Shown here: positions 1 to 64,000 of the stretch, one piece after another
How the letters are laid out: each line of letters starts with the position of its first letter
Position numbering within the stretch: position 1 is the first letter of the stretch
DNA from: Hydractinia symbiolongicarpus
Taxonomy: Eukaryota > Cnidaria > Hydrozoa > Anthoathecata > Hydractiniidae
Direction of reading: 5' to 3'
Length of the DNA stretch: 64,000 nt
Assembly (NCBI RefSeq): GCF_029227915.1
Contig: NC_079879.1
Coordinates: 16,680,001-16,744,000 of the forward strand
Program-made: the position numbers and the translations under genes
Notes under the pieces: generated by a model
The model's input: only the letters and a program-made list of their open reading frames with translations
The model's database searches: none
What the model was told of the DNA's origin: nothing

Positions 1-28
1 GCTCGTTGAGCTCCAAGGTTACAAGAAA

Positions 29-268
29 ATGGATCTCACCCTGTTTAACGCTACTGGAGTCATCGAGACCCTAGTAAACAACCAGGGTCAGCCTATGTTC
101 AAAAGAGCCGATCTTGGAAGATTCTTAGGGATTGCTAATATTGTAGAGTCATATCGAGATATCCCAACCATTTCACGTCATGAAATAGACCTGGTTAGTA
201 AGCAGGCCTTTGGCAAGACTAAAAATCCAGATGATGCTTTCGTAACATTAGACGGTGCCCTGGGGTAA
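29..268 (+). pseudogene. BRO-N domain protein, truncated by frameshift
   Basis: The 79-residue reading frame matches the start of a BRO-N domain, the DNA-binding fold of baculovirus-repeated-ORF and related proteins of large DNA viruses and Mavericks. The visible pattern is an FNATGVIETLVNNQGQPMF opening, then a KRADLGRFLG helix and a YRDIPT strand. A full BRO-N protein would carry on with a further helix and usually a coiled coil, but here the frame is lost just after a VTLDGAL segment. The next 100 bases show no continuation I could follow. It lies directly upstream of, and on the same strand as, a second BRO-N gene. The function in these elements is unknown; DNA binding is inferred from the family. 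Confidence 0.6.
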
Positions 269-374
269 GGTAAGTATTAAGGTGAACCTGTGGCCCACCT
301 TAGCTGTCGGCAAAAATCAGGAGCACCGTCCTTGCATATACAACCCTCGGATCAAAAAAAAATTACAAGTAGAT

Positions 375-1226
375 ATGTCTCTCGTGGTAAATTATTTCAA
401 AGGTAAACAAGTCAGATCCTTTCCCGTGGAGGGAAAGGGTTATTGTTTTGTAGCCCTCAATGTTGTTAAAGCTGTAGGATATAAGGATAAGGAAAACGGG
501 AAGAGAGCGGTTCGAACCCATGTCCCCAGCAGGTATATAATACGATATAAGGACGTTACAAATGATCTGCATAAGGAGGTCCTTATTGACCCCCTTCATC
601 AAGACATGTTATTGACAGAACCAGGCCTTTATTCCTTGCTTTTAAGATGTCATAAACCCGAGGCCGAAGCATTATATAGATGGGTTGTAGAGGATTTGCT
701 GCCAAGGGAAATGAGAAAGCTTGCTGAATCGCTTGAAGCAAAGGACGTGATTATTGCTCAACAGTGCCAAGCCATGGCCATCCTCAATGCTGACCTCGAA
801 CAAAGGGATTTAACTATATCCAACTTGGAGGATGAGTTGCAGGATCAAGATGAAGAAATCGTTGAACTAAGGCATAGATACGTTCCACAACGCGATCCAT
901 ATGACAACATTTTATGTGTGATTAAGAAGAATGATCCCGGCGAGTGCGGAAAAGAGGGTAAACACCCTTACCTAATGATTCGTTGTCATCATAAACGTGT
1001 GGGCAAGCGCATAGATTCGATTTTAACAAAACAATATCCTGATGGGACGGTACTAGGGAGATGTTACAATGCCAATGCTGTGCATGCCTGGTGCCGATTT
1101 AAGGACGACAACCTGGGGGCTGCGAACTATTACAAAAATCATTTTACACTCCCCGACGATGAGAAACGGGAGAGGTTCGAGAGGTTCCGTGGCATTAAAA
1201 TTGTTCAGAACCCAAGATTTTTGTAG
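375..1226 (+). CDS. BRO-N / coiled-coil / DUF3627-like protein
   Basis: This frame is intact over about 283 residues when started at the ATG at 375. The frame is open further upstream, to 255, but that leader looks like remains of the preceding gene. Three parts are visible. The first is a BRO-N-like DNA-binding domain (about residues 1-115) ending in a helix around ALYRWVVEDLLPREMRKL. The second is an acidic coiled coil (about 115-175, with heptads around LEQRDLTISNLEDEL). The third is a C-terminal globular domain (about 175-280) with RCHHKRVGKR and HAWCRFKD motifs, resembling the DUF3627 or MSV199-partner domains of large DNA viruses. It is the only gene in the element that may still be whole. 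The neighbouring integrase gene converges on it from the minus strand, with its stop about 28 bases away. Confidence 0.6.
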   Translation: MSLVVNYFKGKQVRSFPVEGKGYCFVALNVVKAVGYKDKENGKRAVRTHVPSRYIIRYKDVTNDLHKEVLIDPLHQDMLLTEPGLYSLLLRCHKPEAEALYRWVVEDLLPREMRKLAESLEAKDVIIAQQCQAMAILNADLEQRDLTISNLEDELQDQDEEIVELRHRYVPQRDPYDNILCVIKKNDPGECGKEGKHPYLMIRCHHKRVGKRIDSILTKQYPDGTVLGRCYNANAVHAWCRFKDDNLGAANYYKNHFTLPDDEKRERFERFRGIKIVQNPRFL

Positions 1227-1253
1227 CTTTAGCAAGCCACAAAAACAATACAT

Positions 1254-2267
1254 TTACCACTCCTTGACATGCTCCGGAGGTACACCCTCTGGTACTAGCA
1301 TAAGCTCCTCCGCCACAAAGCTTCGATCAGGCCTATCTGCCAAATAGTACAGGAGAGGTGTACCTGTCACAATACGGTCGAGTCTATACGTTTTCTTGCT
1401 CCACCAAACATCCGTTGCACGTCTTTTAGCATCACCGTGCTCTTCTCCAGGTTGTAGCAAGTACAAGTATAAACCGTCATCAGGTAGAGGCTTTTTCTCA
1501 GGGCGCTGCTCATTTTTCATAAGCGGGACTTCATCCAGCTTGATGGCTTTTGAAGGTTTCATGTCGATCATAGCCGTTTTACTATTGTTCATGCTTTTCA
1601 CGATAGTGTGCAAGTGTTTGACCCTTGTGGTACTAGTTTCGTTAGAGGCATGCTTTTGCGCATCTTGAGGTTTGAACAGTCTCTCCGCGAGCGCCTTTTT
1701 ATAGGACTCCAGGAGCGCCGTGAAAGTATGGTGGTACTTGGTAGTTGCACGTTTTATCTCAACACCCTTGGTCTCTAGCAGCTTACTCACGTTCGACTTG
1801 AACTCACTGCCGTTGTCACACTGGAATATACTCGGATATTTAAGGGGCCTGGATTTTTATATATCCTTGAGCATGTCAGCTACTTCACTAGCTTTTTTTG
1901 TTCTCAAGGGTCTCGCTACCTTATACCTCGAAGCCACGTCGATGCCTGTGAGTATATACTTGTACGTGTTTCCATACACTTTATCGTGTGGCATGTAGAG
2001 TAAGTCAAATTGATGCATTTCATTAGGCTTTGTAATAGTGAAATGTGGGTAGTTGATGCGCTTGGGGCCTTTGATATGTCTGAGCCAAGCAAGCTGCCGA
2101 GTCAACTAGTGAGTAACACGCTTCTTAGAGAGACCACTCTGCTCAGATAGTAATTTGATCGCTTTGCGTCCAGTCCAGAGATGTTTGGGTTGGTAATAGG
2201 TTTGGCTTAGCTTTTCGGGTTCTTCGGCCGTAACAGCATGTGCTACACGCTTTGCTAATTTTGACAT
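1254..2267 (-). pseudogene. Maverick-type retroviral-like integrase, broken
   Basis: The protein is an rve-fold integrase of the Maverick (c-integrase) type. From the ATG at 2267 there is an N-terminal basic/HTH region, then the catalytic core with the first Asp in HQFDLLYMP, the second in FQCDNGSEF and a probable Glu in a LLESYKKALAERLF helix. A C-terminal region with WSKKTYRLDRIV resembles the chromo-like tail of this family. It would insert the element's DNA ends into host chromatin. Two breaks are visible: an in-frame TAG at about 2106-2108 and a frameshift near 1850, between the first and second catalytic Asp. The gene converges on the BRO-N gene at 1226. Confidence 0.8.
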
Positions 2268-2303
2268 CTTTAATAATGGCAAAATACTTGCGCGTCGTTG
2301 CCA

Positions 2304-2702
2304 TCATACCCATTTGTAGGCTTCAAAACCTAGAAGTGCTAAGGATCCGAGAATAAACATGAGCTCACCGTCTTGTTGTTGCTTGGAAGGTACGTAAAAA
2401 TCTCAGAGTTTGGGGGCCTTGTCGATAGTGACGATATAGTATTCTCGCATGCCTTCGTCTAACTCTTTTAAACTTTCGCCAGCTTGTCTTTTAAGCTCTC
2501 GCTGCTGGTTGTACCAGCCGATCTTAGCTTGACGATCCCGCACCCACTATTCTTGAGCAGCTTGAAGTTGTTCGATCGCTTTATCGTGTCTTTTCCGCTC
2601 TTCGTGGCTATGCCCTGACAGTTTTGAAAACAGGAAATTTGAACCAGAAAACGCCAGAGCGTTAATCGCAGCACCTGCTACAAGAACACCTATAGTTGCC
2701 AA
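2304..2702 (-). pseudogene. Small membrane / coiled-coil protein of the element, broken
   Basis: Reading the minus strand from about 2702 gives a short hydrophobic N-terminus (IGVLVAGAAINALAFSGSNF), a charged amphipathic coiled coil (HEERKRHDKAIEQLQAA) and a C-terminal hydrophobic stretch (MFILGSLALLGFEAYKWV). The frame has in-frame stops near 2551 and 2410. No ATG is found at the expected start, which reads TTG directly after a stop. It sits between the integrase and the capsid-like gene on the same strand, as expected for a virion- or membrane-associated protein. Its molecular role is unknown. Confidence 0.5.
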
Positions 2703-2707
2703 TTATT

Positions 2708-3980
2708 TTAGTATTCCACAGAGTTGAAGCGCCCGTCGAGAATGTTCAACTGTGCGTCCTGCAACAAGTACACATAACATTTGATCTCCCCGGTTCCGTC
2801 AGCTTTCTTCGTGATATTGAGAGTGATACCGTCTGACAACCTCTGCAGGGGTCTCCCACTACCATGTAGGCTGTGATCGGGTTTCGCTCTAAAATCAATG
2901 AACAGAGCATAACGCGCAGTCATGAACTGACCAATGGTCACCTCCGAGTCGTGGCTACCAAAGAGTTTAACAATTTGCTCGAGATGATCTTTCGGGAGCA
3001 TAGCATGCGAGTAGAGTTCGGTAGGCTCTCCTTCTACCGTGATTGCGATTTTCTCGATCTTGGGGTTCTAGAAGACCTCGTTAGCGCCAGCATAAGATTT
3101 GACTTTCCCGGGGTCTACGAATAGTAGTAAGACGCCCTTTAAACTCTTGGCAGGAGTGTCAATCTGGAGATTATAGCTGGTATCAGCCTTTTTTATCGTT
3201 ATAACCTTGCTGCGGAGTACACGCTCATAGGGTAAGGCGAGACGGCTGTATCGAGACATTATAGCGCTCGCTAGACCCTCGTTTGTCACTTTATCAAACT
3301 CAAGCGCGATATTGGTAATTTTATAACCAGCATCAGCTTGCTTGGCTGTCGTGCTTCCAGCAGCAGCCGTACCAGCATCTTTGATGACTTGGTCGTAAGG
3401 TGCAAAATGTATTACAAACGGCAGCCTGTCGTGTAAGCCTGGTTGATAGAATGGCAGATCCCTCGTAAGTTCATTTTGCCATCATTTCGCCGATATGGAT
3501 GCAAAAGGTGTTGCTGTAAGCTGCGACAATCGCTTTTTCTTCATCATTTCCAACATGGTCGCTAGCTTTTACCTGTAGAGCCCTGATGGTGCCGTCATTC
3601 GGATTTATGCCCTCTAAAATTAGGTTGTTCTCTCGGTCAAACTTTGGGATCCACAGATCCCGATACACTGCCAGGATGTTGTAGTCCGAGATGTTTTGCA
3701 CTTCGTGACCGTTCAGGCTTATGCGAAGGTTTTGAACCAGGGCCTTGCCGATGTTGCTGACGATGGTGCGTTTGGTGTTGGTACCAGTAAGCTCCAAGAG
3801 AAGTTTGATGGAGCTTGGGAAAATTATATCATTCTGTCCCATGTTTGGTACGTCGACATACAAGTCTTCGTTCTGGTTAATCGTACCGGGGTTATGCAAG
3901 ACTTTAACACGCTGTTTCTTCCCCTTCATTACCAGCATCACTTTTAATTTCTTCTGTGGATCTAACTTAGTTCCATACAA
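2708..3980 (-). pseudogene. Major capsid protein-like (double jelly-roll type), broken
   Basis: The gene covers about 420 residues read in pieces. The N-terminal third (3980 to 3471) is one open frame with strand-rich segments such as LRISLNGHEVQNISDYN and a YRDLW motif. The rest continues in other frames: a middle block ending near GVLLLFVDPGKVKSY and a C-terminal block with TARYALFIDFRA near the end. Size, beta-rich character, the position beside the integrase and the MYGTKLDPQKKLK start agree with the major capsid protein of Maverick/Polinton elements. Breaks: a stop at the end of the first open frame (3471), a frameshift between about 3470 and 3290, and an in-frame stop near 3068. It is divergent to the gene starting at 4010, with about 30 bp between the starts. 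Confidence 0.65.
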
Positions 3981-4009
3981 TTATTAATAGGTTGTAGAGG
4001 GTTGAATAA

Positions 4010-4429
4010 ATGCCGATTAATCCAATATATGAAGGAGATGACTTTACGCCGGAGGAAGATATTCCAGACGAATCTGAGGAGTTTAGTAGCGAGAGCGAGA
4101 TCATTCGACCCAAGGATATTCCCAGAGTAAGCACTACGCCTGCAACACCTTCGGGAGGTACAACGACGCGACAACAACAGCTCATGGCAATGCAGAAGCT
4201 ACTAAGATCGAAAGTTGATAGCCTTTACGAAGCTCTTAGTGGGGAGCCTAGTGCAAGATACTACAACGATTGTGAGGTCAACGGAAACCGGCTTCTTTAC
4301 GATGGTGTAGAGCTCACGAAAGGGAATGGTGAATTGAGAAGCGTTTTTGAGATGCGGAGGAGGTTAGGTGCAGGGCGATTGAGCGGCCATGGGCCTTACC
4401 GACTATACTACACCACACAAGGGCAGTAA
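4010..4429 (+). CDS. Hypothetical acidic element protein
   Basis: This is a 139-residue open frame starting 30 bp from the divergent capsid-like gene. The N-terminal 60 residues are acidic and rich in Pro, Ser and Thr, as in a disordered tail. A basic helical segment (about 65-80) and a short globular C-terminus with a YYNDCEVNGNRLLYDG motif follow. I recognise no catalytic motif. The AT-rich spacer before it contains ATTATTAAT, a possible late-type promoter. It is followed almost at once by the next plus-strand gene at 4434. It may be a virion component, judging only by its position. Confidence 0.45.
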   Translation: MPINPIYEGDDFTPEEDIPDESEEFSSESEIIRPKDIPRVSTTPATPSGGTTTRQQQLMAMQKLLRSKVDSLYEALSGEPSARYYNDCEVNGNRLLYDGVELTKGNGELRSVFEMRRRLGAGRLSGHGPYRLYYTTQGQ

Positions 4430-4433
4430 GACG

Positions 4434-5273
4434 ATGGCTCAGAAACTCGTTAACCAATTGGATAATGTCAATGAAAAGGCTGATGACATCGAAATGTTGC
4501 CGCTACTCGAGAACGTGCTCGATGACACGGAGAGCCTGATCTCTGATACTTCCTTTGGCGGGGATATCACAGAGCGTGAAAGAAGAGGGTTAAACCGCGA
4601 GCTACAAACGCTAAGGGGTAACCTCAAGCGCTTGAAAGGTAACATGGTCTTCTACGACAGTGAGATCGACAAAGCAGAAGCCAAGGTAAAAGAGCTCGAG
4701 AGCAAGAAAGCCACACCTGGAGCATGCGAGGAACTATCTGGAACAGGGATATAGCCAAGGCCAAGGAAGACCTGGAACGACTGCATGATCAAAAAGAGGC
4801 TACTGCAAAAGCGCACGGTTTACTATTATCCGACACTCAAAGCCAGCTGCTACACATCAAAGAAACGTTGATGAAGATCGCAGGGGATGATAAAACTTTG
4901 GCTAAAAAACTCAGTATCCTGTTCAAAGAGCAGGGTATTACTATAGCAAGTCTCCGCTGTTGGTCTCCTGATTTCAACCATCGTGCTCGCCGTTACGGGA
5001 GGTGGAGGCACTGCTGGAGGAGCTGCTGGAGGAAGTACAGGTGGTAAAGGTTTTGTACGGAAACAGCTTGAAAGACTTGGGAGATTTTTGAAGTACCTAG
5101 CAGGCAAAGCAGGTGCAGCCCTTCCAGGGATTATTGGCAGCGTGGTCTCATTCTTTTTCAGAGCTGCAGCGAGAGTCGTCGAATTCGCGGCAAAGCACTT
5201 ATACATGGTCATGGCTGCTGCTGTGGGGATTGTTGTGGCTTACGTCGGGGCTAAGAGGGGAAAAGGGTCGTAA
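4434..5273 (+). pseudogene. Coiled-coil plus C-terminal membrane protein, frameshifted
   Basis: Starting at the ATG at 4434, the first frame is a long charged coiled coil (around ERERRGLNRELQTLRGNLKR). A frameshift near 4730 leads into a second block (KLSILFKEQGITIASL). A further shift near 4960 leads into a Gly-rich linker and a C-terminal part with ALPGIIGSVVSFFFRAAARV and a final hydrophobic segment ending AYVGAKRGKGS. Joined by order only, this is a coiled coil, glycine hinge and membrane anchor. The same layout is common in Maverick-like elements of cnidarians, as far as I remember, but its job is unknown. It overlaps no other gene and converges on the gene at 5308-6281. Confidence 0.5.
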
Positions 5274-5307
5274 ATTCACGTCTAATTTGTTGATCAACAG
5301 ATTAGAC

Positions 5308-6281
5308 TTACTTCCACCAAATATATGCGAGGATCAGTCCTACTCCCAACGTGATAACGGTAGCCTTGGTATACTCATGGACATCCGCAGAACCGATCGG
5401 GGGTGGGGTGGGACCCTGCCCCATTTCAGGACTTTGTGCTTGATGTTTCAACGATTCGATAGTCTGCCTCGGAGATGTGGTGAAGGATGCCTCATGCTTG
5501 ACAGCATGGCCCATGGCTTTGGTGTTCAGATCTAGCTCCACACCTACACCTATGTTAGAGGGCGCGATTAGAATGTTGTTGTTATACCCCACAATCTTTC
5601 CAATGCGAAGGTCCATGTTGGAGGGGAGCATGTACACGCTGGATATCACTGTGAAGTTTACTGGAGTCCGTGCATACTGGAGCACCTTTTGAAACTCGGT
5701 GATGTCTTGACCTACGTTTTCCTCACGTTGAACCATGGCCTCGAATTTCTGCAAGAGGATCTGTCTAGTTATCGGCGTTAGAGCTTAGGATTGAGGCCTT
5801 GGCACTTGCTTGGATCCTAGTAGCAAAATCACGTAAACGCGAATACTCTCGCTAAGCTTCATCAGGCCCTCCGATGTCAGACCCTGGCTAGTGGGGATGA
5901 TAAACTTAGCCCAATCCCCATCAACCTGTGGCCACCATCCAATTTGTCAACGATGACACCAGGGCTTTGAACTTGTACAAAGCGTTGTGATCCGCACCGT
6001 ACTTACGACATATTTGCGCATACCCCGAGGTGAAGTAGGGGTTCTCGTACGGGAAAAGCCTCTTTCGTAGGGCATAGGTACCTTCATTCTTGCGAGAGTA
6101 CGTCGTCTCATGTGGTAGTACACGTGGAATTTGGAAATGGATTAAACGAGGGGTACGGAGCCACTCATGTGCTTGGCAGAGATCTCCAACGCCGTTGTCG
6201 CGCAATGACAAGCAAAATTCACCTGGATGTTCCTCTGTTGGACTTGTACTTTGCTCTAGGGTTATACGAGTAAATGCTCAT
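5308..6281 (-). pseudogene. Element structural protein with C-terminal membrane anchor, broken
   Basis: The start codon is at 6281 inside a perfect 28-bp palindrome. The frame breaks soon afterwards (stop near 6220), then resumes through an open block (6211 to 5921) with RTPRLIHFQIPRVLPHE and GYAQICRKYGADHNAL. It is again scrambled by at least two frameshifts between 5920 and 5755. The last block (5754 to 5308) is open. It is beta-rich around FTVISSVYMLPSNMDLR, then has a Pro-rich linker and a single C-terminal transmembrane helix ending LILAYIWWK. A tail-anchored particle protein is my best reading. It is divergent to the gene at 6298, with the two ATGs 16 bp apart. Confidence 0.5.
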
Positions 6282-6303
6282 GTTTCTTTAAAGAAACATG
6301 AGC
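6276..6303. promoter_or_regulatory. Perfect 28-bp palindrome holding two divergent start codons
   Basis: The 28 bases form a perfect inverted repeat centred on TTTAAA. Each outer arm contains ATGAGC, so the minus-strand gene starts at 6281 and the plus-strand gene at 6298, both beginning Met-Ser. It separates two divergent element genes and leaves no room for separate promoters, so it probably doubles as a bidirectional control element or 5'-UTR hairpin. Confidence 0.5.
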
Positions 6304-6727
6304 CAACTGCATGTCACAGATATAAAGAACCCTACGATATTTGAGGACTACCTGGGGCAGGACACGAGGATCGCTCTGAAGTCGATCAGTATCCGCCCTA
6401 GGTGGGTGAACCTCTTCACTAAGATCGAGATCAACATCCAGAAGGCGGGGTCTAAGCCGACTGAAGTCGACTGAAGCCACCAGCAGCTGAGACTCGTATG
6501 CTCCCAGCTGGATCCGGATTATTCTCTTTTAAATGGTGAGAAATCCAATATACTATCCAATCAAAGAGCTAAACGCTTGGGGAGATATGGTGACATGGAG
6601 TTTTGACACTCCTGTATACCTCCCCCTTAAAGGTTCAACAGACAGGTTAGAGTTCATGCCCATCAAGGAGTATCAAGACGATAAGAACCCTTTCGTTGGA
6701 ATCACCATGCACTTGCTCATAGAATAA
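6298..6727 (+). pseudogene. Capsid-associated protein candidate (minor capsid/penton-like), broken
   Basis: From the ATG at 6298 the frame gives about 58 residues, with FEDYLGQDTRIALKSISI as the clearest block, and stops near 6474. A second open block (6533-6727) in another frame carries YYPIKELNAWGDMVTW, a strand-rich stretch and the C-terminus GITMHLLIE. The beta-rich content and the position among structural genes suggest a minor capsid or penton-type protein, but I see no diagnostic motif. Its stop codon TAA (6725-6727) directly abuts the ATG of the next gene at 6728, a spacing typical of compact viral-type gene blocks. Confidence 0.4.
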
Positions 6728-7367
6728 ATGACAGACATTGCAAAGCTTTACCCTACCTTACCTTCTGCACCTCCGAGGGGTACGGAGGACACTTCACAAG
6801 CCTACAGGCTCGGCCAAATTGATGAAGGGGAACAATACCTGCGTGCCGAGATTAAAGAGCGTGACAAGCTCGCTAAAAAGTTCAAGATGCATGGGACCTG
6901 GGCGCGCTTCTGCGACCACGGCTTGTTAAGAATCAGCATTATCACATCTGGTGTTGGAATCGGTGCATTGGCATCAGGGTTAGGAGTACCTATCTGCATA
7001 GCTATGGGCGGTATCACTATCGCCGTAGGGTTAGGGCAAGCCGGTCTACGAAACGCTTTGAAGAGGCTGGATACTAATAGTAAAAAGCATGGGGAGATAA
7101 AACTATTGGCAGAGACTAAGTTGAACTCTATAGTTGATTTGATTTCGAAAGCTGTGGAGAATGGAATCATCAGTGACTATGAATTTAGCTTGATTATGCA
7201 TTAGAAACAGACGTATATGATGCTGAAGGAGCAGACAGCGTATCAAGAAAATCGTGGACAGTATCAATGAGCAGGAATGTATGCAGCTGGTAGCACAGGG
7301 AAGACAGGAGGCCAAAGATGAGCTATTGAAAAAACTACAATCTATGCAGCATGTAAGTGCTATGTAG
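6728..7367 (+). pseudogene. Two-transmembrane coiled-coil element protein, frameshifted
   Basis: The first 158 residues are open. They comprise a Pro-rich N-terminus (LYPTLPSAPP), a charged helix (EIKERDKLAKKFK), a strongly hydrophobic Gly/Ala-rich double helix (about residues 72-108) that should span the membrane as a hairpin, and a helical C-terminus. The frame stops at 7204. The following 160 bases in a shifted frame give more of the same helical protein, ending with QGRQEAKDELLKKLQ and a stop at 7367, so the original protein was about 210 residues. The first ATG follows the upstream stop without a gap. It is probably a virion membrane or scaffold protein; its function is unknown. Confidence 0.5.
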
Positions 7368-7369
7368 AA

Positions 7370-7827
7370 CAACCACCTGCCTACATCATCTGAGTCGTCA
7401 TCCGAATCCAGGTAGAGGGTTGGCTTGAAATCCTCGATTTTATACTTGCATTCCTCCAGGGTAATCTGCATGTGATGGTTCGAGCCGTGCTTGTAAATAC
7501 TCGCCAGTTTGAAAATGGCCTGGCACCTGCAGCTTTTCCCCAAAGGGACTTCTTTGGGATTGAAAGCCGTTTTGACCTTGCCTTCCCACTCTTTCACTTT
7601 TGTGGTAATATACTTACCCTTTTTAACGGGTTGGCTAGCAAAGTTTGCCCCTTTCAAGGCTTACCATCGTTATTATATCCAATTAAAGTGTGCTCATCCC
7701 TGCCCTTGTTGGCGCTAAAGGAATCACTTAGCACGATATTCTCAATGTTTACATCCTTGATATTTAATGGAGCCGCCTTGGCGTAAAAGTCTTTCGAATT
7801 AACAGTCTCGGTACCAAATTTAAACAT
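7370..7827 (-). pseudogene. Conserved-looking small element protein, frameshifted
   Basis: The ATG at 7827 opens MFKFGTETVNSKDFY, followed by KDVNIENIVLSDSF, and stops near 7655 in a GYNNDGKP context. A second frame then reads a basic region, a CRCQAIFKLASIYK block and an acidic DSDDDSDD tail. The later frame stays open into the antisense of the upstream neighbour, so the original stop cannot be placed exactly. The acidic tail near 7385 is my estimate. No known enzyme motif is visible. Confidence 0.45.
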
Positions 7828-8018
7828 CCTTTTATTTTGTGGAAACTGGAGTTCAACTAGGGTTTATTATAGGTACAGCTTCCACCATTATACGTAACGT
7901 ACTAATACCAGCAGTACCAGCATAGTATCTTACCTTTTATGAAGAACCTCCGTCCACAGGAGCATCTGTCATAGGTGTCGAATAACCGTTCACACCCATC
8001 GCATTGTTCATTCATCGT

Positions 8019-8692
8019 TTATTTACTCCACAAGAGCTCAAGATCTGCCTTTTCATCCTCCGAAAAACACCAGTCTATGACCCTATCAGGATGCCATGCA
8101 ACCGGAGCTAGCTCATCCCTAATTCTATACTTCTCCGCTTTTCGCTGATGATAGGCTTCGAGCAGATCATTGTTACCCATGCACATTTCCCGCGTCACGA
8201 ACCAGTCCGGAACATACTGCTGCAGCAGGGAATCTTTCCGAAGTGCTATGATACACATCTCTCGGGTCTTGAAATGTTCCTGAACATATTTGAAGGCCCA
8301 GGCATAACCACAAACCGCTCCATCACACATTTCCTGCGTTCTGAATTGGTCCGGAACATACCTCAGCATCCATCCCTGTTTTTCGACTGCTATATTACAC
8401 ATCTCCTGCGTCTTGAAATGTTTCGGAACAAACTCGATCATTCGGGGCGTTGCCTCAACCAACCCAGTCCACATTTCTTGGGTTCTGAAATGGTCTGGAA
8501 CATCCTTGAGTATATGTGGGTACAGCTCATCAGCCATGGTACACATTTCCGTGGTTTTGCATGATCCGGAACACCATTAAGCATCAAAGACGCTGCTTCA
8601 ATCAACCGAGTCCAAATTTCTTGGTTTATGAAATAATCGCGAGTTGCATTACCATGATGTCGGCTCATATTTATATTACATCCTAGCCTCAA
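8019..8692 (-). pseudogene. Protein of 24-residue VPDHFxTQEMC repeats, frameshifted
   Basis: At least five tandem 24-residue units are visible from 8546 to about 8160. Each has a VPD(H/Q)F(K/R)TQEMC core followed by a short amphipathic helix, and a charged C-terminal cap follows. One or two more degenerate units lie upstream in another frame (8692 to about 8560), so a frameshift splits the gene. Similar repeats, to my memory, occur in proteins of giant DNA viruses (DUF4116-like), where they may act as protein-binding solenoids. It is the last gene of the Maverick block, could be cargo, and is separated from its neighbour by about 190 bp. Confidence 0.45.
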
Positions 8693-9001
8693 ATAGCAAT
8701 CACAACTCTATGGACTTTCCCCTACTCACTTGCGCAATCTCTATTTTTGTTGATGTCAGCATTATTCCCGTTAGTCGTTGGATTTTATCGGAATCGGAAT
8801 TGGTTTTCGGATTTGTCGGAATTGGGATTTTGGATTTCGGGAATTTAGGGAATTTTCCTTGTTGTCCGTCGACTGTGCAGGAATTCCCATTTTCCTATCT
8901 CTAGCGTCCCATGCAACACCATCACCCTGAGCTTCCTCATTCTTGAATTCGATTGAAGCCTTTTTTATGTTAAAACACTCACTGGAAAAAAATGTCAACA
9001 T

Positions 9002-10322
9002 TTAATCCAAAATATTTTCTCTGACTACAGTTACTAATTGTTCCCCATTATTGAATTCACCCTCAAGGGATAATAAACGGAATTTTTGTAAATCTTCGAA
9101 ATTTACTGTTGTTATCAGTTCACTGTCTTCTTCCGAACTTGATAATAAACTTGTTGTTGAGGTAGATTGTTCAGTTACAGAATCATCGTTATTGGACTCT
9201 TTCTTTGTTCCAAATCCCATAAATGCTACTGAAGCTCCGGATCTCATGTTAACTGGATCATCGCGTTCTCTAATATGAAACATTCCTGATTGAATTGATG
9301 AATCTGGGACAATAACTTTTCAAGTAAAATCTAAAATATCATAATGTTCAGGTTCAATGCTCAAACTTCCTGCCCAATCATACACTACAGTCATTGTTTC
9401 TCGTGCATAAAAAACACATGTTTACGACCTTCTGCAGGGTGATGTATTGAAATAGTACAATGGTCATCAGTTTAAAGAGCTTCAGGAGGAACTATTGATT
9501 TTCGTGCTGCATTGAAGCTTTGTAACTTTAAGTTTCTTTTTTCTATATCAGCTTTTTCTTGTGCTTTCTTCCAATCAGATGCTAAAGATGCACAGTAGGC
9601 ATTGTCCATCTCTTGTCTTACCTCTGCTCGTTCATGAGAAGTTCTAATCAATGGTGTCGATGTTCTAAAACCACAAGCTGGAACAAAATCATCTAATTCG
9701 TCATTGTCAGAACTCACAAATATTGGTGCTGTCAAGTCTTGTATCATTTGGATTGTCTTGCACTTTGTTCTGAAAATGAACTTGGTTCTAGCCATTTTTG
9801 TTTTCTGACAATACAGCTCAATTGTAAAAGGTTTGCATTGGTGGTTAAAATGTTATTCACAACTTCCCTCCGGATATCAACTAAAAAAAAGTAACGTCAC
9901 TTGTACCAAATGTAAGAGGGTTGTCCCTTTTCTCCCAAAATAACTCTTTGCAAGTATTCAATAAATCATCATAGGATGCATTCGACGGAAGCTTGATGCT
10001 TCTCAGTCCACCTCCTCTGTCTCCTTTCACTAGAGCAATTTTTTTTCCTCACATCAATAGTGTTCCCAACTGAGGTAAACGACTCTTAGTTTCTTTGTTA
10101 CACTTTTCCTAACTGGGGACAACACTCTACTTTTTTTGGTCTAGCTGATCCACCTTGAATAATGGACTTTAACTCAAGCTTTCGATCTTCTATTTGCTCA
10201 TCTGAGGAACACATTAATCTGATTATATCACCATCCTTGGTGACACCATGTTTACGTAAAATGTTGTCGTCAGCATGCAGTACAACTATCTCAGTGAGCT
10301 TAAAAGGGAAACATGGATAAAG
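9002..10322 (-). pseudogene. Decayed gene with UBX-like segment
   Basis: Reading the minus strand downwards gives a chain of recognisable pieces in changing frames. The first is a segment with KHGVTKDGDIIRLMCSSDEQ (about 10,310-10,150). The second is a GGGLRSIKLP block leading to CKELFWEKRDNPLTFGTSDV (about 10,010-9,890). The third is a charged helix followed by VPPEAL and, after a frameshift, a short beta-grasp-like piece with VYDWAGSL (9,795-9,340). The last is an acidic serine-rich block with FHIRERDD (9,283-9,002). The VYDW..GSL and PPE motifs suggest a UBX-type ubiquitin-like fold, seen in an expanded family of cnidarian genes. At least four frame breaks show it is dead. The family call is by motif memory only. 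Confidence 0.5.
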
Positions 10323-10774
10323 TCAGCCAAAATTGCAAGAAAAAAAAACAAACATAATTATATATAGCTACCATCTTTAGCGCGAAGACGCTCCTCATGC
10401 AGGGGGGAGGGGCACGGGGGTGTAAACAATCTCTTTCAAGAGATTTACTTTTCGTTGATAAAATTCTGAATCGTCATCTCAGATTGGTCCATTTTTTTAA
10501 ATATTGAATTTCCTAAAAAAAAAATCAGTTGTAACTCGCTGAATTTGTATGCAAAGGAATGGACACCATATCGCCCATTTCCATACTAAAAAAGAAAACA
10601 AAAATTTCTCAATAATAAAATGATACTACTGAATTATTAACGAATCCAAATTAATAGTACACCTTTTATCAGTAAAGAACATAACAACATACCTTGTCCA
10701 TGTCTCGCTCTTTCGCCGAGATCTTTGAAATCTAAACTAGGTTATGCACATCGTTGGACTTGATTCCAAGTCAC
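10323..10774. other. AT-rich spacer
   Basis: No gene was recognised. There is a short pyrimidine/purine-rich stretch and a GGGGGGAGGGG run near 10,400. The stretch ends where the 31-bp minisatellite starts. Confidence 0.5.
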
Positions 10775-10967
10775 CGCTAAGTGATCAATTTTCCTAAGTG
10801 ATCAATTTGCATATACAGAATTTGCTAAGTGTGCAATTTGTACAGATAGCATTTTGCTAAGTGTGCAATTTTTACAGATAGGATTTGCTAAGTGATCAAT
10901 TTGTACAGATAACGTTCGCTAAGTGAGCAATTTGCATAGATAGAATTCTCTAAGTGATTACTTTGTA
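10775..10967. repeat. 31-bp minisatellite array, left part
   Basis: About six or seven units of the form CTAAGTGATCAATTTG plus CATAGATAGAATT-like spacers. It is the same family as the array resuming at 13,028. The LINE occupies the gap between them. Confidence 0.9.
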
Positions 10968-13027
10968 GCTATTGGGCATATAAATATCAACTCAATAAGA
11001 AACAAATTTGAGATGCTTTCTGCGACTGTAGATGGTAATCTTGACATTTTGATGGTCTCAGAGTCTAAAATCGACAACTCTTTTCCCACAGCACAATTTT
11101 TTATCAATGGCTATACCAAACCATACAGGCTAGACCGAGACTTTCGGTGGCGGTATTCTGCTGTATGTACGGCAAGATATGAAAGATATACAAAATGATA
11201 ATATTTTTAATGATAAATCTATTGAGACCTCGTTATCGAAATTTGCTAATCATCCAAAAAAAATTAAAGATTTGGATAAAAATAAAACTACACAGCAGTC
11301 TGACATTCCAACAAAAATAATACAGGAAAATTCTGACATTTTTGGAAATGTTTTGTGCAATAGCATAAATTATAACATCGACCAATCCAATTTTCCAAAA
11401 AGCCTTAAGAACGCAGACGTCATTCCAGTTTTCAAAAAGGAGGACCGTACGGACAAGTGTAACTACCGCCCGGTCAGTATACTGCCTAATATCTCTAAGA
11501 TATTCGAAAAATGCTTATACGAACAAATTGAAGCTTTTTTTCAACCTATTTTTAACAAGCAGCAGTGTGGTTTTCAGGGAGGTTTTAGTACGCAGCAATG
11601 CCTTATAGCAATGATCGAAAAATGTAAAAAAGCCTAGATAATAAAGGATCTTACGCAGCGTTATTGACAGACTTGTCTAAAGCTTTTGACTGTATAAATC
11701 ACGATTTTGCTAAATTGCACGCTTATGGGTTTGACAAGGATGCTTTGAGATTAATACATAGCTATTTAACTGGCCGGAAACAAAGAGTTAAAATAAACAA
11801 CTCATTTAGTACGTTACTGGACATCTTATTTAGTGTGCCACAAGGGTCTATTTTAGGCCCACTACTCTTCAACGTTTTCCTGATAGATTTATTTCTGATA
11901 ACGATTGAAACTGATATAGCTAGCTACGCAGATGACAACACCCCATATACGTACGGGTCTGATAAAAATCAAGTTGTAGAAGACCTTGAAGAAGCAGCAA
12001 AAAGAATGTTTATATGGTTTGCTGAAAACGGTATGAAAGCCAATGAAGCAAAGAGCCATCTTCTTTCTAGCTTACCACTTGATACAAAAGCTGTCGTTGG
12101 AGACACGTACATTAAAAACAGTGACCAACAGAAACTGTTAGGGATAAAAATTGATCGGAAATTAAAATTTGATTTGCATGTAACGTTAGCGCGTGTTGCA
12201 CCTTACATGGATACTCAAAAAAGAAGAGTTATTATGAAGGCTTTTGTTACCTCTCAATTCAGTTACTGTCCTTTGATATGGATGTTCCACAATAGAACAC
12301 TGAATAACAGAATTAATAATTTGCATGTAAGAGCACTTCGAATAATCTATTGTGACCATACATCAACATTTAAGGAACTGTTACATAGAGATAAATCAAA
12401 AACGATACACGAAAAAAATCTTGAAACACTAGCTATAGAAATATATAAAGCTAAAAACAAACTCTCACCTGATATAATAAGTGATATTTTTCTGTTCCGT
12501 AGTAGCACTTATAATTTGAGAAATGAAAAAGAACTTTGCTATCGCACAGCAAAAACGTCTAGTTATGGCACTGAAACTATCTCAAATTTCGCGCCAAAAT
12601 TGTGGCAGATGATACCATCAAATATAAAAACATCTGAAACGTTACAAGAGTTTAAGTCAAAAATTAAGAAATGGAATCCAGAAAGTTGCCCTTGTAGGTT
12701 GTGCAAACCGTATATTAATGGATTAGGTTTTATTTGACAGGCAGACTTTTATTTAGTATTTATAGCATTTTGCGGTTTGTTTTTGTTGTTTTTTTTCCCG
12801 AATATTCTGGCATACCACTTCCTTGCAATATATAGGATCTCAAAAATAAAAGCTATAGTCTAACCATCCTTTATTTCAGGATGATGGTATGCAAAGCAAA
12901 GAAGTAAAATTAACTAAATTAATTGCCTTCTTCATTGACTTTAATTAGCGACTTTTCCCGAGAAGCTAGAATTTTTATTTTTTTTTTTACACGTCAATGT
13001 AAAAGAAATTGTTAATAATAATAATAA
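10968..13027 (+). mobile_element. Internally deleted CR1/jockey-like LINE with (TAA)n tail
   Basis: The insertion begins at about 10,968 with a 5'-truncated endonuclease domain (SIRNKF and LDILMVSESKIDNSFP). It runs through a reverse transcriptase and ends in a short (TAA)n tract at about 13,010-13,027. The 31-bp minisatellite is found on both sides, and the unit is interrupted so that TGTA may be a short target duplication. Between 11,160 and 11,200 the frame jumps from the endonuclease GGxL-type strand directly into the reverse-transcriptase N-terminus, so most of the endonuclease and the linker are deleted. Confidence 0.75.
11013..12737 (+). pseudogene. LINE endonuclease fragment plus reverse transcriptase
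   Basis: The first piece (11,013-11,170) is the start of an APE-type endonuclease domain. The second (11,179-11,637) holds the fingers of the reverse transcriptase, with VIPVFKKEDRTDKCNYRPVS and NKQQCGFQ motifs. After a frameshift near 11,635 the third block (11,664-12,737) carries SKAFDCINHDF, the palm VPQGSILGPLLF, the catalytic YADD in SYADDNTPYTYG, and the thumb with LGIKIDRKLKF. The C-terminus ends with a Cys-rich CPCRLCKP motif. A few residues are missing after NHDF compared with relatives. Family: CR1/jockey group non-LTR retrotransposon. It is not functional, given the frameshift and the missing endonuclease core. Confidence 0.85.
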
Positions 13028-13450
13028 TGTACAGATAGCATTCGCCAAGTGATCAATTTGTAAAGATAAGATTCACTAAGTGATCACTTTGCATATATAG
13101 AGCTCTCTAAGTGATCAATTTGTACAGATAGCATTTTGCTAAGTGATCAATTTGCATAGATAGCATTTGCATTTGCTAAGTGTGCAATTTGTACAGATAG
13201 CATTTTGCTAAGTGATCAATTTGCATAGATAGAATTCGCTAAGTGTGTAATTTGTACAGATAAGATTTGCTAAGTTGTCAATTCGTACAGATAGAATTCT
13301 CTAAGTGATCAATTTGCATAGATAGGATTTGCTAAGTGTGCAATTTGTACAGATGGCATTTGCTAAGTGTGCAATTTGTATAGATAGCATTTGCTAAGTG
13401 TGCAATTTGTATAGATAGCATTTTGCTAAGTGATCGATTTGTACAGATAG

Positions 13451-16797
<3,347 letters not shown>

Positions 16798-16817
16798 TCA
16801 TTTATATATATATATAA

Positions 16818-18536
16818 GTATATTCATTATGTGGACATTCTTTAAAGGTCTATAATTCCTTACTAAAGTACTTTTTTAGAAAAACCTCTAGTGTATGGAA
16901 CACAATACTCTGGCCCTCTGTTTCAACGGTGTTGCCGAGTCACGAAATTAATGCGTGTCCACCTAAAAATTTCCTTTTCCTAGGAGTAGTAATAAGTGGA
17001 CAAACTACTGCTAACAGATGCATTATGTGGACACAAAATTAAAAGGATTATTAAGCTTATTGTGGACACAACAGGAGCAAACAGAGACCTTTGATCGTAT
17101 AAGAAACAATATAAAGTACGGTATACACGGATAAAATGAAAGAATAATTTTCTGTCTTTTAGATATTTTAATTGATTTTATAAAAATACAAAGGGTATAG
17201 AGGATAGAACCTCTACATAGCAACTACCAACAGTCTGAAAACAAGTAGAACAAATAAATTTTATACACAGATATGTTTTGCAATGTCATTTTAATGGGCG
17301 ATATTTCCATTATTAACAGCGTTCGTGCTTGGAAGCTGCGTGCTAATACGACTTCAGTTGCCACATGATGACGGCAAAGTATAATCTTTCCAAGAAGTCC
17401 AATGGCAATTTGGATGAAGTGCGTGAAAATAAAAATAATAAACTGGTCTTAAAATACATTGTACGCTACTGGTAGGAGTCTTTGTGTGAACCTCGCTTAC
17501 AACGGAGGCACTGCAACATGGTTCTCAAATTAAGAAAAAGGGAATGGGGCTAAAAGTTCGCAATCTTATATTTAGGGAATTAGATCGACTTTTTTCACTC
17601 TATTCTCGACTCTTTCCAAGAAGTTGTTCCATGTCGCGCCAATTCAATCTCTTTATGTCTTATATCGTGAATTATCGATAAGTGGTCTGGGCGTTTAAAT
17701 TTTTGAACTCTTTCACTGGGTGCTCTTTTGTGGGCGGATAATTGATAATCTATAGTACGCATGTTGAACTGTAGAACTAGTCCTTTTTTATTCGGCCTCC
17801 TAATGCAGAACGAAAATGTTTAATATTTTTAAAAGAAGATATTTTGTTCCAACTTGTCTTCTTCAGCGTTGGTCACGTGGTTGCCAACAACGAATCAAGG
17901 GCATCTTAATGGCTTAATATAGCAAAACTAATGCTATTGTTGAATATATGAGAAAATTTACGCGAAAATAAGGCATAGATCTCCAAGAATCTTTTGTCGA
18001 CACGGTCCCCAGCCTGCTTTTTCTCTTCTTTCGTTTTTATAATTTCCACTTTATGATATCCATGAAAAGGCCGCGTTTGATTGTTTGCAAGAAAAAGAAA
18101 AAACATATGTAACTTAAACCTTTATTACTAAAATCTAAACCATCGTAAAACTTGTGTTGTATTTGGCTCATTGAAAATGACGAAGATATAAAAGATACGA
18201 GCCAATGCACAATACATAACAAGCCGTAAAAATAATGGATTTGTATCACGACTTTTAACAAAAATTTTTTTGTTTATAAATAACCAAGTTGCTAGGAGCT
18301 TGTATGTTATATGCAATCAATAAGGGCTGAGCGCCAAAAAAAGGCACTCAACTCTTAATTAAGCATAGTTTATTAAGAAACTATAAAATGCACTGCACGG
18401 TTTAAGCCTTAGTTTTGAGCAAGTAATCTCCACAAACGAAAGCAAACGAAAAAGCAACTTGAGGGACGTAACATAGGGCTACACCGAACTTTGAGTTCCT
18501 CATAAATACACTCATCTACTACCATAAGATTTTAAA
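16818..18536. other. Non-coding stretch with TTAnGTGGACA motifs
   Basis: No gene was recognised. The first 260 bases contain at least four copies of GTGGACA, in both orientations, mostly preceded by TTAn (about 16,829, 16,953, 16,996, 17,028), plus one variant near 17,070. The remainder is AT-rich DNA downstream of the large minus-strand gene. Confidence 0.5.
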
Positions 18537-21500
18537 TTACACAGGAATAGATAGTTTTTTCATATTAAGCTGCACCAATTTATCCCATTTCGCACGTTCG
18601 TTGTTAATTTTGTTTCTTACTTTCGTAAATGCAAAGTCTAATTTATGGTCAGCAAGAAATTGTTTCATCGCTGCACGACCTAAAACAAACAACGGTAAGA
18701 AAGAATTATTGCATTTACTCTGTAAATGCAGGGACAAATTAGGAAAAAGGAATCATGTGAACAGAATTGAGTAAGCATAAAAAGGGGACAAGAAGCAGTA
18801 CTCACTTGGCATTGGATCTTCTTCGGCTCGTTTAACAAATCCTCCAAAGCGCTTCATGAAATCATTTTCAGTGTCATCACTCCATGATAAAGTCCCATAA
18901 CCTAAAATTAGTAACATATAAGAAATGAAATAGAATATATGATGTGATACTCGCATTGCGAACCATTGTGAAATGCAATATAAACGCCCCACCTTTCTTG
19001 GGTAGTTTTTGTACACGTTTACGCTTATTCAACCATTCAACGGAATCTAAGAAAGAAATCAGTTTAATATTACTATTACAACGTTAACACAATACGACCT
19101 ACAAGTTCTGAAAACCCTAAAAAGGTGGCCTGGTATAGAGTACACGAAAACGAGTATGCTAATGTGTGTGAGTATAATAAGTTTCTCCTAGTTAGCTTCT
19201 ACGGGGAAGCAACAACGCGGCAATGCCCCCTTTTTAGTTTTTTTAACTAACTGTTTGATAGACTATGTGTTAACTATTTAGAGACGACTTCTAAGTAACA
19301 GGTCTTACCGACTGTTTGTTTTTCATCATCATAACTGTCTGACTCACAAAAATTCTTTACAGACTCACCTACGATAAATAATTAATTAAACAACAATGTA
19401 ACAAAAAAATGTAAGGAAAAACAAAATCCTATTTCTCAACAAAAGCCCTTGTATGTTCACTTGTGATGTTATAAAGAGACATTAAATGTCGTAAAGTAAT
19501 TTCGCTGTTTTAAAACTAATACAGACTAAAAAACTGTTTAACAAAGTAGTAAAATCTCCTCTTTCTGTTCGTATTTAATATTTACACAGTACTTGACTAG
19601 TTTAGCTCAATATAAATCCGTACATACCAGTTAGCCTGAGGCGTTTTTTGGAATTTGATGACGGATTAACAATACCTATAAAGGATAATCGGAAACAATT
19701 GCATACGCATTTCTGAATTAATTTTTGAGAATCAAGATTTGGAAACGAGAAAACACAGTTGTGCAAATGTGAAAAACATTTTTATAGAATATTGCAGACT
19801 TGTTCTGCTGACAGTATAGTGACTGGGCATTCAACTTGTACTCTACGTTTCTGGTTCAAGATCCCACCCTGATGCACTATAAATGTAGTGTTTTCAGCCC
19901 ACTTGGAGCTATCTACTGACAGCAAACTAGTTTGTGTGGCAGGCAATCATGTTAAGGCAATGCTATACGTATCTCTGGCGGTAATGTAACATAGTTACTG
20001 TCGGAGAGGACGAGCCAGCCGTTAGGAAAGAATCCTCAAGGATAATAAAACTTCCTGTTTCTTACTTACTTATCAATAGTGTAAACAACGAAAGAGAGGG
20101 CGTAGAACAGGCGTAAAACATTTTCACAATATTCTAAAACATCAACTTACTATTTGAGTCATTTTCTGTTTTTTTGCAATCATCATCTGTAGGTTTGAAG
20201 GTACTTTTCGAATCACGAGCATTTTGTTTTGTAGATCCTACAAATTAAATAATAATACTAAACCTATATGTGAAAAAAGAATAATATTTACATTCATATT
20301 GCAATGAGACTTTTAATTTCAGCGACCATAGTAATTCTATATCGAGGAAATTTTTCATTATTATAAGAACCTTATACCTCGTAATCCGTATTTACACTGT
20401 TTAGGTCTTTGTGTCAAATCATCGTGATATAAATATTCCAGCGTCAACATAATAGGAATTTTCAGCGGCACAAAAAAATGAAGATAAACACAATTCCTGA
20501 TACTTAAAAACCTAATATTCAAAATCTCTATTTACAACTGTATGCCAATAATTTGCTCTTTCTTTTATTTGAATCTTATATGTGTACTTAAACATATTTA
20601 AACAAACTGAATGAAAACCTAAATAAATAAAGCTACCTACTTAGCTAGGTTTAGGATGCTCTCTTAAAATCTACGTCTACAATTTTACGTTGCTAGAAAG
20701 TGTGATGATCCACTTATCTTAATATGTGAACACACAAAAAACGCCAAAATAAAAAACTGTGAGAAGTCAAAAAGGTTAAAAATTTAGAATATTATTATAT
20801 TATTAAAAGACTAGACGTTTATCTTTGGAAAAAGCCACAGGGTCGCCCGTCCTTTATATATCGCATTTCATATATCACATAGAGATTGAGGTGCTGGAAG
20901 TATATACCAAGTATATACCAAAAGTAAGACAAAATAATAGCATTTATATAGATTGACCTAACTTTCCACAAGGTTTAACTTGCGGGCCGAGAGTTTATAG
21001 CATTTTGAACAACTGACAGAAAATATCGAGCCTCCTCTTATTAGTATAGATAAACATTAAAATTTTAAAATAACCAAGCCATATGCTGCAAAACGGACCC
21101 TAAAAGTATATGATAAACTTATTACCTTGATCTATTTCCATAAGCGGTTTTCCTATCTTGGTTACTTCCATTAATGCCAATGGTGCCTGATATATCTGTT
21201 CATTTATTTGAGCAGAATGACCCATATGTTTGTAAAAGTATTCCCTGTCGTTTTTTGAAAGATCCAGGGCAGCGAATAATGTCGATACGCGATGCCGATT
21301 TGTCGTAGCCTTCATATTTTGTGGCTCTTTTAACGGCAAACGGTCACACACATTATGCATTGAATGCCAGCCGGAAACATGGTTTTCTGATAATCTGGTT
21401 GACGGGAAAACATAAGGATTGTCCCCTCTCACCCCAACAGCACATCTAACTTCTAAATCACACAAAATGTCGATGGCTACGGTTGTGTCTTCAGGTATAA

Positions 21501-24500
21501 GTAACGGCACTAAATGATTGTTTCCCTTGCCAGTTAAATATGTGACTTTTAACGAATCAACTATCATCCTGTCAAGTTCATCCATAGAATCTTTCCTCTG
21601 CTTATCAATCCACTTGTTGGATTTCGCATCGTTCCACTCCTCAATGGAAAGTCTAGCAGGCTCCCCACCTCTTCGTCCATTTAATACTGTAAGCCGCGTC
21701 CACTATCTCGGAGTCGAACAAACATGGATTCGTCAAAAAGCAAAAACTTGTCACTTGTTAGGGACTTTATAGTTGAAACGACTTCGTTTCTCACCAATGT
21801 CACATCACCCTCATTTGGTAGATTCTCTGGACGCCGCAAGTTTATTTGGCGCCTCTTATTTAGTTCGTACTGCGAGTCTCCAAAGATAAAATCTTCCCAT
21901 AGTTCAAGGACATCAGTGAATGACCCCACTTCCTTAGCTTCGTCATCCATAGACTTAGCCATATAAACAGCTTTCATTACCTTTGCTGATCTCTTTATCA
22001 AATACAGTAGATTTTGTTTCAAACCCGGCTTTAATTTCCCACCTTCGGTTGTCGAGTATAAATCAATGGCTTCTCTAAGACCATCAAAATTACATCTTAA
22101 AAACATGTCATTACCATTGTTGTAACGGGCAGTGAGTCCAGGTCTCTCCTTGAAATGCAAATAAAGGTGTCCCAATCGCCTCATCTCCAGCCTAACTGTT
22201 TTCTTTACTTGCGCAGCTTTGTCTGTTTTTCTCTTTGTTCGCCAATAAAATACAGATCCAACCTTCAATATTAGTTTATCTTTACAACATAATCTGCCCA
22301 CTTTATTGTCACGTAATTTAGCTAGTATGTTTGTTTTAAAATCCTCGTCAAGATCCTCACTCTCCGGGACGGAAAGTAATGACGTTGGTACACTAATAAT
22401 GCTGCGGCAATGATTTTTCTGACATCTTTTTAAATGTTTGCTAAAGCCTCTGGTTGCAATAAAGGCATTGCAGGAGCCACACGATTTTGTACTTTTCCAT
22501 TTCAATCCTTTTCTTTCTCGTTGATAGATAGGATTTTCAGACCGTGCCTGCTCTTTGTTGTAGCACAGGATTCCTTCCCTTCTAAATTTGTTGAATTCTC
22601 CAATCCTCTGTCGCTTTGATAAACTCATGGCGTGCTTTACCCTTGGCTCCAGTTCATGACAAAGCCTTATGTGCCTTGAGAGTTTAGTGTGAGTCTGCAT
22701 TCTCCTACAAAAAATGCAAATTCTTCCGGGTCTTTCGGACGCTTTCCCTTTCTTTCTCTGTGTTGCTTGATTTTTCTAAAAAAAAGGAACAGACGCCAAA
22801 TGCCTTAAGGTCACAACTCTTTTTAATGCACATAAATGAAAAATTATTAATCAAAAGAGTCTGCACACCAAAGTACTGTAACATTTTAGTGTTCTGTAAT
22901 CTTAGATGGTCATAAGAATTAATTCTAGTAAAAAATCATACCGTTAGGGGTTTCTTTTCACAAGAGTTCAAGGTAATTGTCTTAGCATTTAGATTAGCGA
23001 CATTGGATATGGAGGGTAGAAGGTCTTTATTTAATTCCTAAAATAGAAAATTTGCACACTATAGAAGAGCAGGGAAGGCATGTTAAAGAAGCAACATTAT
23101 AGACCAATTGGTATGAAATAACACATCTAGCACTTATATTAGTTAAAAAAGCCAGACTGAAGGAGGGTCAAACTCACATACCGACAGATTGATTATTCTA
23201 GAACGAGAAATTTTAAGCAAAGACCCAGCTAGATTGGTACCAGGCTTGCGAAATTTATAATATATAAATAAGTTTTATTAAAATATGTATTTTATCATGG
23301 ATTTGCTACTCTTAAATAGATACAATGTTGTGTACCTTGTTAATCTCTTCATTAGCACTGTCTTCATTTTCTGAGTCTGTGTTTAGAACAGACAGGTCAG
23401 CGTCAATCAAAAGAGCAGAGTCATTGGAAATTGACTTTTGACAATTCTGAAATGAAAGTAAGACTGTAAAAAACTCACAATTCATATCTTTCAAACCTCT
23501 TAAACATTTTCGATGCAATTGAACTTTTTTAAATTCAATAACATTCTCAAAATTCTCCAAGCAAATTCATCTAGAGTATCATCATTTAATTAAGGCCTAA
23601 AGACATTACCATGTTTTTTGATGGATCCGCAGTCATCTTGTGTTTATCATAGATATTTCTAATTATGTCTGATATAGGAATTCCAGGAGCCATCTAAAAA
23701 CATAACAATTAATGTTTTATTATCGTTATCGGATAAACTTACAAATTGCCCAAATGGGAAAAGAGAATACCTCGTTATTGGTGGAATCGTCAGAATCATC
23801 GAAATCAAGAGAATTTTTGACATAATTGCCACAATCCTCACTTCGCTGAGTAATTTTAAAATCTGCCATGTAACTCTAAAGTTAAACAAAGTCCATATTT
23901 TTGAGCCATGTGGACAAAAAAAGAGAATGAGACAGAGATTTGAAATTTACAAAAATAAAAAAAATAAAATTTACCTTCACATTTTGCATAACCGGAGAGA
24001 TTTTTTGAACAGATTCAAGAACTTCGCTCACCTTAATTAATGAAAGAACAAAAAATAATATCAATCTGCACCTTTAAAGGCATGTAAACATCAACACGAA
24101 AAGCTTACCAATTTTGTATCCCTTGGTGACGATTGATTACTCTGCAGTGGACTACATGGGACAATTCCTTCTTCAGCAGCCTTATTATTATTCTTTATCA
24201 CTTCAACATCCCCTGCCTCACTTCCCTATTTGAAGTTAGGCATAAAAGTAAAGACATCCTGCATAGTGCAAAGTAGCTTTAAAAACAACAACAAAACACT
24301 TACTGATTTCATACGCGGAATATGCAACAATTGTCTTTTTGTATCCTCTGTTAACTCACTTTCCTATATATATATTTATTTTATATATAAGAAATGTTAA
24401 CATCACCTTTGGGTATATTTATAACTTGCAACTTTTAACTGATAATGAAAAGTTACTTACCAGTGAATTTCTCATATCAGTAAATAGATTCAGACACTAC

Positions 24501-27500
24501 AAAAGAAATTTTATAAAAGAATAACAGTGTAGCTTTTGTGTAGTTGGACGTGTTGCAGAAAAAACAAGGTAATATTGTTGATCTTACTTGCATTGACTAT
24601 TGTTATATTGCTGGTGTTTAAAATTTAAAATGTTTAGCTTTGGGTTAAAATTTGGCTCCCAAAAAACTTAAAAACGCATCTCAATTGGTTATTTTAGGCA
24701 TTAATAATCTGTCAAATAAAATAATAAAATTTTATATTACCTCTAAAGCACTTGGTCTTTCCACAAATTCAGGACTCCAAGCTTTCGATATAAGATCCAG
24801 GACTAATTCACAATGCGGTAAATTGTACAATTTTGATACATGGCTAATATCTGGTCTTAAATCATCTTTTAGAGCTTGTAAAAGCAATTCATCGTTCAGC
24901 AAAGGTAAAACATCTTGCCACGGAGAATGAAGATCAGACATTATTTCATAGCACGAAATAGCCAAGGAATAAGTATCTGTTGCTTTTGATGGCTTTTTTG
25001 CAGCTCTGGAACACAATTCAGGTGCTGTATAGGCAAGGGTCATGCCTCTAAGATTATTAAAAGTGATGGTGCTTGTGATAGTTTGTTGCAAGATAACCAT
25101 TTCATCAAAGTCTGTAATTTTTATTTGAACATGTTTATTTTTGTTAGTCACTAGTAGATTGGTAGGTTTAAAATTCCGGTGCACTATGTTATTTTCATGC
25201 AAAAAAATCAGTCCCCTCGTAGCTTGCTGGATGTAATTTAATCTTTCATCAAGGACAAAATTGTCATTGCTATTATGTACTGATAATAACTGACGCAAAT
25301 TGTTTACTTTCTCACCTTCAAGACATACTTCACAAAATTCAAAAAGAAAAGCAGATGGTTGAACACTATAGCCCAGAAATTGTACAATATTCTCATGCTT
25401 CAATTTACGTAACTGTTCAGCTATACTGATTAAATTCTTCTTGGTTACTTTTTGTTTAAAACACTTGACAGCAGCACATCTTTTTTGTTGTAGCAATTTA
25501 TAAACAACGGCAGACATTCCTTCATCAATTTTGTGTGACAGGTTTATTGACATGTTCAAATCAAAAACTTCATACTTAGAGATATCAGGCAACTTCTAAA
25601 TTGAAGAGAGAAAATACATATGAAGTTCTACTCCCTTCATCCAAAAAAGACAGATTGATGTGGCAGCCATTTAGATATTATTATACAGAATTTTTTGCAT
25701 GATTAACTCAGAATTTGACTGTTGCACTATATTGCACACACTATTGTGTAAATGTTTTTAATTCGCTGAAGAAAAATGCTTAATGTGCAGAAACAGGAGG
25801 TGGTCAATTATTTTAAAATTATTTTAAAATTGAATTAATAATAGTATCCACGTAATTTATATCTATGTTTTTCCAATCTGCTTCTTTTTTGTATCTACTT
25901 GTATCTATCCTGCTGCTTTTTCTATTCCTGAGTTTTTCTTGATAGACAACATAGAATTCGAAAATATCATATCGAACATATAATCATTGCAGTTTTTTGA
26001 TTTTCATAGTAAAATGTGATTACAAGAACAATATTTTTGATGAAAATGATGAGGAGTTTGTTAAAAGTGAGTTGTCAAATTAAGTTATTTTAAACTTGAT
26101 ATTGATGAATTTAAATGAGGGTCAACTTTTCTTCACATAGAAAAGAAAAACAACTATCTTATAAGGGGTCGTCTACAAATTTCGTATGATATTTTATACG
26201 AATATATACGAATTTAATTGCTTTTAATTCGTATAAAAATCGTATACAATTCGTATAGCGTTAAATAGTTATACGATTTTTAAAAAATCTAATACGAATT
26301 TTATACGATTTTCATACGAATTGTCATACGAATTATATTCTCTTTTATACGATTTTCATACGAATTGTCATACGAATTATATTTCGTTTTTACACTTTTA
26401 AAATGCGATCTAACAAAAACACTTCTATCGCCATTTTTCGTTTTTCAACTTTTAACATGCGATCTAAAAAACATTTCTATCGCCGTTTTTCGTTTTAAAA
26501 CTTTTGAAAATGCGATCTAAAAAACACTACTATCGCCGTGTTTCGTTTTTAAACTTTTTAAAATGCGATCTAAAAAAACATTTCTATCGCCGTTTTTCGT
26601 TTTTCAACTTTTAACGTGCGATCTAAAAAAAAACATTTCTATCGCCGTTTTTCGTTTTAAAACTTTTGAAAATGCGATCTAAAAAAACATTTCTATCGCC
26701 GTTTTTCGTTTTTAAACTTTTAAAATGCGATCTAAAAAATATTTTATTTTGAAACTCATATACGAATTTAATACAATGTCAAACGATTTTCTTTTTTTTT
26801 AAACCATACGCATCTAATTAAAATCTCATACGAATTTTTTGTTAAACTCGTACGAATTTAACTCATACGAATTTAATTTAAAACTCATACGAATTTAATT
26901 TAAAACTCATACGAATTTAATTTAAAACTCATACGAATTTAATTTAAAACTCATACGAATTTTATACGAATTTAAAAAAATTTCATACGAATTTAATTAC
27001 TGTATGGCAAAAGAAAATTCGTATAGCATATACGAATTTTTTTTATACGAATTGCTACGAATTTTGTAGATGACCCCTAATAATAATTTATGTTCATGCA
27101 CTTACTTCATGAATTTCTGCATCTTTTAAATCAGCAACTGTATATGGCATTTTCGTCTTTTTATTCTAAAACATAGCCAAGTAATGTTGGGAACTTGACA
27201 CATAGGACAAGAATAAGAAATACAAGGTTTTTTATTATTTTTTAATATTATATATAATTATGGTAAGAACGTTAGAAAATGCAAAGTATAAAACCATGAT
27301 CTTTGTGTACACAATATTTTCAAAATAACTTGCAAATTCAAGCTAAAAAATATTCTTCTTATATATATAATATGGCATAAATTATTAAAGTAACATAACT
27401 TTGACACAATAAAAGGTGTTTATAAAATCAGTTGTATTATGTAACTTTATGTAACAACTTTCTTGTTGCAAAACCTAGAAATGCTAACATTCCACACTTT

Positions 27501-29583
27501 CTTCATAGTTTATGTTTCCCCACCTTTTTTAAGAACCTGCGCCTGAGCTTAGCTGAAACAACATTTCTTTTAGCTCCTTATTTAACATGGTTTTCAAACG
27601 TTTTATTTCACACATGCCATTGATTGGGAAATAAATGTTTAATGACTACTGAGAATGTTAGATTATACCCTATATACACCATCTATACAATGATAGGAAA
27701 CAACAGAAGCCCTAGCAGATCACGAAAAACTGAAAGAAATTCACAAAAAACAATATTGTACCTGCTGACGCCACCACAAGTTCGGAGCACAGTAGTCATA
27801 TCTGAGTTCAGTTCCAGATGGGATTTCTTGATTTGAATACAAACAAAGGTGTATTCGATCATTAAGATGGATTTTTTTAACCCTGCAGTTTCCTTTTGGA
27901 GAGTCATTCACATATCTACCAATTCTGTTTTGGGAATTTGTAGCATCGATACTAATGTGTAACCACAGAATAGTATTATTTCAAAATGGTTAATGGAGAG
28001 ATTATTAGAAATAATTTAGATATTAATTTTAAAGTTTGCCCCTGTACATCAATTTCAAATAAACAAAGTAAAATCTATGAAGTTTGTAGATCACCCTTTA
28101 CAATAAACATACAATATAAATGTAGCCTACTTACCAATATTTTTGGAAATTATCCTCAAAGAAGTACAGGAAACAACCCTCCTTTTCATAATTAGTTTCT
28201 CTAATTTCTCCTTCTTTTTTTGTTATTATTTCCCCTGCATACTCCACTAAAAATGTATTCTTGGGAATTCTTTCTTTAGTGAACACACCCTTTCCTAAAA
28301 AAAAATATATGAAATATGTGACATTTTTTGAGATTTGGGGTACTCATATTGAAGCTTAAAGGAGCAGTTCTATGCCGTAATTAATGTCATAAATTGTTTT
28401 ATATGTCATATTAAAAATTTTATACGGTGAAACAAAAATTTTCTACTCAGTATTTTTTTCAGGGCGTTTTTACCACCTTAAACGGTAGTAAAATCTCAAT
28501 CTAAAAATTGAATTTTAAACTCAATCTTATAAAATGAAAAATATTTGAAACAGAAAAATAAAACATTCAGATACGAAAAAGGTTGAATGATGGATAAAAA
28601 CAGAATAAAAACATCAACACGAGGTATATTACAGAAAAATATTGGTTGTTACTGAAAAAACTTATTTTTACTCCGAATGGTGGCTGCGAATTGCATGTGT
28701 GGCTGCCATAATCTATAATGCGAAGTCTGTGGAAGGGATGTTTTGGCATTTGTGAACATAAAATTTGAAAATTTTCCTCCAATGCTAACCGCAGGTTGTG
28801 CCTCCGGGAGACTCTAAACTCAATCTTGATGAAAACGGCAGTGGCTTTAAATCCTGGAAAAATCCCTGCTAATACGCAATAATTTCATTTTTCTACACTA
28901 CAAAAAAACATTTCAATTTAAAAAAGTGTTCTTATGGGTCTTAAACATCGCTATAATTTATTAAGAAAACTTCTTCTATACAAATCCCTTTTTATTAAAA
29001 TCTTACAACAAATCCCTTTTTATTAAAATCTTACAAAGTTTTTGCCATAAAATTATTTAAAAAAACCCACATATATATATAAACCACATATAATGGGATA
29101 TTTGTCATCATGTGACCAAACATGTCCAGGGCTATATTTTCAAAGAGTTTTTGGGGACGAGAATGAGACTTAGTGTCACTTATTATTTTTAATTTACACA
29201 CAAGTTATGCTTATTTTATTTTGGATAATGTTTCTACTTTGCTCTATTATTATTCATGCAAAAGGAAGTTTTTTTCATGTGGAACTATAGCAATTTCAAA
29301 AAACATTTTGTTGATGATGTTTTATGGATAAGTTTCAATGCAAAAAAAGACAAAAAATAATTATTTTCTTCCTTATACAAGATAAGATAAGCGTATAATA
29401 AAGAAAGCATGTGGTCGTTCTGTCAAGGTGGTTGTTTACACAGGTTTTCTTGTACTTACCAATATCTTCATTAATATAGGCCACAAATAACTCTGGTCTG
29501 TCTTGTTGGTTTAGTATCCAGGTTTTGGCGTCTTCAAAGTCTGAAGTCCTGTCCCTTCTTGATGATCTAGTACTTCTTAACAT
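18537..29583 (-). CDS. SET / kinase-like / zinc-finger / tyrosine-recombinase fusion protein (20 exons)
   Basis: Twenty exons (high to low): 29583-29460, 28294-28135, 27951-27762, 27165-27106, 25595-24741, 24496-24461, 24363-24304, 24225-24109, 24031-23975, 23875-23771, 23693-23610, 23446-23336, 23037-22942, 22775-21126, 20237-20151, 19675-19628, 19368-19309, 19046-18993, 18901-18806, 18679-18537. All introns are GT..AG and all phases agree. With one missing base restored in exon 14 the reading frame is about 1,397 residues. Order: SET (about 30-158), kinase-like domain (about 185-463), acidic/serine-rich linker (464-685), two CX2CX11HX3C fingers (about 704 and 784), tyrosine recombinase (about 1040-1225), and a tail with a SANT-like WSDDTENDF segment. 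It probably acts in the nucleus as the element's recombinase with added chromatin and signalling modules. The start is the first ATG after a splice-acceptor-like TTTTTTTTAG. Whether one transcript covers all exons is inferred from phase. Confidence 0.75.
21126..22775 (-). other. Zinc fingers and tyrosine recombinase of the fusion gene (exon 14)
   Basis: Two C2HC fingers (CIFCRRMQTHTKLSRHIRLC and CGSCNAFIATRGFSKHLKRC) precede a helical core-binding region. The catalytic half has the first Arg in NGRRGGEPARL, the NRHRVST box, the MGHS histidine box and the nucleophile Tyr in INEQIYQAP, in the order of tyrosine recombinases. The exon is 1,650 bp. The flanking phases (0 in, 1 out) require 3n+1, so exactly one base is missing. 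The frame change is seen between about 21,690 and 21,700. Confidence 0.8.
24741..25595 (-). other. Kinase-like domain of the fusion gene (exon 5)
   Basis: A single 855-bp exon encodes a whole protein-kinase fold. Visible are a degenerate glycine loop (EGMSAVVYK), the AVK lysine (CAAVKCF), a KHENIVQFLGY helix and strand, VHRNFKPTNLLV in place of the usual HRDxKxxN, a DFD in place of DFG, and YTAPEL. The C-lobe has TDTYSLAISCYEI and RPDI, as in TKL/RIPK-like kinases. The catalytic Asp of HRD is replaced by Asn, so phosphotransfer is doubtful. It may be a pseudokinase or adaptor. Confidence 0.85.
26164..27078. mobile_element. MITE-like element with terminal inverted repeats
   Basis: The ends are AGGGGTCGTCTACAAA on the left and its near reverse complement, TTTTGTAGATGACCCCT, on the right, 915 bp in total. 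The interior is made of two repeat types: about six copies of a 60-bp unit around AAATGCGATCTAAAAAA with CTATCGCCGTTTTTCG, and a run of CATACGAATTTAATT units. It lies in the intron before the kinase exon and has no coding capacity. Confidence 0.8.
27762..29583 (-). other. SET domain part of the fusion gene (exons 1-3)
   Basis: The protein reads a GKGVFT start, a VEYAGEII strand, a YCIDATN segment, then the post-strand GRYVNDSPKGNC knot and the ELRYDYC end. These are the classical SET landmarks in the right order and spacing, closest by eye to the KMT5A (SET8) type of histone H4 lysine methyltransferase. The usual NHS of the cofactor-binding knot reads NDS here. The catalytic Tyr of the YDY motif is present. 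The exon phases are 1, 2 and 0. Confidence 0.85.
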
Positions 29584-32530
29584 GTTGAATTTACTAAAAA
29601 AAATACAAAAATAATTTCACCACTAGAGACAGAACAACTAAAGAACAGATTTTATAAGCAAATAATACTTAGATTTGAGCAATTGATAGCACCTGCAAAA
29701 TGACAAATTTTATAAGAAGTTAACCAGTGCAGCACACCCAAAAACACACCTAAAAAACTTGAGGCGTGCTTTTTGGCACACACGTATTAAAATTTTCCTG
29801 AAAAGGCCTGAAAACTATAGAATTTTATGCAGTATATATATCACTTTCAAATAAGATTTTGGTAGTGTTATATGTATTCTATTTTTACACCCATTGTTTA
29901 ATACATACAAAATGATAAATTATCTCTGAAACAATGAAGTTTTTGTCAAGGCATGCCCTTTAATTTTCTTATGTAAGATGTAAGTTGGAGATTGTTTCAG
30001 AATTTCAGTAAAAACTACGAAACATTCTTTTCATTTTTGTTTATTAAATACAATTTTAACAAAAGACCTATTTCAATATCCATTTTCATTCCACAAAATA
30101 CACGGCCAGAAGAGACATACTAACATGGAAAACGGGGTTAGTTTAGAGATAATTTTAATTTTCCAGCAAAGTGATGCACATTTAGTTTGTTTAGCTTCAT
30201 TAATTGTCAAATTAACTTGTCAAATAGGCAAATTATGAACTTTTGGTTAAATGACTAGAAAATGGCATTTAATTTATACCTATTGGATTAATTTGGATTT
30301 TATATTAAGCTAGCTACACTAGCACTAGCATTGGTTACTATTAGCCTAGAGCTTTAACCAACGTAGTTGACATATTATATATATATACACTTTATTCTTT
30401 GTTATTGGATATCTTTTATTTTATAAAACATCTAACATAAATATATATATATATAAAGTTTTAGTTATAACATCTAAAACAACAAAAATCAGTTCTATTA
30501 GTATATGTCATGCCATTTTCTTACACAAAATCTTCACCTTAAAGTTTCACAAGGCACAGCCTGTATATTAAAAACAACTAAGATCAGGTATTTTGGTCTA
30601 TTTCATACCATCCTGTCCCGAAGAATTTATATAAAATGTGAAAATTGAGTGGTAAAACAGAAATTTGCAAAATTCCAATTTTTTTATATGCATATTGTAT
30701 ATGCCTTCTACAACAATAAGTTAATCCAGAATGTCAAAAAGAAGAAAACAATAGCTTACAAAGAGTATAAAACCAAAATCAACAAAGTAGCTAACTCTTT
30801 TGGTGTATATGCACAAAAGTTTACACAAAATGTAAAAAACGGTTGTGTTTAGTAATTCTACGTCAACAAACGTCAGTTTTTTAGCATGCTGATTTATGTC
30901 TTTGCCCACAAACTCTTACATGAATATGTCAAAACCATAATTTGGAAGAAAATAAATTTACATTTTAAAAATAAGTATTTCTGTACTTTATTTTTAGAAA
31001 TCTTTGCAGAAAAAGAACTTCGCAAGTCAAAAAAAAGAACCAGGAAAATGTTTAAAATTTTCAGGGTTAATAACTTTTGATGAATTTTGTGGGAATTTTA
31101 CATTTTGTATATATAATATCAATTGAATTTCTCATTTTAATATAAAAACTGGAATGCCTTGCAAGGTGTAAAGTAAAATTCTACAAAAATTAATTCTTTC
31201 GGTATATTGCATGATTCTAACACATAACATTTCAAAAAACACAGAACAGTTTGTATATATTATATACATTATGTATTTATATATATAAATGAAAATTTAC
31301 CCCAGCCTTTCATGTACATTTTTTATATTTAGGGTAAAAAATGTGAATCCTTCCATTGCCTTTCCCAAAAAAAAATAATTATAAATATATAATAAACAAC
31401 CCATGTCAATACTGCAACAAAATCAAAAATGTGAAAAAGCTACGTAAAGTTTCCCCATAATGTCAAAAACATCTGTCAAATAAGAATTATATAAAAAACA
31501 CAGGTCTTTTCGGTGTTGTACTCCCTCAAAAAAGTTTTCTTAAATAAGACAAATTGTCATAAACAAAAACATTTTAGTCAGAACATCTAGAACAACAAAA
31601 ATCACTACACTTAAGGTACCATTACTACATTTTAAATAAAAATAGTTTTCTCATATTGCATGTAACCGATCTATATATAAGTTTAGTTACACAAAATGTG
31701 AAAAATACATTATTTGCATACACAAAATGTGAAAAATACATTATTTGCTTAAAAACAGTCCTTAAACTATTCTTTTTTAAAAGTTGTTGTGGCTTGTTAA
31801 TCTAAGCTTAAAATGTCAAGTGAAATAAGTTACAGCCACATTCTTAGCAAAGACCACTAAGATAACTACGGTAGCTCTTACATGTAAAAAGCAACATAAA
31901 AATCACAAGTTAGCTAGGTACTTGGAATGTCAAGTTTGAAGCTAACATAAGCTAGCTACAGCAGCTATAGCTGCTCAGTTGAATATAAACTGGAGACTTA
32001 GCTAGGTATAAAGAACATGGCTACATATTTATAAATTCCGAGCTAGCTAGCTAATAGGTTGTTGTTGGTGTGGTTGGCTTTATGATGCTAGCTAACAAAC
32101 ATGTCTTGCATCAATAATATCATCAAAACGTTGCTATACTTCATTTACATACCATGTCCTTTTTCAAATGTTTTTGTAGATTTATTTTGTAAGAAAGAGA
32201 AGACAAATGGAATCGCGGAAAGAAAAGAGGATGTTTAACATTTTTTAAACAAAAGACAGCAAAGTTTAGGCTTCATATGGAAGATTAAGAACAGTTTATA
32301 ACCAAAATTGATATTATTTAAGCAATACAAGCACTTTTCAACAAATTCATTGCTAAATACAGTGAAGTTTAAAAGCTTCGTAGGAGTTTCTCTACAGGTC
32401 TTGGTAAATCACTCATTCCAATCTCAAGATATATATTTCTTATACCGTAAAAGATATCATATCACAGCAACTAACACATTTTGTAGCAATAGACTGCATA
32501 ATGTCTCATGTCAGAATAAATACCTATATA
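29584..32530. other. AT-rich stretch upstream of the fusion gene
   Basis: No gene was recognised. A splice-acceptor-like tract sits just before the first coding ATG, so a 5'-UTR exon may lie here. There are short TA-rich runs (around 30,380, 30,450, 31,255), a local direct repeat near 31,695-31,750, and AGCTAGCT clusters near 31,915-32,060. Confidence 0.4.
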
Positions 32531-32943
32531 CAGGGTTTCACCAAAAATATGGCATCAAATTTCCTGACTTTCCCTGACATTTTGAGGTCAAATTTCCTGA
32601 CTTTCCCTGACTTTTTCAAGAAATTCTACACCCAAGCAGAAAAACAAATTAACTAAAACCGTTTAACCGTATTTGTCGCAGTGTAACTTACAAGAGCTTT
32701 AATTCATATACTACATAAAATGGTCAAGAGTATGTTAGTTCCACTGAATGACTAACAGAGCCTGTCAGTAATTATCAAAACAATTATTAAGAAGAGCTAT
32801 CAGTCTAAGTCAACTTAAAAGACAAAAAATTCCCTGACTTTTCCCTGACTTTCCCCCAAAATGGGTCTTTTTTCCTGACTTTCCTTAAACACAGATAAAA
32901 TTCCCTGACTTTCCCTGATTTCACTGAATCGGTGGAAACTCTG
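32531..32943. mobile_element. hAT-like MITE, 413 bp
   Basis: The termini are CAGGGTTTCACC on the left and GGTGGAAACTCTG on the right, an imperfect inverted pair inside TATATA-type flanks that may be the target duplication. The interior is built of repeated CCTGACTTTCCCTGAC units near both ends. The CAGGG start suggests a hAT-type family. There are no coding regions. Confidence 0.65.
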
Positions 32944-33297
32944 TATATAGCTACAAATTCAAGAAACAATCGAAACCTATTAACCCATGGTGGGTTATAC
33001 ATGAACACTTAATAAAATCAAAGCTGCGCACAAAATAAGTTCTATTTATTTTGCACAATCAAATTTATAAAGGTCTAGGGCACTACTTTCTTGAGATATA
33101 ATTTATTAAAGCATAGTTAAAGACTAGACTAGCTAGCTACTTCCATGTTTTATCTTCCTTAGCTACGTCCTCTTCATCTGATTTTACAAATGAAGTTTTT
33201 GGCTGCCATTATGGTAGCGCGCGTGTTTTGATATATTTTGATTTGCTTATTTAATTTTGCAACAAGTTGAATATGAAGTTCATAAAATTTTAAGTGG

Positions 33298-34095
33298 ACT
33301 AGTCGATTAAGGCCCTTGGGAGAAAAAAATACCTCGTTTTAAATTTTTTTGTTTCCAAGTTATTTGGCCTCAAAGTTTAAAGTGCACTGTAATGGCTTCA
33401 TTAATTTAATCCCCATCTTTGCCTATATTTGCAGAACTTGGAATTCTTAAATTCTTCGACCTAGTTAAAGTCCTTAACATTCAATTTATCCACAAATTCC
33501 TAAACTCTAACCTCCCATCTAACACACTTACCTCACTCAAATTTGATCGAATCTCACACTCTCATGAAACTAGATGTAACACAATTGGTTTGCTTATTGA
33601 ACCAACAGTTAACACATCGACGTTTGGATCTTTTTCATTCTCTAAAATCTCCACATTACAGTGGAACAATCTGCAAAGAAATTATCCTGATACTAACCTC
33701 ACAAACTGTAAATTAAGCACAATCAAATCCCTAGCTACAAGTTTCTACATGAGTCAATACATCAACTAGCTTTCCTCTTCATTATTTTGTCTCATTACTT
33801 TTTTCTATTTGACTATATGGTACTGAATTTTCATTTATACTAATTATAATCAATAATGCTTTTTCATTTTAATCTTTGTAAACTTACAGCATTTACTGAC
33901 ATATGAAAATATTTCACATTTTTCTTGGTGGCTTTCTCCTTTGTTTAGCCTTGGCTATCGGGAAAGTCTCCTTCCTAATTGCTAATTTATTCTTTTAGTA
34001 ATGTAAATTGTCATTTCTTAGGTAAATAAATGTTTACTTACTTAATATAGGATATCGACGTTATGTGTTATTGACGTCACGCTGTTAGACAGCGC
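33298..34095 (-). repeat. Degenerate Helitron-like repeat split by a LINE fragment
   Basis: The left piece (33,298-33,410) has the CTAGTCGAT..AAGGCCC end and the CCAAGTTATTTGGCCTCAAA block also seen at 53,130. The right piece (34,046-34,095) has ATATAGGATATCGACGTTA, which is the next block of the same family. The 3' fragment of a LINE sits between them, so the order of events is Helitron-like repeat first and LINE second. Confidence 0.6.
33411..34045 (+). pseudogene. LINE reverse-transcriptase C-terminal fragment
   Basis: The open frame at 33,419-33,769 (116 residues) resembles the last part of a CR1/jockey-like ORF2. It has LGILKFFDLVKVLNIQFIHK, then SHETRCN, then a WNNLQRNY segment near the end. 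A 270-bp 3' tail follows, ending in a (TTAC)-like short repeat near 34,040. No catalytic residues are present. It is a 5'-truncated dead copy inserted in a Helitron-like repeat. Confidence 0.6.
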
Positions 34096-34906
34096 TAGAA
34101 ATTATCGACGTTGCAAAAAATGAAAGTGGCATAGTGAGAGATTTTGAGATTTTAGTGCGAGTGAAGTGAGTTACCAGAACAGCTGGGGTCCAGGGAAGCT
34201 AACGCATTTTTAATGTCGTCGCATACTATCAGAGCCCACGCTCCAAAAAAGATGCCACACTGAAGAAAAGTGTTTCAGAATGTCGCCGCAAACTACATAA
34301 GAAACACAAAGAGCCAATAGAATGTCTTTAGAATTTACATATTTTTACTGGAATACTGTCGCCCATAACTACAACGAAAATCTTTAAAAAAGATGTCACA
34401 CTGAAAGCTGCATAAGAAACAGAAACAGTCAATACATGACTTCCGTTTGTTCTGATTCTGCGAATTGGTTACACATGCGTAGAGTCTTGGTTGTCGATAC
34501 TTGGCGCCAGTGTCGAACTCTCACATAAAAAATTAGACAAAATGTCTAATGTGAGCGTTACACTTAATTTCAATATTACTCACTACATTTAAACCCTTGC
34601 TAAATACATACGATGTACTACGTATAAGTTAGAAACAAAATAAATCCATGGTCAAACAGTTATATTTTAGCCTGGATATATCCAGGCTAATCGTGATGAA
34701 ATTACCGTGAACTTTACTACTTCCTAACTTCTTATGGCACGTCATAAATGACCATGCACTGACTTTGTGTCATAGATGAGCACCTCAAAACCATGGTCAC
34801 ACAAACTTTACAATATATCTGTGACATAAAAGCAGATTTTGTAGAGTATGAACATCTGACGCAGTTGATGCACATTGCCTTACAGTGTAAAAAAATGGAA
34901 GCCACC
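34096..34906. other. Non-coding stretch with a perfect palindrome
   Basis: No gene was recognised. A perfect 24-bp palindrome (34,667-34,690) has arms TTAGCCTGGATA and TATCCAGGCTAA. The region leads into the 111-bp satellite. Confidence 0.5.
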
Positions 34907-35500
34907 TCTTATACAGCTACGAAAACGACCAGCGATCATGCACAGAATTATTTAAAGATTTGTGTCCACCTAATGTCGAGATATTTTGCACATATATATG
35001 TCCACATAAGGTAACAGTCGTATACAGCTACAAAGACGACAAGCGATCATGCACAGATTTATTTAAAGATTTGTGTCCACTTAATGTCGAGATATTTTGC
35101 ACATATATATGTCCACTTAAGGTAACAGTCGTATACAACAGCGGAAACGACAAGCAATCATGCACAGAATTATTTAAAGATTTGTGTCCACTTAATGCCG
35201 AGATATTTTGCACATATATATGTCCACATAAGGTAACAGTCGTATACAGCTACAAAGACGACAAGCGATCATGCACAGATTTATTTAAAGATTTGTGTCC
35301 ACTTAATGTCGAGATATTTTGCACATATATATGTCCACTTAAGGTAACAGTCGTATACAACAGCGGAAACGACAAGCAATCATGCACAGAATTATTCAAA
35401 GTTTTGTGTCCACTTAATGTGACAAATTTCTGCACATATATATGTGTCCACATAAGGTAACAGTCGTATATAACTGCAGAAACGACATGCCCTTAGGCCA
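34907..35500. repeat. 111-bp satellite, first locus (about five units)
   Basis: The GTAACAGTCG anchor recurs at 35,011, 35,122, 35,233 and 35,344, exactly 111 bp apart, then at about 35,457. Two subtypes (CTACAAAGACG and CAGCGGAAACG) alternate. Each unit has two TGTCCACnTAA motifs. Because 111 is a multiple of three, an open frame runs through the array on both strands. Confidence 0.92.
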
Positions 35501-37039
35501 TCATGCACAAAATTATACAGAATTTACTTCAGGCTAAAAAGGTCTTGGGAGAGGAATTTGTTAAGGGATTTAATAATAAGCACATTTAACCAGATTTAAA
35601 ATCTAGACTTTTTTTATTATTATCATTACTATTATTTACCCAGGATGGCCTCTTCAGTTCCTAATAGAACTGTTACCAATGAGGGTCCTGCATAGGGGTC
35701 CCAGTGCATTTAAAGGTTCCATTTCAGCTATAAAAGTCGTGCAAGCACAACAGCTGCTCAACTAGATAATGGCCTAAAATATCAATCCTATTCTCATGCT
35801 AAACGTTGAGCAGAAAGTTTCAATTCACACTTTTTATAGTATCTGGAATGACTCGGTCGGGGTTTAAAGCCAAGACCTTCCGCACTGGAGACGAACGCTT
35901 TACCAAAAGGCCACTAGTTGATTTTGCATAAAAACATGTAAGCGTTGGGTAAATTAACTAAAATTTTAGATGTATTTTTTATTTTCGTTAAAATCATCTC
36001 GTGGAATTCTAAAATTGCATTAGTTTTGTCGCGTTTTGTCATTTCACCAAAAAACACTCTTGCTTTACATTACATTGTTACGCCACTGTTGTTTGTTTGT
36101 TTATACAGAGAGTTTTATTTTGTTCAGTCAAAGGGAAATTTCCATTTGCTGCTAGGTAGGAGACCCAGCACAATTTTTCTTATCAACAGAAAATCGGAAT
36201 TGCTGAGGTGGGAAAAACTTCGCTGTGTCTTAAAATTGGTTAGTTTTATTGTTCTGTAATGAAGTATTCAGTATCGGAAAATCCTTTGTTTTGAGCCTGA
36301 ATGGCCTCACTTTACTATGAGGGAGATTTTAATTTTAGGGATTTGCTCTGATATTTATTTGAGTCTAAGCTTTTGCTTGAGGGAAACTGACATTGATATC
36401 CTCGAAGAAAGCTTACTTAGCTAGACTAACTTTCTTTTTTCTATGTGATCACGATGTCTTTGTATCGATATACACAAAATGATAACATTACATGGCTTCT
36501 TATTTTTTAGATTATTCATTAGGTTAAATTCACATTGACAAAAAAAAGTTCCGTGTCGCAGCCGATATCAAAAAAGCGAAAAGAGGTGCTGGGGACGAGG
36601 TTGCCTGTCCTTTAGTTTGCTGAACGTGCCAAGAGCCATTCATTTTATCACCATAGTTTGTCACAAAAGCAAAAAACTAATTCTGTTTTTTCGAAAGCGG
36701 AACAGAAAGTTTATGATTCACTTCTCCGCGTTCTTTGTTTTTTACTTTTTGTATTTTTTTTCTTTTTGTTTTTAATTTATTTTTATTTCGGCTAATTCGG
36801 CTTAGTCCTTTTTTCCTCTAATAGACTCACATTTAGTCTGATTTTTTATAAACAACATTCAATTTTTTAACTAAAATCAAGAATATAAGCTACCATTCGG
36901 CATGCTAGTTTTATACTGAAGCAGCTGTAAAACACCCGTGTAATGCGGGTACTTACTTTCAAATTCAATACTGAACCAGTTGTAACCTGCAGCAAGTTTC
37001 TGATATATAAATATGTTAAGAGTTTAATCTTCAAACACG
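35501..37039. other. Non-coding stretch
   Basis: No gene was recognised. A GCTGGGGACGAGGTTG-type short interspersed sequence is present near 36,590, with a related copy near 37,545. A TATAAATA box lies at about 37,006, just ahead of the next open frame. Confidence 0.4.
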
Positions 37040-37372
37040 ATGAATGCACACACTGAGCGGTTGATATCTCTCCTTGTCGAGTTAAATAACTTGATTGAGA
37101 TTACGCCGTGGGTGGCTTCTCAGATCCGGCCCTTGGCTACAGAGATTGAGATTTGTGCTGTCACTGCCGAGGAAAACGGTGAAACCGAACTTCTTGGTAG
37201 TCGGCGGCCATTGATCCTATTTCTGCTGAACAAATTATGTTCAGAAATATATGATCGAGCCAGGGTCGACGAGATGAGATATGAGAACACCCTATTTCAT
37301 CTGGTTTCGGCCAGGAAATATGTGCTTTTCGTCGGCATGATTGACGAATGTGCAAATTTGTTAAGCCTTTAA
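37040..37372 (+). CDS. Hypothetical 110-residue protein inside the giant element
   Basis: This is an intronless open frame with coding-like composition in an otherwise AT-rich area. The predicted protein is helical, with LISLLVELNNLIEITPWVAS, an acidic patch, and an LLNKLCSEIYDRARVDEMRY helix. I recognise no known domain. A TATAAATA sequence lies about 30 bp upstream of the ATG. It is the only convincing plus-strand reading frame between the inverted repeats apart from the LINE fragment and the satellite frames, and could be cargo. It may also be chance; no homologue can be checked here. Confidence 0.3.
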   Translation: MNAHTERLISLLVELNNLIEITPWVASQIRPLATEIEICAVTAEENGETELLGSRRPLILFLLNKLCSEIYDRARVDEMRYENTLFHLVSARKYVLFVGMIDECANLLSL

Positions 37373-38690
37373 ACAGCCCACATTATTTTGTTTTGTTTTG
37401 TTTTATCCGTTCCTACGTTTTAGTAGGAGCATATTCAATTGGCTACCTCGAGTAGAAAACGAGATTCGCAAGCAAGCTCGTTCCCAGCAACCTCGTCCCA
37501 AGGGCATATTTTATATTTTCTGCCCGTCCCAGTATAAAAAGGCGCTAGGAACGAGGTTGCGTTGTGTCTGTTTTCGCCGTGTTAGATGTGAAATTAGTTC
37601 GGAAGAGCCGCAGTAGGCTTTTAACAAAACGTATAATCACCGTGTTGCAACAAAATCAGCAAAATGCGGCCATAAGTAGTTAAACTTCGGTGAAAACTAT
37701 AATACTTCGGCGGAGCACATCGAAGGAGAGTCGAGCCTGGGCAAACACCTTTTAGGCAAGTGCAAAAGTGACGAAATTTTAATCTGCTTGCAAATCCAAA
37801 TAAGGTTAGCAGGATTATTTATTTAAAAACAAAATAACAAAAAGCTACATCCATATGTGTAGGTTCTCGTTGTGTCATCGGTTGCGTTGCCGCGCCATCA
37901 ATAAAGCGGATGCCGTATGAGATGTAGCTAAAACGAAAAAAAAAACAATTACACTTGCGATATAACCTTCATACAGACGGAATTGTAAGGAATTAATGAA
38001 ATCCCAGGGAAAAAACACTAATAAAATTAAAAGTTTTTTCAGAGACAGGCAGTTCAAAATCAGAAACATTTCTAGTAAGACAAGATCAATTTAAAGTCTT
38101 AACCCAGTCCTAACAGAAACAGTATTGGGTATGTAAGTATTTCGGCGACACTGAATCAACATTCTGATGATTGCTCCAGGAAATAGGGTGAGAATAAATG
38201 TTGATGCTACCATCATGCTCCACATACTTTTTAAAACTCGTTTTCAGCGCTTTTGTAGTTTTTGTTGGGACGGAAACCTAAAGAAACACTTTCTTCAGGT
38301 TTCCGTCACAATGCAGAAAACTTAAGAAGCGCTGGGAACAAGTTTGTGCGTTTTATGTTCCCTTTGCCATTTATATCTAAAACAGATCCAAGTCAGTCAG
38401 GTAGTCTTAGAAACCTCAAAGATGCACAAGAAAACGGCGCTTGCATTAGCGAGGCATATTATTTAATGTAAGGAGAAAAATGGTTTTCTCCTGTTCGGAG
38501 GTATTAACGATTTCAAATGAATCATTTTTTGAACACTGTTTCTAGGGAGTTAAAAACGTTAGAAATTTAATCCAAGAGAAAGAGGCGGGTCCAGGTATGA
38601 TTTTATTTATATCATGGTTAACCATCACAGGTTAGAGTACAAAAACCAATGGAATTGTTTTTACTTTGCTTACAATACTTCACTTAATGT
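37373..38690. other. Non-coding stretch
   Basis: No gene was recognised. It holds a second GGAACGAGGTTG-type sequence (about 37,548) and a hairpin-forming AAACCTGAAGAAA / TTTCTTCAGGTTT pair (about 38,274-38,303). Confidence 0.4.
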
Positions 38691-38940
38691 CGAAAAAACC
38701 GTATACAACAGCGGAAACGACAAGCAATCATGCACAGAATTATTTAAAGATTTGTGTCCACTTAATGTCGAGATATTTTGCACATATATATGTCCACTTA
38801 AAGTAACAGTCGTATACAACAGCCGAAACGACAAGCAATCATGCACAGAATTATTTAAAGATTTGTGTCCACTTAATGTCGAGATATTTTGCACATATAT
38901 ATGTCCACTTAAGGTAACAGTCGTATACAACTACAGAAAC
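38691..38940. repeat. 111-bp satellite, second locus (about two units)
   Basis: Same sequence family as 34,907-35,500, here of the CAGCGGAAACG subtype. The anchors at 38,803 and 38,914 are 111 bp apart. TGTCCACTTAA occurs twice per unit. Confidence 0.92.
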
Positions 38941-39990
38941 AACATACCTTATTTTTTTGATCGAATCAATAATTAGTAGAGGTAAGAAAATTTATTAATT
39001 TATTACTTGGGGCGTCTCATGATTATTGTACTAGTATATCATAACATAATAGCGATTCACTGGATTATGGAATCCGGGTCCGGTGATCTTTAAAGTGATA
39101 GTAAAGTAATTCATGAATGACTCGTTCAAATTACTTTAATGTCGATCAGTCTCTTTATTTGCAGAATATGTGTCATTGCAATTTAGTTTTTTTTTACATT
39201 TTCATTTTACAGACCAGAAGCAAAACTCACGCCACGGTCTGCAAAATACACGGCAACCATCTAATGTAGTTAAAAATGTTCTTAACGGTAGATATTATAA
39301 TATATCTTTATTTGACAGAAATTCAAGTTAATAGTTGCTACAGTCCAAAACATATTCGTGGTGAAGTATGTTATTAGGGAGTTTCCAATCTGGTCAGTAA
39401 AATACACAAAAGCTATCAAAAAAATTACCACTATCTTATTTCATTTATTTTACCATATAAGTCCTAAATATATTAAATCTTTTCATTTAACACGAGAAAA
39501 ATCGAAATTACAAGTTGGCTCGAAGGTCGTTAAAAATTGACTGGTATATATATACAAAAAAGTCCTAGAATGTCCGTTATTCTATGGAAAACTGAGAAAC
39601 TGTAACCACTTTAGTATATGATGTACACTGACACGTGTACATGCAAACACCACCCAAGATATATTAGAATGTTAAAATGTATCATTGTTTTAATCACCTT
39701 ATACACCGTGGTGACAAAATGCTACTTTTTTCTATTTTCACAAAATATACACCAGTAAAAATTAAATGTCTATTCCACAGTGTTGCGCGATTAAAAAATA
39801 AACATATTCCTAACACTTTGTGACTTTGGTCCGTACAATACATAGCATAAAAGGTTATGAATTTTAGCCTGTAGAAGAGGAGGAAATATGGTTAAAAGTT
39901 TTAAGTGGACACCAAATTGTCCACCTAAGGAACATGTCCACGTAGTGATACATTTTTTCACTCGCTGTGTCTACCTAAGAAGCTCATAGA
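38941..39990. other. Non-coding stretch ending in TTAnGTGGACA motifs
   Basis: No gene was recognised. Between about 39,899 and 39,945 three motif copies (TTAAGTGGACA, TGTCCACCTAA and the variant TGTCCACGTAG) lie within 50 bp, directly inside the right inverted repeat. This mirrors the cluster at 16,829-17,075. Confidence 0.55.
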
Positions 39991-42772
39991 CATATATGTA
40001 AAAACTATTCTAACAAGATCCTAAAGTTGGTAGTAAAGTTTATAATTACTATATAAGCTTATTCCTACCTTTGGGCAAGCTGCACATTCCCTAAATCCAA
40101 AATAATTCGTAATGGCCACAACCTATGGAACATATGGAAACCTATGGACAGAAGTTTTTAAAGAGTTATAGTTTAACTAGCTAGCTAGCATCGAGCTATT
40201 CTATAGTTGCGCCCCGCCGAAGGGGCGCACATTTAGTTGACCGCGGGTATGTAGTGTTTGTTTTGTGTATGGAGATGTTTTTTTCTTACTCTCAACTCCG
40301 CGGGGGACTTCGGCTCGATCATCCAACCTCGGTTTGATATAACACGACCTGTGTGTTTGGTACCATCAAGACAAAAAAACACACTGATCGAGCAAAACCT
40401 ATCTTGTCCCGTTTTCTTTGTTGTCTCCCAAGATTTGACTGCCATAAAAAATGTTAAACGAGATTCTTTTGTTATGTTAATTTGAAGCTTTGTAATATTG
40501 TCTCGTTTAATGTGCTTAAATGTCGCTGCAGCTCACGTGAATTTATCTTCAAGAAAAGATTTGTTTTTGTTTGTCCACTTTGTTGCCAACCTTGTTAACA
40601 ATAAGTAAGTAGAAGGATTACTTATATCTTATATGAAATTAAACTCAGAACGGTTTATGGCGTTGATCCAAAGGCCGCAATTTATAAATGCATCACAATT
40701 TAAAGTCAATTAAGAACAGAACATTCCGTGTATGGCCATGACTAAAACTGCTTACATTTTGTTGGTCTTCCCTTCCCGATGGTCTGGCTTGTCGTAGTAG
40801 CTTTACTGATGTAGCTAGGGAGGTAAATACCTATTTTTAAATTCTTGCATTTTATTAGGTAATAGTCGTAAAACTACTCTTACTTGCACTACAGCTATCA
40901 AGCTAGAACTACACAAAATAGTGCTTTCATTAGAGTTCCTTTTTTTCAGAAGTCACCAGCAACAAAAAGCTTTTATCCTGCTTTGTGTAATCTTATCAAC
41001 GAGGGTGCTGATAAGCCACATACACCGTAAAATGTGCAGGCGTTTTGGGTGGGTAAAATAACTTCTAAAGGAACCTTTGTGAGGCTACTATCAGGTATAT
41101 AAAAAGATATTTGTATAAGCATGAAAAAATATTGTTGTTCATTGCACTGAACAGTCAAGTTGAACTGATAAATTAACCAATAACATAACATAGTTAGCCG
41201 TTGCAGTACAACTAGACGCTACCCACAGTATGTTACAGGTTTCTTTTTTTCTTCATTTTTTCATGTTTTCTTTTGAAGTTACAATATGATGTGTTGTTGA
41301 TTTATCAAATCTGACAAATTTATTAATTGAGTGTCTACCCTTTTTTGTATCAACTTGTTTAATTCAATTCGAAAACAATGACCAATCAATTTCCTCGATA
41401 ATAAATGATCAAATTTGTTCAATTCAATAAATCAATTTTGACAAAATAAGTCCTGTATTGTCCACAGGTTTAAAAATCTTGTATCGCCTGCTTAATATTA
41501 TACTTGTTTAACAATGATATCGAAACTTTTTTAATAAATTCTAACTTTAAATCAGATAAGTAGACAATAATTAAACAACCTAGTATTAATTCAGTTCCTG
41601 GTAAAATTGTGTTTTTTTTTTCTCAATTTTAAATGTACTTTCTTTTTCAGATCACCTGTTATCAAACCATGCACCATCAGCATTTTTGAAAAATCTTCAA
41701 CAAGAGAAATTTTGAAGGATTTTATTGGTAACTTAACTGAGTAATAATTCATTGAAATTGAACTTGTTCAGAAGTTATTATATATTCGAGTCGTGAAGTT
41801 CATACATAGCAATCCTGTATCCTGGAATTTTCAGAATTTTTCAGATCGAGATCAGTTATAAAAATATCTAGTTAAAGCTTTAACTATTGTTTCAGAATAT
41901 ACACCGTATATATTTTTCCCCTGGCCAATAAGCTTATTCACAAGCCTCTATGCAATTCCGTACTGCATTTCTGTTATCATATTCGTTATAACGCAGAACT
42001 ATAATTTTTGGCGGAAAATGTTTCAGCAAAAAAACTTTTGGACACAATTTGTTATTTCAGCACAAAAATTTTCGGAGATTTGTTAAGTCAAAAATGTATG
42101 CAAAAATCTTTTAAACGAATTTTAACCAAAATTCAAAAGCAATGATTACTAGAAATTACACAACAAGCAGGCTAGAGGCATTTAAAGTGTACATATATTT
42201 AATCAAGATCTAAGAAAGGGTCTTCAGGATCCCACTTTATAGATAGAGCCTTAACCAAATGTGAAAATAACGAAAATAATAAGTTCTAACACTGCAGTTT
42301 TTATTGATTTCAAACATCCACCATTTTCCATTTTAATTTTCAATCCCGTTCTAAATTTGAATATTTTAAGTCGTTATTTACGGTGGCCTCTATCTGCCAA
42401 CAATAAAAAACTTCAAATAAACCATACAGAGTTTTTGCAGCAAACATTTAAATCGATTGTCAACTCTGAAAAAAGATTACTTAGTCAACGCTATCTGTAC
42501 AAATTGATCACTTAGCGAATGCTATATATGCAAATTCCATACTTAACGAATGCCATCTGTACAAATTGCACACTTAGCAAATCCTATCTATGCAAATTGA
42601 TCACTTAGAGAATTCTATCTGTACGAATTGACAACTTAGCAAATGCTATCTATGCAAATTGATCACTTAGCAAAATGCTATCTGTACAAATTGATCACTT
42701 AGCAAAATGCTATCTGTACAAATTGCACACTTAGCAAATGCTATCTATGCAAATTGCACACTTAGCAAAATG
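39991..42772 (-). repeat. Long inverted repeat, right arm (2,782 bp)
   Basis: Mirror copy of 13,451-16,232. It ends at 42,772 inside a minisatellite unit, where the left copy continues as minisatellite but the right one changes abruptly into the KDZ palindrome. Confidence 0.92.
42479..42772. repeat. 31-bp minisatellite array, right end (about nine units)
   Basis: Same family as the left arrays, in the opposite orientation (CAAATTGATCACTTAG cores). The array is cut off by the start of the palindrome. Confidence 0.92.
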
Positions 42773-44000
42773 CGTAACTAATGTGTTTGTCCTAAAATTC
42801 AAAATGCTACATAAAGCTGTTAGCTGACTAACAAACGGAAAACTTTGGTTTGTTGAACTTACTGATCACTGTAATGTTATTATTTTTACATTACTATTGT
42901 TTCTCTTTATATGTGTTTTACTAAGCATAAATAGCTAGCTTTAGTTTTAGCTAAGTGTTCCCAGTTTAAGTATATTTAACTGGGTCTTAGCTACTGTTAG
43001 CTAGCTAATGTTGTCCTCCATGGGCTAGCTCTCTAACCTATGACTTATATTGTTATTCCTCTTTTTTAATTATCTATAGCTAGCTACCTTAGTTTCCAAA
43101 CTTCTTTTCTTTTATGAGCACGAATTATGATGTAACAAGCTAGCTAGCTACCTACCTACAAAATCTTTAAAGACTTGAACTTTTGCAGATGTATTTTATA
43201 TTTCTTTTCGCATTTCCTGTTAACTTTACAAAGGGACCACGTGCAATATGACAAGTGGAATATTTTTTTTTCCAGAATTTAAAGCGTGTGTGTTAAGTTA
43301 TTTTTTATTGTTTTGTTTCTGACATCCTGTTTAACTTTCGTCAGCCTACATGTAAAATGCCAGGTTATTTTTACAGGGGGGTGTAGCTAGACATTTGATT
43401 GGAAATTTACATGGGTTTTTGACTTTATTTTAATTTATGAGAGGATGGTCATTTGGTTCGGGAAGGTTGTTCGTGTTTTTGTTTGTGTTGCAAACTGCTG
43501 TTTTTTAAAATTTTCTGTAAACTTTTGTGGGAAAAAGACCACATGCAATATACTGAAAGCACAAATTTTGTAGAATTGGTCTCCACTAAAGGCTGTTGTG
43601 TAAGCTAATGGCTTTTTCATAGTTCGTATTATCAACTTTTGTTGGGGAGAACTAAACTGTATGTGATGTCATTTTTGCTGGAAGAAAATTCCATGGTTTC
43701 ACGTTTTTGTTAAGAATTTTATAATTGTGGTAATATATAACTGTGTTTGGTGATGATGAAAAAACTTTTTTGTTTTTTATATTTTATGAAATGCCTGATT
43801 TTTCTGTAATTTTTGAAATTGCTATTATACGTGTTGTGACTGTTGGTGTTGTAACTGTCGGTCTTCTTACTGTCGGTTTTGTGAGTTTAGTGTTGTGAGT
43901 GTCGATGTTGTGAGTGTCGTTGTTGTAACTTTTTATCAACTAGATTTTACACCTTGCAAGCTGTTCTGTTTTATTTTGTGTAAGATTTGTGTGGAGGATT
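42773..44000. other. Outer arm sequence of the palindrome
   Basis: AT-rich with AGCTAGCT clusters (around 43,010-43,150) and a run of TGT-rich direct repeats near 43,840-43,925 (GTTGTGAGTGTCG-like). No gene was recognised. The mirror is 53,500-54,727. Confidence 0.5.
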
Positions 44001-45945
44001 TAATGTGATTTGATATTTGGCATTTTGTGTAAGATTTTAAGAACATTTTTTTGTATATACACTGCTGACGTCAGAAAAACATCTAAAAGAACCTATTTTC
44101 CCATTGTCCTTCTGCCTAAGTGGATTTCTCCACGGTCCTTATCGACTAGTCTATATAATAATACGCTAAGTGTGTCTGTCTGTGTGTCTGTGACAGGCAA
44201 AGTGGATGACTTCATTTTCCTTTGATGTTGCCGAAAAATGCATCTCTAATATGTCAAATTTTCTGACGTTACGGCACGACGAAAATAACACTACTTTAAC
44301 GTCAATATCCTATATTGATATAATGAAGCTATTACAGTGCACCTAAAACTTTGAGGCCAAATAACTTGGAAACGAGGTGGTGACGTCAATGATTTTTCAC
44401 CGCGTGGGTAACTAGGGACCACCTAGGACAATTTTGGGTAATTTTCCCAAACCCGGGTCCCCGAATCCGTTTCTGAATGGACGGGTTGATGACGTCATCA
44501 AAAAACCTTCAAACTCTAATATCTCTGCAACTGTTTATCAAAAGTACATGATCCTATACATTTTCTTAATCAGCGTTTCAAGATCTATGCGATAAAGGCA
44601 ACAGGTATACAAATTTCTAAAAAAATATTTTTAGGTTTTGACGGGCCGTTGCTGACGTCAGAAAATGTTTTAAACCCTTCCTCACCTCATTAACCGCTCA
44701 TCAAAAGCACATGATCATATACATTTTGTTGATCAGCGCTTTAAGCCCTACGCAATAGAGGCAACGTGAAAATAAGCTTCTGAAATTTTTTTGTGGATGG
44801 GTTGTTGACGTCATCAAAATTCAAATAACGCTTCTTTTTCTTTTTTATCCTGGCTCAGTGGATTTTTCCACGGGCTTTATGGACTAGTCTCTATAATAAT
44901 ACGCTAGGTGTGTCTGTCTGTGTGTCTGTGACAGGCAAAGTGGATGTCTTCATTTTCCTTTGATGTTGCCGAAAAATGCATGTCTAAAAATTTTTTAATT
45001 TAATTTTTTTAATTTTTTAAACCTTTATATCTTATTAATCATTTATCAAGCACGTGATTACATACATTTTCTTGATCAGCGCTTTAAACTCCGCACAATA
45101 GAGGCAACGTAAAATCAAGGTTTTTTGCAGATGGGTTGCTGACGTCATCAAAATTCATATGACGCTTATTTTTCAATTTTATCCTGCCTCAGTGGATTTT
45201 TCCACGGGCTTTATCGACTAGTCTATATAATAATACGCCAGTTCTGTCTGTGACTTTTGCAAAGTGGATAAAATTTCTTTGATAAAGTCTATAAAACATC
45301 GCCTATAAATTTGTTCTGTAAATTAGCAAACTTTGACGTTAGAGCAATATTGACGTCAAAGGAAAGTATATTAAGATTAGTGAAGCCAATGCATTGCACT
45401 TTTAAAATTAAGGCTTAATAACTTGGAAACGGCTGGAAATAACTGACGTCATCTCCTGCGTGGGTAACTAGGGACTACCTAGGACCAAGTTGGGTAAGTT
45501 TTCCAAACCTGGGTCACCAAATCCGTTTCGGAATGGACAGGTAAATGACGTCATAAAAAAACCTTTAAACCCTAATATCTCTGCATCCGTTTGTCTCAAG
45601 TACACGATCCTATACATTTTCTTGATCAGCGTTTCAAGATCTATACGATGAAGGCAATAGGTACACAAATTTCTTGAAAATAAATTTTTGGGTTTGACAG
45701 GCCATTGCTGACGTCAACAAAATTTTTAACACATTATATCTCCTTAGGCTTTTGTCGAATACATATGATCCTATACATTATTGTGATCAGCGTTTTAACC
45801 TTTACACGTTATAGCCAACGAATAAACTAAACTTGGCCAATTTTTTTTGTATCTGCACTGTTGACGTCAGCAAAAAATCTAAAACAACCTATTTTTCCAT
45901 TGTCCTTCTGCCTAAGTGGATTTCTCCACGGGCTTTATCGACTAG
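44000..45945 (+). mobile_element. Tandem non-autonomous Helitron-like elements (left arm)
   Basis: Units run head to tail: a partial one ending at 44,149, then 44,150-44,887, 44,888-45,221 and 45,222-45,945. Each full unit starts with TCTATATAATAATACGC or a close variant. Each ends with a GTGGATTTCTCCAC-type hairpin, about 12 bases, and CTAG. A 5' TC, a 3' hairpin and CTRR are the structural marks of Helitrons. No Rep/helicase is encoded. The short third unit is internally deleted. TGACGTCA motifs recur inside. Confidence 0.65.
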
Positions 45946-46028
45946 TTTTTATATAATCGAACTACAGCTTCATAAATACATTTACAATATAACTTTTATT
46001 TACCATCTGCACTTTCACTTGAATCTGA

Positions 46029-48628
46029 TTATATTTCACTGTCCTCAGAGTAATACGCGAAATCTATCGTTTCGTCGTCTTCGTACATCACTAGCACATC
46101 ATTCGCAAGTGGATTTTCAATATCAACGAAACTATTGAACAGAGCTTTATTTCGATTTAAAGTATCGCTCACGCGGCCCATAACTTCACTGATGAGAAAC
46201 TTTTCGGCAGGCTTGTCGCATGTTTCCAAGTATTGTTTTAGTATTTGAAATTGCTCTTGCCAATAATCTATAACGCATGACATTTCATGTTTTATAAAGC
46301 CAATCTCTTCAGACGCTCGTTGCTGTATCAAATATAATTGGACGCAATTTCTCTTCACATTTTCTGGAATTATTGACGTTTTCTAAAATAACAAGTATTG
46401 CAATATGCACGTGACATGTGCGTAAAACTTACTAATTATACTAAATTATAAAAACATGGAAACAAAAATCACTTAAAAAATCACGAAATACGGCACACGA
46501 TTTAAACACTAACATGGATTGAAATACTTTGGTGGACAGCTGAGTTCACATCCAATATTTCACTGTATATGAGGTTAGAATAGCTCTCGTTTAACTCCTT
46601 CCGTATGTCATTTAATCCGTCCAGCTGATTCTTTTTTTCTCTACACACTTTATTTATTTGCGCGCTGAGACGATTAGCAATTGCAGATCCATCTAAGAGA
46701 GAAACCCAAATAGTTTGATTATAGTAAGAGCTATTACGCCGTAATAAACTTAGATTAAGAAGGTTAAGTTTTTTAAAAAGAACCTCGTATCAAATTTGAA
46801 CGATTAACGATGGTATGTTAAGTCAGTAACAAGTCATCAATTCATGGTAATGCGAACTAAGGACAATTGAATAGTTCATTAGTACCTCCGTAACGCTTTT
46901 TTAATACCAACAACATCATTCGTTCTGATACCCCGTAGTATAGTTGGCATATGGCTTCATCTTGTGATAATTGTAAGGCGTTTTTATGTTCGAATGGATA
47001 TTCAGGAGTGCTATCGGTTCAACGTGCAAGAGTGTTATGCTTCTTTTCAAGACTTGATTGAGAGTGATATCAGTCCTAAAAATCGCAGAAATGGTTATCT
47101 TTTTTTTCTTATATATATGTCTATTATATGTCTATTATATGTCTATTATATATGTCTATTATATATGTCTATTATATATTTCTTATATATATGTTATACT
47201 ACTATAATATAACAGCGCAAACTTTAGGATGCCTAACATAATTAAATAATTAGGATGTCCACCTTGCTGCTTTAGAAATATGGCAAGCTCGATCTGATGG
47301 CTTTTCACTCTAGTGATTCTCCCTTATTCTCGCCTACGCGCGCCCGTTTAAATTACTAAAAATTACCTTTCGCATTTGAAGGCTGTTTTGTTACCACTTC
47401 ATCCTCCTCGCTTTTCCACGCATTCAACACGCCTGATGTGATACTTACTAAGAATACAATTGACAAACAAATTATATATAGGCTTTAAAAAGTACTTTCT
47501 TTAATTAAAATTCTCTGCCCTCGATGTTTTAACAAAAAAATGTTTTTTAAATATCTTTCTGCGTTCGCAAGTTTGACGCAGAAGTATTCTTAATGATAAC
47601 GATTTAAAATATGCACATGCGTGAAAAAAAAAACTCTGAGAAAAGAATACTTTTCTTAGTATTTCCTGTCTTAAGGTTGTAGAACATCTTCACTAAGTAA
47701 CATACCTTGAAGTTTTGAGCATATTGCATCAAGTTCATCACAGCACGACTTCATCGTTTTATTGGCTTTTTCATAAAGATTTACCAATGTATTTCTTAAA
47801 TTAATAAACCTTTTATAAATACTACATTACTTAATCATGTTTACCTCTTTTGCTTATTTTACCTATGTATAACTATATTGCCCATTTTGATTGATCCAAA
47901 ATGCATTAAAGCGTCACCCAGTAAATCCATGCGATGAGCGGGGCTCATCTCTTTAGTAATTTTGGAAAACGAGCGCAAGTATGACCAAAGTCTTTCCATT
48001 AATTCTCCGTCCATGAGACCAAATGACTCTAGTCTTTGAATGGAGTTCTTTATCTAGGTATACATTACATTGAAGTATATTATGATCTTAAGCACTTAAA
48101 CAAGTGATAATAATTACCTACCTGGCAATTACCGTTGTGACCATATGAATGAAACAAAGGTATACCAAAATTGAAATGTTTGTACTTCGTCATGGTTTGT
48201 TTTTTCTGTAAAAAAATTGTATTATAAAACATTGTTTTATCACTGTTAAAGAACCGCTTTCTCATACACTTGATATTTAAAAGTTTTTGTAACTAACCTC
48301 AAGTGTCGCTTTAAAACACATGCTATATCGTGTACTATATGCACATTTAATTCTTTTCCATTAGATTCCTGCAAAATCTTATCTAACAGCATAACAGCAT
48401 AACCCAACCTGAAAAATGGCAGTCATCATTTTTCCTTATATGAAAAAAACAAAATTTCCCATCATAAAAATCATGAACATATCTACAAAAATTTAACCAA
48501 AAGTAAGTATATGCTTAACCCACTGGATATTTATGTCGACACGACATGCCAAACACACCAGTAACACTGAGTTTATTTGTCTTCCCCTTAGAATGGATGT
48601 TGTTGCCAGCTTGCAAATTACTGCAATC
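46029..48628 (-). pseudogene. KDZ-type transposase, 3' part (left arm copy)
   Basis: Exact mirror of the gene on the right arm (48,872-51,471), transcribed outward on the minus strand. The same exons are present, from the CRH-type motif to the C-terminus ending in an acidic tail with a stop at 46,029. Like its twin it lacks the N-terminal part of the protein, because the palindrome centre cuts the gene there. It is not expected to be active alone. Confidence 0.8.
47095..47205. repeat. TATTATATGTC-type microsatellite (left arm)
   Basis: Repeated TCTATTATATG units in an intron of the KDZ gene. The mirror copy is at 50,295-50,405. Confidence 0.8.
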
Positions 48629-48871
48629 CTAAAATATATATCACATATACATATATATATGCACATAATGTCACATACATAAATAACATTTTTGTTGATT
48701 AAAGTTAAGTGTTTTTGTATAAATATTTTAAATATATTACTCACTTTCTTTGTTTTCCCTTAATATATTTAAAATATTTATACAAAAACACTTAACTTTA
48801 ATCAACAAAAATGTTATTTATGTATGTGACATTATGTGCATATATATATGTATATGTGATATATATTTTAG

Positions 48872-51471
48872 GATTGCAGTAATTTGCAAGCTGGCAACAA
48901 CATCCATTCTAAGGGGAAGACAAATAAACTCAGTGTTACTGGTGTGTTTGGCATGTCGTGTCGACATAAATATCCAGTGGGTTAAGCATATACTTACTTT
49001 TGGTTAAATTTTTGTAGATATGTTCATGATTTTTATGATGGGAAATTTTGTTTTTTTCATATAAGGAAAAATGATGACTGCCATTTTTCAGGTTGGGTTA
49101 TGCTGTTATGCTGTTAGATAAGATTTTGCAGGAATCTAATGGAAAAGAATTAAATGTGCATATAGTACACGATATAGCATGTGTTTTAAAGCGACACTTG
49201 AGGTTAGTTACAAAAACTTTTAAATATCAAGTGTATGAGAAAGCGGTTCTTTAACAGTGATAAAACAATGTTTTATAATACAATTTTTTTACAGAAAAAA
49301 CAAACCATGACGAAGTACAAACATTTCAATTTTGGTATACCTTTGTTTCATTCATATGGTCACAACGGTAATTGCCAGGTAGGTAATTATTATCACTTGT
49401 TTAAGTGCTTAAGATCATAATATACTTCAATGTAATGTATACCTAGATAAAGAACTCCATTCAAAGACTAGAGTCATTTGGTCTCATGGACGGAGAATTA
49501 ATGGAAAGACTTTGGTCATACTTGCGCTCGTTTTCCAAAATTACTAAAGAGATGAGCCCCGCTCATCGCATGGATTTACTGGGTGACGCTTTAATGCATT
49601 TTGGATCAATCAAAATGGGCAATATAGTTATACATAGGTAAAATAAGCAAAAGAGGTAAACATGATTAAGTAATGTAGTATTTATAAAAGGTTTATTAAT
49701 TTAAGAAATACATTGGTAAATCTTTATGAAAAAGCCAATAAAACGATGAAGTCGTGCTGTGATGAACTTGATGCAATATGCTCAAAACTTCAAGGTATGT
49801 TACTTAGTGAAGATGTTCTACAACCTTAAGACAGGAAATACTAAGAAAAGTATTCTTTTCTCAGAGTTTTTTTTTTCACGCATGTGCATATTTTAAATCG
49901 TTATCATTAAGAATACTTCTGCGTCAAACTTGCGAACGCAGAAAGATATTTAAAAAACATTTTTTTGTTAAAACATCGAGGGCAGAGAATTTTAATTAAA
50001 GAAAGTACTTTTTAAAGCCTATATATAATTTGTTTGTCAATTGTATTCTTAGTAAGTATCACATCAGGCGTGTTGAATGCGTGGAAAAGCGAGGAGGATG
50101 AAGTGGTAACAAAACAGCCTTCAAATGCGAAAGGTAATTTTTAGTAATTTAAACGGGCGCGCGTAGGCGAGAATAAGGGAGAATCACTAGAGTGAAAAGC
50201 CATCAGATCGAGCTTGCCATATTTCTAAAGCAGCAAGGTGGACATCCTAATTATTTAATTATGTTAGGCATCCTAAAGTTTGCGCTGTTATATTATAGTA
50301 GTATAACATATATATAAGAAATATATAATAGACATATATAATAGACATATATAATAGACATATAATAGACATATAATAGACATATATATAAGAAAAAAAA
50401 GATAACCATTTCTGCGATTTTTAGGACTGATATCACTCTCAATCAAGTCTTGAAAAGAAGCATAACACTCTTGCACGTTGAACCGATAGCACTCCTGAAT
50501 ATCCATTCGAACATAAAAACGCCTTACAATTATCACAAGATGAAGCCATATGCCAACTATACTACGGGGTATCAGAACGAATGATGTTGTTGGTATTAAA
50601 AAAGCGTTACGGAGGTACTAATGAACTATTCAATTGTCCTTAGTTCGCATTACCATGAATTGATGACTTGTTACTGACTTAACATACCATCGTTAATCGT
50701 TCAAATTTGATACGAGGTTCTTTTTAAAAAACTTAACCTTCTTAATCTAAGTTTATTACGGCGTAATAGCTCTTACTATAATCAAACTATTTGGGTTTCT
50801 CTCTTAGATGGATCTGCAATTGCTAATCGTCTCAGCGCGCAAATAAATAAAGTGTGTAGAGAAAAAAAGAATCAGCTGGACGGATTAAATGACATACGGA
50901 AGGAGTTAAACGAGAGCTATTCTAACCTCATATACAGTGAAATATTGGATGTGAACTCAGCTGTCCACCAAAGTATTTCAATCCATGTTAGTGTTTAAAT
51001 CGTGTGCCGTATTTCGTGATTTTTTAAGTGATTTTTGTTTCCATGTTTTTATAATTTAGTATAATTAGTAAGTTTTACGCACATGTCACGTGCATATTGC
51101 AATACTTGTTATTTTAGAAAACGTCAATAATTCCAGAAAATGTGAAGAGAAATTGCGTCCAATTATATTTGATACAGCAACGAGCGTCTGAAGAGATTGG
51201 CTTTATAAAACATGAAATGTCATGCGTTATAGATTATTGGCAAGAGCAATTTCAAATACTAAAACAATACTTGGAAACATGCGACAAGCCTGCCGAAAAG
51301 TTTCTCATCAGTGAAGTTATGGGCCGCGTGAGCGATACTTTAAATCGAAATAAAGCTCTGTTCAATAGTTTCGTTGATATTGAAAATCCACTTGCGAATG
51401 ATGTGCTAGTGATGTACGAAGACGACGAAACGATAGATTTCGCGTATTACTCTGAGGACAGTGAAATATAA
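48872..51471 (+). pseudogene. KDZ-type transposase, 3' part (right arm copy)
   Basis: Exons with clean splice sites read in order. They are TGVFGMSCRHKYPVG (from 48,872), a VHDIACVLKRHLR segment (49,092-49,200), PLFHSYGHNGNCQ (about 49,295-49,378), and GLMDGELMERLWSYLRSF with SPAHRMDLLGDALMHFG (49,448-49,638). Helical C-terminal exons follow to the stop at 51,471. CRH, the DIAC-type Asp, the HSYGHN.NCQ block and the DGE..ERLWSYLR block are characteristic of the Kyakuja-Dileera-Zisupton transposase family, which has an RNase-H-like core. The N-terminal part is absent. The exons show no stops, so the gene was healthy until the inverted duplication. Confidence 0.8.
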
Positions 51472-51554
51472 TCAGATTCAAGTGAAAGTGCAGATGGTAA
51501 ATAAAAGTTATATTGTAAATGTATTTATGAAGCTGTAGTTCGATTATATAAAAA

Positions 51555-53500
51555 CTAGTCGATAAAGCCCGTGGAGAAATCCACTTAGGCAGAAGGACAA
51601 TGGAAAAATAGGTTGTTTTAGATTTTTTGCTGACGTCAACAGTGCAGATACAAAAAAAATTGGCCAAGTTTAGTTTATTCGTTGGCTATAACGTGTAAAG
51701 GTTAAAACGCTGATCACAATAATGTATAGGATCATATGTATTCGACAAAAGCCTAAGGAGATATAATGTGTTAAAAATTTTGTTGACGTCAGCAATGGCC
51801 TGTCAAACCCAAAAATTTATTTTCAAGAAATTTGTGTACCTATTGCCTTCATCGTATAGATCTTGAAACGCTGATCAAGAAAATGTATAGGATCGTGTAC
51901 TTGAGACAAACGGATGCAGAGATATTAGGGTTTAAAGGTTTTTTTATGACGTCATTTACCTGTCCATTCCGAAACGGATTTGGTGACCCAGGTTTGGAAA
52001 ACTTACCCAACTTGGTCCTAGGTAGTCCCTAGTTACCCACGCAGGAGATGACGTCAGTTATTTCCAGCCGTTTCCAAGTTATTAAGCCTTAATTTTAAAA
52101 GTGCAATGCATTGGCTTCACTAATCTTAATATACTTTCCTTTGACGTCAATATTGCTCTAACGTCAAAGTTTGCTAATTTACAGAACAAATTTATAGGCG
52201 ATGTTTTATAGACTTTATCAAAGAAATTTTATCCACTTTGCAAAAGTCACAGACAGAACTGGCGTATTATTATATAGACTAGTCGATAAAGCCCGTGGAA
52301 AAATCCACTGAGGCAGGATAAAATTGAAAAATAAGCGTCATATGAATTTTGATGACGTCAGCAACCCATCTGCAAAAAACCTTGATTTTACGTTGCCTCT
52401 ATTGTGCGGAGTTTAAAGCGCTGATCAAGAAAATGTATGTAATCACGTGCTTGATAAATGATTAATAAGATATAAAGGTTTAAAAAATTAAAAAAATTAA
52501 ATTAAAAAATTTTTAGACATGCATTTTTCGGCAACATCAAAGGAAAATGAAGACATCCACTTTGCCTGTCACAGACACACAGACAGACACACCTAGCGTA
52601 TTATTATAGAGACTAGTCCATAAAGCCCGTGGAAAAATCCACTGAGCCAGGATAAAAAAGAAAAAGAAGCGTTATTTGAATTTTGATGACGTCAACAACC
52701 CATCCACAAAAAAATTTCAGAAGCTTATTTTCACGTTGCCTCTATTGCGTAGGGCTTAAAGCGCTGATCAACAAAATGTATATGATCATGTGCTTTTGAT
52801 GAGCGGTTAATGAGGTGAGGAAGGGTTTAAAACATTTTCTGACGTCAGCAACGGCCCGTCAAAACCTAAAAATATTTTTTTAGAAATTTGTATACCTGTT
52901 GCCTTTATCGCATAGATCTTGAAACGCTGATTAAGAAAATGTATAGGATCATGTACTTTTGATAAACAGTTGCAGAGATATTAGAGTTTGAAGGTTTTTT
53001 GATGACGTCATCAACCCGTCCATTCAGAAACGGATTCGGGGACCCGGGTTTGGGAAAATTACCCAAAATTGTCCTAGGTGGTCCCTAGTTACCCACGCGG
53101 TGAAAAATCATTGACGTCACCACCTCGTTTCCAAGTTATTTGGCCTCAAAGTTTTAGGTGCACTGTAATAGCTTCATTATATCAATATAGGATATTGACG
53201 TTAAAGTAGTGTTATTTTCGTCGTGCCGTAACGTCAGAAAATTTGACATATTAGAGATGCATTTTTCGGCAACATCAAAGGAAAATGAAGTCATCCACTT
53301 TGCCTGTCACAGACACACAGACAGACACACTTAGCGTATTATTATATAGACTAGTCGATAAGGCCCGTGGAGAAATCCACTTAGGCAGAAGGACAATGGG
53401 AAAATAGGTTCTTTTAGATGTTTTTCTGACGTCAGCAGTGTATATACAAAAAAATGTTCTTAAAATCTTACACAAAATGCCAAATATCAAATCACATTAA
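51555..53500 (-). mobile_element. Tandem non-autonomous Helitron-like elements (right arm)
   Basis: Mirror of 44,000-45,945. The units are 51,555-52,278, 52,279-52,612 and 52,613-53,350, plus the partial one beyond. Orientation is reversed. Only one base difference from the left arm was noticed (near 53,365). Confidence 0.65.
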
Positions 53501-54729
53501 ATCCTCCACACAAATCTTACACAAAATAAAACAGAACAGCTTGCAAGGTGTAAAATCTAGTTGATAAAAAGTTACAACAACGACACTCACAACATCGACA
53601 CTCACAACACTAAACTCACAAAACCGACAGTAAGAAGACCGACAGTTACAACACCAACAGTCACAACACGTATAATAGCAATTTCAAAAATTACAGAAAA
53701 ATCAGGCATTTCATAAAATATAAAAAACAAAAAAGTTTTTTCATCATCACCAAACACAGTTATATATTACCACAATTATAAAATTCTTAACAAAAACGTG
53801 AAACCATGGAATTTTCTTCCAGCAAAAATGACATCACATACAGTTTAGTTCTCCCCAACAAAAGTTGATAATACGAACTATGAAAAAGCCATTAGCTTAC
53901 ACAACAGCCTTTAGTGGAGACCAATTCTACAAAATTTGTGCTTTCAGTATATTGCATGTGGTCTTTTTCCCACAAAAGTTTACAGAAAATTTTAAAAAAC
54001 AGCAGTTTGCAACACAAACAAAAACACGAACAACCTTCCCGAACCAAATGACCATCCTCTCATAAATTAAAATAAAGTCAAAAACCCATGTAAATTTCCA
54101 ATCAAATGTCTAGCTACACCCCCCTGTAAAAATAACCTGGCATTTTACATGTAGGCTGACGAAAGTTAAACAGGATGTCAGAAACAAAACAATAAAAAAT
54201 AACTTAACACACACGCTTTAAATTCTGGAAAAAAAAATATTCCACTTGTCATATTGCACGTGGTCCCTTTGTAAAGTTAACAGGAAATGCGAAAAGAAAT
54301 ATAAAATACATCTGCAAAAGTTCAAGTCTTTAAAGATTTTGTAGGTAGGTAGCTAGCTAGCTTGTTACATCATAATTCGTGCTCATAAAAGAAAAGAAGT
54401 TTGGAAACTAAGGTAGCTAGCTATAGATAATTAAAAAAGAGGAATAACAATATAAGTCATAGGTTAGAGAGCTAGCCCATGGAGGACAACATTAGCTAGC
54501 TAACAGTAGCTAAGACCCAGTTAAATATACTTAAACTGGGAACACTTAGCTAAAACTAAAGCTAGCTATTTATGCTTAGTAAAACACATATAAAGAGAAA
54601 CAATAGTAATGTAAAAATAATAACATTACAGTGATCAGTAAGTTCAACAAACCAAAGTTTTCCGTTTGTTAGTCAGCTAACAGCTTTATGTAGCATTTTG
54701 AATTTTAGGACAAACACATTAGTTACGCA

Positions 54730-55885
54730 CCAGGGGATACATTAATTATGCAACAAAAACATAAACAAATATGGTGGCTAGGTTTGTTTTTAAAAAAGCG
54801 CTAAAATATGAAACTTCAAGAATTTGAGGCTTTTCTTGGAAAATGCGAGTCTGCTTGCTCCAGTGACATAAAAACTAAACGTCTAAAAACATCAAAGTTC
54901 TTACTATTTGTGATTTCAAATCCACCTCAACCTCTAGCTTCTATTTTCTTCTTCTAACTTTACTACTTTACTTCTAGCTCTAGCTACCGCTTCTCACTTC
55001 ATTTCTTGGACTTTTCTTTCTCTGAATTACTTTTTGCAATTTTTCAAGAGGTAGGGGCTGTTTTCTTGTTGTTGCTTTTGTGTCGAGGGTTACCATTTTT
55101 CGGGAGTTAGCCGTTAAAATTTTTTAGATCACGTGAAGTAAACAAAGTAAACCCGCTGGCAAAATGGATATAACTTTTTCGGAGACTTCAAAGGAAATTT
55201 CGGCTACATCAAAGGAAAATGAACACATCCACTTTGCCTGTCACAGACAGACGGACACACTCTCCGCATTATTATTAGAGATACAACGGCAGGGAATAAG
55301 GCGTATATACCCAAAAGTGTTGCGCATGGCTTGTACCTGAAACAACCATCTTCCTTAGACTTATTCTGAAACAAAACAAATGTATTTAATGCCTAAGATA
55401 TTTTTTTACATATAGTTATATTTTATTTTTGTTTTAAATTTCATGACTAGATATTAAAATCCGTGTACCTTACTTAACTATATAATATAATTGTTGGCGT
55501 AACTTCCTTCCCACCTTGTTTCTTCACGAACCTGTTGCCTGCGTAGCGCAAAACGATAATTGTCACAGTAAGAAAGACGTAGAAATGAATCAGCGTCAAG
55601 CCAATGTTTACTCTGGTTAGCCTATGGCCCATACCGAGTAACTCGGAGGCTCTGATACGGTTATTTCGAATAATGACAGAACGAACTTTATAAACAATGC
55701 CGCAGTGAATCAGCGTCAAGCCAATGTTTTACTCTGGTTAGCAAATGGCCTATAAGCATATTCAGAACAGATTTTCATTTTGCATAAAGAACATACAATA
55801 TTGATAAACTTCTACGATTTCACAAAACCAAAAGAATTTTTGAATAGTCCGCAAAGTAATTTATCTTAAATTAAATTTTACAAAA
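54730..55885. other. Sequence right of the palindrome
   Basis: It is unrelated to the left flank of the palindrome. At 54,808 a 49-codon frame (MKLQEFEAFLGKCES start) looks exon-like but is unassigned. At about 55,140-55,282 there is the 5' end of a Helitron-like repeat on the minus strand (starting TCTCTAATAATAATGCGG). Between 55,585 and 55,745 a GAATCAGCGTCAAGCCAATG block is directly duplicated about 119 bp apart. Confidence 0.5.
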
Positions 55886-55886
55886 A

Positions 55887-58183
55887 TGCCCAAACGTTTA
55901 GTTGTCCCCGTCTATTTAAAACAAAAGCTGTCTATAGAAGAAGCAACGATGGATATAGTGTATCATATACTAGAGTGAAACATTAGTAATCGGTTGTTTG
56001 CAATGCCGGACGCTATGTTACGTTCAAATCCTTAGTCGTGAATCCAAACGCTGTTTTCACGCCAAAACCTATTCCTATTTTAGTTGAGTATAACGATGTG
56101 ACCTCCAGCACAGTAACGAAAAGAACACAATAATCGCAGGAGCAACTTGATATACTAGAAGCTATGTACGGCAAGGGAATGACGTGTTACGGAAGAGACA
56201 ACATTGGTTCTTTGACTTTGCTGAGGGAAGCGGTAGAACAAACAGGGCTAACAAAGATCCAAGTCAGTTTCCGCTCTATCGCTATTTACCAAAAGACGAT
56301 GAGTCACGAAAATAATTTTACACTTTATCTTTATTTAGAACTGGATTGATCAAAAAAGAAGTGAAAAGCAGGAAAAAACAGAAAAACTCCGTGCACGAAC
56401 GATGCGAGGATTTGATATTTCGATCCGAGTTTATTTCCTCTCTGACAGGCAAAATGAGCTAGTTTTTGTAAAAAATAATAACATTCATTTCACATGTTAA
56501 GATATAAGTTTAATTTTGAAATGATATATTTTAGGTACTAACCATATTAGCGCTTTAGCATTAAAAAACGCCAATCGAGCATGGGGTGGATTGTCAGAAA
56601 TTGAAGTCATCGTACTGTGATCAGGCTACAACTTTCAAACTTCCGGAATTCAAAGACATGAGCGCAGAGCAACAACGGCTAAAAATTCAACAGACTCGCC
56701 GAAAGATTGAATCCTTGGTAAATATTATTGACTATCAGGGGAGAAATTTCTGTAAATTTATTTTAGAAAAGGTTCTTTAAAAATTATTAACGCAATAGAA
56801 CCCAATGTTGAAAACATTCTTACCATTACCATTACCTTGTTATTCTAGTGCAAAGAAATGTTGTCATTTGGCATAGAAACATTGGTTATTGATGTTGATT
56901 GCGAGAGGAATAGAGATCACACTTCTGTGTACGGCAGCCAACGAGGTGTAGACTTTGTAGAACAGCAACATAATATCGAGTGGGAGTTTTCATGTTTCGC
57001 TGCAGGTTTGAAGTTTCCGACAAAAATATGCTTTCCTCCAAACAACGTGAATAAAAATGTTAGCTTTAGCAATTATTCCGCTATTTTTAATTTATAGATG
57101 TTTCTGAGAACAGTGCCAAAGCTTCAAAAAGTGATGGAGACAAAGTTACTGAAGCGCTTAACAAGAAGATATGTAAGTATTTTTGCACTTTCATGCATCA
57201 GAGCTAATAGCGTTCTTTGATATGAGGATTATATAAGATATTAAAAAAAACGCTACAGGCCCTAAATTCGACGCTGGTATACGAGGCTTTCTGCGATATT
57301 TATGATGTTTATACAAATATTTAAATAGATTTAGCATCATGTGGGAAATGGACGCGTGTACCGTAACGAAAGATAACTGAAGGCGAAATAGAAGTTCTCG
57401 GAATACCACCGGGTTTCATTTTTAAGAAACCGTCAAACTGTACAAAATTGGAACTATCCATAATATTGGATAACATCATATCATACCAGGGAATTAATTT
57501 TGCGGGAAAATGTTTCGAAAAGAAAAATGATTTTCGCGAAGTTAGCGAGTCCTAATATTTTTGCGAGAATGAATTCCTTAAAAATTAATTCTCTTATGGT
57601 CGGGTCAAGTGCCAAAAATAATTTACCGCAGTCTAAGTCGTTTGTTTCTATTTGTCATTTAAAAAGATTTATGAAAATAATATTTTTTCAAGGAAAGAAA
57701 CTTTGCGGTTTCGCGGTTTTTGCCATAGTTATACAGCGAAAAAAACGATCCCACCAGGGTCACCAGATTAGTCTCCAACCTCCTACAGACGCAGTCGTAG
57801 AAAATAGTGAGGTTGTCAATGAAAATATGGAAGCTGCGGTGACTGAAATTTTGACAGATCCTCTTCCCTCAAATGTAAAGAAAAGAAAAAAAGGAAGTCA
57901 TAAAAAAATGAGTCAGCTTGAAGACAATTGTCAAATGCTTGAGCTGACCGATAAAGTCCCGAACACAAGAGGCCTCGACATAACCCTTCAAGAAGTAATG
58001 TCCCAAGCCAGTGTTGATGAATGCTTTGCCGATTACATCCTGAAGGATAGAGAAAGAGAAAGTGGAGATCAAAATATTACTGAATACCTGATAAAGTGGA
58101 TTGGTTATGAGATACCAACATGGGAACCGGAGGAGAATGTAAATTCGGCTGATGTAAAAATATATTTTTTGAACAAAAAGTAA
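55887..58183 (+). pseudogene. Decaying multi-exon gene ending in a chromodomain
   Basis: Exon-like pieces on the plus strand read as follows: MPKRLVVPVYLKQK (55,887), NAVFTPKPIPILVEYNDV (about 56,045), and a helical piece with GKGMTCYGRDNIG (56,164). Next come KNANRAW and, one frame shift on, CQKLKSSYCDQATTF to IESLVNIIDYQ (56,545-56,745), then a Cys/His-containing piece (56,850-57,055). The last exon (about 57,732-58,183) ends in a chromodomain, DYILKDRER to YLIKWIGYEIPTWEPEEN. Stops and at least one frameshift (near 56,590) break the chain. The chromodomain suggests binding to methylated histone tails. No integrase or reverse transcriptase is attached, so I cannot say whether it is host or transposon derived. 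Confidence 0.45.
57480..57720. repeat. TTCGCGAA-rich interspersed repeat
   Basis: It contains TTTGCGGGAAAATG, TTTTCGCGAAGTTAGCGAG and GGTTTCGCGG pieces, the pattern of short MITE-like repeats in such genomes. It directly precedes the chromodomain exon and artificially extends its open frame. Confidence 0.4.
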
Positions 58184-58640
58184 AGCGTGTATTTTTATTT
58201 TAAAACAACAATTTTTTTTGCGCCTTCGCTAGTTTCTTATATTGCTTTCTGCACAAGTAGTGAACGATAAAAATAAAACTAATCGGCCCCCAGGATCGTA
58301 GTGGCCTAGGAGGCCGGGGGCCACAGCCCTCTACAGTCGCCATGTTTTTTTTTAGCCTAATAGGCTGAGACCGATAGCCAGCGTTGTCAGCTATCTCCAG
58401 AGATACAGACATATGGCTGTATCCGATAAACAATGCACAACTGTTGCCGATCTATATCGCATACAGTTAACAGAAACGGGTGCAGCAACAGATGCATTGG
58501 GTTAACAAATTTTTTTAAAGAAAATTTACATATGCAAGGCTGACATCATCAAAATTTAACGTTACGTCAACGACTAGGTAAATAGATAAAAGCGTTAAAA
58601 TGTCTTGTTATGAAAAATTTCTTTCAAATATAAATAAAAT
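58184..58640. other. Spacer with a GC-rich hairpin
   Basis: At about 58,284-58,321 GGCCCCC pairs with GGGGGCC across a loop containing GGCCTAGGAGGCC. The block down to 58,430 is more GC-rich than its surroundings and looks like a short interspersed repeat. No gene was seen. Confidence 0.4.
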
Positions 58641-58649
58641 ATAGAGTTA

Positions 58650-58916
58650 TATTACTTCGAAAATTTCGGACCTCTTATAACAGGTTGGGCCAAATCGTTA
58701 ATTCTATCGGGTACTTTTCCTTTCAGTGCACTCTCTTTTACTTCAAATGCGAGCGGATCAAATTGGACGTGATCCATTGTGTCACGAACAATAGGCGCAG
58801 CTAGTGATGTTAATCTTACTGTGACACAAGCTTTAATCGCAGAACGTGGCACTTTCCATTCGACATCACGATTAGGACGATATCCGTCCGTTATTTTTTT
58901 GGCTTTTGCTAAATCC
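58650..58916 (-). CDS. Terminal exon of a THEG/SPMAP2-like gene (partial)
   Basis: The minus strand shows a splice acceptor (CTTTTAG at about 58,917), then an open exon of about 88 codons to a stop near 58,650. It contains the pattern A...VRLTSLAAP and, 40 residues on, PDRINDLAQPVIRGPKF. R..xLAxP spacing repeats are typical of THEG / sperm-microtubule-associated proteins, which decorate the inside of flagellar microtubules. Earlier exons would lie at higher coordinates and were not found before 64,000. The frame has no breaks, so this is probably a live host gene. The family call rests on two repeats only. Confidence 0.45.
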
Positions 58917-60640
58917 TAAAAGAAAAAAGACACAAAAATGCAGAAGTCCTACAGATGAAATACGCTCTAAGTCTGTCTGATGTAGCATTACCTTTGTAGA
59001 CAAAAAAAAAACTTGCTGAAATACACCACAAACCAAAAAACAAACACTTATACACGTGCAAATAATTTTAATACAAGTAACTTTCTGTAATTTCGATTAA
59101 AGCATAACAATTTTCTGGTAAGAAATAAAAACAACAACAGGTCTTTTTCCAGTCTTTTCAGCCAGAGTGGTAACCCTGTAATATGAAAATATATTTTTGC
59201 AGGGTTTGTAGATGGTTTCTAAATTCATTTATCATTCTTTACGGTGAAAAAGTAATTTTGGATTATTGTTAAAAATAGCTTTTGCTCCTCATTATTCCCA
59301 ACCCGTAAAAACTAATTCGGATAAATGTCCTTCCGACGTTGATTATACAGGATGGCCACAGATTTAAAACGTCAGAATTTTAAAAGATTTTAAGAGGTTT
59401 TGGTTCGTATTTTAGAAGAAAATACTAAAAAACTTATAAAAATTATTTTAAATTTTATGACATTTTGTCAAAATTTTAGGAGAAAACGAAGTGTTACTAA
59501 TAATCAAGCCTTTTCTTTTTTGAATGCCAGAGAGGCATTTCCAATTGCAATAATTATCCTATATTATATTACGCTTGTGTGAGTGACTATGTGAGTTCAC
59601 GACACAAAAATCACGATCTACTTTCTTATGGCTGATACATTGTCTCCCCAAAGCGTAGCGTTACGCCAAAATTTACCAAAAACCGCCAAACGAGAAAACA
59701 GGAGATCCATTTGTTAATTAGGTTACAGCTGTACGGGGCCGTTATGTTAAAAAAAATAATATTTTTACCCCTAGTTTAGCATGCGCGTGTCGTATCTCAC
59801 GGAAACAAGTTGTTTAATCTAAACTAAAAAGAAAAAGCCAAAGCGAAGAGGGTGTCTCTTTTCTTTTTCTTTTGTACTCATATCCTCAAAATTAATCGTG
59901 AAAAGGTTTTTCGCAACAAAGCATGTCAAAAGTTTACAGACCACGAGGTTAATTTAAAGTCTGTTAGTATGGGTTTTTAAGTATAGAGATCAGTGACAGT
60001 GTTTATCAAAAATTAATAAGCAGGGGGTCCTAATAAGCATTTATTTGGCTGAATTGTATCAGACATGGCACGTTTGCTTTGTTTTCTTAATACGGTAAAA
60101 GGCCGACAATGATCAGACCTTTAATGCTTTGGCATGCGACTATATTACATTGCTAAGCTTACCCTTATCTGCGTTATATGAAAATATTTGAAAGATTTAC
60201 TGCACGAACGCACGAAATCATTGCAACGTTTTTAAACATTTTTGAAAAGTGTGTGTATACCCACTAAATTCGGCAAGAGCCCCGCAGAATGTTTATTTTA
60301 GCTTTACATAGTAGAGTAGTAAGATTCTGAAAGAAAAAGAATGTATATGTAAGGTCTAGTGAGATCATCAAAAATTCTCATAATCCTTATACTTCTTAAC
60401 ACTTCGTGATATGCACGCGATTCTATGCGTTATTTTGATCATCGCTTGAAGCTGAACACACCTGGAAGGATCAGCGTGACCATCTTTGACAAAAATGGTA
60501 ACGGTCATGACATAGTCATCAAAATCCGTAACTATTTGCCTCCTTAATTAAGTGAATTTTTCCACAGGCTAACTAATTATTTATATTTTGTGTAAACGTC
60601 TGTACAAGGGGATGATTTTGTAATTTTACATTTTGCAAGG
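58917..60640. other. Non-coding, AT-rich stretch
   Basis: No gene was recognised. It may be an intron of the minus-strand gene ending at 58,916. A degenerate Helitron-like 3' end (AAGTGAATTTTTCCACAGGC) lies at about 60,551-60,570. Confidence 0.4.
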
Positions 60641-60649
60641 AGGACAATC

Positions 60650-60780
60650 TCTTTAATAATAGCCGTATTCCGTCTGTCTGTTTGTGGGCGAGAAAAAAGT
60701 GGTGTTACGAAAACGCTATATTTAAAAGACGGGCGAACCCGTGGTTTTATCCACGGCTACCGACTTCATTAACTTCTAAA
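60650..60780 (+). repeat. Helitron-like 5' end
   Basis: It starts TCTTTAATAATAGCCGTATT and runs into CTGTCTGTTTGTGGG, matching the start of the family seen at 44,150. A related start is at about 62,935 (TCTATAATAATAGCCGTCG). The pogo-like element lies between the two. Confidence 0.5.
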
Positions 60781-60784
60781 AAAA

Positions 60785-62880
60785 TTTGGACGTTTTTATT
60801 TTCGGACAAAAGCTTGTCCGAAATTTAATTGTCCGAATTTTTTTAAGCCTAAATTTCAAAAGCGTAAAAAATGTAAGGGTAAAAAATTAAAAAAAACATT
60901 TAGAAAAAAAAGAAGTATTCCCTTGACTTTTTTTCGAAAAAAAATTCAATTCAATTAACATCTTTTTCCCCGTCGTCTAAAAAAAAGCATCTTCGTCGTC
61001 AATTCCACCATCCCCGTCATGGCTGTTAAAACTGTTTGTGGTTGACTGTTCACCAAGATCAACATTTTCGAATCCAATATTTGGGGACTTGTAGTTCTTT
61101 TAAACCCATTCAACCAGTCTTGAAAGATAGCGTTTCTTTTCATCGGAAATTTAAATGTCACCAGTGTTACGATTTCTAACCTTTCTTTTGGGATCGGAGA
61201 TTCTTCGCATCTTGCACGGTACACCTTTTCTTTCATTTGTCCACCTCTTTTTAAAAAGTAGTGCACGTCTTGACATCTTTAAGGGGATAATTCCGACGGT
61301 AACTGGTACTAAATACTCTTGATTTTTTGGTGAAAGCAATGGAGTGAGGGATCAAATATTAATGCAACAAGATCAGTTTCTTTATTGAAACTCAATGCTT
61401 CATCTTTTCTTGGCATTTTTTATGTTAATTTTTGATACACCTACCAACCCCGAGATGCAATCAGTGTCGTAAAAGATGCCGTTATTGTTTGTATCTTTTC
61501 TCAACAAAAGAATCAGGCCATCTTTTTAAGAAAATAGAAATTTTTTCTAATTCTAATGTTAAATTGTTAAAAAACTCAATAATTAAAATTGGGAACGTTT
61601 TTTTTAATGTTCTGATACTAGTCTTAAAAACATATTCAAGAAAGGTATAGTCTCCGACATGTTTACTATCACTGATTATTTCAAACGTTCACCAACCTTC
61701 ACAAGTTGTAACACATTTTCAATCTTCTGATTCACGAATCGAGAAAAAGGAGAGGTTGCTAAAAAGTTGAGTGAAAAAGAAAACTCAAAAAAGCGAAGGA
61801 AATGCGGAACATGGGATCTTTTGCAAAAGCTTGCAATTGGTTTATACGCAATCCGCCATGGTAACGCTGCGGCTTTGAGACATTACTCACAGAGTGATTT
61901 TAAGAAGGTATGTGAATGAAATAGTTATACAATTTTTAAGAGCGTCTTCTTTTCTTACCTTACCAAATTTTTGAGCTGTCTTCCTCTGTCAGATGCACAG
62001 AAAGTGTAATCTCGTCGTAGGTGGTAATTTAATAATCAAAAGAAAACATTTTATTTTACTTTTAGGTTGCAACGAACAACTAAGGCAAACTCCCTTCAAA
62101 AATCAAGACTAAGAAACGAGGTAGACCAGGTTACTATGGTAGAAGCATTGCGTTTAAAGGGTGCACCAGTAACTGCGGAAATCATCAACAGTGTTGCAAA
62201 AGGATTGATTATAGCAAACGAATGATCTCTTCTAATTGAGAATGGTGGCTACATCTCATGAAGGCACTAATGGGGTCACAACGTTCTCTACAGGATGGAG
62301 CAAGAAGGTAAAAAAATGTGCAGACGAGAAACTACAACTGCGAAAATCCCAATCGCACCAGGTTTATTGAAAGACACGAAGCTAAATTTTCAGCGCAAGA
62401 TAAAGGAACTTCAAGATAAAGGAACTTGTATTAGCGTTTTTGTACCACAAAATCTTACACATGTTTTCCAACCAATAAATTTATCTATCAATGCTGTGGC
62501 AAAATCTTTTCTCATAAGCAAATTTAGCGATTGGTATGCCAACGAGATTTCAAAGGGCTTTGACCAAGGAAAAGACATCCACGAAATAAAAATCAATAAG
62601 ACTTTGACCATTATGAAACCGACTAATGCCAAGTGGATAATTGGTTTATATGATCGCTTGAGAAACGACCCAGAAATGGTAAAAAAGCGTTTGAAGAAGC
62701 CGGAATAATATCTGCGATCGAAGAAGAAACCAACCACTCAGTCGATCTTACGAGGATTTGGACTGAGAAATTTATTTAAAATGGTGCTTCTGAAAAAAGA
62801 CAGATATAGCTAGAGATGTTCGGAATTTAAGTCTTTATTTGTCCGCAATTCTCGTCCGAAATCAGTCCAAAATTCGAAAA
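60785..62880 (+). mobile_element. Pogo/Tigger-like DNA transposon, decayed
   Basis: The ends share an imperfect inverted pattern of TTTGGAC, TTCGGACAA and TTGTCCGAA-type words (60,785-60,840 and 62,819-62,878). The transposase remains lie in the right half. The left half (60,955-61,400) holds no recognisable gene. The boundaries are approximate because the inverted repeats are diverged. Confidence 0.45.
61740..62708 (+). pseudogene. Pogo/Tigger-like DDE transposase, core deleted
   Basis: The first exon (about 61,740-61,910) has a basic start and an HTH-like stretch, IGLYAIRHGNAAALRHYSQ. A GTATGT donor and a TTTTAG acceptor at about 62,065 lead to a KKRGRPGYYG motif. Then, with stops and shifts, comes VTAEIINSVAKGLIIANE. 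The last block (62,295-62,708) joins the pre-catalytic TAKIPIAPGLLKDTKLNFQR directly to VFVPQNLTHVFQPINLSINA. Therefore the part of the DDE core that should lie between them, including at least one catalytic Asp, is deleted. The C-terminus (KPTNAKWIIGLYDRLRNDPE) is intact. It is a dead cut-and-paste transposase. Confidence 0.7.
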
Positions 62881-62934
62881 ATTTTTGTTTGAAAATTTAT
62901 AAACAGTCTCAAATTTTTTGAAGTTAATGCAGTC

Positions 62935-64000
62935 TCTATAATAATAGCCGTCGTCTGTCTGTTTGTAACGGTGTTAAATGCGCACGAAATACAAACCAGC
63001 TAGCACAGTGGCGAGAAACCTGTAGCGGTCCTGAAAGTTCCCGCTGAAATAAGGGACCAATCAGGAGCAGATTATTAGATAAATTACTAACCAGAAACTA
63101 ACGCTTCCCCGAAAGCTGTATGAAATTTGGCATAAAGAACGAAGCAACTCAGTGCTGGAGAAAAGAAATTTCTGTTTGTTTTATTTTTTTTTTCTTCGCG
63201 ATACTTCTAAGAACACTATTTGTGTTGTAACAAGATTGCAATTTCTTTCAAAACTACTTGTCGGGCATTTTTTCTGTTTGTTTACATTTTTGTTTAATCT
63301 TCAGAAGATTTTAAGAAAATCCTCAACCTCAGCGTGTTTAGATCCAACTTTTGGAGACCTTTTTCAGTTACTAAATCAAAAACAACACAATAATTTTTTT
63401 TCCAGTCAAATATTAAAGTAGTTTTTTTTCTTTAAAAAAACAAAAGATGTCTCAAATTAAATACAGAACTATGTCATTTACATCTGTCGATAAAATATTG
63501 TAGTTATTTATAAAGAAAACAAAGAAAATAGAGGAAAAAAATTAAGAAAAAATTTCGACATATAGTCAGGCATATTGCTAAGAAAATTGAGGCTCGGGTC
63601 AAAAAACGGTTTTCTTATAAAAAACGTGTACCAACTTTAACACAAGTCTTATGTTCATTGTTTCAATGAGAGAACAGTCTCCATTAACCTGTGATACTTA
63701 GGTTGTTTTTTTTTAACTGCAATCAATTTTGAAACAACAGCCTCTAGGATGTGTTCTTATTTACACTGGCAATTTTGCAAATTTCTCAAAAACTTATTCC
63801 GCAAAAAAAAATTGTTAACTAATTTATCTTAGGTCGACGGGAGGCTGTTTCCTTTGTTTTTATTTAAACGTACAACAAAATTCTTACTTGATAATTCTTA
63901 TGCTAAATGCAGTTAGGTAGCTAGCTACACCTTTTTTAATTTTTATAAAAACTTTTTCTCAAAAATAAAATTGCTGACTGATTGTTTTAGCTGGAGGGGT
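62935..64000. other. Right end of the window, no gene recognised
   Basis: It begins with a Helitron-like 5' end (about 62,935-62,985). The rest is AT-rich. An open frame at 63,152-63,421 is Phe/Leu-rich with no domain and is most likely chance. Confidence 0.5.

What the first reader, a model, noticed from the sequence alone, without database searches (positions are those of the whole stretch)
18537..29583. One gene fuses SET, kinase-like and tyrosine-recombinase domains
I traced 20 exons by hand. Every junction is GT..AG and every phase matches, including across the SET/kinase and kinase/finger boundaries, and the total length is a multiple of three once one missing base is allowed. The domain order is SET, kinase-like, two C2HC fingers, tyrosine recombinase, SANT-like tail. 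SET domains are known near recombinase-type transposon genes by general memory, but a SET plus kinase plus recombinase polyprotein is, as far as I know, not described. It could let an element methylate chromatin and engage host signalling while it moves. The single-transcript model is inference.
Basis: partly seen in the sequence, partly recalled or inferred. Interest (0 to 1): 0.93.

Follow-up and report, generated by a model that had tools for sequence, protein, structure and literature searches.

The report
Jumping gene with methyltransferase-kinase-recombinase protein
This stretch of a marine hydroid's genome holds a damaged mobile element whose single gene joins a chromatin-modifying enzyme domain, a signalling-enzyme domain and a DNA-cutting recombinase, and relatives suggest that such elements swap these parts among themselves.

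Summary
In detail: 20 exons (minus strand, 29583-18537), all introns GT..AG, 4193 nt with one frame break in exon 14. The genome is Hydractinia symbiolongicarpus; NCBI's LOC130645001 (1049 aa) equals exons 1-14 up to the break. SET and kinase are clear Pfam hits; Pfam gives no recombinase hit, but a relative's predicted fold resembles tyrosine recombinases. The fusion recurs in an intact second Hydractinia family and, as kinase-SET-recombinase, in Hydra; other relatives have SET-recombinase or recombinase alone.

New: the gene lies in a ~23 kb element (about 16.8-39.99 kb) whose ends carry opposed clusters of TGTCCACNTAA, also present in internal tandem arrays; the right end abuts (TA)n. Related recombinase genes occur as dispersed near-identical copies. 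The window gene is a chimera: SET-kinase half of one lineage, recombinase half of another, joined in intron 6. This copy is damaged (frame break; kinase HRN for HRD). One transcript is inferred from gene models, and the functions of SET and kinase are untested.

The parts
29460..29583 (-). exon 1 (start codon; N-terminus of SET part)
   Evidence: identical in NCBI model P0001
28135..28294 (-). exon 2 (SET)
27762..27951 (-). exon 3 (SET, ..RYDY..)
27106..27165 (-). exon 4 (SET-kinase connector)
   Evidence: conserved in the C14 family
24741..25595 (-). exon 5 (protein kinase domain; HRN instead of HRD, DFD)
24461..24496 (-). exon 6 (end of kinase part; last exon alignable with the C14 family)
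24403..24429 (-). chimera breakpoint in intron 6: DNA upstream aligns with the C14 family, downstream with the C4 copy
24304..24363 (-). exon 7 (linker)
24109..24225 (-). exon 8 (linker)
23975..24031 (-). exon 9 (linker)
23771..23875 (-). exon 10 (linker)
23610..23693 (-). exon 11 (linker)
23336..23446 (-). exon 12 (linker)
22942..23037 (-). exon 13 (linker)
21126..22775 (-). exon 14 (two zinc fingers and tyrosine recombinase; one frame break)
   Evidence: homologues; fold of a relative
21684..21702 (-). stretch in which the reading frame of exon 14 is broken, upstream of the first conserved arginine box
   Evidence: NCBI's protein stops here
20151..20237 (-). exon 15
19628..19675 (-). exon 16
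19309..19368 (-). exon 17
18993..19046 (-). exon 18
18806..18901 (-). exon 19 (conserved C-terminal tail)
18537..18679 (-). exon 20 (tail, stop codon)
16827..17033 (-). right end of the element: cluster of 4 TGTCCACNTAA-like motifs (<=1 mismatch; 3 of 4 on the minus strand) next to (TA)n
16227..16790 (.). (TA)n run abutting the right end
39901..39987 (+). left end of the element: cluster of 4 motifs (3 of 4 on the plus strand), then ACATATATGT
34910..35470 (+). 111-bp tandem array, two TGTCCACNTAA per unit
38700..38931 (+). second 111-bp tandem array with the same motifs
34241..34405 (-). stretch alignable (81%) with the 143-bp tandem array of the C14 family

Best explanation
The window holds a damaged, single-copy member of a family of tyrosine-recombinase DNA transposons of animals. 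The element is about 23 kb (16.8-39.99 kb), with a 20-exon gene on the minus strand that encoded one protein: KMT5A-like SET domain, protein kinase domain, linker, two zinc fingers, tyrosine recombinase, helical tail. Proposed working: the zinc fingers and/or the recombinase core-binding domain bind an 11-bp family-specific site (TGTCCACNTAA here) clustered at both ends and repeated in internal arrays; the recombinase cuts and rejoins at or beside (TA)n; the SET domain, brought to these sites, methylates histones or other proteins near the donor or target, and the kinase phosphorylates chromatin or silencing proteins, so that the element counters host silencing or gains access to DNA. Shown here: the gene anatomy at the level of splice sites and gene models, the recombinase-like fold of a relative, near-identical dispersed relatives, the end motifs, the chimeric joint, purifying selection on SET and kinase. 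Inferred: one transcript, site recognition, target choice, and every biochemical action of SET and kinase. The window copy most likely arose when the SET-kinase part of one element lineage was joined in intron 6 to the linker-recombinase half of another.
Against: No RNA evidence was available, so one transcript is inferred from gene models. Foldseek gave no match at E <= 0.001 (best 0.035, XerH) and Pfam no recombinase hit. The first histidine of the usual HxxR box is not where I expect it (canon recalled; columns). The left end of other families was not reached, so both ends are seen only for the window copy, and a genome search for more copies of the left end did not complete. The right end has only four short partial matches elsewhere (48-75 bp), so the window element itself was not seen to move. 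Of the three P0031 copies compared, the C15 copy lacks the SET exons within the 18 kb fetched, and the C12 copy was not followed to its right end. The C14 copies agree over more than 28 kb with runs of N nearby, so they may be duplicated segments or assembly copies. The window's place in the recombinase tree is not firmly resolved (98/76, unresolved). The motif was noticed after seeing the sequence, and its array copies are not independent.
Confidence: 0.66

Rival explanations
1. Neighbouring genes (a SET gene, a kinase gene, a recombinase gene) have been chained into one model by matching splice signals; the true products are separate.
For: Introns between modules are long, no cDNA was seen, most recombinase relatives found have no SET or kinase (56 of 67 clusters), and at C9 the kinase and recombinase lie 8.4 kb apart with unknown joining.
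Against: The same modules are joined in NCBI models at two Hydractinia loci and, in another order, in Hydra; SET-to-kinase splice sites, phases and exon 6 are conserved between the window and C14 at dS about 0.23-0.32; in Hydra P0004 kinase and SET are 70 residues apart.
Confidence: 0.12
2. A host gene domesticated from a transposon (as SETMAR is), kept for a cellular role, not a mobile element.
For: dN/dS about 0.2 on SET and kinase, many introns, right end without a second copy.
Against: Frame break and loss of the kinase Asp in this copy; dispersed near-identical copies of relatives with open frames; opposed end motifs at 16.8 and 39.9 kb.
Confidence: 0.14
3. No module exchange: the window and C14 genes are simple duplicates whose recombinase halves diverged much faster than their SET-kinase halves.
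For: Holding the two recombinases together is only marginally rejected (p-AU 0.048); the window recombinase is broken and may evolve fast.
Against: SET 87% and kinase 88% identical but recombinase 48%; P0002's recombinase groups with Hydra P0017 (100/96, 99/98); introns align up to 24429 and not beyond, where the C4 copy takes over at 80-89%; the C14 recombinase is split by an intron at the RRG/GEP point that the window lacks.
Confidence: 0.1
4. A YR retrotransposon (DIRS or Ngaro kind) rather than a DNA-only element.
For: DIRS-type elements use tyrosine recombinases and have captured methyltransferases in dinoflagellates (PMC5890265, passages). A 109-aa frame with FADD lies in the P0031 unit and a 660-aa reverse transcriptase-like frame in a C14 copy.
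Against: No [YF]xDD match in frames of 60 aa or more in the window element; the two frames elsewhere look by eye like LINE pieces, not by profile; the gene has many introns.
Confidence: 0.06

Closest known systems
Crypton transposons of animals (CryptonA, CryptonI)
   Same: DNA elements with a tyrosine recombinase gene; present in cnidarians (PMC3212892, passages and one section).
   Different: Animal Cryptons are reported with no C-terminal domain and no terminal repeats and CryptonA recombinases match DUF3504; here there is a C-terminal tail, motif clusters and arrays, SET and kinase domains, many introns, and no DUF3504 hit was listed.
SETMAR (primate SET-mariner fusion)
   Same: A SET methyltransferase fused to a transposon DNA enzyme (search listing; passages of PMC12062965).
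   Different: SETMAR is a host gene with a mariner (DDE) transposase; here the DNA enzyme is another kind, the SET is KMT5A-like, a kinase is added, and relatives are multi-copy.
DNA methyltransferases and TET/JBP dioxygenases inside eukaryotic transposons
   Same: Mobile elements that took up chromatin or DNA modifying enzymes (PMC5890265, passages; PMC12730594, start of abstract).
   Different: Different enzymes; no kinase and no fusion to a multi-exon recombinase gene in what I saw.
Starship elements of fungi
   Same: Large elements classified by a tyrosine recombinase and carrying other genes (search listings and starts of abstracts).
   Different: Fungal, up to far larger, cargo described as accessory genes rather than recombinase fusions.

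Membership tests
tyrosine recombinase | recombinase fold | tested here: met
tyrosine recombinase | catalytic R...K...R...H...Y | tested here: inconclusive
   Invariant or nearly invariant R, K, R, H, Y in 21 aligned proteins and all encoded in the window; the histidine of HxxR is not at its usual place; the canon is recalled.
Crypton (CryptonA) | recombinase matches DUF3504 | tested here: inconclusive
   No DUF3504 in the families listed for 38 members at E <= 1 (25 of 49 shown) nor for 6 proteins at E <= 10; I did not check that the model is in this Pfam copy under that name.
Crypton (CryptonA) | no C-terminal domain | tested here: not met
   A tail profile made here matches 27 of 67 relatives.
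Crypton | no reverse transcriptase in the element | tested here: inconclusive
   Only an inspection of open frames.
SET methyltransferase, KMT5A-like | SET domain closest to KMT5A/SET8 | tested here: met
   PF00856 E 8.6e-17; KMT5A chains best among solved structures, E 1.3e-21.
SET methyltransferase, KMT5A-like | NHS and YDY motifs | tested here: inconclusive
   YDY present; NHS reads NDS in window, P0002 and Hydra P0004, NHS in P0031.
active protein kinase | VAIK Lys, HRD Asp, DFG Asp | tested here: not met
   Window: Lys present, HRN, DFD. P0002 (HRD) and Hydra P0004 (HCD) keep the Asp.
transposable element | dispersed near-identical copies | tested here: met
   For the SET-recombinase relative P0031: nine loci on seven contigs, three compared. 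Not met for the window copy itself.
SETMAR | mariner DDE transposase | tested here: not met
   The DNA enzyme half has the tyrosine recombinase fold in a relative.
DIRS/Ngaro retrotransposon | reverse transcriptase plus split or inverted terminal repeats | tested here: inconclusive
   No [YF]xDD frame in the window element; no long terminal repeats seen within 15-33 kb; the 2.79-kb inverted repeats outside are a high-copy repeat.

The most novel reading that the evidence does not exclude
Animals host a previously unnamed class of tyrosine-recombinase transposons whose recombinase is fused to exchangeable effector cassettes (KMT5A-like SET, protein kinase). The cassettes are reshuffled between recombinase lineages through introns (orders SET-kinase-YR, kinase-SET-YR, SET-YR, YR alone), and the elements carry co-evolving 11-bp recognition sites in terminal clusters and internal arrays; the effectors modify chromatin and signalling at those sites to evade silencing.
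Probability: 0.4. Interest if true: 0.87.

Novelty: new variant of a known kind. Interest (0 to 1): 0.76.

Why it matters
If the intact relatives work as inferred, these would be self-mobilising DNA elements that bring their own histone methyltransferase and kinase fused to the recombinase, which makes the question of how transposons fight host silencing directly testable in two laboratory hydrozoans, Hydra and Hydractinia. The exchange of a SET-kinase part between recombinase backbones would also be a clear case of exon shuffling inside mobile elements. Because Pfam gave no recombinase hit for these proteins, domain-based screens for transposon-host fusions would probably miss them (inference).

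Tried and rejected
Rejected: that the stretch 28684-28866, which reads open in the first frame, is an exon; exon 1 joins the exon at 28294 in phase, as in P0001. Rejected: that the 2.79-kb inverted repeats around the element are its own terminal repeats; they match a high-copy repeat (156 matches counted, a lower bound). Viral contigs gave no relative (40 stretches, none confirmed). A protein search with the kinase region alone found only P0001 at E <= 1e-10 among 1026 candidates of 376-1197 aa; unannotated kinase-like loci exist in the genome. A PDB profile search with the recombinase alignment gave only weak hits to fingers and receptors. The tally over 16 variants of TGTCxyCNTAA in six sequences found nothing in the C9 locus, one match in the C4 copy, and only 1 CA match in E8 because its array reads TGTCCACTTT. 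TGTCGCCNTAA in the window itself is not clearly enriched (6 against 2.71 expected). Not done: profile test for reverse transcriptase, left ends of other families, copy count of the left end.
Full report
Observation. I rebuilt the gene on the minus strand and obtained 20 exons from 29583 to 18537 with GT..AG at all 19 introns and matching phases. Introns 3 to 13 are in phase 0, and introns 14 to 19 in phase 1 once the frame break is counted. The total of 4193 nt has remainder 2 because exon 14 (22775-21126) changes frame once between about 21684 and 21702.

Independent support for the model. A search of 5.8 billion proteins returned P0001, NCBI LOC130645001 of Hydractinia symbiolongicarpus, 100% identical over 75% of the query; it is exons 1-14 up to the stop caused by the frame break (685 + 364 residues). 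The window lies at C5:16680001-16744000 of the 481-Mb genome G000.

How common the fusion is. Two searches gave 67 protein clusters; only the 7996 candidates sharing most words were scored. Scanned with profiles made here, 4 of 67 have SET + kinase + recombinase (P0001, P0002, P0003, P0004), 6 have SET + recombinase (P0006 sea urchin, P0013 Hydra, P0015 Anneissia, P0020 Clytia, P0022, P0031 Hydractinia; P0015 and P0022 with a partial SET), 56 have neither SET nor kinase detected (many come from metagenome contigs and may be incomplete), and 1 (P0011) is a kinase without recombinase. Hydra P0003 and P0004 have the order kinase-SET-recombinase (P0004); Hydractinia has SET-kinase-recombinase. At C9:4928501-4943500 a kinase in three pieces lies 8.4 kb upstream of a recombinase on the same strand with no SET found between; a C7 locus has the same spacing; whether these are single genes, and whether a SET lies further upstream, is unknown.

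The window gene is a chimera. Between the window and P0002, SET is 87% and kinase 88% identical but the recombinase only 48%, no closer than to Hydra P0005 (48%). In DNA, window 30062 to 24429 aligns with the P0002 locus on C14, introns included, at 73-94% (further pieces at 32.2-32.5 and 34.2-34.4 kb); below 24429 it does not. From 24403 to 21183 it aligns at 80-89% with a decayed copy on C4, which shows no match for the upstream part in the 30 kb fetched. So the joint lies in intron 6. In recombinase trees P0002 pairs with Hydra P0017 (100/96 and 99/98) apart from the window, whose own place is less firm (98/76, then unresolved); holding window and P0002 together costs 13.3 log units, p-AU 0.048, a marginal rejection. 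SET and kinase show dN/dS of about 0.19-0.24 between window and C14, with the six exons' borders kept.

Is it a mobile element? Searching the genome with a recombinase (P0012) gave 84 matches, a lower bound. Nine loci on seven contigs (C4, C6 three times, C8, C9, C12, C15, C19) have equal scores and an open 568-aa frame, and ten more form a second set at 414.6-419.8 bits. I fetched three of the nine (C15, C8, C12). C8 and C12 match P0031 from residue 12 to its end and are 99.98% identical over 16 kb; C15 matches from residue 232 on, lacks the SET exons in the 18 kb fetched because other DNA adjoins there, and is 99.96% identical to C8 over 9.4 kb. The right end runs into (TA)n in C8 and C15, after which their flanks differ; C12 was not followed that far. 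Five copies of the P0002 family exist (C14 three times, C17, C18), and a recombinase match of the same score on C60, but their near identity exceeds 28 kb with runs of N nearby, so duplication or assembly cannot be excluded; two of them diverge at a (TA)n right end.

Ends and sites. TGTCCACNTAA (one mismatch allowed) occurs 28 times in the window against 4.66 expected (largest of 100 shuffles 11). Fourteen of these sit two per unit in 111-bp tandem arrays at 34910-35470 and 38700-38931 and are not independent. With arrays masked, 14 remain; clusters of 4 within 250 bp lie at 16827-17023 and 39901-39968 and nowhere else, and no simulation of 200 had more than 2. Three of four motifs point outward at each end. 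The clusters lie just inside (TA)n at 16227-16790 and ACATATATGT at about 39987, so I take the element as about 16.8-39.99 kb. Other families have a similar design with their own letters: P0031, TGTCCACTTTA/G in a ~113-bp array (27 and 25 of the 60 TGTCCAC sites in the C8 stretch) and TGTCCACCTAAGG at the end; C14, TGTCGCCC/GTAAACT in a 143-bp array (17 exact sites in the C17 copy) and near its right end. That the motif is a recombinase or finger site is inference.

State of this copy. Its recombinase is cut off by the frame break; its kinase has HRN for HRD, whereas P0002 has HRD and Hydra P0004 HCD; DFG reads DFD in all three. The right end has no second copy in the genome, only four partial matches of 48-75 bp. 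So the window element is probably inactive; intact relatives exist.

Literature. Ten searches of the open-licence library showed no paper describing SET plus kinase plus tyrosine recombinase. I saw passages of PMC3537659, PMC3212892 (and one section), PMC5890265, PMC12062965 (and one section) and PMC10871703. PMC10871703 reports crustacean elements inserted in (AT/TA)n through a DDE transposase, so (TA)n targeting as such is known. Most subscription papers and Repbase were not searchable, so an unnamed entry may exist.

Judgement. The architecture is real at the level of gene models and found in two genera; the element and chimera evidence goes beyond the first report; function remains open.

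Noticed in passing
window 13450-16237 and 39986-42773: A 2.79-kb inverted repeat, 99.9% identical, flanks the element on both sides; it matches a high-copy repeat.
   Followed up: partly
window 42771-54729: A palindrome of about 12 kb, 99.8% identical to its own reverse complement, begins where the right inverted repeat ends; real or assembly fold-back.
   Followed up: no
window 252-9852: Cluster of frames that by eye recall a Bro/KilA-like protein, an integrase and capsid-like proteins, as in Polinton-type elements (labels recalled).
   Followed up: no
window 11134-12737: Reverse transcriptase-like frames of a LINE (by eye).
   Followed up: no
window about 26170-27080, intron 4: Insert with inverted ends and many TTCGTAT/ATACGAA-like repeats, perhaps a small non-autonomous transposon.
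   Followed up: no
L031 (G000:C4:6126501-6131500): A 1231-aa open stretch with a SET domain N-terminally and, by eye, another kind of tyrosine recombinase C-terminally: SET may have joined recombinases more than once.
   Followed up: partly
L029-L030 (G000:C9:4928501-4943500): Kinase exons 8.4 kb upstream of a recombinase with no SET found between; C7 has hits at the same spacing.
   Followed up: partly
L015/L016 (C14) and L029 (C9): C14 and C9 recombinase exons are split by an intron at RRG/GEP that the window gene lacks.
   Followed up: partly
genome G000: Many further KMT5A-like SET matches, several sets with equal scores on different contigs; their neighbourhoods were not examined, only positions compared by eye.
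   Followed up: no
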